From: Deltaproteobacteria bacterium
GTDB lineage: Bacteria > Myxococcota > Myxococcia > SLRQ01
Assembly (NCBI GenBank): GCA_029210625.1
Contig: JARGFU010000002.1
Coordinates: 1 to 64,000 of the forward strand
DNA: 64,000 nucleotides
Direction: 5' to 3'
Below the pieces are notes generated by a model, which worked only from the letters and a program-made list of their open reading frames with translations, searched no databases and had not been told where the DNA came from. The position numbers and the translations under genes are program-made. Below are positions 1 to 64,000 of this stretch, one piece after another; positions within the stretch are counted from its first letter, which is position 1; each line of letters starts with the position of its first letter.

Positions 1-72
1 GTACACGCCGCCGTCAAGCGCCGGTATCGGTCATCGGGAGGATGCGGGTCGATTCTCCGGTGACGCGCCGCG

Positions 73-3000
73 TCAGTCGACCCAGGTGGCCAGGAAGAGG
101 TTCGTATCCCCCTCGTTCTTGCCGTTCCGGTTGGAGGAGAAGACCAGCTGCTTGCCGTCGGGGCTGAACATCGGGAAGGCCTCGAAGACCGGGGAGTGGG
201 TGATCCGCTCGAGGGTGGCCTCGGGATCGTCCGCCTCGGAGTCGATCATGAAGATGTCGAAGTTGCGGTGCCCGGAAGAGCCGAGGTTGGAGGAGAAGAG
301 GACCCGCCGGTTGTCCGGCAGGAAGTAGGGGGCGAAGTTCGCCGCGCCGTTGTCGGTGATCTGCCGGGCCTCGCTGCCGTCGGCGTTCCCCACGTAGATC
401 TCCATCCGGGAGGGGCGCACCAGGTTCTTCCTCAGGAGGATCTGGTAGTCGATCAGCGCGTCGCCCTCGGGGCGGGAGGCCCGCCAGACCAGCTTCGAGC
501 AGTCGGGGCTGAAGAAGGCGCCGCCGTCGTAGCCGGGCTCGGAGGTCAGCCGCGTCGGCGCCTGCTCCGGGTGCTTCGGGTCCATCAGGTAGAGGTCGAG
601 GTCGCCGTCGCGGGTCGAGGTGAAGACCATCCGGCCGTCCGCGAAGCAGACCGTGGCCTCGGCGTCGTAGCCGGGGCTCTTCGTGAGGTTCACGGGCTTG
701 CCCCGCTTCCCCTGCAGGTAGATCTCGTAGCCCGGGTAGATGGCCCAGACGTAGCCCTGGCTGTGGTCGGGCTCGGGGGGGCACTCCTTGCCGGCCTCGT
801 GGGTGGAGGCGTAGACGATCTCCTTGCCCTCGGGGAAGGTGTAGTAGGCGCAGGTGGTGCGGCCCTTGCCGCTGGAGACCTGCTTCACCTTCCCCTTCTC
901 GAGATCGTAGGTGTAGATGCGGTCGCACTTCACCTTGCCGCCCCGGGCCTGGAAGACGAGGGACTTCCCGTCGGGGGCCCAGTAGGCCTCGGCGTTCTCG
1001 CCCTCGAAGGTCAGCTGCTTCACGTCCTTCAGGTGCCGCTCCTCTCCCGGGTAGAGGAGGGTGACCGGATCCATCTTCGCGTCGTCGGCGATCTCGGCCA
1101 CGGCCTGGCCGGAGGCCCCCTTCGTCTTGCGGACGTAGTGCGAGGTGTGGTCCTCCTCCTCCGCCTCCTCCTCGTCGTCGGCTGCCTCGCTCTCCTCTTC
1201 CTTCGCGGCGGCGCCGTGCCCGCCCCCGTGCTTGCCGCCGCCCTTCTTCTCCGAGCGGTCGCCGAGGGTGGCGGCGAGGGTGAGCTCCTCCTCACCGCGC
1301 TTCACGATCACCTCGATGACGTCCCCCGGCTTGTGATCGCGCAGGACGAAGGTCATGTCGTAGAGGTTGTCGACGCCCCGGCCGCCCATCGAGACGATCA
1401 CGTCGCCGCCCTTCAGGCCGGCCGTCTTCGCCGGGCCCGAGGGGTTCACCCCGGAGATCTTCACGCCGCCGGCGGCGCCGGGGCTCATGGCGGTGTAGTC
1501 GGGGATGGTGCCGAGCCAGGCGCCGAAGCCCCGGCTGTCGCCGGAGAAGGTCGGGCCGCTGGTGCTCTCGCGGTAGGCGATCCGGGTCTCGGCGGTCGCG
1601 GCCTTCAGGGCCACGCCGGCCACGGTGACCATCACCTTCTCGGCGCCGTCGTAGTCGATCTTCGGCTCGTCGTCGGAGGGGGAGTGGTAGTCCTCGTGGG
1701 CGCCGGTGAAGAAGTGCAGCACCGGCACGCCGTTGGCGTAGAAGGGGGTCTGGTCGCTGGGGCCGTAGCCGTCGCCCTGGGTCTGCAGCTTCACCTCCGC
1801 GAGCGTCGCGGCCTCCTGGGTCCAGCCGTCGATGGAGGTGCCGCTCTCGGTGCCGAGGACGACGAGGGTGTCGTCCTTCATGCGGCCGATCATGTCGAGG
1901 TTGAGCATGAGGTTGGTGGCCGAGAGCTTCTCCACCGGCGCCTCGACGTAGTGGGAGGAGCCGGCCAGCCCCACCTCCTCGCCGTTGAAGGCGGCGAAGA
2001 CGAAGCTGCGGTGGCTCTCGGCCCCGGCCAGGGCCTCGGAGGCCCGCAGGCGGCGGGCCAGGATGGGCAGGGCCGCGGCGCCCGAGGCGTTGTCGTCGGC
2101 CCCGTTGTGGATGGCCCGCTCGCCGGGGCTCATGGTGCCCGACTGGCCGTAGCCGAGGTGGTCGAAGTGCGCGCCGATGACGACGGTCTCCTCCGCCAGG
2201 GCGCCCTTGCCCGGCAGGCGGCCCAGCACGTTGCAGAGGTTGCGCTGCTCGCGCTCGAGGACGACCTGCCCCTTCACCTTGCCCAGGCTCTTGGGGCTGC
2301 TCTTGAAGGTCTCGTCGATGGCCTTCACCTCCGAGAGCAGGTCGGTGCCGGCGGCGGTGAGCCAGACGTCGGCCACGGCGGGCAGGAGGTGGAGCACCGG
2401 CAGGCCGGCGGAGCTCTGGGCCTCGGTGGGGGAGAGGCGGGCGACCTTGCGGTCGGGCTCCTCGCCCTCCTCCGGCGGGGTGACGAAGATGACCGCCTTC
2501 GCGCCCCGGCCCTTCGCCTCGAAGACCTTCCGGCGCAGCTCGGAGTGCCGGCTGGGGCGGTCACCGTTGAGCGGGCTCTCGGGGTCCTTCTCCCGCGGCT
2601 CGAAGCGCAGCATCAGCAGGACCTTGCCGGCGGCGTCGAAGCCCTCGTAGTCGCTGTAGCCCTCGTCCGGGGCGTGGATGCCGTAGCCGACGAAGTAGAG
2701 CTCGCCCTCGAAGGGCGCCGAGACCGAGAAGGGCGCCGTGCCCAGCTTGCTCGTGGCCACCCCCTCGCCCTCGCGGGAGAGCTCGAGGGTCTCGACCTTC
2801 GTCTCGACCGGGTGGTCGAAGCACTGCATCCAGCCGCCCTCGGCGCCGGCCGGCTCGAGGCCGGAGTCGGCGAAGGTGCGGGCCAGCAGCTCCGCGGCCT
2901 TCTTGTTGCCCTCGGTGCGCACGCCCCGTCCCTCGAGGGCGTCCGAGGCCAGGGCCCGCAAGATCTCCCGGTACTCCTCGACGGTGGAGGGGCGGATCGG

Positions 3001-3108
3001 GCGCGGGGGCGGCTTCAGCGCGGCGCAGGCCCCGGCCCCGAGGAGGAGGGCCGGCGCGGCGAGGAGGAGGGCGGCGACGAGGGCGAGCACGGAAGAGGTC
3101 GGCTTCAT
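73..3108 (-). CDS. M28-family zinc aminopeptidase fused to PDZ domain and PD40/TolB-type propeller
   Basis: Predicted secreted metallopeptidase of 1011 residues. A hydrophobic signal segment (1-29) ends at LLLGAGAC, so it may be a lipoprotein, though the lipobox is imperfect. A PA-like insert spans about 135-250. The M28 metal ligands appear in order: HFDHLG (H314, D316), GADDNASG (about D338), NGEEVG (E377/E378), LDMIGR (D405) and EDYHSPSD (H475). A PDZ domain follows at about 530-615. A Lys/His/Gly then Asp/Glu-rich linker (620-655) leads to a C-terminal propeller with blades such as FSPDGKQLVFSSNR. The ATG at 3108 is chosen because it starts the signal peptide; the frame is open further upstream without one. 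It is divergent from the gene at 3230. The family assignment is firm; the substrate is unknown. Bases 1-72, downstream of its stop, hold nothing recognised. Confidence 0.9.
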   Translation of the reverse strand: MKPTSSVLALVAALLLAAPALLLGAGACAALKPPPRPIRPSTVEEYREILRALASDALEGRGVRTEGNKKAAELLARTFADSGLEPAGAEGGWMQCFDHPVETKVETLELSREGEGVATSKLGTAPFSVSAPFEGELYFVGYGIHAPDEGYSDYEGFDAAGKVLLMLRFEPREKDPESPLNGDRPSRHSELRRKVFEAKGRGAKAVIFVTPPEEGEEPDRKVARLSPTEAQSSAGLPVLHLLPAVADVWLTAAGTDLLSEVKAIDETFKSSPKSLGKVKGQVVLEREQRNLCNVLGRLPGKGALAEETVVIGAHFDHLGYGQSGTMSPGERAIHNGADDNASGAAALPILARRLRASEALAGAESHRSFVFAAFNGEEVGLAGSSHYVEAPVEKLSATNLMLNLDMIGRMKDDTLVVLGTESGTSIDGWTQEAATLAEVKLQTQGDGYGPSDQTPFYANGVPVLHFFTGAHEDYHSPSDDEPKIDYDGAEKVMVTVAGVALKAATAETRIAYRESTSGPTFSGDSRGFGAWLGTIPDYTAMSPGAAGGVKISGVNPSGPAKTAGLKGGDVIVSMGGRGVDNLYDMTFVLRDHKPGDVIEVIVKRGEEELTLAATLGDRSEKKGGGKHGGGHGAAAKEEESEAADDEEEAEEEDHTSHYVRKTKGASGQAVAEIADDAKMDPVTLLYPGEERHLKDVKQLTFEGENAEAYWAPDGKSLVFQARGGKVKCDRIYTYDLEKGKVKQVSSGKGRTTCAYYTFPEGKEIVYASTHEAGKECPPEPDHSQGYVWAIYPGYEIYLQGKRGKPVNLTKSPGYDAEATVCFADGRMVFTSTRDGDLDLYLMDPKHPEQAPTRLTSEPGYDGGAFFSPDCSKLVWRASRPEGDALIDYQILLRKNLVRPSRMEIYVGNADGSEARQITDNGAANFAPYFLPDNRRVLFSSNLGSSGHRNFDIFMIDSEADDPEATLERITHSPVFEAFPMFSPDGKQLVFSSNRNGKNEGDTNLFLATWVD

Positions 3109-3229
3109 GGGGCGCAAAATTCCCTGCTTCGGCGCCGGTTTCAAGGGCGCGCGGATGTCGCTCGCCCCGGCCGGGCGCCTTGGGGTAGTAGAGGAGGGGG
3201 GACCGCACCGGTCGCCGGGAGGAGAGGAC

Positions 3230-4117
3230 ATGCCGAATCTGCAGCTCGAGCCCAAGCAGAATCTCTCGTCGTTCCGAAAGATCGCCCTGGGGACCTGGAA
3301 GACGGCCTACGACCCCAGCGTCTACGGCAGCATGGATCTCGATGTCACCGAGACCATGGAGTACATCGAGCAGTTCCGGGCGAAGACCGGGCGCAAGCTG
3401 ACGGTCACCCACCTCCTGGCCCGCACCGCCGGGGCCGTGATGGAGGAGATGCCCGACGCCAACTCGATCCTGCGCTGGGGCCGCCTCTACGTGCGCAAGC
3501 AGGTCGGCGTCTTCTTCCAGGTCGCGATGGAGGATCCGGAGACCGGCGAGATCGATCTCTCGGGCGCCACGGTCCACGACCCCGAGAAGATGAGCATCGT
3601 CGAGCTGATGGACGCCTTCGACTCGCAGGTGAAGAAGGTGCGCAAGGGCGAGGACGAGAAGCTCGAGTCCTCCCGCAACCTCTTCAGGAGCCTGCCCTGG
3701 TTCCTGGTCTGGCCGATCCTCAACCTCATCGGCTTCCTCGGCTACACCCTCAACCTCGACCTGCGCTTGCTCGGCGTGCCCAAGGACGCCTTCGGCTCGC
3801 TGATGATCACCAACATCGGCTCCCTGGGGCTCTCCGAGGCCTACGTGCCCCTGGTCCCCTACAGCCGCATCCCCCTGCTGCTGGCGGTGGGTGAGGTGAA
3901 GGACCGGGCGGTGGTGGTCGATGGCGAGATCGCGATCCGGAAGATCATGCGGATCTCGGCCACCTTCGATCACCGGGTCCTCGACGGGATGCACGCCTCC
4001 GTGATGGCCCGGGTGATGCGCCAGTGGATGGAGCACCCCTTCGAGCACTTCGATCCGATCGACGACCTGAGCGCCGAGCCCGCTCAGCTCGAGGCGGCCG
4101 AGGGCGAGGGCGCCTGA
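3230..4117 (+). CDS. Stand-alone 2-oxoacid dehydrogenase E2-type acyltransferase domain protein
   Basis: A 295-residue protein consisting only of the CAT-like trimeric acyltransferase fold found at the C terminus of lipoate acyltransferases. The active-site signature FDHRVLDG (H248, D252) is intact. No lipoyl domain, E3-binding domain or linker is present, so it is not a normal complex subunit. A strongly hydrophobic stretch (about 158-182, within FLVWPILNLIGFLGY) is unusual for E2 cores and could contact a membrane. The ATG at 3230 follows a good GGAGAGG ribosome site; the upstream in-frame extension is dismissed. It ends only 10 bp before the CARF-HEPN gene, so the two are probably cotranscribed. 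The acyl substrate is unknown. Confidence 0.85.
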   Translation: MPNLQLEPKQNLSSFRKIALGTWKTAYDPSVYGSMDLDVTETMEYIEQFRAKTGRKLTVTHLLARTAGAVMEEMPDANSILRWGRLYVRKQVGVFFQVAMEDPETGEIDLSGATVHDPEKMSIVELMDAFDSQVKKVRKGEDEKLESSRNLFRSLPWFLVWPILNLIGFLGYTLNLDLRLLGVPKDAFGSLMITNIGSLGLSEAYVPLVPYSRIPLLLAVGEVKDRAVVVDGEIAIRKIMRISATFDHRVLDGMHASVMARVMRQWMEHPFEHFDPIDDLSAEPAQLEAAEGEGA

Positions 4118-4127
4118 AGAGAGCGCG

Positions 4128-5459
4128 GTGAAGGGCGTCCCCGAGAGCGCGCTCCTCGCGGCCCGGACCCTGGCCGCGCAGGGTGAGGCGGCCCCGGGCC
4201 GGCCCCGGGGCCCCCGCGCGCTGGTCTGCGTCGTGGGGACCGAGCTCTGGCCGGCCCTCGGGGTGGCGGCCTGGGTGGCGCCCGAGCAGATCCTCCTCTT
4301 GCGCCTGGCCCGCCCGCCCGGGGACGACGGCGCCCCCAACCTGATGGAGGCCCTGGCCCGGGTCTGCGAGATCTCCTTCGATCGGATCGAGCAGCAGTGG
4401 CTCGAGGGCGAGGCCGAGGCGGCCCTCTACGGAGAGGTCCGGGACTTCCTCTCCCGCGGCAAGCTCGATCCGGCCCGGGTGGTGGTGGACGTGAGCGGGG
4501 CCGATCCCCTGGGGCGGGCGGCCGGCGCGCTGGTGGCCGAGGCCGCCGGGGCCCGGCTGGCGCTGCTCTCCGGGGCAGAGGGCGAGGAGCAGGTGCGGCT
4601 CCTGGCGAGCCCGACCCGGGCCTCCGGCACCGACGCGCTGGCGCGGGTGCGCGAGGCCTTCGACGGCGGCCGCTACGCCGACGCCGAGGTCCGGGCCCGG
4701 GAGCTGGCCGGGCAGCTCTACGAGCCGCGGGAGGCCGAGGCCCTGGCCAGCCTGGCCGCGGGCTACGGCGCCTGGCACCGCTTCGACTTCGAGGCCGCCG
4801 AGGCGCCGCTGGCCGACTTCCTCGAGCTGACCCGGAAGCACGAGGGGCAGGGGGGCTGGGCCTGGGCCGCCGAGCTCCGCGAGCGGGTGGGGGAGAACCT
4901 CGAGGCCCTGCGCGAGCTGCGCCGGGTGCCCGAGCGCCCCGCGCGGCTCGAGGAGGGGCTGCCGGCGATCCTGAACCACCTCGCCGCGACCCACCGGGCC
5001 ATGACCCAGGTCGATCTCGACGACGCCCTGCTCCTGCTCCACGGCGCGGTCGAGCGCTGGGTCGATCTCGTCCTGCGCTGCGAGCACGCGCTCGATCCGG
5101 ACGACCACGCGGTGATCCCGCTCCCCGATCCCGAGGTCGAGGCCCGCTTCCACGCGCTGGGGGAGCAGCTCTTCGAGGGCTACCGGCCCCTGCCGGCCCA
5201 GGGGCCGCTCCTCTTCCGCCGGGCGGTGCAGCTGCTCGGCGCCCTCGACGCCGATCGCATCACCCCGGGAGACCTGGGCTGGCTGCAGGGCCTGGGGCAC
5301 ATGCGCAACGCGCTGGCCCACGCCCTGGTGCCCACCCACCCGACGGCGAAGCTGCTGCAGCCCAAGCTCGGGCGGGTCGAGGCCTGGTTCGAGGGGCAGC
5401 TGGGGGAGGGCGCGCTCTCGCGGCGGCTGCGGCGCTTCACCTTCCCGCCGCTGGGCTAG
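4128..5459 (+). CDS. Orphan CARF-HEPN protein (Cas02710/Csm6-like), putative nucleotide-activated RNase
   Basis: A 443-residue protein with the architecture of the TIGR02710/Cas02710 group. The N-terminal CARF-like Rossmann region (about 30-160) starts ALVCVVGTELWP and carries VVVDVSGADPLGRAAG at 118-133, the position where CARF proteins have a D-[IV]-[TS]-G-G-T-K ligand loop; here GGTK has become GADP. A helical middle region (165-280) leads to a C-terminal HEPN-like domain (about 285-430) with the catalytic-type RX4H motif R393-NALA-H398 in GHMRNALAHAL. Known family members bind cyclic oligoadenylate through CARF and cleave RNA through HEPN. No CRISPR array or cas gene lies in the window, so the ligand source is unknown. 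It starts with GTG, 10 bp after the acyltransferase gene. Family call by eye; activity is inference. Confidence 0.72.
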   Translation: MKGVPESALLAARTLAAQGEAAPGRPRGPRALVCVVGTELWPALGVAAWVAPEQILLLRLARPPGDDGAPNLMEALARVCEISFDRIEQQWLEGEAEAALYGEVRDFLSRGKLDPARVVVDVSGADPLGRAAGALVAEAAGARLALLSGAEGEEQVRLLASPTRASGTDALARVREAFDGGRYADAEVRARELAGQLYEPREAEALASLAAGYGAWHRFDFEAAEAPLADFLELTRKHEGQGGWAWAAELRERVGENLEALRELRRVPERPARLEEGLPAILNHLAATHRAMTQVDLDDALLLLHGAVERWVDLVLRCEHALDPDDHAVIPLPDPEVEARFHALGEQLFEGYRPLPAQGPLLFRRAVQLLGALDADRITPGDLGWLQGLGHMRNALAHALVPTHPTAKLLQPKLGRVEAWFEGQLGEGALSRRLRRFTFPPLG

Positions 5460-5578
5460 CCACCAGGGGGCTTTCCGTCAGGTCCCGGGTGGGATGCCGC
5501 GCTGCGCCACGCTGGAATGACGCGGTGCTCCGTGATACCCGATCCGGTCACCACGAACCCCCTTCCAGGAGACATTCC

Positions 5579-7426
5579 ATGCCCGAGTTCTCTGCCGACG
5601 TCCGTGACCTGAAGTTCGTGCTCTTCGAGCAGGGTGGCTTCGAGAAGCTCCTCGAGACCCCGAAGTACGCCGAGCTCGATCGGGAGACCGCCGAGGCCAT
5701 GCTCGACGAGGCCTACAAGTTCGCGAGGGAGCAGCTCGCTCCGCTCAACGGCCCCGCCGACAAGAACGGCGCGACCTACGACAAGGCCACCAGCAAGGTG
5801 ACGCTCCCCGAGGGCTTCAAGCCCGCCTACGAGCTCTTCAGCCAGAACGGCTGGCTCTCCATGGCGCACTCCGCCGAGTGGGGCGGCATGGGCATGCCCT
5901 ACTCCCTGGGCCTGGCCTGCAACGACTTCTTCTTCGGCGCCTGCCTCTCCTTCTGCCTCAACGCCCTCCTCGGTGTGGGCAGCGCCCACCTCATCGAGGT
6001 CTTCGGCAGCGACGAGCTGAAGAAGACCTACCTCGAGAAGATGTACTCCGGAGAGTGGGCCGGCACGATGTGCCTCACCGAGTCCCAGGCCGGCACCGAC
6101 GTCGGCGCCCTGCGCACCAAGGCGAAGAGGGACGGCGACCACTACCTCATCGAGGGTGAGAAGATCTTCATCACCTTCGGCGACCACGACCTCACCGACA
6201 ATATCGTCCACGCCGTGCTGGCCCGCATCGAGGGCGCCCCCGAGGGCACCAAGGGCATCTCGCTCTTCGCCGTGCCGAAGTACCGGGTGAACGCCGACGG
6301 CAGCATCGGTGAGCCCAACGACGTGCGCTGCTCCGGCATCGAGCACAAGATGGGCATCCACGGCTCGCCCACCTGCACCATGGTCTTCGGCGAGAACGAG
6401 GCCTGCCACGGCTACCTCCTCGGCGAGGAGAACAAGGGCATGCGGGCCATGTTCCAGATGATGAACGAGGCCCGGATCTCGGTCGGCCTGCAGGGCGCCT
6501 CGGGCGCCAACGCCGCCTTCCGCTACGCCCTCGACTACGCCAAGGAGCGGGTGCAGAGCCCCGACCTGATGAAGGGCAAGGACTCCAGGCCCACCACCAT
6601 CATCCACCACCCCGACGTCCGCCGGATGCTCTCCTGGCAGAAGGCCATCTCCGAGGGTCTCCGGGCCCTGCTGGTGCGCACGGCCATCTGGGAGGACCTC
6701 TCCCACGCCGCCGAGGACGAGGCCGAGCGGGCCAAGTACGAGGGGCTGGTCGCCCTGCTCACCCCGGTGTGCAAGGCCTACGCCTCCGACATGGGCTTCC
6801 GCTCCATCGAGATGGCGGTCCAGACCCTGGGCGGCTACGGCTACACCTCGGAGTACCCGGTGGAGCAGTACCTGCGCGACACCAAGATCGCCTCGATCTA
6901 CGAGGGGACCAACGGCGTGCAGGCCCTCGACCTGGTCGGCCGCAAGCTGGGCCTCAACGGCGGCCAGGCGGTGCAGGACCTCTCGGCCATCGTGATGGGC
7001 ACCATCGGCGCCACCGCCGAGAACCCCGAGCTGGCCGGCGCCTCGAAGGCCCTGGGCGGCGCGCTGCAGGATCTGGGCGGCGTGACGATGAAGTTCGCCC
7101 AGGAGGGCCGCGAGAACCCGATGCTGCCGGTGCTGAACGCCGCCCCCTACCTCGACCTCTTCGGCCTGGTGGTGCTCGGCTGGCTGCTCCTCGAGCAGGC
7201 CTCCCTGGCCCTGCCGAAGCTGGAGGCGATCGCCAAGGCCAAGGGCGTGGATCTCTCCGACGCCAAGGCCCGCGCGGGCCTGTGCAAGGACGATCCCGAG
7301 GCGGCCTACTACGAGGGCAAGATCCAGACCGCGAACTTCTACGCGGCGCGCGAGCTGCCCCTGGCGCGCGGCAAGGCGAAGGCCATCTCGGCGGACGACG
7401 TCACGCCGATGACCATGCCCTTCTGA
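5579..7426 (+). CDS. Acyl-CoA dehydrogenase, long form with C-terminal extension
   Basis: A 615-residue FAD enzyme expected to catalyse alpha,beta-dehydrogenation of an acyl-CoA in the cytoplasm, passing electrons to ETF. Visible features are the ACAD middle-domain signature [19 protein letters not shown], the FAD/substrate region [11 protein letters not shown], and the C-terminal helical signature with [17 protein letters not shown] and [19 protein letters not shown]. The glutamate of YEGTNG is the usual catalytic base position in this group. About 130 extra residues after the core match the C-terminal domain of the roughly 600-residue subfamily. ATG 5579 is preceded by AGGAGA. The 119-bp gap upstream shows no convincing promoter. 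No ETF or other beta-oxidation genes are adjacent. Confidence 0.93.
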
Positions 7427-7429
7427 CTA

Positions 7430-7470
7430 GTGGGGGGAGCGTCAGCTCCCCCCACACCCCCCAGCTCGGG
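7430..7470. terminator. G-rich 11-bp hairpin plus CCCCCCAGCTCGGG tail, recurrent intergenic element (copy 1)
   Basis: Perfect 11-bp stem GTGGGGGGAGC (7430-7440) / GCTCCCCCCAC (7445-7455) with loop GTCA, four bases after the acyl-CoA dehydrogenase stop. It is followed by CCCCCCAGCTCGGG (7457-7470). The same hairpin type and identical 14-mer tail recur at 54517-54556. There is no U-tract, so termination is inferred from position. Confidence 0.6.
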
Positions 7471-7488
7471 CCAGGGGTACACGGCTCC

Positions 7489-7575
7489 GCGACCCGCATC
7501 CGGCTAGGCGCCGGCTGCGGGTCGCTTCGGTTTCGGGGTGCCCGGTTGCGGGTCTCGCACCGGGCGAGATTCGGT
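7489..7575. repeat. Structured intergenic DNA: two strong consecutive inverted repeats
   Basis: Two consecutive stems lie in the 422-bp gap between the acyl-CoA dehydrogenase and DUF502 genes. The first pairs GCGACCCGCATCCGGC with its near-complement around loop TAGGC (16 pairs, one mismatch). The second pairs GCCCGGTTGCG with CGCACCGGGC with one bulge. This could be a repeat-element tip or a structured RNA on either strand. Apart from this, the hairpin at 7430 and the minus-strand ORF from 7742, nothing is seen in 7427-7848. Confidence 0.5.
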
Positions 7576-7848
7576 CCCCGCAAGAGGCCGTAGCGAAGCG
7601 GGACCTCCATGGAGACCAGCGGCACGGAATGGACTGAACATTCCGCCGGGAACTCGAACCTGTCCGTGAAGTCCTTTGCGCACGCCACGCCCGCCAGGCT
7701 CAGCGCGAGGACCAGAATTGCAGTGATGGAGAGGCTCTTCATTGGCTCGGCGTTGTTGCCGGCCACCGTGAGGTGCCTCCGCGACCCTGAAGGCCAGGGA
7801 CACGGATCGGCACTCGACTCCTCGAGCGCCCTCAGCCTTCCGCGAACC

Positions 7849-8496
7849 TCAGTGCACCTGCCGCGGCCACTTGGGAACGACCACCCCGAGGGAGACGATC
7901 ATCCGGAAGGCCTCGTCCACGCTCATCTCCAGCTCCACCACGTCGTCCGCCGGGACCATGAGGATGAAGCCCGAGGTCGGGTTCGGCGTCGTGGGCAGGA
8001 AGACCGCCACCACCTCCGACTCGGTCTTCTCCTGCACCTCCCCCAGCCGCGAGCCGGTGAGGAAGGCGATGGCCCGCGAGTCCCGGTGCGGCCAGCGGAT
8101 CAGCACGACCTTGCGGAACGACTTGCTGTCCGGCGCCAGCACCGTCTCGGCCAGCTGCTTGCTGCCCCGGTAGAGGCTGCCGACGAAGGGGATCCGGCCC
8201 AGGAGCGCCTCGCCGGCGGCGACCAGCCGGTGGCCGAAGAAGTGGGTGACGGCCAGGCCCGTGAGGAAGAGCAGGACCAGGGCCAGGAGGATGCCCAGGC
8301 CCGGGATCTCGAAGCCGAGCAGCTCCGAGGGGCGGATGGCCTTCGGCACCAGCACGAGGAGCTTGTCCACCAGCTGGACCAGGAAGCGCAGCACGAAGAA
8401 GGTGATCATCACCGGCACCCAGATCAAGAGACCGGTGATCAGGTACTTGCGGACGAAGTGTCTCGGCGGCGTGCGTTCTGGCTCCACGGCCCCCAT
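7849..8496 (-). CDS. DUF502 family inner-membrane protein
   Basis: A 215-residue protein of the DUF502 family, function unknown. It has two membrane segments (about 17-42, beginning [20 protein letters not shown], and about 64-88) followed by a soluble domain. Family hallmarks include the GxxIWxP-like first helix, [18 protein letters not shown] after the second helix, and the C-terminal [17 protein letters not shown] block. The ATG at 8496 gives a normal family length; the frame extends far upstream but antisense to rimK. It is divergent from rimK with an 84-bp shared spacer. Its role is unknown beyond membrane location. Confidence 0.85.
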
Positions 8497-8580
8497 CCTA
8501 GGCCCGCCGGCGCCCGGCACCCACCCATCCTTTTCGCTGCCCTCTCCTTTCTCCGTGTCGATCCCGAGCCCCTTTGGGGT

Positions 8581-9525
8581 ATGCCTGCACCCGCACCCCA
8601 GCTTCGAAAGCGAGCCCAGCAGTTGAAGATCGGCATCCTCTCCCGCAAGCCCTCCCTCTACTCGACGCGGCGCCTCAAGGAGGCCGCCCGCGCGCGGGGC
8701 CACAGCGTCACGGTCGTCGACTACTCGCGCTGCTACATGAACATCACCTCCCACCGCCCGGCGGTGCTCTTCAAGGGCAAGGCGCTCTCCTTCGACGCCA
8801 TCATCCCGCGCATCGGCTCCTCGATGACCTTCTACGGGACGGCGGTCGTGCGGCAGTTCGAGATGATGAACATCTTCTCGGCCAACGAGTCCCAGGCCAT
8901 CGCCCGCTCCCGGGACAAGCTGCGGGCCCTCCAGCTCCTCTCGGCCGAGGGGATCGGCCTGCCGGTGACCGGCTTCGCCCGCTCGACCCAGGACGTGGAT
9001 GGGATCATCGACGTGGTGGGCGGCGCCCCCCTGATCGTGAAGCTCATCGAGGGCACCCAGGGCGTCGGCGTGGTCCTGGCCGAGACCTACAAGGCGGCCG
9101 AGTCGGTGATCAGCGCGTTTCGCCAGCTCGACGCGAACATCCTGGTGCAGGAGTTCATCAAGGAGGCCGGCGGCTCGGACATCCGGGCCTTCGTGGTGGA
9201 CGGCAAGGTGGTCGCCGCGATGAAGCGGCAGGGGCCCCCGGGCGAGTTCCGCTCGAACCTCCACCGCGGCGGCAGCGCCGAGAAGATCCGGCTCACCCCC
9301 GAGGAGCGCAGCACCGCGGTGCGCTCGGCGAAGATCCTCGGGCTGCGGGTGGCCGGCGTCGACATGCTGCGCTCGAACCACGGTCCGGTCGTGATGGAGG
9401 TGAACTCCTCGCCGGGCCTCGAGGGCATCGAGGCCGCCTCCGGCAAGGACGTGGCCGACAAGATCATCGCTTTCCTGGAGAAGAACGCCCACACCGGGCG
9501 GCGGAAGGACCGTGTCAAAGGCTGA
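8581..9525 (+). CDS. rimK: RimK-type ATP-grasp alpha-L-glutamate ligase
   Basis: ATP-grasp ligase of 314 residues resembling RimK, which adds glutamate residues to the C terminus of ribosomal protein S6. RimK hallmarks are the N-terminal [18 protein letters not shown], the YMNITS segment, [11 protein letters not shown], the ATP-grasp loop [33 protein letters not shown], and the metal-binding [17 protein letters not shown] 8581 is used; a TTG at 8623 would begin exactly where E. coli RimK begins, so the true start is uncertain by 14 codons. It overlaps the next gene by 14 bp, indicating one operon with the M14 and retropepsin-like genes. Confidence 0.93.
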
Positions 9526-10480
9526 ACGACGCCCCTCGTTCCGGCTCGGAGAGCACGAGGTGCGAGCCGGGAAGCGAGCTCACCTCGAGCTCCCGGTCGC
9601 CCGGCTGCCCTCGGGCAACTGGATGAACCTGCCCCTGGTGGTGCTGCACGGGCGGCGCCCGGGGCCCACCCTCTGGCTGTCCGGCGCCATCCACGGTGAA
9701 GAGCTCAACGGCGTGGGCATCATCCACGACCTGCTCCCGCGCCTCGACGCGCGCGAGCTCTCGGGGACGCTCCTGGCCGCCCCGATCGTGAACGGCTTCG
9801 GGGTGATGGAGGGCTCGCGCTACCTGCCCGACCGCCGGGACCTCAACCGCTCCTTCCCGGGCTCGAACCGCGGCTCGCTGGCCTCGCGCCTGGCGCACCT
9901 CTTCTTCCAGCAGGTGGTCATCCGCGGCGACCTCGGCATCGATCTGCACACCGGCGCCGCCGGCCGCGAGAACCACCCGCAGCTGCGCTGCGACCTCGAC
10001 CACCCCGAGACCCACGCCTACGCCGAGGCCTTCAGCGCACCGCTCACGCTCCACTCGGACCTGCGGGACGGCTCCCTGCGCGCCGCCGCCTGCGAGCGGG
10101 ACATCCCGGTGCTCCTCTTCGAGGTCGGCGGCGCCCTGCGCTTCTCGCCCTCGGGCATCCGCGAGGGGGTGAACGGCATCCTCCGGGTGATGGAGAAGGC
10201 GGGGATGATCGAGGGCCCGGCGCCCCCGCCCAGCGGGCCGGCCCTCTTCTCGCGGCGCAGCCGCTGGATCCGGGCCCGCCGCAGCGGCTTCTGCTACCTG
10301 CGCGCCGATCTCGGCGAGCGGGTCACCCAGGGTCAGGTGCTGGCGGTGATCGGCGACGGCATCGGCAAGGACGAGACGCGGGTGCGCGCCCGCTCACCGG
10401 GCCTGGTCATCGCGGTGGACCGCTCGGCCCAGGTCTACCAGGGCGACGCCCTGGTCCACGTGGCGGAGCTCGAGGCGTGA
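9512..10480 (+). CDS. Succinylglutamate desuccinylase/aspartoacylase-like zinc hydrolase (M14 superfamily)
   Basis: A 322-residue zinc-dependent hydrolase of the AstE/AspA branch of the M14 carboxypeptidase fold. Zinc-site motifs are [10 protein letters not shown] (H and E ligands) and DLHTGAAG (third His); [12 protein letters not shown] is the substrate-binding block. The C-terminal 80 residues form a lipoyl/biotinyl-like beta domain with [26 protein letters not shown]. It starts at GTG 9512 inside the end of rimK and ends overlapping GTGA with the next gene. Placed between a glutamate ligase and a RimB-like protease, it probably acts on glutamylated or N-acylated substrates; that role is inferred. 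Confidence 0.88.
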
Positions 10481-10932
10481 AGAGGAAGCTCCGCCCCCCG
10501 AAGGTCCTCATCGGCTGGCGGGAGTGGGTCGAGCTGCCCTCCCTCGGCATCGAGCGGATCAAGGCCAAGATCGACACCGGCGCGCGCACCTCGGCGCTCC
10601 ACGCGGACGTCGTGCGGACCTACCACCGGGCGGGCCGCTGCTTCGTCACCTTCCGGGTCCACCCGACCCAGCGCTCGCTCTCGCCCGAGCTCGAGGTCCA
10701 CGCCGAGATGATCGACGAGCGGCAGGTCCGCTCCTCCAGCGGGAAGGCCGAGCTGCGGCCGGTGATCCTCACCACGCTGCAGCTGGGCGAGGAGCGCTGG
10801 CCGATCGAGATCACCCTGACCCGCCGCGACCTCATGGGCTTCCGGATGCTGCTGGGGCGCCAGGCCCTGCGCCGCCGGGTGCGGATCGATCCGGGGCGCT
10901 CCTTCCTCCTGGGGCGTCAGTCCCGGACGTAG
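10477..10932 (+). CDS. RimB-like retropepsin-type aspartic protease (DUF785 / ATP-dependent zinc protease family)
   Basis: A 151-residue protein with the retropepsin-like active-site motif [12 protein letters not shown] and the family ending [15 protein letters not shown]. The family is annotated as ATP-dependent zinc protease, but the fold and DTGA motif are those of a dimeric aspartyl protease. In Pseudomonas, RimB is encoded with RimK and affects RpsF glutamylation. The start GTG overlaps the previous stop (GTGA), confirming the three-gene operon. Its 3' end overlaps convergent msrA by 16 bp. Confidence 0.88.
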
Positions 10933-11516
10933 TGGCAGGTGTAGCCGCTCGGGTTCTTCTCCAGGTAGTCCTGGTGGTAGCTCTCGGCGGGCCAGAAGGG
11001 GCCGGCCGGCACCACCTGGGTGACGATCGGGTTCTTCCAGCGGCCCGACTTCCCGGCGCGCTCGAGGGCGGCCCGGGCCTCGGCCACCTGCTTCTCGCCC
11101 ACGGTGAAGATGGCCGAGCGGTACTGGGTGCCCCGGTCGTTGCCCTGGCGGTTCGGGGTGGTCGGGTCGTGGATCCGGAAGAAGAAGTCGAGGAGCTCTC
11201 CGTAGCTCACCTTCTTCGGATCGAAGACGATCCTCACGGATTCGGCGTGGCCGCTGTCGCCGCCCTTCACGTCGGAGTAGGTCGCGTTCGCGAGGTCTCC
11301 GCCGGTGTAGCCGACCTCGGTGTCGATCACCCCGGGCAGCTCGCGGATCAGGTCCTCCATCCCCCAGAAGCAGCCGCCGGCCAGGTAGGCGACCTCCTGG
11401 CCCTTCGCCGCCGGCTTCGGCGCGGGAGTGGGGGCGTCGCCGGCGCGGGCCGAGGCGACGAGGGCGGCGGTGCCCAGGAGGAGGGCGGCGAGGAGGAGGG
11501 GACGCAGGTGCTTCAT
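10917..11516 (-). CDS. msrA: Peptide-methionine (S)-S-oxide reductase MsrA, exported form
   Basis: MsrA of 199 residues that reduces the S-epimer of methionine sulfoxide in proteins. The catalytic motif GGCFWG lies at about 47-52; the family blocks [27 protein letters not shown] and [11 protein letters not shown] are present. An N-terminal signal peptide (about 1-26, cleavage near ASARA) and a Pro/Ala-rich spacer point to a periplasmic enzyme. The C-terminal tail contains one more Cys ([10 protein letters not shown]) that could recycle the active-site Cys. It is a single gene convergent with the RimB-like gene. Confidence 0.95.
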
Positions 11517-11608
11517 GGCGGGGCTTCCTTTCGATCGCTACTTCGCTCCGCGACGAGAGGAGGTTACGCCCGCCCCGCGAGCGGGCCAGCCGGAGCCCCG
11601 GGCGGCCT

Positions 11609-13633
11609 TCAGTAGACGTCGGTGGCGAGCAGGGCGGCGAGGCCCGCGGCCTTCTCGCCCGGCGCGAGGGGAAGCTCCGCCAGGAAGGCGGCGTCCTCCG
11701 CCTCGGGCACCGCCGCCAGCAGCGCCGCGGCGGGCCCCTCGGGCGCCGGGGGGCCCCGCTCGGCCCGGTCCCGCACCCAGAGCTCGGCCAGCTCCTCCAG
11801 CAGGGGATCGACCGCGAGGCCCTCCTCCAGCCGGTGGCGCAGGGTCGCCGCGGCCGCGCGTCCCTGGTGGAGGATCACGACCGGGACCGGGTGGGCCTCG
11901 CGCAGCCCGGAGAGCGCCTCGAGGGCGGCGGCCGCCCGCTCGAGCTCGCCCAGGCGCAGGGCGGCCTCGACGATGCGGGAGTGGATCACGGCGGCCGGCC
12001 AGGGGCCCCGGGCCCGGGCGTCGAGGAGGCGCTCGGCCCGCTCCAGCGCTGGCGCCAGGTCCTCCCCCGAGAGGAGCGCCAGGCGCAGCCGCTCGTGGGC
12101 CAGGTAGAGGGCGTTGCTCCCCTGCCAGCCCTCGCTCATGCCGGAGGCGCCGTCGTTGGCGGCCTCGGCCCGCTCGAGGGCGGCGCGGGCCTCCTCGTGG
12201 CGCCCCAGCCGGGCGAGGGCAGCGAGGGTGTAGCAGTGGGAGATGTTCGCCTCCCAGGGGGCCGCCTCCTCGAAGGCGGCGAGGGCGTCGGCGAGGTGGA
12301 GCAGGGCGGCGTCGTCATCCCCCGTGTGCGCGGCGATGCGCCCCCGGGTGGAGAGGATCCGCGCGGCCTCCAGCGCGTCGCCCGCCTGCCGGGCCGCCCC
12401 GAGGGCCGCGTCGGCGTAGCGCCAGGCCTCCTCGCCGCGGCCCAGCTCGATGAGCAGGCTCGCCAGCGCGTTGAGGAGGCGGGCGGTCACGGCGTGCTTC
12501 GGGCGGTTGGCGCCGCCCTCCTCCTCGAGGAGCCACTGCAGGTGGGTGGCGGCCTCCATGGCGCCCTTGCGATCGCCGGCGTAGGCCCGGTACCGGCAGA
12601 GCAGCACCTGGGTCTCGGTGTGGGCCTGCACCAGCGCCCAGGGCGGCTCCTCGGCCCAGCCCGCCGCTGCCACCAGGTGGCCGTAGGCGTCCTGCAGGGC
12701 CTCCAGGCGCCCGAGCAGCACGGGGGGCGGGACCGAGCGGGTGCGATCGAGCCAGGCCGCCTCGTGGGCGGCGTCCAGCCAGCTGCTCACGCTGGGCGGG
12801 CGGGGCGCCGCGGCGTCCTCGAGCCCGAAGAGGGAGAGGAGCTCCGCGAGGGTCTCGACCGGCACCAGCTCCGGGCCCTCCCCGGCGAAGGCCTCCGGCC
12901 CGAGGCCCGCGGGCACGACGAGACGCTCGACGCAGGGGCGCTCTCGCCGCAGGGCCTCGCGCTTGGCCGCGACGCTGCGCTCGCGGTTGCCACCCAGGCG
13001 CAGCCGCCCCTGGGCGTCGAGGTGGCCGGTGACCGCGATGTCCTGGGGCAGCGGCCGCTCGCTCCAGCAGGAGAGGAGCATCAGCAGGAGGGCGGCGCCC
13101 ATCGAGCTGCCCTCCACCCGCTCCAGGGCGTCGAGGCCGGGGTCGAGGCAGACCAGGCGGTGCCAGCCGCGCAGGGGCTCCAGGGGCGGCGCGCCCAGGG
13201 CGCGGGCGGCCTGCGCGTAGGCCTCGCCCGCCGTGTCGCGGGCGACCTCGTCGATCTCGACGGCGGGCCAGAAGGAGGCGAAGGGGCGGTCGCCCTCCTC
13301 GCGGGAGAGGAGGCCCAGCCGGATCACCGCCCCGAGGTGATCGTGGGAGGAGAGCCAGTAGGTGGCGCCGAGGAGCGGCTCCGGCCGCCGGAAGGCCCGG
13401 GAGGGCAGGGGAAGCTCGGTGTCGCCCACCTCCCGGAAGCGCGCCTGCAGGGCCTCGGCCTCGGCCTCCTCGAGGGAGCCCGGGGGCAGGAGGCGGGCGA
13501 GGTTCCAGGCCCGCTGGCGCAGGGGGCCGCGGCGCGGATCGCCGGCCTCACCCTCCCGGGCGAGCTCCTCCAGGCGCGCGAGGGCCCTCCGCAGGGCGTG
13601 GACGGGACGCAGGGCGTCGGCAGGCGTGATCAC
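11609..13633 (-). CDS. Lon-type (S16) proteolytic-domain protein with TPR-like C-terminal half
   Basis: A 674-residue protein, third gene of the sigma-factor operon. Residues about 165-270 match the Lon peptidase domain: EGSSMGAAL (S177 at the catalytic serine position, DGPSAG in Lon), VTGHLDAQGRLRLGGNRERSVAA (Lon: MTGEITLRG...GGLKEKLLAA), then VERLVVPAG. The second lysine of KEK, the catalytic base in Lon, is R219 here. There is no AAA+ domain. The C-terminal half (about 320-660) is helical, with TPR-like repeats. GTG 13633 overlaps the upstream stop (GTGA). It could be a protease, a pseudo-protease, or a scaffold; the family is not otherwise known to me. Confidence 0.7.
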   Translation of the reverse strand: MITPADALRPVHALRRALARLEELAREGEAGDPRRGPLRQRAWNLARLLPPGSLEEAEAEALQARFREVGDTELPLPSRAFRRPEPLLGATYWLSSHDHLGAVIRLGLLSREEGDRPFASFWPAVEIDEVARDTAGEAYAQAARALGAPPLEPLRGWHRLVCLDPGLDALERVEGSSMGAALLLMLLSCWSERPLPQDIAVTGHLDAQGRLRLGGNRERSVAAKREALRRERPCVERLVVPAGLGPEAFAGEGPELVPVETLAELLSLFGLEDAAAPRPPSVSSWLDAAHEAAWLDRTRSVPPPVLLGRLEALQDAYGHLVAAAGWAEEPPWALVQAHTETQVLLCRYRAYAGDRKGAMEAATHLQWLLEEEGGANRPKHAVTARLLNALASLLIELGRGEEAWRYADAALGAARQAGDALEAARILSTRGRIAAHTGDDDAALLHLADALAAFEEAAPWEANISHCYTLAALARLGRHEEARAALERAEAANDGASGMSEGWQGSNALYLAHERLRLALLSGEDLAPALERAERLLDARARGPWPAAVIHSRIVEAALRLGELERAAAALEALSGLREAHPVPVVILHQGRAAAATLRHRLEEGLAVDPLLEELAELWVRDRAERGPPAPEGPAAALLAAVPEAEDAAFLAELPLAPGEKAAGLAALLATDVY

Positions 13634-14649
13634 TCCTGCGGATCGTCCCCGGCCAGGGGCGTGATGGCAAGGGCCTCCCTGCGCGGCTCGCCCCCCTCGG
13701 GGTCGGCCAGGGAGACTCGCAGGGCGCGCGACCCGGCGCCCGCGCCGGCCAGGGGCACCCACCAGGCCAGGGCCAGGGGGGAGCGGTGGGGCAGGCCGGG
13801 GGCCTGGGGCTCGAGGCGGACCTCGAGGATGGCGTCGAAGTCGCCCCCGGCGTGGCGCACCACCAGGCCGGGCGGCGTCTCGTCGTCGTGCTCGGCCAGG
13901 CCGTGGGTGTGCACCAGCACCTCGCCGTCGAAGAGGGAGGCCACCGGGGCGCCCAGGGGGCGAGCGAGGATGGCCTCGGGCTCGGAGGCGGCCTCACCGC
14001 CGAACTGCAGCGAGGAGAGCTGCTCCAGGGCCCGGGGGGAGAGGCCCAGGGCCTGCAGGGCCGAGCCCACCAGGGGGCGGGTGAGGAAGCGCTCGATCTC
14101 CTCGCGGTGCTCCCCGGCGAGGAGGAGGTTGGCCCACCAGGCGCCGGGCGTGTGCCGGGCGATGGCCAGCAGCCAGGCGGGGACCTCCGGGTCGTGGCGC
14201 AGGGCCGCGGCCATCCGGTCGCGGCGGGCCGAGGCGCGGCCGTCGAGGGCATGGCAGCGGCGCAGGAGCTCGCGCTCCAGGCCCTCCCGGCCGGTCAGCC
14301 CGAGGGCCCAGGAGAGGCTCTCGAGATCGTCGCGCCGGGCGAGCACGGCCACCACGCCCGCGGGATCGTTGCCGCCGTCGAGGGCCACCAGGCCCGCCTC
14401 CAGGCCGTCCGAGAGGGCGTCGACCTTGGCCCGCAGGGCGGCCTCGGCGTGGGTCAGGTCCAGGGCACGCAGGCCGGCCTCGAGGGACTTGCGGGCGCCC
14501 CCCGGGAGGTGGCCGCCCCGCAGGAGGCGCCCGGCGGCGATCAGGGCCGCCGGGGGCTGCTCGTCCGGGGCGCGCAGCGCGTCCAGGGAGGGGCCATCGA
14601 GCCACTCGGGCAGGAGGGCCGGGTCTTCGATCCAGGGTGTCGAGGCCAT
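13630..14649 (-). CDS. Unknown protein of the sigma / Lon-TPR operon
   Basis: A 339-residue protein that I do not recognise. About 1-215 is predicted to be helical and repeat-like, with segments such as SLEAGLRALDL and AAALRHDPEVPAWLLAIARH. About 235-339 looks beta-rich (GEVLVHTHGL, GLVVRHAGGDFDAILEVRLE, LALAWWVPLAG). There is no signal peptide or membrane segment, so it is probably cytoplasmic. It sits between the sigma-factor gene (56-bp gap) and the Lon/TPR gene (4-bp overlap), so it is likely a partner, adaptor or anti-sigma-like regulator of that operon; this is inference from position only. Confidence 0.75.
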   Translation of the reverse strand: MASTPWIEDPALLPEWLDGPSLDALRAPDEQPPAALIAAGRLLRGGHLPGGARKSLEAGLRALDLTHAEAALRAKVDALSDGLEAGLVALDGGNDPAGVVAVLARRDDLESLSWALGLTGREGLERELLRRCHALDGRASARRDRMAAALRHDPEVPAWLLAIARHTPGAWWANLLLAGEHREEIERFLTRPLVGSALQALGLSPRALEQLSSLQFGGEAASEPEAILARPLGAPVASLFDGEVLVHTHGLAEHDDETPPGLVVRHAGGDFDAILEVRLEPQAPGLPHRSPLALAWWVPLAGAGAGSRALRVSLADPEGGEPRREALAITPLAGDDPQE

Positions 14650-14705
14650 CGTCACGATCTCCAGGAGCGCGGTCGAAAAGAGGGCAGGCCTTCGCCTGCC
14701 TTGGG

Positions 14706-15434
14706 TCAGGAATCGCCCTCCCGACGACCCGCAGGCGCCTCTTCTGACGCCTCGTCGCAGCCCAGCAGGCGGGTCATCAGATCGACCTCCACGACGCCGA
14801 TCTCGCCGGTCTCGTGGAGCGCCGCGATGGCCGCGCAGGCCGCCACCTTGCCCCGGCGGCGGTACTGGTAGACCCGGTCCCGGGCCCGCCGGCGGTCGGT
14901 GGCGCTCGCCTCGCCGCCGGGATCGGCCCAGCGGGCGATCTGCGGCTCGATCTCCTCTCCGAGGAGGTGGGCCTCGAGGTGGATCCGGACGTTGTCCTGG
15001 ACACGCTCGAGGTCGCGGGCCCGGTGCAGCCGGGAGAGGCTGCCCAGGAGCATCCCGAAGAGGTGCTCGAGGTCGGCGGCGAAGACCGGATCGTCGTCCG
15101 CCGGCGCCTTCACCGCCGGGGCGTCGTCGAGGTTCACCTTGTTCTTGCGCGAGCGGAAGTAGTCGATGGCGTAGCGCTGCAGGATCCGGTTGCACCAGGC
15201 GCGGGCCGCCCGGTCGTCCTCCCCCCGGAAGCGGCTCCGCCCGAGGGACGCCTCCAGCACCACCTTGTGGATGGCCTCCTCGACGATGACCTGGGGCAGG
15301 TGGGGGAAGCGCCGGCGGAGGGTCCCGCCCCCGAAGCGCTGCACCATCGCGTAGAGCGCGGCGGCCGCCGCGTCGCGCTCGCGGCGCGGCAGCTCGTCGT
15401 CGGCGAGGGTTCGCAGGAGCTCCCAGAGGGCCAT
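14706..15434 (-). CDS. ECF-like sigma-70 family RNA polymerase sigma factor
   Basis: A 242-residue protein. Sigma region 2 is recognisable at about 45-110: FPHLPQVIVEEAIHKVVLEA (region 2.1/2.2-like, where ECFs have a D-x-V-Q-E-x-F block) and ARAWCNRILQRYAIDYFRSRK (region 2.3/2.4). The C-terminal part (about 175-225) has the basic sequence RRRARDRVYQYRRRGKVAA, which may be a diverged region 4. It heads the operon with the unknown and Lon/TPR genes. A TAGAAT hexamer at 15448-15443 lies only 8 bp before the ATG, which would give an almost leaderless transcript. It is divergent from the ABC-transporter operon. Target promoters are unknown. Confidence 0.75.
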   Translation of the reverse strand: MALWELLRTLADDELPRRERDAAAAALYAMVQRFGGGTLRRRFPHLPQVIVEEAIHKVVLEASLGRSRFRGEDDRAARAWCNRILQRYAIDYFRSRKNKVNLDDAPAVKAPADDDPVFAADLEHLFGMLLGSLSRLHRARDLERVQDNVRIHLEAHLLGEEIEPQIARWADPGGEASATDRRRARDRVYQYRRRGKVAACAAIAALHETGEIGVVEVDLMTRLLGCDEASEEAPAGRREGDS

Positions 15435-15442
15435 GGCGGGCC

Positions 15443-15448
15443 ATTCTA
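15443..15448 (-). promoter_or_regulatory. Candidate -10 element of the sigma / Lon-TPR operon
   Basis: TAGAAT on the minus strand, 8 bp before the sigma-factor ATG. No consensus -35 is seen at 16-18 bp. If used, transcription would begin within 1-2 nt of the start codon. This is one weak hexamer in a high-GC spacer, so confidence is low. Confidence 0.3.
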
Positions 15449-15558
15449 TGCCAGGGAAGGCCCCGGGTAGCCACCACGGCCATTGACGGCCCCCGGTGTC
15501 AGACCCACAGTGACCCCCCGTCGCTGGGGCCCCCGTTGCGAGGCCAGGAGGAGACACC

Positions 15559-16314
15559 ATGGAAGCCATCGTTCGGCTCGAGGGAGTCGAGAAGGACTAC
15601 GAGCTCGGCAAGACCATCGTCCCCGCGCTGCGCGAGATCGATCTCGAGATCGCCCGGGGCGAGTTCACGACCATCGCCGGACCCTCGGGCAGCGGGAAGA
15701 CCACCCTGCTGAACCTCGTGGGCTGCGTGGACGTGGCCACCCGGGGCGAGGTGCACGTGGACGGCCACGAGACCCACAACCTCTCGGACCGGGCCCTGAC
15801 CACCCTGCGGCTGAACACCCTCGGCTTCATCTTCCAGTCCTTCAACCTGGTGCCGGTGCTCTCGGTCTTCCAGAACGTCGAGCTGCCCCTCCTCCTCGGC
15901 GGGAGGCTCTCGAAGAAGGAGCGCAAGGAGCGGGTCGAGGAGATCATGGAGCGGGTGGGGCTGGCCGATCAGCTCCGGAAGCGCCCCAACGAGCTCTCCG
16001 GCGGGCAGCGCCAGCGGGTCGCCATCGGGCGGGCCCTCGTCGGGCGGCCGAAGATCGTCCTGGCCGACGAGCCCACCGCCAACCTCGACTCGAAGACCGG
16101 CGCCAACATCATCGACCTGATGCGGGAGCTCAACCAGCAGGACCACACCACCTTCATCTTCTCCACCCACGACCCGCGGGTCTGGGAGCACGCCCGCCGG
16201 ATCATCAAGCTGGAGGACGGCCGGATCGTCGCGGACGAGCCGGGGGCGGCGAGCGGTGAGCTGCCGCCCCCGCCCGCGGGCGAGGAGGCCTCCACCGGGG
16301 CGAGCGCGTCATGA
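15559..16314 (+). CDS. LolD/MacB-type ABC transporter ATPase
   Basis: A 251-residue ATP-binding subunit. Walker A GPSGSGKTT, Q-loop FIFQSFNLVPVLSVFQNVELPL, signature LSGGQRQRVAIGRAL, Walker B IVLADEPTANLD and H-loop STHDPRV are all intact. The FQSFNLVP wording and length are typical of LolD/MacB ATPases that drive mechanotransmission rather than transmembrane passage. A 30-residue Pro/Ala/Glu tail follows the core. ATG 15559 has a strong AGGAGGAGA site. The stop overlaps the next gene (ATGA), so it is the first gene of the five-gene export operon. Confidence 0.95.
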   Translation: MEAIVRLEGVEKDYELGKTIVPALREIDLEIARGEFTTIAGPSGSGKTTLLNLVGCVDVATRGEVHVDGHETHNLSDRALTTLRLNTLGFIFQSFNLVPVLSVFQNVELPLLLGGRLSKKERKERVEEIMERVGLADQLRKRPNELSGGQRQRVAIGRALVGRPKIVLADEPTANLDSKTGANIIDLMRELNQQDHTTFIFSTHDPRVWEHARRIIKLEDGRIVADEPGAASGELPPPPAGEEASTGASAS

Positions 16315-18404
16315 ATAAGGTCGCCGCCACCGGGCTCCTGCTGCGCATGTCGATGCGCAGCCTCTGGAGCCACAAGATCAAGAGCCTCATCGTGGGCTTC
16401 CTGATGTTCTTCGGCACCTTCCTGGTGGTCCTCGGCAGCGCCATGCTCGACTCGATCGAGCACTCGATGGAGCGCACCGTGGTCTCAAGCCTGGCCGGGC
16501 ACCTCCAGGCCTACGACGCCACCGCCCGGGACGACCTGGCCCTCTTCGGGGGCAGCTTCATGGGCTCGGAGGACATCGGGAAGATCGACGACTTCGCGCC
16601 GGTGAAGCAGGCGCTGCTCGAGACGGAGGGGGTCGCCGCCGCCGTGCCGATGGGGCTGACCTCGGCGATGGTGGTGAAGGCCGGCGAGCTCGACAAGGTG
16701 CTCGAGAAGCTCCGGGACGCCGCCGAGGCCGAAGACGCCGGGGCGATGGCGATCCTGGGGGAGCAGGTGCGGCAGATCGCCCGCGACCTGATCCCCGACT
16801 ACGAGCGCAGCCGGGCCCTGGCCGCCGACCAGGCCAAGGTCGACGGGCAGCTGGCCATCCTGGAGGAGATGAGCTCGGAGCCCTTCTGGGCGAGCCTGAG
16901 CGAGGATCCCATCCCCCACATCGACCGCCTCGACAGCGAGCTCGCGCCCCTGGCCGAGGAGGGGAAGTCGCTCTGGCTGCGCATCCTCGGGACCGACCTC
17001 GAGGTCTTCGCCCAGAACTTCGATCGCCTGAAGGTGGTCGAGGGAGAGCTGCCGCCGCCAGGAAGGCGCGGCATCCTCCTCTCGAAGCGCTTCTACGAGA
17101 AGCAGGCCAAGCACCGGATCGCCCGGGCCCTGGACCGCCTGCACGAGGGGGTCACCGAGCGCGGGCAGACCATCGCCGACGATCCCCTGCTCTCCGACCA
17201 GGCCAAGCGCCTGCCGGATCAGTACCAGCGGATCCTCTTCGAGCTCACCCCCGCCTCGGGGGAGGCCCTCGACGCGAAGCTGAAGGAGCGCTTCCCGGAG
17301 GTGGAGGGGGCGCTGAAGGACCGCCTCAGGGCCTTCCTCACCGTGGACGACTCGAACATCCGGGAGCGGCACGCGGCCTTCTACGAGGAGATCGCCCCGC
17401 TCATCGAGCTCTACCCGGTGGCCATCGGCGAGAAGCTGATCCTGCGCTCCTTCACCAAGGCGGGCTACCAGAAGGCCACGCCGGTGCAGGTCTGGGGCAT
17501 CTTCGAGTTCTCGGGCCTCGAGAGCTCCGACCTCGCCGGCGCCCAGAACCTCATGGATCTGATCACCTTCCGCGAGGTCTACGGCGTGATGACCCCCGCC
17601 AAGAAGGCGGAGCTCGCGCAGATCAAGGAGGCGGCCGGCCTCGAGGACGTCGGCGCCGACGACGCCGAGGCGGCCCTCTTCGGGGAGGACAGCGCCCTGG
17701 TCGAGGAGGCCTCCGAGACCGGCTTCGACGAGCTGGCGGGCGTCGATCTCGCCGAGGGCGCCGCGGCCTCCCAGCTCGACGACCGCACCTACACCCAGGC
17801 GGAGATCGACTCGGGCCTGGCCCTCTCGGTGGCGGTCATCGCCGCGGATCCCGAGCACGTGCCCGAGCTCCAGGCGCGGGTCGAGCAGCAGCTCGCCGCC
17901 GCGGGCCTCGAGCTGAAGGTGGTGGGCTGGCAGAAGGCGGCCGGCATGGTGGGGCAGTTCCTCTGGGTGAACCGGGCGGTGCTCTACCTGGCCATCTTCT
18001 TCATCTTCGCGGTGGCCCTCTTCATCATCAACAACTCGATGGTCATCGCGACCCTCGAGCGGGTCCCGGAGATCGGCACCCTGCGGGCCATCGGCGCCCA
18101 GCGCAGCTTCATCACCAGCCAGGTGCTGACCGAGACCATCGCCCTGGGCGTGCTGGCCGGGGGGCTGGGCGCCGCCTTCGCCCTCTTCATCCTCCAGGCG
18201 CTGGGGCAGGCCGGCATCCCCGCCGGCGGCGTCGACATCCTGGTCTTCCTCTTCAGCGGACCGAAGCTCTACCCCAGCGTGGGGCTGGTCCACGTGCTCA
18301 TCGGCGTGGCGACCATCCTCGTGGTGAGCATCCTCTCCACCGTCTACCCGGCCTGGATCGCCACCCGCGTCCAGCCGGTCGTCGCCATGGGCGCGGGGGA
18401 GTAG
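16311..18404 (+). CDS. FtsX-like ABC permease with a very large periplasmic domain
   Basis: A 697-residue permease of the LolC/LolE/MacB type. TM1 is at about 21-46 (SLIVGFLMFFGTFLVVLG); three C-terminal helices lie at about 555-690 and include the FtsX block IATLERVPEIGTLRAIGAQRSF. Between them is an extracytoplasmic domain of about 500 residues, roughly twice the usual size, with charged helical stretches (about 125-190 and 255-320). It partners with the shorter permease 4 bp downstream as an LolC/LolE-like heterodimer. The insert suggests a specialised cargo. Cargo is unknown. Confidence 0.9.
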   Translation: MNKVAATGLLLRMSMRSLWSHKIKSLIVGFLMFFGTFLVVLGSAMLDSIEHSMERTVVSSLAGHLQAYDATARDDLALFGGSFMGSEDIGKIDDFAPVKQALLETEGVAAAVPMGLTSAMVVKAGELDKVLEKLRDAAEAEDAGAMAILGEQVRQIARDLIPDYERSRALAADQAKVDGQLAILEEMSSEPFWASLSEDPIPHIDRLDSELAPLAEEGKSLWLRILGTDLEVFAQNFDRLKVVEGELPPPGRRGILLSKRFYEKQAKHRIARALDRLHEGVTERGQTIADDPLLSDQAKRLPDQYQRILFELTPASGEALDAKLKERFPEVEGALKDRLRAFLTVDDSNIRERHAAFYEEIAPLIELYPVAIGEKLILRSFTKAGYQKATPVQVWGIFEFSGLESSDLAGAQNLMDLITFREVYGVMTPAKKAELAQIKEAAGLEDVGADDAEAALFGEDSALVEEASETGFDELAGVDLAEGAAASQLDDRTYTQAEIDSGLALSVAVIAADPEHVPELQARVEQQLAAAGLELKVVGWQKAAGMVGQFLWVNRAVLYLAIFFIFAVALFIINNSMVIATLERVPEIGTLRAIGAQRSFITSQVLTETIALGVLAGGLGAAFALFILQALGQAGIPAGGVDILVFLFSGPKLYPSVGLVHVLIGVATILVVSILSTVYPAWIATRVQPVVAMGAGE

Positions 18405-18408
18405 CCTC

Positions 18409-19713
18409 ATGGGCGTCTATCTGATCCTCGCCATCCGGAACCTCGTCCAGGCCCGCCGCCGGACCCTGCTGATCGGCTCGGCCCTCGGGCTGGTCACGGC
18501 CCTCTTCGTGATCCTCCTCTCCCTCTCCCAGGGGATGACCGACACGATGATGCGGGTGGCCACCACCCTCTCCGCCGGCCACGTGAACGTCGCGGGCTTC
18601 TACAAGCAGAGCGCCCGGGAGGCCGCGCCGATGGTCACCGGGGCCGCGGCGGTCCGGAAGATCGTCGAGGAGAAGACCCCGGGCCTCGACTACGTCATCG
18701 ATCGCCAGCGGGGCTGGGCGAAGATCGTCAGCGACACCACCTCGCTCTACGCGGGCCTCACCGGCGTGACCATCGCCGAGGAGGGCCGCCTCCTGGCGGA
18801 GCTGCAGATCACCGCCGGAGATCCGCAGCAGCTCACCGGCAACGACACCTGCATGATCTTCGAGGCCCAGGCCGAGCGCCTCCAGGTCGGGGTGGGGGAC
18901 CTGCTGACCATCGCCTCCCAGGACACCAGCGGCCGGAGCAACTCGGCCGACGTGCGGGTGGTCGCGATCGCCGCCGACCTGGGCTTCATGAGCAACTGGT
19001 CCTTCTTCGTCCCGAAGGAGACCATCTACGAGCTCTACGACATGAACCGGGAGACCACCGGGGTCATCCAGGTCTACCTGAAGGACGCCGAGCAGGCCTC
19101 GGCGACGATGGGCACGCTGCGGACGGCCCTCTCCGAGGCGGGCTACGAGCTGATGGACCACCAGCCCTTGCCCTTCTGGGCCAAGTTCGAGCGGGTCTCG
19201 GGCGAGGACTGGCGCGGGCAGCGCCTGGACCTGACGACCTGGGACGACGAGGTCTCCTTCCTGAAGTGGGTGGTCACCGCCCTCGACACCATCTCGGTGG
19301 TGCTGATCGTCATCCTCCTGGGCATCATCATCGTCGGGATCATGAACACCATGTGGATCTCGGTGCGCGAGCGGACCCGGGAGATCGGCACCCTGCGGGC
19401 CATCGGCATGCACCGCCGCCGGGTGCTGATGATGTTCCTCATCGAGGCCCTGCTCCTGGGGCTGGCCGGAACCCTGGCCGGCGCGCTCGCCGGCGCCCTC
19501 CTGGGGGTGGTCGTCGATCTCGCCGCCATCAAGGTGCCCTGGCCGGCGCTGAAGGCCGTGCTGATGAGCGACCAGATCCACCTGGTGGTGGGCTTCGCCC
19601 AGGTCGCCGGCGCGGTCCTCGTCTTCACCCTCGTCACCGGCCTCGCGGCCCTCTGGCCGGCCCTGCGCGCCGCCAAGCTCCGTCCCATCACCGCCATCCA
19701 GAGAGTGGGCTAG
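18409..19713 (+). CDS. FtsX-like ABC permease (LolC/LolE/MacB type)
   Basis: A 434-residue permease with TM1 at about 19-40 (TLLIGSALGLVTALFVILL), a periplasmic MacB-like domain (about 45-285) and three C-terminal helices (about 290-430). The signature ISVRERTREIGTLRAIGMHRRRVL is near-perfect for the family. It is the second, standard-size permease of the operon, so the ABC complex is probably a heterodimer plus two ATPases. It is separated by 6 bp from the LolA-like gene, supporting cotranscription and a shared substrate path. Confidence 0.92.
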   Translation: MGVYLILAIRNLVQARRRTLLIGSALGLVTALFVILLSLSQGMTDTMMRVATTLSAGHVNVAGFYKQSAREAAPMVTGAAAVRKIVEEKTPGLDYVIDRQRGWAKIVSDTTSLYAGLTGVTIAEEGRLLAELQITAGDPQQLTGNDTCMIFEAQAERLQVGVGDLLTIASQDTSGRSNSADVRVVAIAADLGFMSNWSFFVPKETIYELYDMNRETTGVIQVYLKDAEQASATMGTLRTALSEAGYELMDHQPLPFWAKFERVSGEDWRGQRLDLTTWDDEVSFLKWVVTALDTISVVLIVILLGIIIVGIMNTMWISVRERTREIGTLRAIGMHRRRVLMMFLIEALLLGLAGTLAGALAGALLGVVVDLAAIKVPWPALKAVLMSDQIHLVVGFAQVAGAVLVFTLVTGLAALWPALRAAKLRPITAIQRVG

Positions 19714-19719
19714 TCCACC

Positions 19720-20499
19720 ATGAGAACCATCTGCCTCGCCCTCCTCGCGGGTCTGCTGCTCCAGGCGGCGCCCGCCCTCGCCGCCCCCCTCGACGCCGCC
19801 GGCATGAAGGCGCTGCTCGAGAAGCTCGACGACCGTCAGCGCAACTCGGGCGACTACAAGTCCCTGGTCTTCATCGAGCAGAAGGAGAAGGGGAAGAGCG
19901 ACCTCGTCTACGAGGCGGTCATCTACCGCCGGGACGAGGACGACAAGCTGATGATCCTCTTCATCAAGCCCAAGAGCGAGGCGGGGAAGGGCTACCTGCG
20001 CCTCGACAAGAACCTCTTCATGTACGACCCCTCCATCGGGAAGTGGGACCGGCGCACCGAGCGCGAGCGGATCGGTGGCACGAACTCGCAGCGCTCGGAC
20101 TTCGACGAGTCCCGCCTGGCCGAGGAGTTCGACCCCGAGTACCTCGGGGAGGAGAAGCTCGGGAAGTTCACCACCCACCACCTGAAGCTGAAGGCGAAGA
20201 CGGACGCCGACGTCGCCTACCCGGTCATCGAGATGTGGATCGACCAGGAGACCTCGAACATCCTCAAGCAGCAGGAGTTCGCGGTCTCCGGCCGGCTGAT
20301 GCGGACCAGCTACTACCCCAAGTGGGGGAAGATCTTCTCCGAGTCGAAGGGGGAGGAGATCTTCTTCCCCAAGGAGATCCGCATCTTCGACGAGCTGGAG
20401 AAGGGGAAGTCGACCACCATCGTGATGCTGAAGGTGGATCTGGCGCCGCTGCCGGCGAACATCTTCACCAAGGCGTGGCTCGAGAGTAAGTCGAGATGA
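19720..20499 (+). CDS. LolA-like outer-membrane lipoprotein-sorting family protein
   Basis: A 259-residue periplasmic protein with a signal peptide (about 1-22, ending ALAAP). The sequence matches the LolA-like family annotated as outer membrane lipoprotein-sorting protein: YLRLDKNLFMYDPSIGKWDRR, FDESRLAEEFDPEYLGEE, and MWIDQETSNILKQQEFAVSG are family-style blocks. It would carry a hydrophobic cargo from the ABC complex to the outer membrane. Its stop overlaps the start of the barrel gene (ATGA), linking it to an outer-membrane partner. Canonical LolA is shorter and encoded alone, so this is probably a dedicated paralogue. Confidence 0.85.
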   Translation: MRTICLALLAGLLLQAAPALAAPLDAAGMKALLEKLDDRQRNSGDYKSLVFIEQKEKGKSDLVYEAVIYRRDEDDKLMILFIKPKSEAGKGYLRLDKNLFMYDPSIGKWDRRTERERIGGTNSQRSDFDESRLAEEFDPEYLGEEKLGKFTTHHLKLKAKTDADVAYPVIEMWIDQETSNILKQQEFAVSGRLMRTSYYPKWGKIFSESKGEEIFFPKEIRIFDELEKGKSTTIVMLKVDLAPLPANIFTKAWLESKSR

Positions 20500-22010
20500 C
20501 ACGGCTCGCTCCCTGGTTGGCGGCGCTGGTGGTCTGTGCTCCCGGGGGGGTCCGGGCACAGGAAGAAGCAGCCGTGGACGTGCACGTGGACGTGGACGTC
20601 GACGAGGCTCGGGATGCGGAGATCTTCGGGGAGGCTTCGGCCGAGGCTGAGGCGGATGCTGAGGCTCGTGAAGACGAGATCTTCGGGGACGGGGACGGGG
20701 ACGGCGCTCCGGAGGATGCGGCCAATGATCTGGGGCTCGCACCGGGGCTCTCCGATGCCGACATCGGGGTGAAGCTCGACGAGGCGGAGGATCCGCTGGC
20801 GATCGGGGGGCGGCTCTACCTGCGCCTCGACTGGACGGCGCTGGAGGAGGGCTACCCGGAGGACTTCTCCTGGAGCACGCCGGCGCTGATGGATCTCTAC
20901 CTCGACGCGCGGCCCAACGAGCGGCTGCGGGCCTTCGTGAAGGGTCGGCTCTCCCACGACTTCACCGCCCGGGGGGACGAGGTCGGCCTCGACGGGAGCC
21001 CGGTGGCCCCCACCCGGGTGATGCTGGATCAGCTCTGGGTGAAGTGGGACCTGAGCCGGACCCTCTTCCTGACCGTCGGCCAGCAGCCCCTGCGCTGGGG
21101 CTCGGGGCGCTTCTGGAACCCCACCGACTTCCTGAACAAGCGCTTCAAGGACCCCCTGGCGGTCTTCGACGAGCGCCTCGGCCTCCCGCTGGTGAAGCTG
21201 CACCTGCCCCTGGAGTCGCTGGGCTGGAACCTCTACGCCATCGCCGACTTCGACGGCGCCCGCATCCCCGAGGACGTCACCGGCGCCTTCCGGGCCGAGG
21301 CCCTCTTCGGCACCACCGAGCTGGCCCTCTCGGCGGCGGTGGGCAAGGACGAGCCCCTGCGCCTGGGGGCGGACGTCACCACCGGCCTCTGGGTGCTGGA
21401 CCTTCGCCTGGAGACGGCCCTGCTCCACGGGGTGAAGACCCCCTACTTCGAGGGGGAGTTCGACCTGGCGGGCGGCCGGATCCCGACCCTGGTCGATCGC
21501 AGCGACGACTGGATCGTGCGGGTGACCGCCGGCGCCGAGCTGGGCATCAACCTCAACGACGAGGACGCCCTCTACCTGGGGGTCGAGTACTTCTACAACG
21601 GCATGGGCTACGAGGGCGCCGGGCTCTACCCCTGGCTGCTGGCCTACCCCTACCTCCAGGCCGCCCAGGGGCTCTCCTCACCGGCCCTCTTCACCCCCTT
21701 CTACCTGGGCCGCCACTACGCCTCCTTCTACGCGGCGCTGCCGGCACCCGGGCGCTGGGACGACGTGAGCTTCACCCTCTCCGCGCTCTCGAACCTGAGC
21801 GACCGATCGGTCGTGGCACGGCTGGATTTTTCCGTTCAGCTCGTTACCTATCTCCGGCTGAACGCATATTTCTCGCAGCACCTCGGTCAGGAGGGTGAGC
21901 TGCGATTCGGCATGGAGGTGCCCCCTCTGCCGGTCGAGGGTTTGGAGCAAGGATTCCGGGTAGTTCCGCCCCTCCTCGATCTCGGGGTGGGACTCACGCT
22001 CACCCTCTGA
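20496..22010 (+). CDS. Outer-membrane beta-barrel protein with acidic repeat N-terminus
   Basis: A 504-residue predicted barrel, last gene of the export operon. A signal peptide (1-21, ending VRAQ) is followed by an acidic low-complexity region (about 22-90) with repeated VDV and EIFG units (AEIFGEAS, DEIFGDGD). The rest alternates amphipathic strands, e.g. RLYLRLDW, ALMDLYLDARP and LFLTVGQQPLRWGSGRFW, ending LGVGLTLTL with a hydrophobic final strand. No named family is certain; it resembles porin-like proteins of the DUF1302 kind. As the outer-membrane partner of a LolA-like carrier it may receive or surface-expose cargo. The last 60 codons use more A/T-ending codons than the operon average. 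Confidence 0.8.
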   Translation: MTRLAPWLAALVVCAPGGVRAQEEAAVDVHVDVDVDEARDAEIFGEASAEAEADAEAREDEIFGDGDGDGAPEDAANDLGLAPGLSDADIGVKLDEAEDPLAIGGRLYLRLDWTALEEGYPEDFSWSTPALMDLYLDARPNERLRAFVKGRLSHDFTARGDEVGLDGSPVAPTRVMLDQLWVKWDLSRTLFLTVGQQPLRWGSGRFWNPTDFLNKRFKDPLAVFDERLGLPLVKLHLPLESLGWNLYAIADFDGARIPEDVTGAFRAEALFGTTELALSAAVGKDEPLRLGADVTTGLWVLDLRLETALLHGVKTPYFEGEFDLAGGRIPTLVDRSDDWIVRVTAGAELGINLNDEDALYLGVEYFYNGMGYEGAGLYPWLLAYPYLQAAQGLSSPALFTPFYLGRHYASFYAALPAPGRWDDVSFTLSALSNLSDRSVVARLDFSVQLVTYLRLNAYFSQHLGQEGELRFGMEVPPLPVEGLEQGFRVVPPLLDLGVGLTLTL

Positions 22011-22117
22011 GCGCCAGGCGAGAGGCAAAGCGTGCACCCTCTTTCCGGGGGGATCGCTAAAGCTGCGTTCAACTCGTTCCAGCTGTCGGAAAACCCCCAC
22101 GAACTGGCGGTTTCTCG

Positions 22118-22133
22118 TGGCATGGCAGTTGCT
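22118..22133 (+). promoter_or_regulatory. Sigma-54 (-24/-12) promoter upstream of the RpoH-like gene
   Basis: TGGCATGGCAGTTGCT matches the TGGCAC-N5-TTGCW consensus, with GG and GC correctly spaced. It lies 53 bp before the sigma-factor ATG in a locally AT-richer spacer. The expected start of transcription is near 22144. No activator site was identified by eye. Confidence 0.7.
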
Positions 22134-22186
22134 CTGTAAATCGGTATCCGTGTGTCAGGGCGGGGGCCGCCGAAGACGGGACGCCC

Positions 22187-23056
22187 ATGAATACCCTCGA
22201 TACCTACCTGCAGTCGGTGGGTCGCCATCCGTTGCTGGAGCCAGCGGAGGAGACGCGCCTGGCTCGCCGCTTCCGTACGACCGGAGATCCGGCCGCCCGG
22301 GAGAAGCTGATCACCGCGAACCTGCGCTTCGTGGTCAGCGTCGCCAAGGGGTATCGCCGCTACGGCCTCCCCTTCATCGATCTGGTCCAGGAGGGCAACC
22401 TCGGCCTGATCCGGGCGGTCGAGAAGTTCGACCCCGATCGGGGCGTGCGGCTCATCACCTACGCCCGCTGGTGGATCCGCGCCTTCATCCAGAGCCACAT
22501 CCTGCGCTCCTGGTCCCTGGTGCGGGTCGGCGGCACCCGGGCCGACCGCCGCCTCTTCTTCGCCCTCTCCCGGGCCCAGCACGCCCTGGGGAAGGTCGGC
22601 CTCGACGACGGCCTCGACGAGGAGGCCATCGCCGCCGAGGTGGGCCTCTCTCCGGAGGTGGTCCGCAAGAGCGCCCCCCGCATCGCCCGCCGGGACGCCA
22701 GCCTCGACGCCCCCGCCGGCGAGGAGGGGCAGGAGACCCTCCTCTCCCTCGTCGCCTCCCCGGCGCCGGGCCCCGACGAGGCCGTCCTGCGGCAGTCGGT
22801 GCGGGAGGACGTGGCCGACCGCCTCGACGCCGCCCTGGCCCACATGGACGAGCGCAGCCGGGCCGTGCTCCAGCGCCGGGTGCTCTCCGACGACCCGGCG
22901 CCCCTGCGCCGCCTCGGCCGCGAGCTGCACCTCTCCCGCGAGGGCGTGCGCCAGATCCAGGCCCGCAGCCTCCAGAGCCTCCGCGAGCGCTTCGACGAGT
23001 TCGAGGACTACGTGCCCCGCGAGGACAAGGGCTCACCGACGGCCAATTTCGGCTAG
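22187..23056 (+). CDS. RpoH-like sigma-70 family sigma factor
   Basis: A 289-residue primary-like sigma factor. Region 1.2/2 reads [38 protein letters not shown] and [38 protein letters not shown], followed by the RpoH-type [13 protein letters not shown]. Region 3 is about 140-185. Region 4 is about 215-280, with a helix-turn-helix [26 protein letters not shown]. It lacks region 1.1 and the long non-conserved region, matching alternative heat-shock sigma factors. A sigma-54 promoter precedes it, placing one sigma under another. A 13-bp hairpin follows. Myxobacteria often have several RpoH-like paralogues, so the specific stress is unknown. Confidence 0.92.
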
Positions 23057-23089
23057 GCCGGGGGGGAGCGTTCAGCTCCCGAACGCCGA

Positions 23090-23119
23090 AACGGCCGGAG
23101 GATCGCTCCTCCGGCCGTT
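23090..23119. terminator. 13-bp perfect hairpin, likely bidirectional terminator
   Basis: AACGGCCGGAGGA (23090-23102) pairs with 23107-23119 around loop TCGC. It lies between the convergent sigma-factor and dihydroorotate-dehydrogenase-like genes. A looser G-rich hairpin at 23059-23080 (GGGGGGGAGCG...CAGCTCCC) resembles the elements at 7430 and 54517 but lacks their tail. Confidence 0.75.
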
Positions 23120-23148
23120 CTTCGTTCCGTCCTGGATCCAGGTGGGGG

Positions 23149-24168
23149 CTACTCGCCCTCTTCCTGCGCGAAGCCCGGAGTCGGGAAGGCGTTGAGCGCC
23201 TTCACGTAGTTGGCTCTCTCGAAGACGCCGGGCTGCGGCACGTTGGCGTGGCTCATGCTGCCCTTGAGCTGATCGAGGGAGCTGTACTCGTGCTCCTCCA
23301 GCCAGCGGGCGAGGTCGGCCTTGAGGGTGCCGAGGTGGCCCGGACCGCGGCGCAGCAGCGAGGCGAGCACCATGGTGACGTCCGCGCCGGCCATCATCGC
23401 CTTCACGACGTCGGTCGCCTCGTGGACGCCGCCGGTGGCCGCCAGGGAGGCCTCGGTCTGACCCCGGAGGATGGCGATCCAGCGCAGGGCCACCCGCAGG
23501 TCGTTCGAGTCCGAGAGATCCACCCGCGGCACCACCTCGAGGGCGTCGAGGTCGATGTCCGGCTGGTAGAAGCGGTTGAAGAGGACGAGGCCGTCGGCCC
23601 CCTCCTTCAGCAGCTTCCGGGCGAGCCAGGCCACGTTGGTGAAGTAGGGGGCGAGCTTCACGGCGACCGGGATGTCCACGGTGCGCCGCACCTCCCGCAG
23701 CACCGAGAGGTAGTCCTCCTCGATCTCCGAGGGCGGGAGGAGGGGGTCGGTGGGCAGGAAGTAGATGTTCAGCTCGAGAGCGTCGGCGCCGGCCTGCTCG
23801 ATGTAGCGAGCGTACTGCAGCCAGCCGCCGGGCGAGACGCCGTTGAGGCTGCCGATGATCGGGATGCTCACCGCCTCCCGGGCCTTGCGGATGTGCTCGA
23901 CGTAGAGCTCCGGCTCGAGCTGGAAGCTCGAGGGCTCGGGCAGGTACTCCATCGCCTCGGCGGTGGAGTCGGTGCCCTGCAGGAGGAACATGTCCAGCTC
24001 GTGGATCTCGCGGTTCACCTGCTCCTCGAAGAGCGAGTAGACGACCACCGCGGCGGCGCCCTCGTCCTCGAGGCGCTTGATGCCCGAGAGGCTACGGGAG
24101 ATGGGGCCCGCCGAGACGACGAGCGGGTTGTCGAGCTCGAGGCCGAGATACGTGGTCTTCAGGTTCAT
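23149..24168 (-). CDS. Dihydroorotate dehydrogenase-like flavoprotein, PFOR partner
   Basis: A 339-residue FMN TIM-barrel protein of the dihydroorotate dehydrogenase-like family. Visible features are TTYLGLELDNPLVVSAGP (N-terminal FMN site), GSLNGVSPGGW, ADALELNIYFLP, PVAVKLAPYF (FMN lysine) and ATGGVHEATDVVKAMMAGAD (phosphate loop). It lies 12 bp after the PFOR gene, with its ribosome site overlapping that spacer, a pairing seen in many anaerobes and delta-proteobacteria where the protein is not the pyrimidine enzyme. Its reaction is unknown; a redox role tied to ferredoxin is inferred. Confidence 0.9.
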   Translation of the reverse strand: MNLKTTYLGLELDNPLVVSAGPISRSLSGIKRLEDEGAAAVVVYSLFEEQVNREIHELDMFLLQGTDSTAEAMEYLPEPSSFQLEPELYVEHIRKAREAVSIPIIGSLNGVSPGGWLQYARYIEQAGADALELNIYFLPTDPLLPPSEIEEDYLSVLREVRRTVDIPVAVKLAPYFTNVAWLARKLLKEGADGLVLFNRFYQPDIDLDALEVVPRVDLSDSNDLRVALRWIAILRGQTEASLAATGGVHEATDVVKAMMAGADVTMVLASLLRRGPGHLGTLKADLARWLEEHEYSSLDQLKGSMSHANVPQPGVFERANYVKALNAFPTPGFAQEEGE

Positions 24169-24180
24169 CTCGGTTCTCCT

Positions 24181-27100
24181 TTAGCGGCTGGCGCCGGTCT
24201 CGGGGTGCGCAAGCTGGTAGTAGAGGGCGTAACGATCCCGGGCCTCGCGCTCCGCCTCCTCCAGGAGGCGGTTGGCGCGCTCGGGGCGCGAGTGGATCAG
24301 GACCCGGAAGCGGCCCTCTCGCTCCGCGTATTCGCGGTAGGGGAGGGAGGGCGCCTTGGAGTCCAGCTGCAGGGGCGGCTTGCCCTGCTCGCTGCGGCGG
24401 GGGTCGTAGCGGAGCAGCGGCCAGTGGCCGGTCTTCACCGCCAGATCCTGCTGGTTCATGCCCAGGGTCATGTCGATGCCGTGGGCGATGCAGTGGCTGT
24501 AGGCCAGGACCAGGGAGACGCCCGGGTAGGACTCGGCCTCCGTGAGGGCCTTCACGGTCTGGGTGTCGCTCGACCCCATCGCGATCCGGGCCACGTAGAC
24601 GTTGCCGTAGCCCATGGCCAGGAGCGCCATGTCCTTCTTCTCGGTGCCCTTGCCCGCGGCGGCGAACTTCGCGACCGCGCCCTTGGGCGTGGCCTTGGAC
24701 ATCTGGCCGCCGGTGTTGGAGTAGACCTCGGTGTCGAGGACCAGGATGTTCACGTTCTTGCCCGAGGCGAGGACGTGATCGAGGCCGCCGTAGCCGATGT
24801 CGTAGGCCCAGCCGTCGCCGCCCATGATCCAGACGCTGCGGGGCAGGAGGTGCTCGCAGACGTCGGCGAGGGCCTTCGCCTCCGAGCCGCCGAGCTCGGC
24901 CAGGGCGCCGCGGAGCTTGGCGATCTCCTCGCGGCGGCGCTGGTAGCCGGCCTCGTCGGTCGGGTGGAAGTCCTTCAGGGAGCCGACCAGCTCGGCGTCG
25001 AGCTTGCCGGAGAGGCGGTCGAGGAGGGTCCGGGCCTTCTTCTCGAGGGCGTCGACGGCGTAGCGGAAGCCGATGCCGAACTCGGCGTTGTCCTCGAAGA
25101 GGGAGTTGGACCAGGTCGGGCCGGCGCCCGAGGCGTTCTGGCTCCACGGGGTGGTCGGCAGGTTGCCGCCGTAGATCGAGGAGCAGCCGGTGGCGTTGGC
25201 GACCAGCATCCGGTCACCGAAGAGCTGCGAGACGAGCTTCACGTAGGGGGTCTCGCCGCAGCCCACGCAGGCGCCGGAGAACTCGAAGAGGGGCTGGGCG
25301 AACTGCGAGCCCTTCACCGTCTCGAGCTTCAGTTCCTTGCGGTCGGCCTCGGGGATGGTGAGGAAGGCCTCCCAGCGCTGCTTCTCGACCTCGAGGACCT
25401 CCTCCTTCTTCACCATGTTGATGGCCTTGAGCTTCACCGCCGTCTTGTTCTTGGCGGGGCAGGCCTCGACGCACATGGCGCAGCCGGTGCAGTCCTCGGG
25501 GGCCACCTGCACGGTGTAGAGGGAGCCCGCCGGGAAGTCCTTGGCCTTGTAGGGCACGGCCAGGAAGCCGTCGCTCTTGGGCCGGTCACCCTCGGCGAAG
25601 GCCTTCACCCGGATCGCCGCGTGGGGGCAGACGATCGCGCACTTGTTGCACTGGATGCAGGTGACCTCGTCCCAGATCGGGATCTCGGAGGCGATGTTGC
25701 GGCGCTCCACGGCGGCGGTGCCGGTGGGGAAGGTGCCGTCCACCGGGAAGGCGGAGACCGGCAGATCGTTGCCGTGGCCGGCGATGATCTTGGCGGTGAC
25801 CCGCTTCACGAAGTCGTCGACCTTCTCCGGGACCAGGGCCGCCATCTCGGGGCCGGTGGCCGCGTCGTCGGTGACGTTCACCTCGGTGAGCGACGCCAGG
25901 GTGGCGTCCACCGCGGCGAAGTTCTTGTCGACCAGGGCCTTGCCCTTGATGCCGTAGGTCTTCTCGATGCTGTCCTTGATGTGCTGGATGGCCTCGTCGC
26001 GGGGCAGCACCTTGGAGAGGGCGAAGAAGACCGTCTGCATGACGGTGTTGATGCGGGTGCCCATGCCCGCGGCCTTGGCCACGGAGGCCGCGTCGATCGC
26101 GTAGACCTTCAGGCCCTTCTCCCGGATCCGCTCCTGGTAGAGGCGGGGGAGGGAGGCGAAGACCTCGGCGGCGGGGACCGGCGTGTTCAGCACGAAGGTG
26201 CCGTCCTTGCGGGCCCGGGCCAGGATGTCGAAGCGGTCGATGAACTGCGGCTGGTGGCAGGCCACGTAGTGGGCCGACTCGAGCTCGTAGGGAGCGCGGA
26301 TCGGGTTCTTGCCGAAGCGCAGGTGGGAGACGGTCATCGCGCCGGCCTTCTTCGAGTCGTAGACGAAGTGGCCCTGGGCGTTCATCTCGGTGGCCTCACC
26401 GATGATCTTGATCGCCGACTTGTTGGCGCTGACGGTGCCGTCCGAGCCGAGGCCGTAGAAGAGGGCCCCGATGGTGCCGTCGTCGGGCAGCTCCCAGTCG
26501 CGGTCCCAGTCGAGGGAGAGGCCGGTCACGTCGTCGGCGATGCCGACGGTGAAGGTCTTCTTGGGCGCGTCCTTGGCCAGCTCGTCGAAGACGGCCTTCA
26601 CCATGGCCGGGGTGAACTCCTTGGAGGAGAGGCCGAAGCGGCCGGCGATGAGGCGGGCGTCCTTCTTGGCGCCCGACCCCTCGCGCAGGGCGAGGGCCAC
26701 GTCGAGGGCCAGGGGCTCGGCCGGGGCGCCGGGCTCCTTGGTGCGGTCGAGGACCGCGATCGACTTCACGGTCTCGGGCAGGGTCTTCAGGAAGGCCTCG
26801 ACGGCGAAGGGGCGGTAGAGCCGCACCGTGAGGGTGCCGACCTTCTCGCCCTGCTCGGCGAGGATCCGCGCGGTCTCCCGGGCGGTGTCCGCGCCGGAGC
26901 CCATGAGCACGACGACCCGCTCGGCCTCGGGGTGGCCGACGTAGTCGAAGAGGTTGTAGCGGCGGCCGCAGAGCTCGAAGAGGCGGTCCATCGCCGCCTG
27001 CACGATCGCGGGCGTGGCGTCGTAGAACTTGTTGCAGGACTCGCGGGCCTGGAAGAAGACGTCCGGGTTCTGCGCGGTGCCGCGGAGCACGGGATGGTCG

Positions 27101-27729
27101 GGGGAGAGGGCCCGGGCGCGGTGCTCGGAGATCTTCGCCTCGTCGATCATCTTCGCCAGGACCTCGTCGGGGAGCTCGGAGATCTTGTTGAGCTCGTGCG
27201 AGGTGCGGAAGCCGTCGAAGAAGTGGATGAAGGGCACCCGGCTGTCGAGGGTGGCCGAGTGGGCCACCAGCGCCAGGTCGTGCGCCTCCTGAACGCTCGA
27301 GGAGGCCAGCAGCGCCCAGCCGGTCTGGCGGGCGGCCATCACGTCGCTGTGGTCACCGAAGATCGAGAGGGCGTGGGTGGCCACGGTCCGGGCGGAGACG
27401 TGGATCACCGCCGGGGAGAGCTCGCCCGCCATCTTGAAGAGGTTGGGGATCATCAGCAGGAGACCCTGCGACGCCGTGAAGGTCGTCGAGAGAGCGCCGG
27501 CCTGCACCGCGCCGTGGATCGCGCCGGAGGCGCCACCCTCGCTCTGCAGCTCGCTGACGTCGGGGATGGAGCCCCAGATGTTCGGGCGCTCCTCGGAGGC
27601 CCACTGATCCGCCAGCTCGCCCATCGGGGAGGCCGGGGTGATCGGGTAGATCGCGACGACCTCGGAGAGGCGATAGGCCACCGAGGTGGCAGCTTGGTTA
27701 CCGTCGATGGTGACGAGTTTCTCGCTCAT
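24181..27729 (-). CDS. nifJ: Pyruvate:ferredoxin (flavodoxin) oxidoreductase
   Basis: Single-chain PFOR of 1182 residues converting pyruvate and CoA to acetyl-CoA, CO2 and reduced ferredoxin or flavodoxin in the cytoplasm. Domain I starts YPITPASPMGELADQWA. Two [4Fe-4S] motifs are CIQCNKCAIVCPHAAI and CTGCAMCVEACPAKN; the third cluster uses GACVGCGETPYVKL. The thiamine-diphosphate motif is GGDGWAYDIGYGGLDHVLA...NTGGQMS. Its length is typical of NifJ. The ATG at 27729 is preferred over the longer frame because the N-terminus then matches the family. It is the first gene of an operon with the DHOD-like gene and divergent from the TonB receptor. Confidence 0.97.
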   Translation of the reverse strand: MSEKLVTIDGNQAATSVAYRLSEVVAIYPITPASPMGELADQWASEERPNIWGSIPDVSELQSEGGASGAIHGAVQAGALSTTFTASQGLLLMIPNLFKMAGELSPAVIHVSARTVATHALSIFGDHSDVMAARQTGWALLASSSVQEAHDLALVAHSATLDSRVPFIHFFDGFRTSHELNKISELPDEVLAKMIDEAKISEHRARALSPDHPVLRGTAQNPDVFFQARESCNKFYDATPAIVQAAMDRLFELCGRRYNLFDYVGHPEAERVVVLMGSGADTARETARILAEQGEKVGTLTVRLYRPFAVEAFLKTLPETVKSIAVLDRTKEPGAPAEPLALDVALALREGSGAKKDARLIAGRFGLSSKEFTPAMVKAVFDELAKDAPKKTFTVGIADDVTGLSLDWDRDWELPDDGTIGALFYGLGSDGTVSANKSAIKIIGEATEMNAQGHFVYDSKKAGAMTVSHLRFGKNPIRAPYELESAHYVACHQPQFIDRFDILARARKDGTFVLNTPVPAAEVFASLPRLYQERIREKGLKVYAIDAASVAKAAGMGTRINTVMQTVFFALSKVLPRDEAIQHIKDSIEKTYGIKGKALVDKNFAAVDATLASLTEVNVTDDAATGPEMAALVPEKVDDFVKRVTAKIIAGHGNDLPVSAFPVDGTFPTGTAAVERRNIASEIPIWDEVTCIQCNKCAIVCPHAAIRVKAFAEGDRPKSDGFLAVPYKAKDFPAGSLYTVQVAPEDCTGCAMCVEACPAKNKTAVKLKAINMVKKEEVLEVEKQRWEAFLTIPEADRKELKLETVKGSQFAQPLFEFSGACVGCGETPYVKLVSQLFGDRMLVANATGCSSIYGGNLPTTPWSQNASGAGPTWSNSLFEDNAEFGIGFRYAVDALEKKARTLLDRLSGKLDAELVGSLKDFHPTDEAGYQRRREEIAKLRGALAELGGSEAKALADVCEHLLPRSVWIMGGDGWAYDIGYGGLDHVLASGKNVNILVLDTEVYSNTGGQMSKATPKGAVAKFAAAGKGTEKKDMALLAMGYGNVYVARIAMGSSDTQTVKALTEAESYPGVSLVLAYSHCIAHGIDMTLGMNQQDLAVKTGHWPLLRYDPRRSEQGKPPLQLDSKAPSLPYREYAEREGRFRVLIHSRPERANRLLEEAEREARDRYALYYQLAHPETGASR

Positions 27730-27875
27730 GAGGGGTTCCTGCTTTCGTTGAGGATCGGAGCGGTGGGATGGCCAGCGGAAGGTCGGTCGCGGGGGGCTTC
27801 GCCCTGCGCCCAATCGTGCTAGACGCACCGTAACGAGGGGTGGAGATCTACCCCAGGGCCGGGAAGGAATGAAGC

Positions 27876-30146
27876 ATGACGGGTAGGGGAATCGCGCTCG
27901 TCGCGACGCCGATACTCATGGCGCTCTGCGTCGTGAATCCGGCCGTCGCTGAAGATGATTCGCAGGATTTGGGGGATTCTCCGGCGGACGTCGAGCTCGA
28001 GGATCCTGGCCTCGGTGAGCTGGAGGATCTGAAGCTCGACGAGATCGACTTCGGCGAGCTGGACCTGGGCGACGAGTTCGCCCTCCTGGCCGAGGAGAAC
28101 GTCGTCGTCAGCGCGAGCCGCCGCCTCCAGGACATCTCGGAGAGCCCCTCGACGATCACCGTCTTCACCCGGGAGCAGCTCCTCGCCGCCGGCGTCCGGG
28201 ATCTCCACGACATCCTCCGGCTGGTGCCGGGCTCGGACGTCCACCTCGCCACCCAGTCCTGGTCCATGATCGGCGCCCGGGCTGGCACCACCGAGGCCAG
28301 CGACCTGCTGGTCGTGCTCCTCGACGGCCGCGACATCGCCACCGGCGTGCTGGGCATCCCGCTGATCACCAACCTGCCGGTGCCCATCGAGGCCATCGAG
28401 CGGGTGGAGGTCATCCGCGGACCGGGCTCGACCCTCTATGGCGCCAACGCCTACCAGGGGGTGGTGAACATCACCACGGTGCGCCCGGAGGAGCGCTCGG
28501 GCGTGAGAGGGGTCTTGCGGGGCGGCACCCAGGAGTCCTACGTCGCCTGGGCCTCCGGCAGCGCCCTGCTCGGCGGCGCTCGCCTGCTGGCCGACGTCGG
28601 CGCCGAGCAGGCCGGCACCTTCTACGAGGAGGCCGCTCCCCGGCGGAACCTCCGGGGGAGGCTGCGCCTCTTCACCGCGACGGGGGAGGACTCGGAGCTC
28701 GATCTGGAGCTGGGGGCCTCCACTCTCTCCGGCCCGGGCTACACCGGGCTCGGCCCCCAGGACATCAGCGCCTATCTCAACCCCTACCTGCGCCTCGAGT
28801 GGCACCGGGGCGGCCTGCGCGTCGGGGCCTGGGGAAACCTCTTCCTCCTGCGCAGCAGCCTCGACATGGGGCTGCGGCTGGTCGGCCTCGACGGCAGCGT
28901 CGCGGAGCTGGCCCGCCTGCGCACCTCGACCGGCGAGCAGACCATCGATCTGCGGGAGCTCTCCGGCGAGCTCACCGCTCAGTACCAGTTCGACTGGGCG
29001 GTGACCGACTGGCTGCAGAGCACCGCCGTGGTCGGCGCCAGCCTGCGAGCCGGCACCTTCACCGGAGAGGTCCTGGCCGGAGAGTGTCCGCAGCCCTTCA
29101 CCACCTCGGCGGACTGCGCCGCCGGCTCCATCGGCGAGTCACGGGCTGGCCTCTTCGCCCAGAACGAGACGCGGCTGGGCGAGGATTGGCTGGTCACCCT
29201 CGGGCTGCGCCTCGACGCCAACACGATCCAGGCGAAGCCCCTGACCGGCTCGCCCCGGGCCAGCCTGATCTGGCACCCCAGCCGGCAGCAGGCCCTGCGC
29301 CTCTCCTACGGGCGCTCCTATCGCAAGCCCACCCTCCTCGAGGCCCGCTCGCACCTGCGGGTGGAGGGCACCTACCCCAACCCCGAGGTCGCCCACCGGG
29401 TCGAGGAGATCTTCGCCACCCAGGTCGGGAACGAGGAGCTCGGGCCCGAGGTCCTCGAGGCCGTGGAGCTGGGCTACCGGGGCACCTTCCTCGAGGGGAA
29501 GCTGCGGCTGATGGTGGACCTCTGGGCCTACCGCAGCCACGACGCCATCTACTTCACGGTCGACATGCTCGACACCTTCCTCGGGGTGCCGACCATCAAG
29601 CCCGACGCCAAGATCACCTTCGAGAACATCGAGCGCAACGAGGACCACGCCGGCTTCGAGCTGACCCTGGCCCACGATCCGCTGCCCTGGCTCTCCTACG
29701 GGCTCGTCTACTCCTTTCGCCACGCCTTCGTTCAGCCCTCCGTCGAGACGATGCCCTTCTTCCCCGAACACGGGGTCGATCTCTGGGCCCGGATCGGGAG
29801 GCCCGCCGAGGGGCCCCGGCTCTGGATGCACCTCGACTGGAACTCCCTCTACGAGGTCACGGTGCGGGACCCGCGCTCTTCGGTCGCCCCGCCCATCGTG
29901 CAGGAGCTGGGCAACCGCAGCCGCCTGATCCTCACCGGCGCCTGGCGCTTCGCCGGATCGAAGGGGCGCGCCCTCGAGGTCGGCGTCTTCGGCAGCGATC
30001 TGGTCTCGGGCATCGACGCCCTGGGCGGGGCGCGCCGGCGCGAGTACCCTGGCTGCCCGGGTGAGAATTGCCCCGCCGGCTACGAGGACTATGTAGGGGA
30101 GCCGCTGGGGCGAGAGCTCTCCCTCTTCGTCCGCGGCAACTACTAG
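27876..30146 (+). CDS. TonB-dependent outer-membrane receptor
   Basis: A 756-residue receptor. A signal peptide (1-25) is followed by an acidic region (about 26-70; repeated L-E-D-L / G-E-L-D units) and a TonB-box-like ENVVVSASR. The plug domain (about 75-195) has VRDLHDILRLVPG, LVVLLDGRD and IERVEVIRGPGSTLYGANAYQGVVNITT. The barrel runs to the C terminus, ending FVRGNY. The lineage is vitamin B12/siderophore-like but the ligand is not readable. ATG 27876 follows AAGGAA. The CcsA/ResB pair starts 25 bp downstream, so cotranscription is likely, suggesting a metal or heme connection. Confidence 0.93.
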   Translation: MTGRGIALVATPILMALCVVNPAVAEDDSQDLGDSPADVELEDPGLGELEDLKLDEIDFGELDLGDEFALLAEENVVVSASRRLQDISESPSTITVFTREQLLAAGVRDLHDILRLVPGSDVHLATQSWSMIGARAGTTEASDLLVVLLDGRDIATGVLGIPLITNLPVPIEAIERVEVIRGPGSTLYGANAYQGVVNITTVRPEERSGVRGVLRGGTQESYVAWASGSALLGGARLLADVGAEQAGTFYEEAAPRRNLRGRLRLFTATGEDSELDLELGASTLSGPGYTGLGPQDISAYLNPYLRLEWHRGGLRVGAWGNLFLLRSSLDMGLRLVGLDGSVAELARLRTSTGEQTIDLRELSGELTAQYQFDWAVTDWLQSTAVVGASLRAGTFTGEVLAGECPQPFTTSADCAAGSIGESRAGLFAQNETRLGEDWLVTLGLRLDANTIQAKPLTGSPRASLIWHPSRQQALRLSYGRSYRKPTLLEARSHLRVEGTYPNPEVAHRVEEIFATQVGNEELGPEVLEAVELGYRGTFLEGKLRLMVDLWAYRSHDAIYFTVDMLDTFLGVPTIKPDAKITFENIERNEDHAGFELTLAHDPLPWLSYGLVYSFRHAFVQPSVETMPFFPEHGVDLWARIGRPAEGPRLWMHLDWNSLYEVTVRDPRSSVAPPIVQELGNRSRLILTGAWRFAGSKGRALEVGVFGSDLVSGIDALGGARRREYPGCPGENCPAGYEDYVGEPLGRELSLFVRGNY

Positions 30147-30171
30147 AACCCTCTTCTCGATCCCGAAGCCG

Positions 30172-30957
30172 ATGATGCCCGCCGCCACCGCTGGACCTCC
30201 GAGCCCCGCTCTCCTGGAGCCCGTGCTCTGGGCGACCTGGATCGCCTACGGGCTCACGGCCCTCCTGGCCCTCCTGGGCCACGGCTGGACCCGCCGCGCG
30301 CTCGGCCTGGCCGTCGCCCTCCACCTCGCCACCGCGACGATCCGCGGGGTCGCCATCGAGTACATCCCCCTCACCAGCAAGGCCGAGACCTTCCTCGCCA
30401 CGGCCCTGGCGCTGGCGGTGGTGCTGCTGGTGCACTTCGATCGGGCGCGCCGCTACACCCTGCCGATGCTCCTGGCGATCGGCGCGGCGCTCTACACCTC
30501 GGCCCGCTTCGACCACGGCCTGGGCTACCCGGTGCCGCCGCTGATCACGATCTGGTACCCCCTGCACGTGCCGCTCTCCTTCCTCTCCTACGGGGCCTGG
30601 ATGGCGTCGGCGGCCGCGGGCTTCGCCTTCCTCCTCGGGGCCGAGGATCCCTGGATCCGCAAGATGGACCGGCTGGCCCTCCAGGGCTTCGGCCTCTGGA
30701 GCGTCTCGATGATCTTCGGCGGGATCTGGGGGGTGGTCGCCTGGGGCGCCTACTTCCTCTGGGATCCGAAGGTCATCTGGTCGGTGATCCTCTGGCTGCA
30801 CTACGCCAGCTACGTGCACCTCAAGCTCACCCCCTCGCTCGTGCCCCGCACCCGCCTGCGGGCGGCGCTGGCCGTGCTCGGGGCGATCTGGGTGATCGTC
30901 GCCTTCATCGGAACCTCCTTCTTCTTCGGGAGCTCGAGCCATGCCTTCTCGGGCTAG
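30172..30957 (+). CDS. CcsA-type cytochrome c assembly membrane protein
   Basis: A 261-residue polytopic protein with about eight membrane helices. It carries the heme-handling family features: the WWD-like loop IWGVVAWGAYFLWDPKVIWS (the usual WGSYWSWD with one Trp replaced by Phe), and flanking histidines in PLHVPLSFLSYG and YVHLKL. In system II, CcsA with ResB moves heme outward and ligates it to apocytochrome c. It overlaps the ResB-like gene by 17 bp. It starts at ATG 30172; one codon later is another ATG. Confidence 0.88.
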   Translation: MMPAATAGPPSPALLEPVLWATWIAYGLTALLALLGHGWTRRALGLAVALHLATATIRGVAIEYIPLTSKAETFLATALALAVVLLVHFDRARRYTLPMLLAIGAALYTSARFDHGLGYPVPPLITIWYPLHVPLSFLSYGAWMASAAAGFAFLLGAEDPWIRKMDRLALQGFGLWSVSMIFGGIWGVVAWGAYFLWDPKVIWSVILWLHYASYVHLKLTPSLVPRTRLRAALAVLGAIWVIVAFIGTSFFFGSSSHAFSG

Positions 30958-31912
30958 GGTGATGCAGCTGCTGCGCTCCCAGGGCCTGGGGGTGATCTGC
31001 GGGCAGCTCTCGGTGCTCCTCCTGGGCGTGGGCTCGGTCCTGATCGCGGCGCGCCGCCAGACCACCTACGCCGACCTCGCGCTCGACGACCTGCGCTTCT
31101 TCTTCGAGCGCCCCTCGCCCTGGCACCTCTGGTTCTACCTGCTGCTCGGGGTGATGGTGGTCTACGCCCTGAACACCGTGCTGTGCACCTGGCAGAACGT
31201 GGCCTCCCGGATCCGGATGCGGGTGAAGAGCCCGGCGCTCTATGCCCCGGCGGTGATGCACCTCGCCTTCCTGGCGGCCCTCCTCGCCCACCTGATCGGC
31301 GGGGTCTGGGGCCGCACCCTGCCGACCCGGGTGGTGGGGCCCGAGTGGAGCGAGCTGCCCTGGGGGGTCAGCGCCCGCACCGTGGGGATGTCCACGCGCC
31401 AGCACCCGGACGGGAGCTTCGCCGGGGTCGCGATCGAGCTCGAGTATCGCCTCGAGGGCAAGGAGGAGCTGCGGCGGGGCACGCTGGGCTTCAACCAGCC
31501 GGTGGTCCTCGACGCCTCCCGCAAGGTGCTGCTCATCGGCGGCTTCCAGGAGCGACCGGTGGCGGCGGTGCTCTCCCTGGGGGAGCGGCGCTGCGAGCTC
31601 CTCACCGGCGGTGAGCCCTGCCCCCTGGGGCGCCAGCGGGTCCAGCTCCTGGGCATCGAGCGGGCCCAGGGTCTCGGGACGGTGGCCCGCTTCCAGGTCC
31701 TCGATCCTCACGGCAGCGCGAGCACCACCTTCGGCGCCTGGCCCGGCCTCACCCACACGCTGCCCGACGGCACCGCGGTGAAGCTCGAGGCCATCGAGAG
31801 CCGGGCCTTCGTCGGGGTGAGCGGCCGGGAGATGCCCGGCAACCTCTGGGCGCTGCTCGGCACCGCGCTCCTGGGCCTCGGCGTGCTGCTCCACGGCCGG
31901 CGCTGGCTCTGA
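30941..31912 (+). CDS. ResB-like cytochrome c biogenesis protein
   Basis: A 323-residue membrane protein. Helices are at about 18-38, 63-83, 105-128 and near the C terminus (about 298-317), with a periplasmic domain between (about 130-295). The pattern, including VYALNTVLCTWQNV after the second helix, fits short ResB/Ccs1 proteins that partner CcsA. It begins inside the end of the CcsA gene, so the two are translated together. Heme delivery to periplasmic c-type cytochromes is the expected role; no cytochrome gene is nearby. Confidence 0.82.
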   Translation: MPSRARVMQLLRSQGLGVICGQLSVLLLGVGSVLIAARRQTTYADLALDDLRFFFERPSPWHLWFYLLLGVMVVYALNTVLCTWQNVASRIRMRVKSPALYAPAVMHLAFLAALLAHLIGGVWGRTLPTRVVGPEWSELPWGVSARTVGMSTRQHPDGSFAGVAIELEYRLEGKEELRRGTLGFNQPVVLDASRKVLLIGGFQERPVAAVLSLGERRCELLTGGEPCPLGRQRVQLLGIERAQGLGTVARFQVLDPHGSASTTFGAWPGLTHTLPDGTAVKLEAIESRAFVGVSGREMPGNLWALLGTALLGLGVLLHGRRWL

Positions 31913-31977
31913 ACTGCCCACTCCGGTGGGGAAGTTACCGATTGACGCTGCCTGACCCCCGCCTAGGGTGGGGTGGG

Positions 31978-33417
31978 ATGGCCGGGCAGATCTCGTGGCT
32001 GCGATCGGGCTCATCGGGGGTGTCTCCCAGCGAGGCATTGCCCCACCGCGTGGTCCGGGGTGCGTCGCTCCGGCTCGGCCTGCCCCTCACTGACCGGGAG
32101 CTGCTCCTCTTCCGGGGCGGCGCGCTGGCCGACGGCCTGCGGGAGACCCTCGAGGCGATGGGGTGGCGGGTGCGCTCCGCCGACGAGGCGCCGGAGGCGC
32201 GCGGGCTCGTCGAGGCGCACTCGATCCGGGTCGGCCTGGTCTCGCTCGACCGGCGCGCCGAGTCCATCGAGGCCTTCCGGGCGCTCCTCGCCGAGGAGCT
32301 GCCGGTGCACTGGGTGGCGCTCCTGCCCCGGCCCGACCTCGAGGACGAGGCGGTCGTGGAGCTGGTCGGCTGCCACTGCTGCGACTACCACACCCAGCCC
32401 ATCGACCCGGGGCGGCTGCTCCTGACCCTCGGTCACGCCTCCGGGATGGCCGAGCTGCAACGCAGGGTCACCACCGCGCAGCAGCAAGAGCTCTCCGGCG
32501 AGGGCATGCTGGGGAGCAGCGACGCGATCCAGGCGGTCTTCCGTAGCCTGCGGAAGATCGCGACGGTGGACGCGCCGGTGCTCATCGTCGGGGAGAGCGG
32601 CACGGGCAAGGAGCTCGCGGCGCAGGCCATCCACCGACGCTCGGCGCGGGCCTCGGGGCCCTTCGTGGCGGTGAACTGCGGCGCCCTGCCGCCGACCCTG
32701 ATCCAGTCCGAGCTCTTCGGGCACGAGCGGGGCGCCTTCACCGGCGCTCACCGCCGCGTGCGCGGGCGCCTCGAGGCGGCGCACGGGGGCACCATCTTCC
32801 TCGACGAGATCGGGGAGCTCCCCCTCGAGCTGCAGGTCAACCTCCTGCGCTTCCTGGAGACGCACAACGTCCAGAGGGTCGGTGGGACAGAGGAGGTCCA
32901 CGTCGACGCGCGGGTGATCGCCGCGACCCACGTCGACCTCGCGAGGGCGGTGGAGGAGGGGCACTTCCGCGAGGACCTCTACTACCGGCTCGAGGTGCTG
33001 CTCCTCCGCATGCCCGCGCTGCGGGAGCGGGGGACGGATGTCGCCCTGCTGGCCCGGGACTTCGCGCTGCGCTTCGGGGAGTCCTACGGCTGCACGAGCA
33101 AGCGGCTCGCCCCCGAGGCGCTGCGGGCCCTCGAGCTCCACGACTGGCCCGGCAACGTCCGCGAGCTGATGAACCGGGTGCGCCGCGCCCTCGTGATGTC
33201 GGAGGGGGAGCTGCTCAGCTGCGAGGATCTGGGGCTCCCCCGCCCCACGAGCGCGGAGCACCCTCCCTCCCTCACCGAGGTGCGCCGGGAGGCCGAGCGA
33301 GAGGCGGTGCGCTCGGCGCTCGCCGCGACGGATCAGAATCACACCCGGGCGGCCCGCCGCCTCGGCGTCTCCCGGATGACCCTCTACCGCCTCCTCGCGC
33401 GCCTCGAGCTCGAGTAG
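31978..33417 (+). CDS. Sigma-54-dependent transcriptional activator with atypical N-terminal domain
   Basis: A 479-residue enhancer-binding protein. The AAA+ domain (about 155-385) has Walker A GESGTGKE, the sigma-54-contacting loop GAFTGA, Walker B GGTIFLDEIGELPL, and arginine-finger region FREDLYYRL. A Fis-type helix-turn-helix ends it (NHTRAARRLGVSRMTLYRLL). The first 150 residues look like a degenerate receiver or VpsR-type domain: the usual phospho-Asp surroundings are replaced (VGLVSLDRRAES) and two adjacent Cys-containing residues occur (GCHCCDYH). ATG 31978 is chosen over an upstream TTG because of the purine-rich site before it. No sensor kinase is adjacent. Confidence 0.92.
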   Translation: MAGQISWLRSGSSGVSPSEALPHRVVRGASLRLGLPLTDRELLLFRGGALADGLRETLEAMGWRVRSADEAPEARGLVEAHSIRVGLVSLDRRAESIEAFRALLAEELPVHWVALLPRPDLEDEAVVELVGCHCCDYHTQPIDPGRLLLTLGHASGMAELQRRVTTAQQQELSGEGMLGSSDAIQAVFRSLRKIATVDAPVLIVGESGTGKELAAQAIHRRSARASGPFVAVNCGALPPTLIQSELFGHERGAFTGAHRRVRGRLEAAHGGTIFLDEIGELPLELQVNLLRFLETHNVQRVGGTEEVHVDARVIAATHVDLARAVEEGHFREDLYYRLEVLLLRMPALRERGTDVALLARDFALRFGESYGCTSKRLAPEALRALELHDWPGNVRELMNRVRRALVMSEGELLSCEDLGLPRPTSAEHPPSLTEVRREAEREAVRSALAATDQNHTRAARRLGVSRMTLYRLLARLELE

Positions 33418-33487
33418 CGCGAGAGGCGGAGAAGCCCCCAGGACGGGCTCCGGTGTGGGCGCGGAGCCGATTTCTGGCGGTCGCCGC

Positions 33488-33516
33488 TTGCGATCGTCGT
33501 TCGCGGAGCCTAGCCT
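33488..33516 (+). promoter_or_regulatory. Candidate sigma-70 promoter for the riboswitch transcript
   Basis: TTGCGA (33488-33493), a 17-bp spacer, then TAGCCT (33511-33516), about 105 bp upstream of the riboswitch. The 352-bp gap 33418-33769 otherwise holds tandem CCGGGCCC repeats near 33586-33608, the riboswitch and its hairpin. Confidence 0.4.
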
Positions 33517-33621
33517 TCTTGCAGGGTCGTCGAGGTGCTCGACGAGGAGCGCGGACGTGGCGACCCCAAGAGGTACATCGCAGTAACCGGGCCCGCTGAA
33601 CCGGGCCCACCACCCGGAAGA

Positions 33622-33712
33622 TCCCCTTCCGACAAGGGCAAACCAGGGGCGACCCTGGGACGCAAAGCCACGTGGTCCCCCGAGCGGGAGGACAGCCGGG
33701 CTACCGAAGGGG
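33622..33712 (+). promoter_or_regulatory. Cyclic-di-GMP-I (GEMM-I) riboswitch aptamer
   Basis: All conserved blocks are present. P1 pairs CCCCTTC (33623-33629) with GAAGGGG (33706-33712). GGCAAACC (33637-33644) and GACGCAAAGCC (33659-33669) flank a CCAGGG/CCCTGG hairpin capped by a GCGA GNRA tetraloop. A second arm pairs GTCC-CCCG with CGGG-A-GGAC, followed by GCTACCG. The base aligned with G20 of the Vibrio Vc2 aptamer is G (33636), as in c-di-GMP rather than cGAMP-selective variants; this alignment is by eye. It precedes the secreted metalloprotease gene by 57 bp. Confidence 0.92.
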
Positions 33713-33737
33713 CGAGCAAGGCACGTGCCTTCCCGGC

Positions 33738-33769
33738 GGGGATCTTCGAGCTCACTGGAGAAGATCCCC
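33738..33769 (+). promoter_or_regulatory. Expression-platform hairpin abutting the start codon
   Basis: GGGGATCTTC (33738-33747) pairs perfectly with GAAGATCCCC (33760-33769), whose last base touches the ATG at 33770. The ribosome site GGAG (33757-33760) sits at the loop/stem boundary. A palindrome AAGGCACGTGCCTT (33718-33731) lies between this hairpin and the aptamer. Together they suggest control of translation initiation; there is no U-tract for a terminator. Confidence 0.65.
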
Positions 33770-35563
33770 ATGCGTGGTTCCAAGGGCCGGCCTGCGGCCG
33801 CTCGGGCTTCGTTCGTTTCCCTCATCCTCACCCTCACCCTCTCGCTCCCTCTGCTCGGTTGTGATGCCGGGGGAGAAGCGGAGAGCGTGGACCTCCGCGG
33901 CACCGTCGAGGTGGTCTACGTGGACTCGGCCGACGGCGCGTCCCTGCGCCTCGCGCTCTCCACCGACGAAGGACGCTACGGCCTCCACGTCACCGGGCCG
34001 GCGCCGGCCCTCGTCACGGGGACCCCGCTGCGCGTCCGGGGCCGGAGGCTCCCCGGGCTCGTGATCGGTGATCACGGTGGCAACGCCGGGGCGATCCTCG
34101 CCGCGGCCGAGGACCTCGAGCCCGAGCACCTCGGCCTGGGGGGCAGCGTCGATGGCAGCGGCAACGCGCTGGGCACGCTGGCCGACACCCTCGGCGAGCA
34201 GCGCACCCTCGTCATCCTCGTGAACTTCCAGGACGCGCCCGCCGACCAGCCCTGGAGCCTCGCCGGGGCCTCGAGCGTCGTCTACGGCGAGGTCAGCGGC
34301 TACCTGGAGGAGGCCTCCTTCGGGGCGACCTGGCTCCAGGGCGAGGTGCACGGCTGGTACACCCTGGCCCAGGACTCCACCCTCTGCGACAGCAACGCGC
34401 TGCGGACCCTGGCGCTCGCCGCGGCCGTCGACGATGGCGTGGCGCTCGAGGCCTTCGACCGGGTGATCTTCGCCTTCCCCGGCAGCCCCTGCGGCTACTC
34501 GGGCATGGCCACCCTCGGCGGCAAGCCCAGCTACGCCTGGCTCGCCGGCCACCTGGACCTGCGGGTCACCGGTCACGAGCTCGGTCACAACCTCGGCCTG
34601 CGGCACGCCCACTTCCTCGACTGCGGCGCCGAGGTCCTCGGCGCGAGCTGCACGAGCATCGAGTACGGCGATCCCACCGACCTCATGGGCGGGCTCGAGA
34701 ACACCGGGCACTTCCAGGCGGCCTCCAAGGAGCAGCTCGGCTGGCTCGCCGCCCCCGGCGCGCCGACCATCGGCACCGCCACGGCGAGCGGCGTCTTCCC
34801 CCTCGAGCCCTACGCGGCGAGCCCGGCCGGCGGCGACAAGGGGCTGCGGATCCACCAGGGCAGCGACCCGCTGACCGGGGGAGACGTCTGGTACTACCTC
34901 GAGTACCGCCAGCCGGTGGGAGCGGACAGCGGCCTGGCCGCGACCCCGGGCCTCCACGAGGGCGTGCTCCTGCGCAGGGTGGCCCCCGAGAACGGCGGCC
35001 TCGGAGCCTGGCTCCTCGACGGATCCCCGGCGAGCGCCAGCACGACCTACGGAGACCTCGTCGACGCCGCGCTGGTGGTCGGCGCCAGCTTCACCGACGC
35101 AGCGGCGGGGATCACGCTCACCCTCCTCTCGGCGGACGCCTCCGGCGCCCAGGTGGAGGTGAACCTCACGGGCGCGACGAGCGAGCCCCCCGTTGATCCC
35201 CCGGCCGAAGAGCCGCCGCCCCTCCCCGCGCCGGAGCCGGCGCCCGTCAACATGGCTCCCGTCGCCGTGGACGACGGCGCCACGATCCCCAAGGGCGGCA
35301 GCGCCGTGATCGACCTGCTGGCCAACGACCACGACCCCGACGGAGATCCGATCTCGGTGGTCGCGGTGGGGGCGCCCGCGCACGGGGAGGTGCAGCTCGA
35401 TCCCGGCGGGACGCTCACCTACATCCCCTCCCGCAAGTTCACCGGAGAGGAGGTCTTCGTCTACACCATCGGTGACGGCGACCTCGAGGCGAGCGCCATG
35501 GTGAGGATCGCCGTCGTCGCGAGCGGCGGTGGCGGCAAGGGCGGCGGCAAGGGCGGCCGCTAA
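33770..35563 (+). CDS. Riboswitch-controlled secreted zinc metalloprotease-like lipoprotein
   Basis: A 597-residue predicted lipoprotein: the signal peptide ends at a good lipobox LPLLGC. The catalytic domain has the extended zinc motif HELGHNLGLRH (about 271-281) followed by LMGG near 307, like gametolysin (M11) or related metzincin-type proteases. A Pro/Glu linker (about 475-500) precedes a cadherin-like/Big_9 domain (about 502-585: DDGATIPKGGSAVIDLLANDHDPDGD, a repeat type common in surface proteins) and a Gly/Lys tail. ATG 33770 sits directly after a hairpin and c-di-GMP-I riboswitch, so surface or matrix remodelling under c-di-GMP control is likely. Substrate unknown. Confidence 0.88.
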   Translation: MRGSKGRPAAARASFVSLILTLTLSLPLLGCDAGGEAESVDLRGTVEVVYVDSADGASLRLALSTDEGRYGLHVTGPAPALVTGTPLRVRGRRLPGLVIGDHGGNAGAILAAAEDLEPEHLGLGGSVDGSGNALGTLADTLGEQRTLVILVNFQDAPADQPWSLAGASSVVYGEVSGYLEEASFGATWLQGEVHGWYTLAQDSTLCDSNALRTLALAAAVDDGVALEAFDRVIFAFPGSPCGYSGMATLGGKPSYAWLAGHLDLRVTGHELGHNLGLRHAHFLDCGAEVLGASCTSIEYGDPTDLMGGLENTGHFQAASKEQLGWLAAPGAPTIGTATASGVFPLEPYAASPAGGDKGLRIHQGSDPLTGGDVWYYLEYRQPVGADSGLAATPGLHEGVLLRRVAPENGGLGAWLLDGSPASASTTYGDLVDAALVVGASFTDAAAGITLTLLSADASGAQVEVNLTGATSEPPVDPPAEEPPPLPAPEPAPVNMAPVAVDDGATIPKGGSAVIDLLANDHDPDGDPISVVAVGAPAHGEVQLDPGGTLTYIPSRKFTGEEVFVYTIGDGDLEASAMVRIAVVASGGGGKGGGKGGR

Positions 35564-35568
35564 GTCAC

Positions 35569-35600
35569 GGGGCGGCGAGCCAGGGAAGGCCCGCCGCCCC
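35569..35600. terminator. 9-bp GC hairpin between convergent genes
   Basis: GGGGCGGCG (35569-35577) pairs with CGCCGCCCC (35592-35600), starting six bases after the metalloprotease stop and before the end of the convergent repeat-protein gene. No U-tract is present; termination is inferred from position. Confidence 0.5.
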
Positions 35601-35650
35601 TCGGGACGGCCGGTGCTCTCGGGGGTGGGCGCCGGCCAGGGACGAACGCT

Positions 35651-37705
35651 TCAGAGGGCGAGCGGATCGATGCAGAGCGAGCAGGCCGCGCTGATCTGCA
35701 CCGGCGCGACCACCAGCCCCAGCGCACCCTCACCGCTGGCGGTCATGGTGTCGCTCGCGTCGTAGTCGTGGAGGCCGGCGGTGTAGCTGCTCGGGTAGTA
35801 GTAGACGGAGTAGGGGGTGCTGGTGCCGGGGGGCAGGAGGAGGTCGCTGGCGATGACCCCGAGCACGCTGTCCTCCAGGACGCCGCCGGTGATCTCGATG
35901 TCACCGGTGTTGGAGAGCACGCCGCTGACCGTGACCTTCACGACGAGGTAGCCGGACTGAGCGGAGTCGTCGAGCGCCACGTCGCAGACCTTGGTCACGT
36001 CGAGCGAGGCCTCGAAGGCCGTCGAGCAACCAGCGTCGTCCGATGCCTCCACCGTGTCGGTGACGTCGAAGTAGCTCTCGGCGGTCGCGGTGACGACGTC
36101 GTAGGTGACGAGGTCGGTGGCGTTCGCCCAGCTCCCGACGAAGAGGGCGGGCGGGGCGTCGGCGTCGAGCGAGAAGCCGACGGTCGCGCACTGGGTCGGG
36201 TTCAGGCAGAGCAGGGTGTCCGCCTCGGTGCAGTCACCGTCGAGGTCGTCGTCGAAGCAGGTCACCAGCGAGAGCAGGGGCTGGGCCAGCGGCGTCGTGT
36301 CGGCCAGGCGCACGTTGACCAGCTTCACCTGGCCCGTGTTCTCCACCGTGCCGTGGAACTCCACCAGCAGCTCGTTGCCTGCCTCGTTGAGCGAGGCCTG
36401 GTCGCAGTCCTTGGTCACCCAGATGTCGGGCACGCCGATGGTCTCGCAGAGGGCGGTGGCGTACTCGGTGTCCCCGACCGGGGTGCCGTCGAGCTCCTTC
36501 GCGGTCGCCGCCAGGGTGTCGGTGAGGGTGAAGAGGCCGGTGACGGGATCATGGCCGGCCGGCTCTGAGGTCGCGTAGCTGCCCATCACCTTGGCGCTCG
36601 CACCGGAGGGCAGGATGAAGCTTGCGGCTCCCCCTGCCAGGCCGAGGCCCGGTGGCGGACCCGCACAGGCGCCGGAGACCCAGAGGCAGACGTCGTCGAT
36701 GTCACCGACGTCGTCCTCCACCACGATCTCGAGGGGCAGGAAGCCGGTGTTGTCGACGAGGCCCTCGAAGGTCACGGTGAAGCCGTTGCCGCTGGCGTCG
36801 AGGCTCGCCTCGCAGGCCTTGGTCACCTCGAAGGCGCAGAGCTCGAAGCCCCCGAGGACGAAGTCCTTCAGCTGGGCGGTCTCGGAGTGGGAGGAGCGCG
36901 TCTCGGCGAGGAACGAGGAGAAGCAGCGGGAGGAGCCCAGGAGCTGGGTGACGTTGACGCCGCCCTCGAAGAAGCTCTCGTAGGGGAAGAAGGGGCTGCC
37001 GTCCTTCGCGAGGTAGGGCCAGGGTGCGGTCTCGCTGCCCAGGTTGGTGATGGCGCAGGCGTACTTGGGGTTGGTGGGGTCACCGTCGCAGGGCGCGTCC
37101 TCGGAGTCGAAGACCAGCTTCAGGTTGTTCGCCACGTTGGCCTCGTCCGGGTTCCACTCCAGCACCTTGATCAGCGGATGGGCGCCGGAGGCCTGGGGGA
37201 ACTCGACGAGCACCAGCATGTCGCCCACCCGGTGCTGTCCCGGGCCGAAGTCGTCCGGCGGGAAGAGGCCGATCTCCTCCTGGAAGAACCAGAAGCCGAG
37301 GAAGGCGTCGCCGTTGTTCGCGTAGCGGTCGGCGCCGAAGTAGATGATCAGGTCGTCCTTGGCACAGGTGCCGGGCGAGTCGTTGGGGCAGAGGAAGGCG
37401 GCGGCGTAGGCGTTGGTGATGTCGTCCTTGTCGGGGACGGAGCCGTCCTTCCAGGCCCAGGCCGTGGTGTCCTCGATGTCCTTGGAGCCGCCTCGCCAGT
37501 AGATCGAGAGCGGCGCCGGATCGGCGATGGGGATGTCGGTGACGCGCACCGCGGTGTCCGAGGTGATGTTGGCCCAGTCGTGGCCGCCGTCACTCACGGC
37601 ATTCCCGTCGAGCTCGAAGAGCCCGATCGTGTCCACGGCGAGCGCCGGGGAGGCCAGCCCGGCTAGCGCCAGGCTGCTCATGACCAGCAGAGTTCGAAGT
37701 CTCAT
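35651..37705 (-). CDS. Secreted repeat protein with three VTK-C / NTG modules
   Basis: A 684-residue exported protein of unknown function. A signal peptide (1-23, SPALA-VDT) is followed by about 250 residues without a recognised domain, rich in Asp and aromatic residues (DNITNAY, DDLIIYFGADRYANNGD, WFFQEEIGLF). Three modules of about 115 residues then repeat the pattern V-T-K-x-C...V-x-F/V-x-G-x-[VL]-x-N-T-G (starting near VTKACEASLD, VTKDCDQASL and VTKVCDVALD), DUF11-like. Cysteine pairs occur within each module. The ATG at 37705 follows AAGGAGAG. It is convergent with the metalloprotease gene. A surface or matrix role is inferred. Confidence 0.8.
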   Translation of the reverse strand: MRLRTLLVMSSLALAGLASPALAVDTIGLFELDGNAVSDGGHDWANITSDTAVRVTDIPIADPAPLSIYWRGGSKDIEDTTAWAWKDGSVPDKDDITNAYAAAFLCPNDSPGTCAKDDLIIYFGADRYANNGDAFLGFWFFQEEIGLFPPDDFGPGQHRVGDMLVLVEFPQASGAHPLIKVLEWNPDEANVANNLKLVFDSEDAPCDGDPTNPKYACAITNLGSETAPWPYLAKDGSPFFPYESFFEGGVNVTQLLGSSRCFSSFLAETRSSHSETAQLKDFVLGGFELCAFEVTKACEASLDASGNGFTVTFEGLVDNTGFLPLEIVVEDDVGDIDDVCLWVSGACAGPPPGLGLAGGAASFILPSGASAKVMGSYATSEPAGHDPVTGLFTLTDTLAATAKELDGTPVGDTEYATALCETIGVPDIWVTKDCDQASLNEAGNELLVEFHGTVENTGQVKLVNVRLADTTPLAQPLLSLVTCFDDDLDGDCTEADTLLCLNPTQCATVGFSLDADAPPALFVGSWANATDLVTYDVVTATAESYFDVTDTVEASDDAGCSTAFEASLDVTKVCDVALDDSAQSGYLVVKVTVSGVLSNTGDIEITGGVLEDSVLGVIASDLLLPPGTSTPYSVYYYPSSYTAGLHDYDASDTMTASGEGALGLVVAPVQISAACSLCIDPLAL

Positions 37706-37794
37706 CTCTCTCTCCTTCTCCCGTGGGCCGCGGGCTGCCGCGCCGCGGGGCACGGGTGTTTTCATTGATGAGCAGGGGGGGCGCAGTTGGGATA

Positions 37795-37810
37795 AGCAAG
37801 GGACATACCG
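37795..37810 (-). promoter_or_regulatory. Candidate sigma-54 promoter of the secreted repeat protein
   Basis: On the minus strand CGGTATGTCCCTTGCT fits the GG-N10-GC spacing of a -24/-12 promoter (consensus TGGCACG-N4-TTGCW), 90 bp upstream of the ATG. The -24 half is imperfect (CGGTAT). Confidence 0.42.
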
Positions 37811-37842
37811 CGCCGCCAAGCGCCTGCTTTCAGTGAGGAAAT

Positions 37843-37900
37843 CCGGACCCGGCCCCCTCCGGTCCGGGGGCGGTGTCCCGGCGACGTTACGGGCGCCGGG
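37843..37900 (-). terminator. Two GC hairpins downstream of ackA
   Basis: CCGGACC (37843-37849) / GGTCCGG (37861-37867) and CCCGGCG (37877-37883) / CGCCGGG (37894-37900) lie downstream of the ackA stop on the minus strand and upstream of the repeat-protein promoter candidate. They may end the pta-ackA transcript. Confidence 0.4.
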
Positions 37901-37965
37901 GGAGGGGCCACGCAACCGCCCGGAAACCCTTCCAGGAGGCGCGGCCCCGGGGTGAAACGATCGTG

Positions 37966-39165
37966 CTACGCGGCCGAGGCCAGGGCGAAGCTGTCCCGGG
38001 CGATCAGCTTCTCCTCGTCGGTCGGCACCACCAGGATGCGCACCGGCGCGCCCTCCCGGGCGATGTCCGCCTCGCGGCCGACGGCCTCCCGGTTGCGAGC
38101 CTCGTCGAGCTCGAGCCCCAGGGCGGCGAGCCCGGTCAGGACCTCGGAGCGGACCGAGGGGCTGTTCTCACCGATGCCCGCGGTGAAGACCACCGCGTCG
38201 GCCCCGCCGAGGACCGCCAGGTAGGCCCCGAGGTACTTGCGGATCCGGTAGGTGAAGACCTCCAGCGCCCGCCGCGCCCCGGGATCGCCCCCGGCGCGCA
38301 GGCGCTCCAGCTCCCGCACGTCGTTGCTCGCCCCGGAGAGCCCCCGCAGGCCGCTCTCCTTGTTGAGCAGCCGGTCGAGGGCGTCGATGGGGAGATCCTT
38401 GGTGCGCGCCAGGTGGAAGACGATGGCCGGATCGAGGTCCCCGCAGCGGGTCCCCATCACCAGGCCCTCGAGCGGGGTCAGCCCCATCGAGGTGTCCACC
38501 GAGCGGCCGCCCTCGATCGCGGCCATGCTCGAACCGTTGCCGAGGTGGCAGGTGATCAGCTTCAGCTCTTCGAGCGGCCGGCCCAGCAGCTCGGCGGCCC
38601 GTGTCGCCACGTAGCGGTGGGAGGTGCCGTGGAAGCCGTAGCGGCGGATTCCGTCCTCCTCGTAGAGCGCGTGGGGCAGGCCGTAGAGGTAGGCCCGGGG
38701 CGGCATCCCCTGGTGGAAGGCCGTGTCGAAGACGGCCACCTGCCGCGCGCGGGGCAGCACCTCTCGGGCCACCCGGATCCCGATCAGGTTGGGCGGGTTG
38801 TGCAGGGGAGCGAGGGCCACGTGCTCCTCGATCGCCGCGAGGACCTCGTCGTCGATGAGCACGGTCTCGGTGAAGCGCTCCCCCCCGTGGACGACCCGGT
38901 GACCCACCGCCTCGATCTCGTCCGGCGCGGAGAGGGGCGCGCCCTCGCCGGAGGTGAGCAGCTGCATGGCGCGGCGCAGGCCGCTCTCGTGATCGGGGAT
39001 GGGCTCCTCGAGGCGGGTCTCGCGCTCGCCCGCCCGCTGCTTCACCTCGCCCCGGGGCTCACCGATCCGCTCCACCGAGCCTCGCGCCAGCACCGTGGCC
39101 TCGGGCATGGCGAAGAGCTGGTACTTGATCGAGGAGCTGCCCGAGTTGAGGACGAGCACCTTCAC
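37966..39165 (-). CDS. ackA: Acetate kinase
   Basis: A 399-residue acetate kinase interconverting acetyl phosphate plus ADP with acetate plus ATP. Signatures: VLVLNSGSSSIKYQLF (phosphate 1), VGHRVVHGGERF, VFDTAFHQGMPPRAYLYGLP, FHGTSHRYV, CHLGNGSSMAAI, DTSMGLTPLEGLVMGTRCGDLDP and FTAGIGENSP. It starts with GTG 39165 overlapping the pta stop (GTGA), so it is translationally coupled. The length is normal. With PFOR and Pta in the same window it completes pyruvate-to-acetate substrate-level phosphorylation. Confidence 0.97.
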   Translation of the reverse strand: MKVLVLNSGSSSIKYQLFAMPEATVLARGSVERIGEPRGEVKQRAGERETRLEEPIPDHESGLRRAMQLLTSGEGAPLSAPDEIEAVGHRVVHGGERFTETVLIDDEVLAAIEEHVALAPLHNPPNLIGIRVAREVLPRARQVAVFDTAFHQGMPPRAYLYGLPHALYEEDGIRRYGFHGTSHRYVATRAAELLGRPLEELKLITCHLGNGSSMAAIEGGRSVDTSMGLTPLEGLVMGTRCGDLDPAIVFHLARTKDLPIDALDRLLNKESGLRGLSGASNDVRELERLRAGGDPGARRALEVFTYRIRKYLGAYLAVLGGADAVVFTAGIGENSPSVRSEVLTGLAALGLELDEARNREAVGREADIAREGAPVRILVVPTDEEKLIARDSFALASAA

Positions 39166-41261
39166 GACGACGCCGCCTGGATGGCGGTGACGATCACCGT
39201 GTTCACCACGTCGGTGATCGTGGCGCCGCGGCTCAGGTCGTTGACCGGCTTGGCCAGCCCCTGGAGGACCGGGCCGATGGCGATCGCGTCGGCCGAGCGC
39301 TGCACCGCCTTGTAGGTGTTGTTGCCGGTGTTCAGGTCCGGGAAGATGAAGACCGTCGCCCGGCCGGCGACCTGGCTCTCGGGCAGCTTGGTGCGGGCCA
39401 CGGCCGGATCGACCGCGGCGTCGTACTGGATCGGCCCCTCGAGGAGCAGGTTCGGGTTGCGGGCCTTGGCCAGCTCGGTGGCCCGGCGGACCAGCTCGAC
39501 GTCGTGCCCCTTCCCCGACTCGCCCGTGGAGTAGGAGAGCATCGCCACCCGCGGCTCGATGCCGAAGGCGGCCGCGGTCTCGGCGCTGGCCAGGGCGATC
39601 TCGGCGAGCTGCTCGGCGGTCGGGTTGGGGATGACCGCGCAGTCGCCGTAGACCAGCACCTTGTCCGGCAGGCACATGAAGAAGACGCTGGAGACGTTCT
39701 CGATGCCGGGCCGGGTCTTCACGAACTCGAAGGCCGGCCGCAGCGTGGCCTGGGTGGTCGTGGTGGAGCCCGAGACCATGCCGTCCGCCCGACCCTTGTA
39801 GACCATCATGGTCCCGAAGTAGGTGCGGTCGGTCATCAGGTCGTGGGCCGTGGGCCGCGGCAGACCCTTGTGCTTGCGCAGCTCGACCAGGGTATCGACG
39901 TAGTCGTCGAGCATGGGGTCGCGCCGCGGATCGACGAGGGTGACGCCCGAGTCGAAGCTGACGCCGAGGTGGTCGGCCAGCTTGCCGATCTCGTCGACGT
40001 CGCCGAGGAGCACCACGTCGACGACGTCCCGGCGCCGCAGCACCTCGGTGGCCTTGATGATGCGATCGACGTTGCCCTCGGGCAGGACGATGGTCTTCTT
40101 GTGGGCCCGCGCCTTGTCGCGCAGGTCGCGGAGGAAGCGCCGCGGGGTGACGACGATCTTGTCGGGGTCGAGCTTGCGCCCCAGGAAGGACTCGAGATCG
40201 ACGTAGTCCTCCATCGCCGCGCGGATCGCCAGGGCCTTGTCCTCCTGATCCTCCTCGAGGACGGGCTGCGTGGCGTTCACCGCGATGGCGGTGTCGTAGG
40301 TGTGCGCGTCCACGCTCAGGACCGGCAGCCGCCCCTTGCACAGGCCGTGGACCAGCTGCAGCACCTTGCGCCGGGGCTCGAAGCCGCCGGTGAGCAGCAC
40401 GCCCGCCGGGCGGGCCACCTCCGGGCAGCCGAAGGCCGCGGCGGCGGCCAGGAGGATCTCCTCCCGGTCGCCGGGCGTGATGACCAGCGAGCCCTCCGAG
40501 ATGTAGTGGAGGGCGTTCTCCAGACCCATGGCGGCCACCAGGGTCTCGCTGACCTGCGCGTCCAGCATCTCCTCTCCGAGGAGGACCCGGGCGCCGAGCG
40601 CCCGGACGATGTCCCGCACCCGCGGGCGGGCCAGGGCGGGGAGGTCGGGCAGCACCCCGTAGAGGGGGAGGGAGAGCGCCTTGAGCTCGCGGCGCACGGT
40701 GTCGGCGATCTCCTCCTGACGTCGCGGCTCGGCGCGGTTCACGATGACCCCGGCGAGATCGGCGCCCCGCTCGCGCAGCTTCGCGCTCGCCAGCGCGATG
40801 TTGGAGGCGATGGCGTCGGCCCGGGTGTCGTGGCCGTTGACGACCAGCAGCACCGAGGCCGAGAGGTTTCGAGCCAGATCGATGTTGATGTCCGAGTCGA
40901 GGGTGGGGAAGGCCCGCAGGCTGTCGACGCCCTCGCAGAGGACGACCTCCGCCTTCTCGGCGACCTTGCCGTAGGCCTCGAGGATGCGGTCCATCACCTC
41001 GTCGTAGCGGCCCTGCTGGATCCCGCGGGTGACCTCGCCGCTGCTCATCCCGATGGCCGAGCGGGCGTCCGCCGAGCGGCCGAGGATGCCGTTAACGAAG
41101 CGGACGTCGGCGTCGGCGGTGGCCTCGGCCTGCGACATGCCGATGGGCTTGAAGTAGGCGGTGCGGGCGCCGTGGCGCTCCAGCTGATCGACCAGGCCGA
41201 GGGAGACCACACTCTTTCCGGTGCCCGCCTCGTTGGCGATCACCATGACACAGCGAGCCAT
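39162..41261 (-). CDS. pta: Phosphate acetyltransferase, long form with N-terminal P-loop and DRTGG domains
   Basis: A 699-residue Pta converting acetyl-CoA and phosphate to acetyl phosphate. The N-terminal third is a dethiobiotin-synthetase-like P-loop domain (NEAGTGKSVVSLGL, CEGVDSL). A DRTGG domain spans about 215-330. The catalytic PTA_PTB domain occupies about 375-695 with TVLPEGNVDRI-like start, GRADGMVSGSTTTTQATLRPAF, FFMCLPDKVLVYGDCAVIPNP, SYSTGESGKG and NTGNNTYKAVQRSA. This matches the long E. coli-type enzyme. It is the first gene of pta-ackA; a 16-bp palindrome precedes it. Confidence 0.96.
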   Translation of the reverse strand: MARCVMVIANEAGTGKSVVSLGLVDQLERHGARTAYFKPIGMSQAEATADADVRFVNGILGRSADARSAIGMSSGEVTRGIQQGRYDEVMDRILEAYGKVAEKAEVVLCEGVDSLRAFPTLDSDINIDLARNLSASVLLVVNGHDTRADAIASNIALASAKLRERGADLAGVIVNRAEPRRQEEIADTVRRELKALSLPLYGVLPDLPALARPRVRDIVRALGARVLLGEEMLDAQVSETLVAAMGLENALHYISEGSLVITPGDREEILLAAAAAFGCPEVARPAGVLLTGGFEPRRKVLQLVHGLCKGRLPVLSVDAHTYDTAIAVNATQPVLEEDQEDKALAIRAAMEDYVDLESFLGRKLDPDKIVVTPRRFLRDLRDKARAHKKTIVLPEGNVDRIIKATEVLRRRDVVDVVLLGDVDEIGKLADHLGVSFDSGVTLVDPRRDPMLDDYVDTLVELRKHKGLPRPTAHDLMTDRTYFGTMMVYKGRADGMVSGSTTTTQATLRPAFEFVKTRPGIENVSSVFFMCLPDKVLVYGDCAVIPNPTAEQLAEIALASAETAAAFGIEPRVAMLSYSTGESGKGHDVELVRRATELAKARNPNLLLEGPIQYDAAVDPAVARTKLPESQVAGRATVFIFPDLNTGNNTYKAVQRSADAIAIGPVLQGLAKPVNDLSRGATITDVVNTVIVTAIQAASS

Positions 41262-41296
41262 GACCGAGCTCCGATGGTTCCGGGTTGGAGGAGGAG

Positions 41297-41312
41297 GGTA
41301 GGGCGCCCTACC
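41297..41312. promoter_or_regulatory. 16-bp perfect palindrome upstream of pta-ackA
   Basis: GGTAGGGCGCCCTACC lies 36-51 bp before the pta ATG. On the minus strand TAAGGT overlaps its upstream edge and could be a -10 element with GTGACG 16 bp further up. A regulator operator is possible; the protein is unknown. Confidence 0.4.
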
Positions 41313-41364
41313 TTACTCGCGCCCCGCCCGGCGTCACCATCGATTCGGGGTCGGGTGATCCCGG

Positions 41365-41397
41365 GGCGGGGCGGCGAGAGAGGGGCGCCGCCCCGCC
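41365..41397 (-). terminator. 12-bp GC hairpin after the repeat lipoprotein
   Basis: GGCGGGGCGGCG (41365-41376) pairs with CGCCGCCCCGCC (41386-41397), 6 bp beyond the repeat-lipoprotein stop on the minus strand. No U-tract. Confidence 0.5.
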
Positions 41398-41403
41398 GGA
41401 GGA

Positions 41404-44400
41404 TCAGTAGATGCCGTTGGTGACCCGCAGGCGATAGCCCTCACCCGCGCCCGAGGCCTTGCCGTCGGTGCGGAAGACCCGCAGGTAGTAGCGCTTGAAG
41501 GCTCCGGTCGACAGGTTGCAGCAGTTCTGGCCGGGCTGCCCGCAGACCCCGTCGGCGCCGGTCCCGGTGCAGTTCTGCTGCCCGGGGGTTCCCGGGGCGA
41601 TCCCGTCGTAGGGGAAGTTGGTGAACCACTCGAAGTGGTCGGCCGGGCCCTGGGCCGTCGCCCCGCAGGAGCCGTCGTAGACCTCGAAGCGGTAGACGTC
41701 GCCGGGGTTCGACGAGAAGCGCGCGTCGATGTGGAAGTCCTGCCCGTAGGGGACGTCGTCGGAGGCGAAGACCGTGTACCAGTCCGAGTCTCCCGCCGGC
41801 AGGATGTTGCCCAGGATGTCGCCTCCCACGTAGGGGTCGATGCCCTCCTGCGGGGGCGAGGCGTCGTGGAGGTCGCCGATGTCGTAGGCGCTCAGGCAGG
41901 TGTTGCCGGTGCTGTTGAGATCGTAGGGGTCGATCTGCACCTCGCAGCCGTTGGCGTAGCCGAGGTCGATGTCGTACCAGGAGCCGTTGCAGGCCACGAT
42001 CTGGCAGCCCGAGGAGGCGGCGCAGGTGTTGGTCGCGTTGGGGACCGCCGGACAGAGGGTCGCGACCGGTTGGTCGGCCTGATCGATCAGGGCGTCGCAG
42101 TCGTCGTCGGTGCCGTTGCAGACCTCGGTGGCTCCCGGGTTCACCGCGGGTGCGGTGTCCAGGCAGTCGCCGGTGGTGGTCGTGTCGTAGAGGCCGGTGG
42201 GCGCACAGGTGCAGACCGAGGTCGCCGTTCCGTACCCGTCGCGATCTCCGTCGTAGTAGTAGGTCGTGCAGTCGTCCGCGCCGGCCTCGTTGGCTGCGCC
42301 GCTGCAGTTGTCGTCGTAGGCCGTCGCGCAGAGCTCGGGCAGGCCCGGCGCGGCGTTCGGGTTCCCGTCGTTGCAGTCCGTCGGTCCGGAGTTCGGCGCG
42401 TCGTAGACGCCGCTCGGCGCGCAGAGGCACCGGGTGTCGGAGATGACGCCGACGCCGTCGCGATCCGTGTCGCGGCGGTAGACGGTGCAGCCACCGGCGC
42501 CGGGCTCGTCGGTGACCCCGTCGCAGTCGTCATCGGTGCCGTTGCAGGTCTCCCCGACCGGGAGGATCTGTCCGGAGCAGGCACCCCAGCTGCCGACGCT
42601 GCAGACGCTGGCGCCGTCCTGGCAGGCGCCCACGCCGCGGGTGGCGGCCGGGCCGGTGTAGCAGGCCTGGGTGAGGCTCTCGTCGGTGGCGCCGTCGCAG
42701 TCGTCGTCGAAGCCGTTGCAGCTCTCGACCCCCGGCAGGACCTCGCCGGCGCAGGCGCCGTAGCTGCCGCCGCTGCAGGTCTCGGTCCCATCGGCGCAGA
42801 CCCCCACGCCGCGGGTGGCGGGGGCCCCCGTGTAGCAGGTCTGCGGCAGGGGTCCATCGGTGGTCCCGTCGCAGTTGTCGTCGACGCCGTTGCAGACCTC
42901 GCCGTCGTCCGGGCTCACGGCGGCGGTGGTGTCGTTGCAGTCCAGGTTGTTCGCGACCTTGCCGGCCGGGGCGCTGCAGGCCGCCACGCCCGGATCGGTG
43001 GCGTCACCGTAGCCGTCGAGATCGGCGTCGACGTACCAGAGGGTGGCGTCGGTGGCGCCCTCGTCGGTGAGGCCATCGCAGTCGTCGTCGATGCCGTTGC
43101 AGGTCTCGAGGCCCGGCTTCAGCTCGCCGGCGCAGGCGCCCCAGGCGCCCGCCGCGCAGGTCGCGCTGCCGTCCTGGCAGGCGCCGACCCCGCGGGTGGC
43201 GGCCGGGCCGGTGTAGCAGGCCTGCACCAGGTTCTCGTCGGTGTCGCCATCGCAGTCGTCGTCGAGGGCGTTGCAGCTCTCGGTGCCCGGCCGCACCTCG
43301 CCGGCGCAGCTGCCCCAGGCGCCGGCGGTGCAGGTCTCGGTGCCATCGGAGCAGACGCCGATGTTCCGGGTGGCGGCCGGGCCGGTGTAGCAGACATGGA
43401 AGAGGGCCTCGTCGGTGCTGCCGTCGCAGTCGTCGTCCAGGGCGTTGCAGCTCTCGGTGCCCGGGAGCACCTGGCCCCCGCAGGCTCCCCAGCTGCCGTT
43501 GCCGCAGGTGGAGATGCCGTCGGCGCACTGGCCGACGGTGCGGGTGGCGGCCGGGCCGGTGTAGCAGGCCTGGGCCAGGCTCTCGTCGGTGGCGCCGTCG
43601 CAGTCGTCGTCGAAGGCGTTGCACGTCTCGGTGGCGGGCAGCACCTCACCGGCGCAGGCGCCGTAGCTGCCGCCGCTGCAGGTCTCGATGCCGTCGGCGC
43701 AGAGCCCGACGCCCCGGGTGGCCAGCGCGCCGGAGTAGCAGGCGCGGGGCAGGGGGCCGTCGGTGGCGCCATCGCAGTCGTCGTCGAGGGCGTTGCAGAC
43801 CTCGGTGCCGTCCGGGTTCACCTGGTTCATGCCGTCGTTGCAGTCCTGGTTGTTGCCGACCGAGCCGGCCGGGGCGCTGCAGGCGGCCACGCCCGGATCG
43901 CCGGCGTCGCCGTAGCCGTCGAGGTCGCTGTCGGCGTACCAGAGGGTGGCGTCGCTCGCCCCCTCGTCGGTGCTGCCGTCGCAGTCGTCGTCGATCGAGT
44001 TGCAGGTCTCCAGGATCGGGGTGACCTCACCGGCGCAGACGCCCCAGGCGCCGGCCGCGCAGGTCTCGTTGCCGTCCCGACAGGCGCCCACGCCGCGAGT
44101 GGCGGCCGGGCCGGAGTAGCAGACCTGCACCAGGCCCTCGTCGGTGCTGCCGTCGCAGTCGTCGTCGAGGTCGTTGCAGCTCTCGGCGCCCGGCCTCACC
44201 TGGCCGGCGCAGCTTCCCCAGGCGCCAGCCGAGCAGGTCTCGGTGCCGTCGGTGCAGACACCGATGTTCCGGGTGGCCGCCGGGCCGGTGTAGCAGATCT
44301 GGACGAGGGTCTCGTCGGTGCTGCCGTCGCAGTCGTCGTCCACGGCGTTGCAGCTCTCGGTGCCGGGGAGCACCTGGCCGGAGCAGGCGCCCCAGGAGCC

Positions 44401-47286
44401 GTTGCCGCAGGTGGAGACGCCGTCGGTGCACTGGCCGACGGAGCGCGTGGAGGCGGGGCCGGTGTAGCAGACCTGGGTCAGGCTCTCGTCGGTGGCGCCG
44501 TCGCAGTCGTCGTCGAAGGCGTTGCAGCTCTCGGTGGCGGGCAGCACCTCGCCGGCGCAGGCGCCGTAGCTGCCATCGCTGCAGACCTCGGTGCCGTCGG
44601 CGCAGAGGCCGACGCCCCGGGTGGCCGGCGCGCCGGAGTAGCAGGCGCGGGGCAGGGGGCCGTCGGTCGTGCCGTCGCAGTCGTCGTCCATCCCGTTGCA
44701 GACCTCGGTGCCGTCGGGGTTCACCTGGACGACGACGTCGTCGCAGTCCTGGTTGTTGTCGACGGTGCCGGCCGGGGCGCTGCAGGCGGCCACGCCCGGA
44801 TCGCCGACGTCGCCGTAGCCATCGAGGTCGCTGTCGGCGTACCAGAGGGTGGCGTCGGTCGCCCCCTCGTCGGTGCTGCCGTCGCAGTCGTCGTCGATCG
44901 AGTTGCAGGTCTCCAGGATCGGGGTGACCTCACCGGCGCAGACGCCCCAGGCGCCGGCCGCGCAGGTCTCGTTGCCGTCCCGACAGGCGCCCACGCCGCG
45001 AGTGGCGGCCGGGCCGGAGTAGCAGACCTGCACCAGGCCCTCGTCGGTGCTGCCGTCGCAGTCGTCGTCGAGGTCGTTGCAGCTCTCGGCGCCCGGCCTC
45101 ACCTGGCCGGCGCAGCTGCCCCAGGCACCGGCGGAACACGTCTCGGTGCCATCGGAGCAGACGCCGATGTTCCGCGTGGCCGCTGGTCCGGTGTAGCAGA
45201 CCTGGAAGAGGGCCTCGTCGGTGGTGCCGTCGCAGTCGTCGTCCACGTCGTTGCAGCTCTCGGTGCCCGGGAGCACCTGGCCTCCACAGGCGCCCCAGCT
45301 ACCGTTGCTGCAGGTGGTCAGGCCGTCCGTGCACCGGCCGACGGAACGGGTGGCGACGGGGCCGGTGTAGCAGGCCTGGGCCAGGCTCTCGTCGGTGGCG
45401 CCGTCGCAGTCCTCGTCGAGGCCGTCGCAGGCTTCCACGCCCGGCACCGTCTCCCCGAGGCAGCTGCCCCAGACGCCGGTGGCGCAGGTCTCGGTCCCCG
45501 GGCTGCAGATGCCGCGGGTCGAGGTCCCCGCGGGCCCCGTGTAGCAGCTCCGCACCAGGGACTCGTCGGTGGCGCCGTCGCAGTCGTCGTCGAGCGCATT
45601 GCAGCTCTCGGTGCCCGGCAGCACGTCACCGAGGCACTCGGCGTAGGCGCCGCCCACGCAGTCCTGGCTGCCGTCGCTGCAGACGCCGATGCCTCGGGTG
45701 TTGGCCGGGCCGTCGTAGCAGGCGCGCGGCAGCGGCCCGTCGGTGGCGCCGTCGCAGTCGTCGTCCACGCCGTTGCAGAGCTCGGAGACCGGGAGCACCT
45801 CGCCGGCGCAGGTGCCGTAGGTCCCCGACGCGCAGGTCTGGGTGCCGTCCCGGCAGGCGCCGACCCCCCGCCTCGAGGCATCGCCGGTGAAGCAGGCCAG
45901 CGGGAGCGCGCCGTCGGTGAGGCCGTCGCAGTCGTCGTCGATCAGGTTGCAGACCTCGTACTCGCTCGGGCTCACGAGGTCGTCGGTGTCGTCGCAGTCC
46001 GTGCCGTCGAGGACGTAGTCCTGGGGCTGCGCGCACTGCACCAGGGGGGTGGCGGCCTCGTCCCCGAAACCGTCGCCGTCGAGGTCCGGGTACCAGGTGG
46101 CGATCCCGATCGCCTCCTCGTCGGTGGTGCCGTCGCAGTCGTCGTCCTCGGCGTTGCAGATCTCGACCTGGGGGGTCACCTGCCCGACGCAGCTGCTCCA
46201 GGCGCCGAGGGTGCAGGTCTCCAGGCCGGCCATGCAGATGCCGACGCCCTGCGTCCCGACCCGGCCGCTGTAGCAGCTCCGCTCCATCGGTCCGTTGGCG
46301 TCGCCGTCGGTGATCCCGTCGCAGTCGTCGTCGAAGCCGTTGCAGTTCTCGACCGCGCCGGGGTTCACGATCGGGCGGCCGTCGTCGCAGTCGGTGCCGT
46401 CGAGCACGTGCCGGAAGGGTTGCTCGCAGGCGACGAGCAGCGGCGTCCGCGTGTCACCGTAGCCGTCTCCGTCGGCGTCCATGTACCAGCGCGGGGCATC
46501 GACCGCGGAGTCCTCGTCGGTCTCGCCATCGCAGTCGTCGTCGATCGAGTTGCAGACCTCGTCCGCGATCGGGTTGACCGTGCCCAGCGTGTCGTCGCAG
46601 TCCGTGGCGTCCGCGACCATGCCCGGAGGAGCTTCGCAGGCGACCATCGGGGCGTCCGGGTCGCCGAACTCGTCCTCGTCGACGTCGGCGTACCAGGTCG
46701 GCGCGTCGGCGGCCTCGAGGTCCGTCCGGCCGTCGCAGTCGTCGTCGATCGTGTTGCAGAGCTCGGTCGCGTCGGGGTTGATCGCCGCGTTGCCGTCGTC
46801 GCACTCCGCGCAGGCCGCGAAGCCGTCTCCGTCCACGTCGGCGTAGCCGGTGCTGCCGTCGCAGTTGTAGTCGTTCGGATCCGTGCAGTCCTCTTCCGGG
46901 GCCCCGGGGTAGAAGTCGGGATCGTCGTCGTCGCAGTCGCCGGTCTTGCTGGCGAAGAGGGCAGGGGGCGTGCAGGCGATCTGGGTGATCGCGTCGACCC
47001 CGAAGCCGTCCTGGTCCTGATCGAGGTACCAGCTCTGCTCCCCGAGGGCGCCGGGCTCGTCCGTCTCACCGTCGCAGTCGTTGTCCGCGCCGTCGCAGCG
47101 CTCGACCGCCGCGGGGTTCGAGTCCGGATCGGTGTCGTCGCAGTCCTCGCTGGTGTCGTAGCCGTCCTGGTCCGTGTCGGGCAGGGACTCGACGAAGCCC
47201 GAGTCACGCTTGCAGGCGACGAGCGTGAGGCAAAGGGAAAGGCACAGCACGAGCGGCAGCCCGCTGGACAGGGAACGCGTGGGCAT
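41404..47286 (-). CDS. Giant MopE-type DCDG-repeat surface lipoprotein
   Basis: A 1960-residue predicted lipoprotein: signal peptide with lipobox LTLVAC, Cys at about 25. It then carries about 27 copies of the Cys/Asp-rich motif C-N-x-x-D-D-D-C-D-G-x-T-D-E, of the MopE-type putative metal-binding family, many within 58-residue units that add CYTGPAATRxVGxCxDGxxTC and GxWGxCxG. Aspartate density and paired cysteines imply calcium binding and disulfides outside the cell. The last 160 residues (about 1800-1960) form a distinct terminal domain resembling bacterial pre-peptidase C-terminal domains (DSDWYTVFA, YRFEVYDGSCG). It ends with a hairpin; ATG 47286 follows a GGAGAAGAAGG site. The function is unknown, probably surface adhesion or display. 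Confidence 0.9.
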   Translation of the reverse strand: MPTRSLSSGLPLVLCLSLCLTLVACKRDSGFVESLPDTDQDGYDTSEDCDDTDPDSNPAAVERCDGADNDCDGETDEPGALGEQSWYLDQDQDGFGVDAITQIACTPPALFASKTGDCDDDDPDFYPGAPEEDCTDPNDYNCDGSTGYADVDGDGFAACAECDDGNAAINPDATELCNTIDDDCDGRTDLEAADAPTWYADVDEDEFGDPDAPMVACEAPPGMVADATDCDDTLGTVNPIADEVCNSIDDDCDGETDEDSAVDAPRWYMDADGDGYGDTRTPLLVACEQPFRHVLDGTDCDDGRPIVNPGAVENCNGFDDDCDGITDGDANGPMERSCYSGRVGTQGVGICMAGLETCTLGAWSSCVGQVTPQVEICNAEDDDCDGTTDEEAIGIATWYPDLDGDGFGDEAATPLVQCAQPQDYVLDGTDCDDTDDLVSPSEYEVCNLIDDDCDGLTDGALPLACFTGDASRRGVGACRDGTQTCASGTYGTCAGEVLPVSELCNGVDDDCDGATDGPLPRACYDGPANTRGIGVCSDGSQDCVGGAYAECLGDVLPGTESCNALDDDCDGATDESLVRSCYTGPAGTSTRGICSPGTETCATGVWGSCLGETVPGVEACDGLDEDCDGATDESLAQACYTGPVATRSVGRCTDGLTTCSNGSWGACGGQVLPGTESCNDVDDDCDGTTDEALFQVCYTGPAATRNIGVCSDGTETCSAGAWGSCAGQVRPGAESCNDLDDDCDGSTDEGLVQVCYSGPAATRGVGACRDGNETCAAGAWGVCAGEVTPILETCNSIDDDCDGSTDEGATDATLWYADSDLDGYGDVGDPGVAACSAPAGTVDNNQDCDDVVVQVNPDGTEVCNGMDDDCDGTTDGPLPRACYSGAPATRGVGLCADGTEVCSDGSYGACAGEVLPATESCNAFDDDCDGATDESLTQVCYTGPASTRSVGQCTDGVSTCGNGSWGACSGQVLPGTESCNAVDDDCDGSTDETLVQICYTGPAATRNIGVCTDGTETCSAGAWGSCAGQVRPGAESCNDLDDDCDGSTDEGLVQVCYSGPAATRGVGACRDGNETCAAGAWGVCAGEVTPILETCNSIDDDCDGSTDEGASDATLWYADSDLDGYGDAGDPGVAACSAPAGSVGNNQDCNDGMNQVNPDGTEVCNALDDDCDGATDGPLPRACYSGALATRGVGLCADGIETCSGGSYGACAGEVLPATETCNAFDDDCDGATDESLAQACYTGPAATRTVGQCADGISTCGNGSWGACGGQVLPGTESCNALDDDCDGSTDEALFHVCYTGPAATRNIGVCSDGTETCTAGAWGSCAGEVRPGTESCNALDDDCDGDTDENLVQACYTGPAATRGVGACQDGSATCAAGAWGACAGELKPGLETCNGIDDDCDGLTDEGATDATLWYVDADLDGYGDATDPGVAACSAPAGKVANNLDCNDTTAAVSPDDGEVCNGVDDNCDGTTDGPLPQTCYTGAPATRGVGVCADGTETCSGGSYGACAGEVLPGVESCNGFDDDCDGATDESLTQACYTGPAATRGVGACQDGASVCSVGSWGACSGQILPVGETCNGTDDDCDGVTDEPGAGGCTVYRRDTDRDGVGVISDTRCLCAPSGVYDAPNSGPTDCNDGNPNAAPGLPELCATAYDDNCSGAANEAGADDCTTYYYDGDRDGYGTATSVCTCAPTGLYDTTTTGDCLDTAPAVNPGATEVCNGTDDDCDALIDQADQPVATLCPAVPNATNTCAASSGCQIVACNGSWYDIDLGYANGCEVQIDPYDLNSTGNTCLSAYDIGDLHDASPPQEGIDPYVGGDILGNILPAGDSDWYTVFASDDVPYGQDFHIDARFSSNPGDVYRFEVYDGSCGATAQGPADHFEWFTNFPYDGIAPGTPGQQNCTGTGADGVCGQPGQNCCNLSTGAFKRYYLRVFRTDGKASGAGEGYRLRVTNGIY
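43956..45117 (-). repeat. 903-bp tandem duplication with a 259-bp perfect direct repeat
   Basis: Bases 43956-44214 and 44859-45117 are identical (259 bp), offset exactly 903 bp (301 codons, in frame). The flanking bases differ (43955 c versus 44858 g; 44215 t versus 45118 g). The larger period spans five repeat units plus a divergent WYADSDLDGYGD unit. The stretch lies wholly inside the repeat lipoprotein gene. Confidence 0.9.
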
Positions 47287-47484
47287 GGATGGACCTTCTT
47301 CTCCCCCCGAAAAGGAGATCAGGCGATTCTGGTTGGGATCGAACTCCGGCCCCAGGGGAGCGAATCCCTGTACTCGAGCCGCACGGGTGCCTCGAACTCC
47401 CGCAGCCGGAGGATACCACAGCGAGGGTGCCGCACGCCGGAGCCGCCGCCCCGGCCCCCGCCCCCCGGGCCGCCGCGGAGACGC

Positions 47485-48264
47485 CTAGAGCAGGACCAGC
47501 AGGAGGAGGAACGCCAGGGTCAGGCCGGTCTCGGCGAAGCCGACCCGCATCACGCCCTGCGTGATCCAGCCGCGCATGACCAGGGGCCGCAGGAAGGCCA
47601 GGGCGTTGGCGGCGGCGAAGGCCAGCGGCACCAGCTCCGCGAGGTGGAGGCCGATGCCGACCAGCGCGGCCACCGGGCCCCAGATCCAGGCCCGGCTCGG
47701 GGGGGGCGGCTCGCCCTTCACCTTCCGGTCTCGAACCAGCGCGCGCAGGTGGAGGGTCGAGCCGGTGAAGAAGAGGAGGCAGGCCCCCGAGACGATCCCG
47801 GCCTGGGCGTCGAGCTCTCCGACGGCCGCGAGGTGCAGGGCGGCGGGGGGCAGGCCGAGGGAGGCGACGCCGATGGCCTCGGCCCAGGCCTGGCGCTCGC
47901 GCCGGGTGGCGCGGGCGAAGACCAGCAGGCCGAAGAGGGGCAGGCCGAGCGCCGCCAGGATCCCCAGCTCGAGGAGCGGGAGCCGGAAGAGGAGGTAGCC
48001 GCCGCTCAGGAGGGCGAGGCCTCCCCACAGGGCGCCGATCTTCAGCAGCACCGCGCGGGTGGCCGGGGGCGCTGCCGGCCGCTTCAGCCAGAGCCCGACC
48101 GGATCCCGGGCGAAGAAGGCGGCGGTGATGGCCAGGAGCATGGCCAGCGCCTCCGGGGTGTAGACCGGCTCCCAGAAGAAGCCCGCCAGGGCACCGGCCA
48201 GGATCATGACGGTGCCGCCGTGCTCCCGGGGGACGACCTTCACCTTCGGTTTCTTGGGGGGCAT
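47485..48264 (-). CDS. YwiC-like family polytopic membrane protein
   Basis: A 259-residue membrane protein with about eight hydrophobic helices (from about 16, VMILAGALAGFF, to the C-terminal LAFLLLLVLL). The N-terminal PREHGGTVMIL is the signature of the YwiC-like family (usually PKEHGAW), with an Arg-Asp-Pro (ARDPVGLWLKR) after the second helix. Function unknown. The ATG at 48264 is the family-like start; the frame is open for longer upstream but antisense to the lipoprotein gene at 48343. The 198-bp gap at 47287-47484 holds no recognised element. Confidence 0.82.
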   Translation of the reverse strand: MPPKKPKVKVVPREHGGTVMILAGALAGFFWEPVYTPEALAMLLAITAAFFARDPVGLWLKRPAAPPATRAVLLKIGALWGGLALLSGGYLLFRLPLLELGILAALGLPLFGLLVFARATRRERQAWAEAIGVASLGLPPAALHLAAVGELDAQAGIVSGACLLFFTGSTLHLRALVRDRKVKGEPPPPSRAWIWGPVAALVGIGLHLAELVPLAFAAANALAFLRPLVMRGWITQGVMRVGFAETGLTLAFLLLLVLL

Positions 48265-48342
48265 GGCGGCACAGCCTAGTCCGAGCGCCCGAGATTGCGC
48301 ACGGGCATTGTGACCCACGCGCAGTGGAGGCATCATCCGCCC

Positions 48343-48885
48343 GTGCTCGCGCTTCGCTCCATCGCTCCGCTCGCCTCTCTTCTCACCCTGACGGCCTGCG
48401 TCACCACCGCCCCCGCGCCCACCGCGCTGCCGGAGCCCGAGCCCATCGTGCTGGGGCTGGTCCGCGGCGCCGGCGAGGGCAGCGTGCCCGCGAGCGTGCG
48501 CCAGGCCCTGGTCGAGGCCCTGAAGGCCCGCAACCTGCCGGTGGTGAGCACCTGGGAGGGGGGCGCCGACGCCCCCCGGGCCACCGCCGGGCGCGTCGCC
48601 CGGCTGCGCGAGGCGGCCGCGGGGGTGGGCGCGCCGCACCTGCTCCTGGTCGAGGTCGAGCCGGCCTTCTACGCCCAGCTCGACGGCCGCTACCGGTGGA
48701 CCGTCAGCGTCGAGGTCCGGGCAGGGGCCGGCGCGGACGAGGGCGCCCTCCAGGAGGAGAGCGCCACGCTGCCCGTCTTCCTGCGCTTCGACCACCAGCG
48801 AGAGGACGCGGCGCTCGAGGCCGCGGGCCCGGAGCTGCGCCGGGTGGCCATGCGAGCCCTCGATGCCTATCTGAGTGCTCGCTGA
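48343..48885 (+). CDS. Small putative lipoprotein of unknown function
   Basis: About 180 residues. A signal peptide with lipobox LTLTACVTT, then a Pro-rich spacer (TAPAPTALPEPEP) and a compact domain with LVEALKARNLPVV, APHLLLVEVEPAFYAQLDGRYRWTV and a C-terminal helix. The beta/alpha pattern could be an LpoB- or CsgG-like periplasmic fold, but I do not recognise it. GTG 48343 with GGAGG upstream is chosen; ATT/TTG options upstream would add residues before the signal peptide. The next gene, glpD, begins 25 bp downstream. Confidence 0.65.
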   Translation: MLALRSIAPLASLLTLTACVTTAPAPTALPEPEPIVLGLVRGAGEGSVPASVRQALVEALKARNLPVVSTWEGGADAPRATAGRVARLREAAAGVGAPHLLLVEVEPAFYAQLDGRYRWTVSVEVRAGAGADEGALQEESATLPVFLRFDHQREDAALEAAGPELRRVAMRALDAYLSAR

Positions 48886-48910
48886 CAACGACCGCCTCGA
48901 AAGGGAAGCC

Positions 48911-50584
48911 ATGCCGACCCGGAACGCCATGTGGGATCGCCTCGGTGGCGATGTGGATCTCCTCGTCGTGGGAGGAGGCATCACCGGTGCGGGGATCGCC
49001 CGTGACGCGATCCGCCGGGGGCTCTCGGTGGCCCTGGTGGAGCAGCGGGACCTCGCCTACGGCACCAGCTCCCGCTCCTCGAAGCTGGTGCACGGCGGCC
49101 TGCGCTACCTCGAGCAGTACGAGTTCTCCCTCGTCTTCGAGGCGGTGAGCGAGCGGCGGATCCTCCTCGACATCGCCCCCCACATCGTCAACCCGCTGGG
49201 CTTCCTCTTCCCGATCTACGAGGGCTCGAGCCACGGCATGGGCACCATCGCCGCCGGCATGTGGCTCTACGAGGGCCTCTCCCTCTTCCGCTCGCCCAAG
49301 CGCCACCGGCGCCTCAAGCCGGCCGACCTGGCCCGGGAGGAGCCGCCCCTCACCCAGGAGGGCCTCAAGGGCGCGCCCCTCTACTACGACTGCTCCACCG
49401 ACGACGCCCGCCTCACCCTGGAGACGGCCCTGGACGCCGCCGAGCAGGGGGCGACCATCGCCACCTGGGCGCGGGTGGAGTCCTTCCTCCGGGACGAGGG
49501 CGGCCGGATCGTGGGGGCCCGCGTCCGCGACACCCTCGGCGAGGAGGTGCGAGAGGTCCGCGCCCGGGCGGTGGTCAGCGCCACCGGGCCCTGGTGCGAC
49601 GACCTGCGCCAGCTGGATCATCCCGAGACCCGGCCCCTCCTGCGGCCGACCAAGGGGATCCACCTCGTGGTCGCGCGAGAGGTCCTGCCGATCCAGCACG
49701 CGGTCGTCTGCTTCCACCCGGTGGACGACCGGGTGCTCTTCGCCATCCCCTGGGGCGACCGCACCTACGTCGGCACCACGGACACCGACTACGAGGGTCC
49801 TCCCGAGGACGTCGCGGCCGACGCCGACGACGTCGACTACCTGATCGAGGCGGCGGGCCGCTACTTCCCCGATCACCGTATCCAGCGAGAGGACATCATC
49901 TCCACCTGGGCAGGCCTGCGCCCCCTGATCAGCGGCGACACCCAGGAGGGGATCGACGAGTCGATGGTCAGCCGGGAGCACCAGATCGTGGTCGACCCCT
50001 CCGGGCTGATCACCATCGCCGGAGGCAAGCTGACGACCTATCGCCGCATGGCGGCCGAGGTGGTCGACGCCGCGGTGAACCTGATGCGGGTCACCGGCAA
50101 GCTCCCGGAGACCCTGGTGGCGGCCCAGACGGACGAGGTGCCCCTGCCCGGCGCGGTGGGCTGGCCCGAGGACGACGACCACGAGCGCGTCTCCCGGCAG
50201 GTGCTGGCCGCGAGCGGCGGCTACCTGGACAGCGTCACGTCGAGGCTCCTGGCCGACACGTATGGGATGCGGGGCCGGCAGGTGGCCCAGCGGATCAAGG
50301 CCGACCCCAGCCTGGCCTCCCCCCTGGTGGAGGGCCGGCCCGAGGTGATGGCCCAGGTCGACTTCGCCGTGGAGGAGGAGCTGGCCGCCACCGTCGAGGA
50401 CGTCCTGGTCCGGCGCACCCAGCTCTTCTTCCGGGATCGCGACCAGGGCCTCGGGGCCGCCGAGGCCGTGGCGGGCCGGATGGGCCAGCTCCTGGGGTGG
50501 AGCGCCGAGGAGCGGCAGACCCGGATCGAGGCCTACCGCGCGGTGGTCGCCCTCTCGCGCCGCTGGCGCGAGGAGCCAGCCTAG
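48911..50584 (+). CDS. glpD: Aerobic glycerol-3-phosphate dehydrogenase
   Basis: A 557-residue FAD enzyme oxidising sn-glycerol 3-phosphate to dihydroxyacetone phosphate at the inner membrane. The FAD-binding motif is VVGGGITGAGIARDAIRRG, followed by LVHGGLRYLEQYEFSLV and the family blocks YYDCSTDDARLTLETALDA, TKGIHLVV, FAIPWGDRTYVGTTDTDY and IAGGKLTTYRRMA. The C-terminal DAO_C domain is about 410-545. ATG 48911 follows AAGGGAAG. There is no adjacent glpK, glpF or glpR. It is convergent with the PilZ gene, 6 bp apart. Confidence 0.96.
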   Translation: MPTRNAMWDRLGGDVDLLVVGGGITGAGIARDAIRRGLSVALVEQRDLAYGTSSRSSKLVHGGLRYLEQYEFSLVFEAVSERRILLDIAPHIVNPLGFLFPIYEGSSHGMGTIAAGMWLYEGLSLFRSPKRHRRLKPADLAREEPPLTQEGLKGAPLYYDCSTDDARLTLETALDAAEQGATIATWARVESFLRDEGGRIVGARVRDTLGEEVREVRARAVVSATGPWCDDLRQLDHPETRPLLRPTKGIHLVVAREVLPIQHAVVCFHPVDDRVLFAIPWGDRTYVGTTDTDYEGPPEDVAADADDVDYLIEAAGRYFPDHRIQREDIISTWAGLRPLISGDTQEGIDESMVSREHQIVVDPSGLITIAGGKLTTYRRMAAEVVDAAVNLMRVTGKLPETLVAAQTDEVPLPGAVGWPEDDDHERVSRQVLAASGGYLDSVTSRLLADTYGMRGRQVAQRIKADPSLASPLVEGRPEVMAQVDFAVEEELAATVEDVLVRRTQLFFRDRDQGLGAAEAVAGRMGQLLGWSAEERQTRIEAYRAVVALSRRWREEPA

Positions 50585-50590
50585 ATCCCG

Positions 50591-51118
50591 TTAGCTGCGC
50601 GGGCGCTTCTTCGGCGGGACCGGGGGAGCGCCGGAGGCGGTCGCGGCGGGGCCGCCCTCCTGCTTGATCTTCCACTCCTCCCAGAGGTTCACGATCAGGG
50701 AGACGGACTCGAGGGGCATCTCCTTGGAGAGGTGGCCGAACTCGTCGATCAGATCCCCGTAGAACTCCTGGTAGCGCAGGGGCGTGAAGTAGCGCAGCAG
50801 GGTCTCGCGGCCGGCGCTGTCGACGTCGAGGAACTCGACGCCCATGCCGACCAGGGTGCTGGACGACTCCAGCTCGGAGGTGTGGGCGATCTGGGCCTGC
50901 ACCACGAGTGCCTGGTTGGGCAGGTCGAGCTCGACGAAGAGCTGGACGCCCGGCTTGAGCAGGAAGGTGCTGGCGACGAAGACGCCACCGAGCCCCAGGT
51001 TCGACGACATCGTGAAGGCCTCGAAGCGCAGGCCCCCCTGCTTGCCACCCTCGGGGATGAAGAGGCGGCAGGGAATCTCGATGTCGATGCGCTCGTATCT
51101 TCTTTGATCTCGGCTCAC
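50591..51118 (-). CDS. PilZ domain protein, putative c-di-GMP receptor
   Basis: A 175-residue protein whose first 110 residues form a PilZ domain. RRYERIDIEIPCRL near the N-terminus supplies the RxxxR-type c-di-GMP contacts, and SNLGLGGVFVAS corresponds to the (D/N)xSxxG motif with Ser replaced by Gly. FLLKPGVQLFVELDLP and VGMGVEFLDVD complete the barrel. The C-terminal 60 residues add helices and a basic Pro-rich tail. It starts with GTG 51118. The Ser-to-Gly change leaves c-di-GMP binding plausible but uncertain; motility or envelope roles are typical. Confidence 0.85.
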   Translation of the reverse strand: MSRDQRRYERIDIEIPCRLFIPEGGKQGGLRFEAFTMSSNLGLGGVFVASTFLLKPGVQLFVELDLPNQALVVQAQIAHTSELESSSTLVGMGVEFLDVDSAGRETLLRYFTPLRYQEFYGDLIDEFGHLSKEMPLESVSLIVNLWEEWKIKQEGGPAATASGAPPVPPKKRPRS

Positions 51119-51177
51119 GGGGGGGTCGGTAGCACTCCTCCCCGGGAATGGGAATCACTCCGGCTTCCGCCGGGGGG

Positions 51178-52212
51178 CTACTCCAGCTTCTGGGCGCACT
51201 CGGCCCGGCGGGGATCCCGCTTGCAGCGGATCCGCCGCAGGAGCCGGAGCATGGTGGGGTCGTAGACCCCCGACTCGCGCAGGGCGATCCGCGAGCGCTG
51301 GAAGATGTCCTCGTAGCCGGCGATCGTCTCGGGCGTGGCGTCGATGAAGGCGGCGGCGGGGAGGTCCGCCTCCGACTTCCGCGGGTAGCGCAGGGTCTTC
51401 TCGAAGGCTCCGGCGGCGTACTTGCGGGAGCTCAGGGGGAAGTCCGCCGGCCACTCCACGTCGGTGCGGGCCACGATCTGGAGGGTGATCTGGGCGAGGG
51501 AGACCCGGAGGATGCCGCCCTTCTTCCCGACGCCCCGGAGCAGCTCGAGGGGGGCGATGGCCGTCACCGGGGAGTAGCAGGCGTCGGCCGAGCCGTTGTT
51601 GAAGATGCCCGAGAAGGTGGAGACCTCGGCGGGGACCGTCGAGGCGCCGATCAGCTCGACCATCTTCCGGGAGACGTCGTCGTAGGTCAGGGTGGCGATG
51701 CGCTTGCCGGCGATGGTGGCCAGGGTGGCGTGCTCGCGGTCCCGGAAGAGGAGGTAGAGGTGCCCCGCCGGGAAGATGGCCACCGTCTGGAACTTGCCGT
51801 CGACGAGCTTCTCGCCGGCCTTGGGGGAGGCCAGGAGCTTCACCAGCTCGCCCAGATCTTCGTAGTTCGGCAGCCCGCCGATGGCCTCGACGCTCCCCGA
51901 GAAGCGGTTGAAGCGGCGGGCCCGCGAGCCGGTCATCAGGGCGGCGTCGCAGCGCCCCGAGGAGAGCTCCTGGGTGGCGAGGGTCTCCTCGGTGCGGATC
52001 AGGAGCTCGAGGTCGAGGCCCCAGGCCGCGGCGGCGGCGCGATAGTCGGCGGCGATCCGGTAGTAGTCCCCGGCCTTGCCGGCGGGGTCGAAGACGCAGA
52101 GGCGGCGCTTCATCGGGGGGCCGCCCTCGGCCAGGGCCGCGCCGGCGGGGAGGAGCGCGAGGAGTAGAGCCAGGAGGAGCCCCGTCTTCCATCGGGTCGG
52201 GCGAGTTCGCAT
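51178..52212 (-). CDS. Putative periplasmic solute-binding protein of the AdeT family
   Basis: A 344-residue exported protein resembling Acinetobacter AdeT1/AdeT2 and TRAP-like solute-binding proteins. A signal peptide ends near ALAEGG. Family-like blocks: RRLCVFDPAGKAGDYYRIAAD, GRCDAALMTGSRARRFNRFSGS, AIGGLPNYEDL, SGIFNNGSADACYSPVTAIAPLEL and KGGILRVSLAQITLQIV. AdeT was first described as an efflux-linked protein; the solute is unknown. The ATG at 52212 is preferred over 52227 because of a better ribosome site (GGGGA). No transporter gene is adjacent. Confidence 0.85.
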   Translation of the reverse strand: MRTRPTRWKTGLLLALLLALLPAGAALAEGGPPMKRRLCVFDPAGKAGDYYRIAADYRAAAAAWGLDLELLIRTEETLATQELSSGRCDAALMTGSRARRFNRFSGSVEAIGGLPNYEDLGELVKLLASPKAGEKLVDGKFQTVAIFPAGHLYLLFRDREHATLATIAGKRIATLTYDDVSRKMVELIGASTVPAEVSTFSGIFNNGSADACYSPVTAIAPLELLRGVGKKGGILRVSLAQITLQIVARTDVEWPADFPLSSRKYAAGAFEKTLRYPRKSEADLPAAAFIDATPETIAGYEDIFQRSRIALRESGVYDPTMLRLLRRIRCKRDPRRAECAQKLE

Positions 52213-52255
52213 GAGGTCCCCGAGCATAGCCCGTTTCGACGGTCGCCCCCGCTCG

Positions 52256-53116
52256 CTATTCCCCCGGCGTCAGGCGCGCCGCCCGCGCGCGCGCCTCGCG
52301 AGCGGCGCGCGCCTCGCCCCGGAGCGCGTGGATCTCGGCCAGCTCGATCAGGTGCGGCGCGGTGGGGCGGCGGGCCACGGCCTCCCGGGCGAGGGCGAGG
52401 GCGCGGTCCCGGGCCGCCGCGGCCTCGTCCAGCCGGCCGAGCCCGGCCAGGGCCAGGGCGCGCAGGCGGGTCCAGTCGGCGCGCTCCGGGCGCCGCGCCA
52501 GCTCGCCGTCGATTCGCTCGAGGGCCCGGGCGTGCTCGCCCTGCTCGAGTTGCAACTCGACGAGCGCCCGGTCGAGCACCTCGGTGGGGCCCAGCGCGGC
52601 GAGGCCCCGCTCGAGCACCTCGCCGGCCGCCCGGAGCTCTCCGCCGGCGCTGCGGAGGCGCGCCAGCGAGAGGAAGCGGTCCGGGGTGGGGGCGAGCGCG
52701 GCGGCGCGCTCCCTCGCCGCGAGGGCCCCCGCCCGGTCACCCCGCCGGAGGAGGAGGCGGGCCCGGGCGTCCTCGGCTGCGGCGCTGCTGCGGCCGGCGG
52801 CGTCGGCCCGGGCGAAGGCCCGCAGCGCCTCGTCGTCGCGCCCGAGGGCCTCGGCGACCATCGCCCGCTCCAGCGCCAGGCGATCGTCCTCCAAGCCGGC
52901 GGCCCGCGCGGCGCCGAGGGCCGCGTCCGCCTCCTGCAGCCGGCCGGCCTCGCGCAGCAGCCGCACCCGCTCGCGGTGCGCCGGGAGGTCCCGGGGGTCG
53001 ACCGAGAGCCGGGCCTCGAGGCGGGCCAGGCGCTGACCGAGCCCCTCGTGGGCCCGGGCTGGAGCCGCGGCGGCGAGGAGCGCGGCGAGGAGGAGGAGGA
53101 GGCGGGCAGCGGTCAT
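52256..53116 (-). CDS. Exported TPR-repeat protein
   Basis: A 286-residue protein with a signal peptide (1-23, ARA-HEG) and six or seven degenerate TPR motifs of 34 residues (e.g. AHRERVRLLREAGRLQEADAALGAARAAGL and DWTRLRALALAGLGRLDEAAAARDRALALA). Almost entirely Ala/Arg/Leu helical sequence, which can also arise from composition, but the regular 34-residue period and signal peptide support a real periplasmic scaffold. It lies 43 bp upstream of the AdeT-like start on the same strand. Function unknown. Confidence 0.75.
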   Translation of the reverse strand: MTAARLLLLLAALLAAAAPARAHEGLGQRLARLEARLSVDPRDLPAHRERVRLLREAGRLQEADAALGAARAAGLEDDRLALERAMVAEALGRDDEALRAFARADAAGRSSAAAEDARARLLLRRGDRAGALAARERAAALAPTPDRFLSLARLRSAGGELRAAGEVLERGLAALGPTEVLDRALVELQLEQGEHARALERIDGELARRPERADWTRLRALALAGLGRLDEAAAARDRALALAREAVARRPTAPHLIELAEIHALRGEARAAREARARAARLTPGE

Positions 53117-53199
53117 GGTCGGGGACGAGTAGAGCAGAAGAGCGGGCGAGGGGGCAGCGCGGCTCCTTGACGCCGGGTGATCGGGGCTCCTACCTTCGA

Positions 53200-54513
53200 A
53201 TGGTGCGAGGGAGGGGAAAGAGCAGCCGCCGGCGCGGCACCCGGAGCGCGGCGGCCGCCGCGGCGCTGCTGCTGGTGATGGCGGCGAGCGGATCGTGCGA
53301 GTGCGGTGCGCCCTCGGGGATCGTCGACGTCTGCAGCGGCGACGACTCGGGTCCTCCCTTCCTCTCCACCGACATCCTCCTGGTGATCGACAACTCCGCC
53401 TCGATGCTGGAGGAGCAGGAGAAGGTGGCCAACGAGCTCTCCACCTTCGTGCAGTCCCTGGTCCGCGGGCCGGTGGACAACGACTTCCAGGTGGGCGTGA
53501 TCACCACCGGCGTCAGCCTGAACTACCGGACCTGCGACCCGCGCAGCGCGACCACCCTCCAGCGCTACCCCGAGCAGAGCGGCCGGCTGCAGTTCGGCAA
53601 GCTCGCCGACGGCAGCCGCGATCCTGCGAGCATCCGCCGGATCCTCGGCGGCGACGACGTCGATCTGGTCGAGCAGCTGGAGCGGCTGGTGCAGCAGGGC
53701 ACCAACGGCTCGGGTGAGGAGATGGGGCTCGAGGCCATCCGCCTGGCCCTCTCCGCGCCGCTGATCGACGAGGACGCCTCCGCCGATCCTCCGGGCAACG
53801 CGGGCTTCCTGCGGCCGGGCGCCCGGCTGCTGGTGGTCGTGGTCTCCGATGAGGACGACTGCTCGGATCCCACGGGGGAGGCCGTGGCCCTCGAGCCGAT
53901 CTGCGGCGGGGACTGCACCAGCGACGCCGAGTGTGGCGGGCCGGGCAACTACTGCATCGTCGACGGGACGGGCGCCCGGAAGTGCTCGACCAATCACTGC
54001 GAGACGACCCCCGGTCGCAACGCCCTGGAGCCCGTGCGCGACTACGTCGACTTCCTCCAGAACCTCGACGACGGCACCGGCAGCGGCCGGACGCGCGAGG
54101 CCTACCTGGCGGTCATCGGCGCCGTCTCGGCCGCCGGGGACCCCGAGCGCTGCGCGTCGGGCACCGACGAGGCGCAGGGGGTGGGGGAGCGCTACGCCGA
54201 GGCCGTCAGCCTGATGGGCAACAAGGGCTACATCGGCTCGATCTGCGACGACAGCTACCACGAGAGCTTGAGCATCATCGCCGGCCTGATCTCGGCGGCT
54301 CAGGTCCTCGACCTCCCGGTCGATCCGGGCTCCGGTCACCTGATCCAGGTCGAGCTCACCCGGGCGAACGGCGAGGTCGTGCGCTGCCTGCAGGGGGAGG
54401 GCTTCACCTACGAGGCCTCCAGCGGAGAGGCTCCGGCGCGGCTGCGGATGGAGGGTCGGTGCGAGCTGCTCTCCACCGATCAGATCCGGCTCGAGTACGT
54501 CTGCGCGTCTTAG
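53200..54513 (+). CDS. vWA-domain surface or periplasmic lipoprotein
   Basis: A 437-residue protein with a basic N-terminus and signal sequence (about 20-45, ASGSCEC) that may be lipidated. A von Willebrand A domain spans about 65-260: the metal-ion-dependent adhesion motif is DILLVIDNSASM with the distal Ser/Thr/Asp sites in GVITTGVS and VVVVSDEDDCS. A Cys-rich insert (GGDCTSDAECGGPGNYC) follows. This vWA lipoprotein type is typical of myxobacterial genomes. The ATG at 53200 is taken; a TTG 33 bp upstream is possible. It is convergent with the OmpA-family gene. Confidence 0.85.
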   Translation: MVRGRGKSSRRRGTRSAAAAAALLLVMAASGSCECGAPSGIVDVCSGDDSGPPFLSTDILLVIDNSASMLEEQEKVANELSTFVQSLVRGPVDNDFQVGVITTGVSLNYRTCDPRSATTLQRYPEQSGRLQFGKLADGSRDPASIRRILGGDDVDLVEQLERLVQQGTNGSGEEMGLEAIRLALSAPLIDEDASADPPGNAGFLRPGARLLVVVVSDEDDCSDPTGEAVALEPICGGDCTSDAECGGPGNYCIVDGTGARKCSTNHCETTPGRNALEPVRDYVDFLQNLDDGTGSGRTREAYLAVIGAVSAAGDPERCASGTDEAQGVGERYAEAVSLMGNKGYIGSICDDSYHESLSIIAGLISAAQVLDLPVDPGSGHLIQVELTRANGEVVRCLQGEGFTYEASSGEAPARLRMEGRCELLSTDQIRLEYVCAS

Positions 54514-54516
54514 GAA

Positions 54517-54556
54517 TCGGGGGGAGTTCCACTCCCCCCGAACCCCCCAGCTCGGG
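54517..54556. terminator. G-rich 11-bp hairpin plus CCCCCCAGCTCGGG tail (copy 2 of recurrent element)
   Basis: TCGGGGGGAGT (54517-54527) pairs with ACTCCCCCCGA (54531-54541) around TCC, between convergent vWA and OmpA genes. The tail CCCCCCAGCTCGGG (54543-54556) is identical to that at 7457-7470. Bidirectional termination is inferred. Confidence 0.65.
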
Positions 54557-54557
54557 C

Positions 54558-56159
54558 TCAGTCGTCGTCGGGGTCGGGGGTCGCCTCGGGCTCGTCCATC
54601 TCGAGGACGTTGAAGACGCCCCGCCGGTTCTTGGCCCGGCCGATGGCCGTGGTGTTGTCGGCGATGGGGCGCTCCTCGCCGAAGCCCCGGGAGCTCAGCC
54701 GGTCCGCCGAGACCTTCTGCTCGACGAGGTAGCGCACGATCGTCTGCGCCCGGCGGCGCGAGAGGTCGAGGTTGAAGGCGTCGTTGCCCTGGCTGTCGGT
54801 GTGGCCGTCGACCTGGACGTGCTTCAGCTCGGGGTGATCGTGGAGGATCCGGGCCACGGCGTTCAGCACGGGGTTGGAGTCGGCCCGCAGCGTGGCCCGG
54901 CCCGAGTCGAAGCGGATGGCGCCCAGCAGGACGATGCGGCCGGCCTGGTAGATGGCGAGCGCGCCCTCCGGGACGCAGCCCTTGTGGCTGGCGGTCCCGA
55001 AGGTGCGGGGGCACTCGTCCTCGAAGTCGGGGATCGCGTCCTCGTCGGTGTCGGGGCAGCCCTCGAACTGCACGAGGCCGGGCACCCGGGGACAGGCGTC
55101 GACCCGGTCGGGGACCCCGTCCCGGTCCACGTCGCACTCGGCCTGCATCGGCGCGGGTGAGACGTCGGCCCGGTAGGAGAAGAGGGCCATCACCCGCAGC
55201 GCCTCCCGGCCGAAGCCCGACTCGAGGGTCAGCCCGCGGCCGAGCCCCACGCGCAGCTCCCAGGCCCCGGCCGGCCGGGCGCGCAGGCCCACGAAGAGCT
55301 CGAGGGGGGACTTGAGGGCGTCCGCGTCGGCGAAGGTGAAGGGCGCCCGCGCCGGGGTGGCGAGGAGCACCTCGCCGAGGAGCTCGGGGGCCAGGGAGCG
55401 CAGCAGGGGCAGCGACCAGGCGACCCCGGCGGCCGCCAGCAGCTCGTCCCCCTGATAGAGGTTGAGGTAGCGGCCCGGCTCGGTGCGGAAGCGGTAGCCC
55501 GCGCTGACCACCAGCCGCAGGGCCTCGGTCGGGTCGAGCTCGGCCTCGATCGTCGGGCTGATCGCGTAGCCCCGCTCGCCGAAGAAGCTCTCGGTCTCGC
55601 CGGTCAGGCCCCGGAGCTCGAGGGTGGCGGCGAGGCCCCAGCGGCGCCCCTCCCGGGCCATGAGGTGGACGCGCCCCAGGAGGCGCAGGTCACCGATGCC
55701 CATGGTGTCGGGCTCGACGTCGGTGAAGCTCACCCGGTCCCGCAGATCGTCGAAGCCGTGGGCCTGGTAGAGGACCAGGGGGAGCTCCGCCGCCAGCTCC
55801 ACCCGGGGGCTGGGGGCGTAGGCGGCCGCCAGCCGGAGCTGGTACTGCCGCCGGACGAGGTTGCCGATCTTCTCCTCGCCGATCTTGATGGCCATCAGCC
55901 CCTCGGCGAGGTCGAGCCCGACCGAGAGGTGGTAGCGGCCGGCGAGGGGCGGGGCGAGGCCGGAGAGGGTGAGGAAGGCGTCGCCGCCCAGGCCGGGCTT
56001 GAAGCTCTGGGCGTCGAGGCCGCGCTCGGGTCCGAGGCCGGCGGCCTGGGCCGCGGCCCGGCCCGGCGCCCAGCAGAGCGCGAGCAGGGCGGCGCCGAGC
56101 GCCAGCGCGCGAGCACCCGGGGCACGAAGCCCCCCGATGAGCTGGTAGCCCCTCCGCAT
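54558..56159 (-). CDS. OmpA-family outer-membrane protein with TSP3-type calcium repeats
   Basis: A 533-residue protein. A signal peptide (about 12-37, ending RAAAQ) is followed by a beta-barrel (about 50-345, strands such as RYHLSVGLDLAEG and FTDVEPDTMGIGDLRLLGRVHL). Thrombospondin-type-3 calcium motifs come next (DVDRDGVPDRVDACP, DTDEDAIPDFEDECP). The OmpA peptidoglycan-binding domain (about 405-515) has IRFDSGRATLRADSNPVLNAVA, VQVDGHTDSQGNDAFNLDLSRRRAQTIV and LSSRGFGEERPIADN. The acidic C-terminus follows. It anchors the outer membrane to the cell wall. The ATG at 56159 is preferred by the signal peptide. Confidence 0.9.
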   Translation of the reverse strand: MRRGYQLIGGLRAPGARALALGAALLALCWAPGRAAAQAAGLGPERGLDAQSFKPGLGGDAFLTLSGLAPPLAGRYHLSVGLDLAEGLMAIKIGEEKIGNLVRRQYQLRLAAAYAPSPRVELAAELPLVLYQAHGFDDLRDRVSFTDVEPDTMGIGDLRLLGRVHLMAREGRRWGLAATLELRGLTGETESFFGERGYAISPTIEAELDPTEALRLVVSAGYRFRTEPGRYLNLYQGDELLAAAGVAWSLPLLRSLAPELLGEVLLATPARAPFTFADADALKSPLELFVGLRARPAGAWELRVGLGRGLTLESGFGREALRVMALFSYRADVSPAPMQAECDVDRDGVPDRVDACPRVPGLVQFEGCPDTDEDAIPDFEDECPRTFGTASHKGCVPEGALAIYQAGRIVLLGAIRFDSGRATLRADSNPVLNAVARILHDHPELKHVQVDGHTDSQGNDAFNLDLSRRRAQTIVRYLVEQKVSADRLSSRGFGEERPIADNTTAIGRAKNRRGVFNVLEMDEPEATPDPDDD

Positions 56160-56206
56160 CGTGAACAGGTCCAGACTAGCCCCCCTGCGGGTCCGGGGCG
56201 AGATCT

Positions 56207-58738
56207 TCAGGGGGTCTCCGGCCAGTCGTGGCGGGGATAGCGTCCCCGCAGCTCCCGGCGCACCTGCGGATAGTGGCGGCTCCAGAAGCCCGGCAGGTCC
56301 TGGGTGATCTGCACCGGCCGCCCGTTGGGGGCGAGGAGGTGGAGCTGGAGGGGCAGGCGCCCCTCGGCCAGGGTGGGGGTCTCCTTCAGGCCGAAGAAGT
56401 CCTGCAGCCGCGAGGCGAGGTAGGGCCGCTGCCCCCGGGCGTAGCGGATGCGCACCTTCTGGCGGCGGGGCAGCGCCATGGACTCGGGCAGCCACCTCGC
56501 CAGCTTCGCCCGCGCCGGCCCGGGGATCCGCGCCTCGAGGGTGCGCACCCAGTCGCGGCGCTGCAGCTCGGAGAAGCTACGGGCACCGACGCAGGCGGCC
56601 TCGACGAAGCGCCAGAGGCCCTCCTCGGAGAGCTCGGGGAGCTCCAGCGCCGGGTCCAGCTCGTGGAGCAGCTCCAGGCGGCCGAGGAGGGACTCGAGGC
56701 CCTCGGGATCGCCGAGGGCGGCGAGGCCACGCTCACGCAGGGCGGCGGCGAGGAGGTGGGCGGTCTCGGGTTGCTCCTCGGCCGGCACCCGGCTCTCGGT
56801 CAGCACGATCAGCCCGTAGCGCAGGCGGGAGAAGGCCTCGACCCGATCCCCGCCCTCGTTCCAGCTCACCTCGATCGACTCGACCAGGCCCTCGGGATCG
56901 ACCTCGATCAGCCAGTCCGGCTCGATGGCGCTGGCGAGGTGCAGGCGGGGCGAGCGCCCCTGGCCGCCCTCCCGCCGGGCCTCGAGGGCCACGATCAGCG
57001 GGGCCTCCCGCACGATGGTGGTGGGGCCGGCGACCACCTCCCCCCCGTCGGCGAGGACGAAGCGCTCCGAGCGGGGGGCGCGCCTTCCGGCGACCCGATC
57101 GGGCCAGCCGGCGAGGAGGGCGCGCTGCAGCCGCGCGGAGCTCTCCGGGCTCGCGCCGCGCTCCTCTCGCTCGACGCCCAGGCGACGGCGCAGGTTGCCG
57201 GCCACGCGCCAGACCGAGCGGCTGCGCCCGCCGTCCAGCCCGAGGGCGCGCAGCCGGTGGCCCGCGAAGCCGGATCCGGCCGCGGCCTCCAGCCGCTCGA
57301 GGCGGTCCAGGGGATCGGAGCTGCCGGTGGGGAGGGCGCCGGAGTCGCCCCAGGGGGCGCGGGCGAGCAGGTCCCGCTCGGAGAGGAGCGCCACGAGGGC
57401 GCAGCCCCGGTGGGCCTCGCCCACCTCCCGGCAGTGGTGGAGGACCGCGGAGAGGCGCGGGGGCAGGGGCCAGCCCACGGCCTGGCGGCCGGCGGGCGTG
57501 AGCGCGTGCTCCCCCTCGAGGAGGCCCAGGTGGCGCAGGAGCGCGCCGGCGTGCTCCCAGGTCTCGGCGGGGGGCGGGGTGAGGAAGGGGAGCTCCTCGA
57601 GGCCGAGGTCGAAGCCGCCGAGGGTCAGGCGCAGCTCGGTCAGATCCTGCCGGGCGATCTCCGGGGGGTCCTGCGCCAGGCGGGCGCGGGCGTCGTGCTC
57701 GGTGAAGAGGCGCAGGCAGCGGCCGGGCCCCAGCCGGCCCGCGCGCCCGGCGCGCTGGGTGAGGGACGCGCGGGAGACCTTCCGCTCCTCCAGGCGGGGC
57801 AGCCCGCTCCAGGGATCGAAGCCCGGCATCCGGGCCAGGCCCGAGTCGATGACCGCCACCACCCCCGGCACGGTGATGCTGCTCTCGGCCACGTTCGTGG
57901 AGAGGATGATCCGGGGCCGCCCGGTGGGCTCCAGCGCCGCGTCCTGCTCCCTCGCCGAGAGCTCGCCGTGGAGGCGGGCGACCTCCAGCCTGCCCTCCCT
58001 CGTCAGGGGCTCGAGGTCCCGGGCGCAGGCGGCGATGGCGCCGGCCCCCGGGAGGAAGCAGAGGATCTGGCCCCCCGCCTCGCCGAGGCCCTCTCGCAGG
58101 AGGCGGCGGGCGGCGCGCACCACCAGCTCGGGCAGGCGCCGCTCCTCCTCGCGCTCGAGGTGCTCCACCTCGACCGGGTGGGCCCGGCCGGTGGTCCGGA
58201 AGACCTCGACCCGGGGCCAGAGGGGCGAGAGATCGAGGCCCTCGAGGGTGGCCGAGAGCACGCCCAGGATCAGCTCCGGGCGCTCGGTGGCCTGCAGCCG
58301 GGTGAGGAGGGCCAGGCCGAGATCGGCGTGGAGGTTGCGCTCGTGGAACTCGTCGAGGAGGACCGCGGCCACGCCCTCGAGGTGCGGATCCTCCAGGAGG
58401 TGGCGGGTCAAGAGCGCCTCGGTCAGGTAGCGGACCCGGGTGCGCTTGCTCACCTTCCGCTCGAAGCGGATCTCGTAGCCGATGCGCTCGCCCACCGGCT
58501 CACCCAGGAGGCTGGCGACCCGCCGGGCCGAGAGGCGGGCGGCGAGGCGGCGCGGCTCCAGGACCCAGACCTCACCCTGCAGCGCCGTGGCCAGGGCCCA
58601 GGGCAGGCGGGTGGTCTTGCCCGAGCCGGTGGGGGCGTCGAGGACCAGCTGCCCCGATCGGCGGGCCACCTCGACGATGGCCTCGAGGTGGGCGTCGATG
58701 GGCAGGCTCTCTCCCCGCTGGAAACCGAAGGCGCTCAC
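56207..58738 (-). CDS. hrpB: DEAH-box ATP-dependent helicase HrpB
   Basis: A DExH/DEAH-type helicase of the HrpB family, about 843 residues from GTG 58738. Motif I is DAPTGSGKTTRLPWAL, motif II DEFHER, motif III LSATL, motif V STNVAESSITVPGV, and motif VI QRAGRAGRLGPG. The C-terminal HrpB domain includes GFWSRHYPQVRRELRGRYPRHDWPE. An ATG at 58810 would lengthen the protein by 24 residues but lies inside the -10 element of the divergent promoter, so GTG is preferred; neither start has a strong ribosome site. The biological substrate of HrpB is not well established. Confidence 0.93.
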   Translation of the reverse strand: MSAFGFQRGESLPIDAHLEAIVEVARRSGQLVLDAPTGSGKTTRLPWALATALQGEVWVLEPRRLAARLSARRVASLLGEPVGERIGYEIRFERKVSKRTRVRYLTEALLTRHLLEDPHLEGVAAVLLDEFHERNLHADLGLALLTRLQATERPELILGVLSATLEGLDLSPLWPRVEVFRTTGRAHPVEVEHLEREEERRLPELVVRAARRLLREGLGEAGGQILCFLPGAGAIAACARDLEPLTREGRLEVARLHGELSAREQDAALEPTGRPRIILSTNVAESSITVPGVVAVIDSGLARMPGFDPWSGLPRLEERKVSRASLTQRAGRAGRLGPGRCLRLFTEHDARARLAQDPPEIARQDLTELRLTLGGFDLGLEELPFLTPPPAETWEHAGALLRHLGLLEGEHALTPAGRQAVGWPLPPRLSAVLHHCREVGEAHRGCALVALLSERDLLARAPWGDSGALPTGSSDPLDRLERLEAAAGSGFAGHRLRALGLDGGRSRSVWRVAGNLRRRLGVEREERGASPESSARLQRALLAGWPDRVAGRRAPRSERFVLADGGEVVAGPTTIVREAPLIVALEARREGGQGRSPRLHLASAIEPDWLIEVDPEGLVESIEVSWNEGGDRVEAFSRLRYGLIVLTESRVPAEEQPETAHLLAAALRERGLAALGDPEGLESLLGRLELLHELDPALELPELSEEGLWRFVEAACVGARSFSELQRRDWVRTLEARIPGPARAKLARWLPESMALPRRQKVRIRYARGQRPYLASRLQDFFGLKETPTLAEGRLPLQLHLLAPNGRPVQITQDLPGFWSRHYPQVRRELRGRYPRHDWPETP

Positions 58739-58786
58739 GGTCGAGGGGCAGCCTCGCACCAAGGGCGCCGGGAAGGCCAGCGCGCG

Positions 58787-58815
58787 TTGACGCTGGGGCG
58801 AGGCGTGCATTAACT
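58787..58815 (+). promoter_or_regulatory. Sigma-70 promoter for the zinc-ribbon / rsmE / FHA genes
   Basis: TTGACG (58787-58792), a 17-bp spacer, then TTAACT (58810-58815). The start codon of the zinc-ribbon gene is 32 bp downstream. It overlaps the possible upstream ATG of hrpB. Confidence 0.6.
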
Positions 58816-58847
58816 GCTACCGGAACCCAACACGGAGACCTCCAACG

Positions 58848-59084
58848 ATGAACGCTGCCGCCACCGCTCCCGTCGACGCCCTCAAGGCCGAGGGCTACCG
58901 CTCGGTCTTCTCCATCGTCGAGGGCTGGGCCTGGTGCCCGCACTGCGGCCTCAAGCGGGAGGTCTCCGAGTTCCAGCCCATCAAGAGCGTCGCCGGTGCG
59001 AGCGACGACGCGGCGGGCTGGCACGCCGTCTCCTGCACGCGCTGTCACGCCCGCGGCCTGCTCAGCGCGGAGAAGCACGACTGA
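58848..59084 (+). CDS. Small zinc-ribbon-like protein
   Basis: A 78-residue protein with two Cys pairs, CPHC (about 30-33) and CTRC (about 63-66), as in treble-clef or ribbon zinc sites; the spacing is larger than in common ribbons. WAWCPHCGLKREVSEFQPI resembles the start of rubredoxin-like or transcription-associated ribbons. It sits upstream of rsmE with a 4-bp overlap (CTGA) and behind a sigma-70 promoter. Function unknown. Confidence 0.7.
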   Translation: MNAAATAPVDALKAEGYRSVFSIVEGWAWCPHCGLKREVSEFQPIKSVAGASDDAAGWHAVSCTRCHARGLLSAEKHD

Positions 59085-59839
59085 ACCGGCTCCTGCTGGA
59101 GGCCGGGGAGCTGGACGAGTCCGGGGAGGTCCTCCTCCGGGGGCGCCGCGCCCTCCACCTGCGCAAGGTGCTGAAGGTCGAGGCCGGTCAGCGCGTGCGG
59201 GCCGGGTTGCTGGGCGGTCCCCTGGGCGCCGGGTGGATCGTCGCCCTGGAGGGAGAGGGCGTGCGCCTTCGCTTCGAGGCCGAGGGTGAGGCGCCCGCGC
59301 CGCCCGAGCTCTCCCTGGTCCTGGCGCTCCCCCGGCCGAAGGTCCTCTCGCGGGTGTTGCAGGCGGCGGCGAGCTTCGGCCTGCGGCGGATCGATCTGGT
59401 CAACGCCTGGAAGGTCGAGAAGAGCTACTTCGACTCCCCCCGCCTGGCCCCCGCGCGGCTGCGCGAGGATCTGATCGCCGGCTGCGAGCAGGGCGCGCAC
59501 ACCTGGCTGCCCGAGCTCGCCGTGCACCGCCGCTTCCTCGGCTACCTCGAGGGGCTGCCCCCGCCCGGCGGCGAGGCGCGGGTCTTCGCCCAGATCGGCT
59601 CGGCGCGGAGCCTGGGAGCGGTCTTGCCCGCGGCCGGGGCCGTCTCCCTCCTGGTGGGACCCGAGGGTGGCCTCCTCGCCAGCGAGGAGGAGAGCCTGCA
59701 CGAGGCGGGCTTCCGGGGCTTCGCCCTGGGCACGCCCGTCCTGGCCGTGCCGGTGGCGGTGGCGGTCGCCCTGGGTCAGGTCGCGCTCCTGCGGGGGCCG
59801 GGTTCTGTCCCCGAGCCCGGAAGCAGGGCTATTCTGTAG
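59081..59839 (+). CDS. rsmE: 16S rRNA (uracil-1498-N3)-methyltransferase RsmE
   Basis: SPOUT-fold methyltransferase of 252 residues that methylates U1498 of 16S rRNA. The knot motifs are LVLALPRPKVLSRVLQAAASFG, LVGPEGGLLASEEESL and FALGTPVLAVPVAV (a variant of the usual LG-x-R-[IV]-LR). The N-terminal PUA-like region is LNRLLLEAGELDESGEVLLRGRRALHLRKVLKV. The family-like start falls on CTG 59081, preceded by GGAG at 8 nt and overlapping the previous stop as CTGA. No ATG, GTG or TTG fits, so a rare CTG start is inferred. It has the usual family length. Confidence 0.9.
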   Translation: MNRLLLEAGELDESGEVLLRGRRALHLRKVLKVEAGQRVRAGLLGGPLGAGWIVALEGEGVRLRFEAEGEAPAPPELSLVLALPRPKVLSRVLQAAASFGLRRIDLVNAWKVEKSYFDSPRLAPARLREDLIAGCEQGAHTWLPELAVHRRFLGYLEGLPPPGGEARVFAQIGSARSLGAVLPAAGAVSLLVGPEGGLLASEEESLHEAGFRGFALGTPVLAVPVAVAVALGQVALLRGPGSVPEPGSRAIL

Positions 59840-59855
59840 AACGACGCCCGGCACC

Positions 59856-60239
59856 ATGAGCAGCAAGTTCGAAGCCTGGACCGATCCCGAGTCCACCTCC
59901 CACGGAGGCAGCGAGAAGGCTCCCGCCCGGCATCGCCCCGCGCCGCGACCGCACCTGCTGCGCCAGACGGAAGGACCGGGGGCGCCGCGCGAGCTGAGGC
60001 TGGATGGCCCCGAGCTCCTCATCGGCCGGGCGGTGGGGGTCGACCTCCACGTCGACGCCCCGGACGTCTCCCGGATGCACGCCAAGGTCTTCCGCTACGG
60101 CTTCGACTTCGCGGTGCGCGATCTCGGCAGCCGCAACGGCGTGCTGCTCAACGGCATGCGCGTCTCCTCGGCGGTGCTGCGGGACGGCGACCTCATCCGG
60201 GTCGGCCCCGCGGTCTTCATGTACCTCGAGGGCGGCTGA
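59856..60239 (+). CDS. Small FHA-domain protein
   Basis: A 127-residue protein. After a charged N-terminal tail (about 1-45), an FHA domain fills about 50-127: ELLIGRAVGVDLHVD, SRMHAKVFRYG, and LGSRNGVLLNGMRVSS with the phosphothreonine-binding GR, SRxH and NG residues intact. FHA proteins of this size act as phosphopeptide adaptors, often with Ser/Thr kinases, none of which is near. It starts at ATG 59856, 16 bp after rsmE. Its 3' end overlaps the convergent HD gene by 23 bp. Confidence 0.88.
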   Translation: MSSKFEAWTDPESTSHGGSEKAPARHRPAPRPHLLRQTEGPGAPRELRLDGPELLIGRAVGVDLHVDAPDVSRMHAKVFRYGFDFAVRDLGSRNGVLLNGMRVSSAVLRDGDLIRVGPAVFMYLEGG

Positions 60240-61473
60240 GCTCCCGCGCCCGGGCCTCGTCCTCCGGCGGGACGTAGATCCGGCGGATGGTCGCCGCCTC
60301 GGCGTAGCGGTCGAAGAGGGGGGTGTAGGTGTCCACCGGCACCTCGCCTCCGGGGGTCCGCACGAAGAGGCCCCGGGAGCCGGGCAGGTAGCGGGAGACC
60401 GTCGAGCTCGACTCGCTCTCGAGGGTCGAGATCCCGGCCGCGGTGAGGACGGCGGCGACCTCCTCGAAGCGAGGGTCGTCCCCCGACTGCTCCTCGTAGA
60501 CGGTGCGGTAGCCCTGCCGCTTCACGATCCGCCGGGCCCACTCGTCCGGCGAGGCGCGCAGCACCCCGTAGAGGTCGATGTCGTCGGTCTCGAGGAAGGC
60601 CGCGGCCGTCTGCGGCACCTGGTAGGCCCCCTCGGCGGTGAGGAAGTAGCGGCGGAGCATCTCGTCGTAGGCCACCGAGGCGCGGTGGAAGTAGACGGCG
60701 AGGAACATGTGGTAGCGCGAGAGGAGGAAGTCCTCGAAGGCGAAGATGGCGCGCCGGTCGAGGGCGAGGTACGCGGCGTCGCCCTGCACCGTCAGGCCGA
60801 GGTTCGAGAGCAGCCAGGTCAGGTCGAACTGGCCGTAGGTCACCCCGGCGTAGAGGGAGTCCCTCCGCAGGTAGTCCATCCGGTCGGCGTCGAGCTCGGA
60901 GGCGACCATCTGCCGCAGCAGCGGCTTGTAGTCGATGCCGCCGTGGACGAAGGCTCCGATGGCCTCCGGCGGATCGCCGCCGAGGAGGGTGAGGACCTCG
61001 GCCGCCCCCGGGCCCTCCGGGAAGAGCGCCTCGAGCCGCTCGGCGAAGGCGCCGTCGAGGAAGAGGAGGCGGGTGTAGTCCTCGTGGGTGGCCCGGCGGC
61101 CGGGGTCGTCCACCGCCCAGGAGGGCAGGCCGAGGGTGGAGAGCATCGGCAGGGCGAACTCGGAGGTGTGGGAGAGGGGAGGGTGCCCCAGGTCGTGGGA
61201 GAGCACCGCCAGGCGCAGGGCCTGACGGAAGCGCTGCTGGACCTCGGAGGGCAGCCCGGTCTCCCGGCCGAAGACCTGATCGAAGAGCAGCCCGCTGACG
61301 TGCATCGCGCCGACGACGTGGACGAAGCGGGTGTGGGTCGCGCCGGGGAAGGCGACGTCCGAGAAGCCGAGCTGCTTGATGTGGCGCAGGCGCTGGAAGG
61401 CCCGGGTGTCGAGGAGCCTCCGCTCGGCCGGGCTGATGCCGATGGCGCCGTGGATGGGGTCCCGGATGTGCAT
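60217..61473 (-). CDS. HD-domain phosphohydrolase (COG1078 / SAMHD1-like dNTPase family)
   Basis: A 418-residue protein. The HD superfamily metal motif is complete: HTRFVHVVG (first His), SHDLGHPPLSH (HD pair) and a later Asp in ELDADRMDYLRRDSLYAG, the family signature of COG1078. PIHGAIGISPAERRLLDT is the usual N-terminal block. Relatives are dNTP triphosphohydrolases or of unknown substrate. The C-terminal 100 residues are variable. It converges with the FHA gene, overlapping it by 23 bp, and diverges from the metallophosphoesterase at 61561. Confidence 0.92.
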   Translation of the reverse strand: MHIRDPIHGAIGISPAERRLLDTRAFQRLRHIKQLGFSDVAFPGATHTRFVHVVGAMHVSGLLFDQVFGRETGLPSEVQQRFRQALRLAVLSHDLGHPPLSHTSEFALPMLSTLGLPSWAVDDPGRRATHEDYTRLLFLDGAFAERLEALFPEGPGAAEVLTLLGGDPPEAIGAFVHGGIDYKPLLRQMVASELDADRMDYLRRDSLYAGVTYGQFDLTWLLSNLGLTVQGDAAYLALDRRAIFAFEDFLLSRYHMFLAVYFHRASVAYDEMLRRYFLTAEGAYQVPQTAAAFLETDDIDLYGVLRASPDEWARRIVKRQGYRTVYEEQSGDDPRFEEVAAVLTAAGISTLESESSSTVSRYLPGSRGLFVRTPGGEVPVDTYTPLFDRYAEAATIRRIYVPPEDEARARELSRPRGT

Positions 61474-61560
61474 CGTGGGGCGGATTCTACTGCAGGGATC
61501 GCCACCGGCTTAGGAAAGGGCCGCTTGCGTTCCCGTCCGGGGGATGCATCTTTCAGGGCG

Positions 61561-62748
61561 ATGCCGCGCTGGACCTACTTCGCGATCTTCCTCGTCATCG
61601 CCCTCGGGATCGTCGCCGGCTGGCACTACTACCTCTGGCTGCGGCTGGTGCGGGACCCGGGCTGGACGCCGCAGGTGACGCGGATCCTGACCGGCGTCCT
61701 CGTGCTCCTGGGGCTCTCCCTCCCCCTCGGGATGATCACGGCGCGGCTCCTGCCCCCGGCCTTCGGGAAGGCCTTCGGCTGGTTCGCCTTCGTCTGGATG
61801 GGCGGCGGCTTCCTCCTGCTCTGCGCGGTGGCGGTGGGGGACCTCTTCACCCAGGTGCTCTCTCGCTTCACCGACCTCGGGGCGTCGATGCCCGACGCCG
61901 AGCCCGAGAGCCCCTCCCGGCGCCTGCTCCTCGCCCGCACCCTGGCCGCGGGCACCACCCTCGCCGCGGCGAGCACCACGATCTACGGCGTGCGCGGCGC
62001 GCTGGGCGCGGTGCAGGTGAAGGACGTGGAGGTGCAGCTGGACCGGCTGCCCCGGGAGATCTCGGGGCTGACGGTGGTGCAGCTCACCGACGTCCACGTC
62101 GGCTCGATGATCGGCCAGCCCTTCGTCGAGGGGCTGGTCGAGCGGGTCAATGCGTTGAAGCCCGACCTGGTCGTGATCACCGGCGATCTGGTGGACGGGC
62201 CGGCGGAGCGCCTCGGCGCCGCCGTGGCGCCGCTCGGCAAGCTGGAGAGCCGCTGGGGAACGCACTTCGTCACCGGCAACCACGAGTACTTCTCGGGCTT
62301 CGAGCCCTGGCGGGCCTTCCTCGCCTCCCTGGGCATCGAGGTGCTGGAGAACCGCCGGGTGACCATCGGCGAGGCCGGCGGCCCCTCGATCGACCTGGCC
62401 GGGATCCCCGACCCCACCGTGGCCCGGATGGGCAACGGCGCCCCCGACCTGGCGGCCGCCGTCGCCGGCCGCGATCCCGAGCGAGAGCTGCTGGTGCTGG
62501 CCCACCAGCCCCGCGCCATCGACGACGCGGTGACCCAGGGGGCGGGGCTCCTGCTCTCGGGCCACACCCACGGCGGGCAGATCTGGCCCTTCGGCCTCCT
62601 GGTGGCCCTCAACCAGCCCTACGTCGCCGGCCTCCACCGCCGCGAGGACACCCAGGTCTACGTCAGCCGCGGCACCGGCTTCTGGGGGCCGCCGATGCGG
62701 GTCGGAGCCCCGGCCGAGATCACCCGGCTGGTGTTGACCCCGAGCTGA
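61561..62748 (+). CDS. Membrane-anchored calcineurin-like metallophosphoesterase (YkuE-like)
   Basis: A 395-residue protein with four hydrophobic helices at about 4-24, 40-62, 72-98 and 122-142 that tether a calcineurin-type phosphoesterase domain (about 155-395) outside the cytoplasm. The metal motifs are LTDVHVG, ITGDLVDG, TGNHEYF, LAHQP and SGHTHGGQ. The Ser-Arg-Arg-Leu-Leu before the fourth helix is Tat-like, as in YkuE-type proteins. The ATG at 61561 matches this topology. Its end overlaps the convergent aminopeptidase gene by 29 bp. The substrate is unknown. Confidence 0.92.
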   Translation: MPRWTYFAIFLVIALGIVAGWHYYLWLRLVRDPGWTPQVTRILTGVLVLLGLSLPLGMITARLLPPAFGKAFGWFAFVWMGGGFLLLCAVAVGDLFTQVLSRFTDLGASMPDAEPESPSRRLLLARTLAAGTTLAAASTTIYGVRGALGAVQVKDVEVQLDRLPREISGLTVVQLTDVHVGSMIGQPFVEGLVERVNALKPDLVVITGDLVDGPAERLGAAVAPLGKLESRWGTHFVTGNHEYFSGFEPWRAFLASLGIEVLENRRVTIGEAGGPSIDLAGIPDPTVARMGNGAPDLAAAVAGRDPERELLVLAHQPRAIDDAVTQGAGLLLSGHTHGGQIWPFGLLVALNQPYVAGLHRREDTQVYVSRGTGFWGPPMRVGAPAEITRLVLTPS

Positions 62749-64000
62749 GGGTCCGCTTCAGGTAGGCCTCCGCCGAGGCCCGGCCCTTCGCCTGCTGGGC
62801 GATGCAGCGGTCGGCGCTCTCCTTGCCCAGCGCGAGGTAGCGCTCGTGGCCGGGGGCGTCCTTCTCCTGGAAGAAGGCGATGGCCGCGTCGCGGCCCTCC
62901 TCGTCGCAGAAGGCCCCCACCAGGCGGGCGAGGCGGGCGGCCGAGCGGCCGGCGAAGGAGGGCAGGCGGGCCTGGAGCTCGTCGTAGTTCTCCTTCAGGA
63001 AGGCGAAGGTGCGGGCCGTGCGCTCCTTTCCGTCGAAGCCGCCGCCGAAGAGGTACCAGACGTCCTGGGCGCGAACCCGGGGATCGAAGGCGAGGGCCAG
63101 CGCCGCGTCGAGCTCCTCGCCCGCCGGCGCCGCGCCGAGGCCCGAGAGCAGGGTGAGGCGCTCCTGGCTGCCGCTGGCCTTCTCGAGGGCCGAGAGCAGC
63201 TCGTCCTGGGTGACGGCGCCCTCGCGGCGCGCCAGCCGGAGGGCCGTGCCCGCGACGTCCGCCGAGACCTTCGTCGGATCCTCGAGGTAGAGGCGGGCCT
63301 GCGCGGCGGCGCCCTCCTTCACTCCCGCGTCGCTGCCGTGGCGGCCCAGGGTCCACAGGAGGCTCCCCCGCATGAGGGTGTGCGCGCGCCGCTCGCCCTC
63401 GGCGGGCCGCCAGCCCAGCGCCCGGGCGCGCGCGCCGAGCACCCGGTCGGCGAAGGCCCGGTAGGCCGGGGTCTCGGCGAGGTCCGGCCAGAGGTCGGCG
63501 ACGCCGGCGACCTTGCCCGCGGCCATCCGCTGGAGGCGCGGATCCTCGCTGGCGCCGGCCAGCTCGATCAGCGCCAGGCCCTCGGCGGGATCGAGGGCGC
63601 CGGCCGCCACCGCGCCCCAGGCCTGATCGAGGAGGCTCACCCGCATCCGGCGAAGCTCGGGCGCGTCCTTCCCCTCGAGCCAGCGGGCCATCTCGGAGAG
63701 CTGGCCGGCCGGGGCCTGCCAGCGGAAGTAGCCGTGCTCCCCGGCGTTGGGGTGCACCCAGCGCGGGCACTGCTCGGTGGCGAGGACGACCTCCTGCTCG
63801 GCCTCCTCGAGGAGGAGGCACTGGCGGGTGAGGCTCTCGCGCTCGGGCCAGGCCACGCAGAGGGGGAGGACCCAGGGCTCTCCTCCGCCGTCGATCTTCG
63901 CTCCGCCGAGGGCCTGGTAGGGACGCTGGACCAGGCGCAGGCGGACGCCGGCGTCCTCCCCGCAGCGCAGCTCGGTCTCGAGGAGCGGCACCCCCGGCCG
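62720..64000 (-). CDS. M1-family aminopeptidase, C-terminal ERAP1-like part (5' end outside window)
   Basis: Partial gene: the frame stays open to the window edge, so the N-terminal catalytic domain with the zinc site lies beyond 64000. What is present (about 427 residues) is the helical ERAP1_C-type domain, with EGLALIELAGASEDPRLQRM, TLMRGSLLWTLGRHGSD and a terminal YLKRTL. It is assigned from the repeat pattern of M1 C-terminal domains; an armadillo-like protein is a less likely alternative. No internal start is proposed. It overlaps the convergent metallophosphoesterase gene by 29 bp. Confidence 0.75.
   Translation of the reverse strand, partial: RPGVPLLETELRCGEDAGVRLRLVQRPYQALGGAKIDGGGEPWVLPLCVAWPERESLTRQCLLLEEAEQEVVLATEQCPRWVHPNAGEHGYFRWQAPAGQLSEMARWLEGKDAPELRRMRVSLLDQAWGAVAAGALDPAEGLALIELAGASEDPRLQRMAAGKVAGVADLWPDLAETPAYRAFADRVLGARARALGWRPAEGERRAHTLMRGSLLWTLGRHGSDAGVKEGAAAQARLYLEDPTKVSADVAGTALRLARREGAVTQDELLSALEKASGSQERLTLLSGLGAAPAGEELDAALALAFDPRVRAQDVWYLFGGGFDGKERTARTFAFLKENYDELQARLPSFAGRSAARLARLVGAFCDEEGRDAAIAFFQEKDAPGHERYLALGKESADRCIAQQAKGRASAEAYLKRTLSSGSTPAG

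Follow-up and report, generated by a model that had tools for sequence, protein, structure and literature searches.

The gene and its neighbourhood

The window analyzed here is a whole stretch of 64,000 nucleotides, positions 1 to 64,000 of the forward strand of contig JARGFU010000002.1 (Deltaproteobacteria bacterium, assembly GCA_029210625.1), and close to its start lies a gene for a protein in which a CARF, a 6H and a HEPN domain follow one another. CARF-HEPN RNases are known to be controlled by cyclic oligoadenylate (cOA) made by Cas10. The gene, the parts of its product and the two flanking genes are located as follows:

3230..4117, + strand: stand-alone catalytic domain of a 2-oxoacid dehydrogenase acyltransferase (E2-type; Pfam PF00198, 5.3e-25)
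4128..5459, + strand: CARF-6H-HEPN protein gene, 443 aa, opening with GTG; the coordinates take in the TAG stop
4209..4613, + strand: Rossmann-type CARF domain spanning residues about 28-162 (strands alternate with helices across E31-E159 of the AlphaFold model; Foldseek CARF matches)
4488..4517, + strand: former cOA-binding motif II, residues 121-130, DVSGADPLGR, with P127 in place of lysine
4563..4589, + strand: site of the missing CARF mobile loop, residues 146-154, LLSGAEGEE (from alignment with homologues and Thermus thermophilus Csm6, TtCsm6)
4614..4943, + strand: 6H linker domain, residues about 163-272, with GYGAWHRFDF (all-helical in the model; Pfam Csm6_6H below cutoff)
4944..5456, + strand: HEPN domain, residues about 273-443 (all-helical in the model; the Foldseek alignment to TtCsm6 spans it)
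5304..5321, + strand: HEPN catalytic motif R393-N394-A-L-A-H398 (R-X4-H), aligned with homologues and TtCsm6
5579..7426, + strand: acyl-CoA dehydrogenase, downstream neighbour (Pfam PF00441, PF02770, PF02771, PF12806)

The GTG start codon of the CARF-HEPN gene lies 10 bp past the stop codon of the acyltransferase gene, and the frame is intact over 443 codons, with no stops or frameshifts and a coding-like GC content at the three codon positions (0.845/0.50/0.973). The two motifs named in the original prediction, D121-V-S-G-A-D-P-L-G-R130 and R393-N-A-L-A-H398, read exactly as given there. The coupling to an acyltransferase that it also named comes down to the 10-bp adjacency, which was not seen beside the homologues of that gene (45-48%) in four members of the class: in the stretches read, nothing next to them matched a CARF protein or an acyl-CoA dehydrogenase. 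The acyltransferase operon was rejected as a functional clue because the adjacency is not conserved in these genomes. Throughout the class there are homologues of the acyltransferase at 39-48%, and many genomes have two; the window copy has no lipoyl domain and carries a hydrophobic insert in mid-protein (LPWFLVWPILNLIGFLGYTLNL).

The direct neighbours are these two metabolic genes, and no minimal nucleotidyltransferase adjoins the CARF-HEPN gene as in the HEPN-MNT (HepT-MntA) pairs. A defence island was likewise rejected for the ten window proteins tested, among which PADLOC matched a LolE-like transporter and, in a sigma-54 activator, the AAA part. The latter protein (31942-33417, + strand) matches RtcR_PspF2 at 7.4e-110 from residue 169 onward, its N-terminus gave no CARF match, and it is probably an ordinary enhancer-binding protein. 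Elsewhere in the window, a 717-aa protein (11609-13762, - strand) combines a weak match to the Lon C-terminal protease with TPR repeats, and a 1960-aa ORF (41404-47286, - strand), by eye a Cys/Asp-rich surface protein of metal-binding type, contains a repeat array at 43060-45811 of about 15 copies of 174 bp (58 aa) with 68% matches. The genomic setting of the CARF-HEPN gene thus offers no functional clue.

Domain architecture and relatives in type III-B loci

Twelve PADLOC models matched the window protein, all of them CARF/HEPN or Csx1/Csm6 models, with a Csx1/Csm6 model scoring best (7.7e-14). An AlphaFold2 model built from an input alignment of nine sequences (pLDDT 79, pTM 0.61) revealed a Rossmann-like arrangement of strands and helices in the first 160 residues and helices only thereafter. 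When this model was compared with the PDB by Foldseek, the top eight chains were all TtCsm6 (4.6e-11 to 2.8e-10, 19-20% identity), aligned over the whole length and followed by Csx1, Csm6', Cam1 and other CARF proteins; the CARF domain matched TtCsm6, Cam1, Csa3 and ring nucleases. The Rossmann-plus-helical architecture expected of a CARF-HEPN protein was therefore recovered by profile and structure prediction alike, with TtCsm6 as the best PDB match. The match to TtCsm6 has a TM-score of 0.47 and an rmsd of about 10 Å, which together with the pTM of 0.61 makes the placement of the domains relative to each other unreliable. Pfam Csm6_6H scored 22.4 bits, under its cutoff of 27.6, and the Foldseek match covers this region. 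An alignment profile dominated by homologues rather than by the window protein matched TtCsm6 at 1.2e-18; phmmer of the single window protein against the PDB gave noise only.

The kinship with the Cas02710/Csm6 group that had been proposed holds as a profile similarity to the TIGR02710/Csm6 group, but not as core membership of TIGR02710 (PADLOC Csx1 / CARF1-CARF_HEPN). The window protein shares the domain order of this family, yet its score of 28.7 bits (5.9e-7) falls under the NCBIfam equivalog cutoff of 83.9, it lacks GGTK and it is not CRISPR-linked. It is a divergent, non-core member of the CARF-HEPN superfamily, and core TIGR02710 is more distant from it than are TtCsm6 and a III-B-linked sub-clade.

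Searches with the single protein found it only in its own genome among 195 genomes of the phylum, retrieved no relatives from the genome and viral collections and, by tblastn, nothing from plasmids and phages. A four-row alignment searched against 84,980 species returned eight loci. The best relative, L023, comes from a Desulfobacterales MAG (DTYH01000133.1) and is 31% identical over residues 25-442 (pairwise E 1e-63); a two-row profile added two sub-clade members from the phylum of the window genome, G228 (600 bits) and G341 (507 bits). All three are 30-31% identical to the window protein and are effectors inside Cmr-type (III-B) loci. By domain, identity to the III-B homologues is 27-30% in CARF, 32-36% in 6H and 31-33% in HEPN. 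A maximum-likelihood tree grouped the window protein with these three (support 97/95); with an end branch of 2.0 changes per site, its exact position is subject to long-branch caution. The three relatives share its N-terminal extension and its GYGAW-RFDF 6H signature; unlike it, they have retained DPTGGKKSMS together with the tyrosine, the loop and R-X6-H, and adjoin RAMP, PrimPol and Cas1 genes.

The III-B setting is most complete at the G228 locus, where Cmr1, Cas10/Cmr2, Cmr4, Cmr5 and Cmr6 scored above their NCBIfam cutoffs and Cmr3 below, alongside the CARF-HEPN gene, a CRISPR-associated PrimPol, a ring nuclease and an adjoining frame that reads as Cas1-like. The L023 locus contains Cas1 and, by reading, a fragmented Cas10 and Cmr5-like, Cmr6-like and Cas2-like frames; its Cas10/Cmr2 region (1-2265) is split into several frames, either by real decay or by assembly errors. 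In G341 a RAMP gene lies directly upstream of the CARF-HEPN gene. The window protein descends from III-B-linked CRISPR effectors.

The ligand site and the genome-wide search for a ligand source

The original prediction had noted a ligand loop changed from GGTK to GADP. Comparison of the site in an alignment of 28 homologues (the outlier L013 left out) and TtCsm6 agreed that this loop is altered, but showed that the change is no swap of one loop: the cOA site is gone as a whole. The ligand motif of CARF domains, (D/N)-X-(S/T)-X3-(R/K) (PMC4748810), is broken in D121-V-S123-G-A-D-P127 by a proline at the basic position; in this column, TtCsm6 K137, 27 of the 28 homologues have lysine and one arginine. 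Further near-invariant columns are changed as well, namely (TtCsm6 first) T133 to S123, G135 to A125, K137 to P127, M139 to G129, Y161 to L146 and V162 to L147. The mobile-loop segment is 10-11 residues shorter than in all homologues except L013, and in the first CARF motif E39 occupies a position that is S or T in most relatives. Nine near-invariant CARF columns are kept: G37, P42, P52, D121, G124, L135, G152, E154 and P162. Two variants differ at the same places, L042 (G581) with TGGTR, arginine replacing lysine, and L013 (G071) with TRGTK, a shortened loop and a branch of 3.75; type III genes lie next to the latter.

In TtCsm6 the mutation K137A entirely abolished cA4 binding and all cA4-dependent RNase activity, T59A/S60A abolished the cA4-dependent RNase activity, Y161A and N164A each lost ring-nuclease activity, and combined loop mutations abolished cA4 cleavage (PMC10897365). 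With the lysine, the tyrosine, the glycine and the mobile loop all missing, the cOA-binding site of the window protein is erased; a possible objection is that R130 has taken over the part of the lysine.

Neither Cas10 nor a SMODS nucleotidyltransferase, which could make such a ligand, was recovered from the window genome (6.1 Mb, 64 contigs, 98% complete). RAMP (PF03787), Cas1 (PF01867) and the SMODS nucleotidyltransferase (PF18144), the last expected beside a CBASS-type effector, each gave no match across the genome, and the two matches to the Cas10 palm were rejected as Cas10, both being ordinary GGDEF proteins on reading (L002 with GGEEF, L003 with GEELV). Thus neither the Cas10 nor the RAMP gene that accompany a type III ancillary effector were found in this genome, and CRISPR-like arrays were absent from window positions 1-16000 and from the window's tandem repeats. 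The lack of cas genes first noticed within 64 kb therefore extends, for RAMP, Cas1 and Cas10, to the whole genome, including the search for a true type III Cas10. As a control, 27 of 28 distinct genomes with CARF-HEPN relatives were RAMP-positive. The sole negative one, G365, was rejected as a second orphan, since PrimPol-, Cas1- and Cas6-like genes (assigned by eye against L023/L055) lie on the same contig.

These searches bear on two rival explanations. The first, that cOA still activates the protein as the type III effector of a CRISPR system missed in the assembly, is highly improbable: a locus could sit in a gap between 64 contigs at 98% completeness, but three independent marker families were negative where 27 of 28 relatives' genomes are RAMP-positive, and the ligand lysine, tyrosine and loop are absent. 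The second, raised by the original prediction itself, is that the CARF pocket has been remodelled for a different small ligand, such as another cyclic nucleotide or a dinucleotide, which activates the HEPN RNase. The retained CARF scaffold, including D121, G124 and E154 (the equivalent of TtCsm6 E179), and R130 as a basic residue are consistent with such a sensor. The ligand-closing loop is deleted, however, the catalytic or contact tyrosine is gone, and neither a SMODS synthetase nor Cas10 was found, although, with GGDEF proteins encoded in the genome, c-di-GMP would be a candidate. Another cyclic nucleotide is accordingly less likely than had been suggested, and we consider this reading improbable.

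The HEPN motif and the possible fate of the effector

R393, N394 and H398 align with the invariant R, N and H of the 28 homologues and with R415, N416 and H422 of TtCsm6, all three of which are required in that enzyme (PMC10897365). The HEPN assignment rests on this column alignment rather than on the pattern: R-x4-6-H alone is no evidence because it arises in 92% of shuffled HEPN halves, and RN-x3-5-H arises in 2.75%. The spacing from R to H is X4 in the window protein and X6 in all 28 homologues and TtCsm6, two residues more, so that X4 is unique within the sub-family. In SyCsx1, RxxxxH (X4) is a functional spacing and H388A is dead (PMC9676260). Two near-invariant residues on the HEPN side are also changed, Y to H305 and G to A399. 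TtCsm6 without its CARF domain is as active in vitro as the full-length apo enzyme (PMC4748810); loss of the pocket thus does not necessarily entail loss of activity. With its shorter R-H motif and altered Y305 and G399 columns, the window protein could nevertheless have lost its RNase activity too.

The protein is like TtCsm6 (PDB 5FSH, 8JBB, 8JBC, 8JH1) in its CARF-6H-HEPN order, full-length fold, R/N/H triad and CARF scaffold residues, including the equivalents of D131 and E179. It differs in lacking the equivalents of K137, Y161 and G135, the mobile loop and a CRISPR locus, and in having R-X4-H instead of R-X6-H. A ligand site that is gone, a scaffold and triad that are kept, and no demonstrable source of ligand are most simply accounted for by a III-B-derived Csm6-type effector that was uncoupled from cOA and kept as a standalone RNase, either constitutive or switched by another signal; we give this account about an even chance. 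An ancestral III-B ancillary ribonuclease would have lost, in this lineage, both its CRISPR system and its cOA site. The protein would still dimerise through CARF and HEPN and still cleave single-stranded RNA, without switching by cOA. Against this account stand the occurrence of the gene in one genome, too few for a measure of purifying selection, and the end branch of 2.0.

The main rival is that the protein is a decaying remnant, an ex-CRISPR effector drifting without function after loss of its locus and with a possibly dead RNase. A single occurrence among 195 phylum genomes, the same long end branch, the loss of most ligand residues together with the mobile loop, and the two-residue deletion inside the HEPN motif would all be expected of such a remnant. 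The intact 443-codon frame and the gene-like codon-position GC, 0.973 at third positions, argue against decay, as do the survival of R, N, H and the scaffold residues where most positions have diverged and an identity in HEPN and 6H (31-36%) that equals or exceeds that in CARF (27-30%). With one genome this counter-evidence is not decisive; decay is unlikely in our judgement.

In a genome without type III CRISPR and with an erased pocket, the enzyme would be switched otherwise, or not at all. For a standalone RNase uncoupled from cOA, the CARF half would be a dimerisation scaffold, or would sense something else, either a partner protein or, like the CARF of RtcR, the ends of RNA; otherwise basal activity would be low. 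A slow RNA-decay or stress RNase would be more likely than a fast abortive-infection switch, since the gene is co-directional with metabolic genes and lies outside a defence island. The narrower version, in which the effector was kept after CRISPR loss, its cOA site was dismantled and CARF now relays a protein or RNA signal to a working HEPN RNase, is put forward tentatively.

HEPN RNases generate cyclic-phosphate ends, which counts in favour of the reading that the protein, by analogy with the RtcR CARF, senses a partner protein or the ends of RNA. Signals other than cOA are used by CARF domains outside CRISPR: that of RtcR binds RtcA/RtcB (PMC9650030) and tRNA 5' fragments ending in 2',3'-cyclic phosphate (PMC7790460). 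The likeness to RtcR, a CARF working outside CRISPR without cOA, is one of analogy only, because RtcR is a sigma-54 AAA activator and not a HEPN RNase. The window protein has neither the AAA nor the HTH domain of RtcR, and no conserved neighbour offers itself as a partner; taken by itself, this reading is distinctly improbable.

A full-text literature search, with the main CARF survey outside its scope, returned no CARF-HEPN protein that retains the catalytic triad but has neither the ligand site nor a CRISPR system. The window protein, a single sequence, is more thoroughly altered than the original prediction saw. If dead, it would be an ordinary relic. If active, it would reveal directly whether a CARF domain can persist as a scaffold or be redirected to another signal, and would show how CRISPR effectors behave when freed from their system; should the CARF half indeed relay another signal, it would exemplify, in nature, a CRISPR effector put to new use outside immunity.
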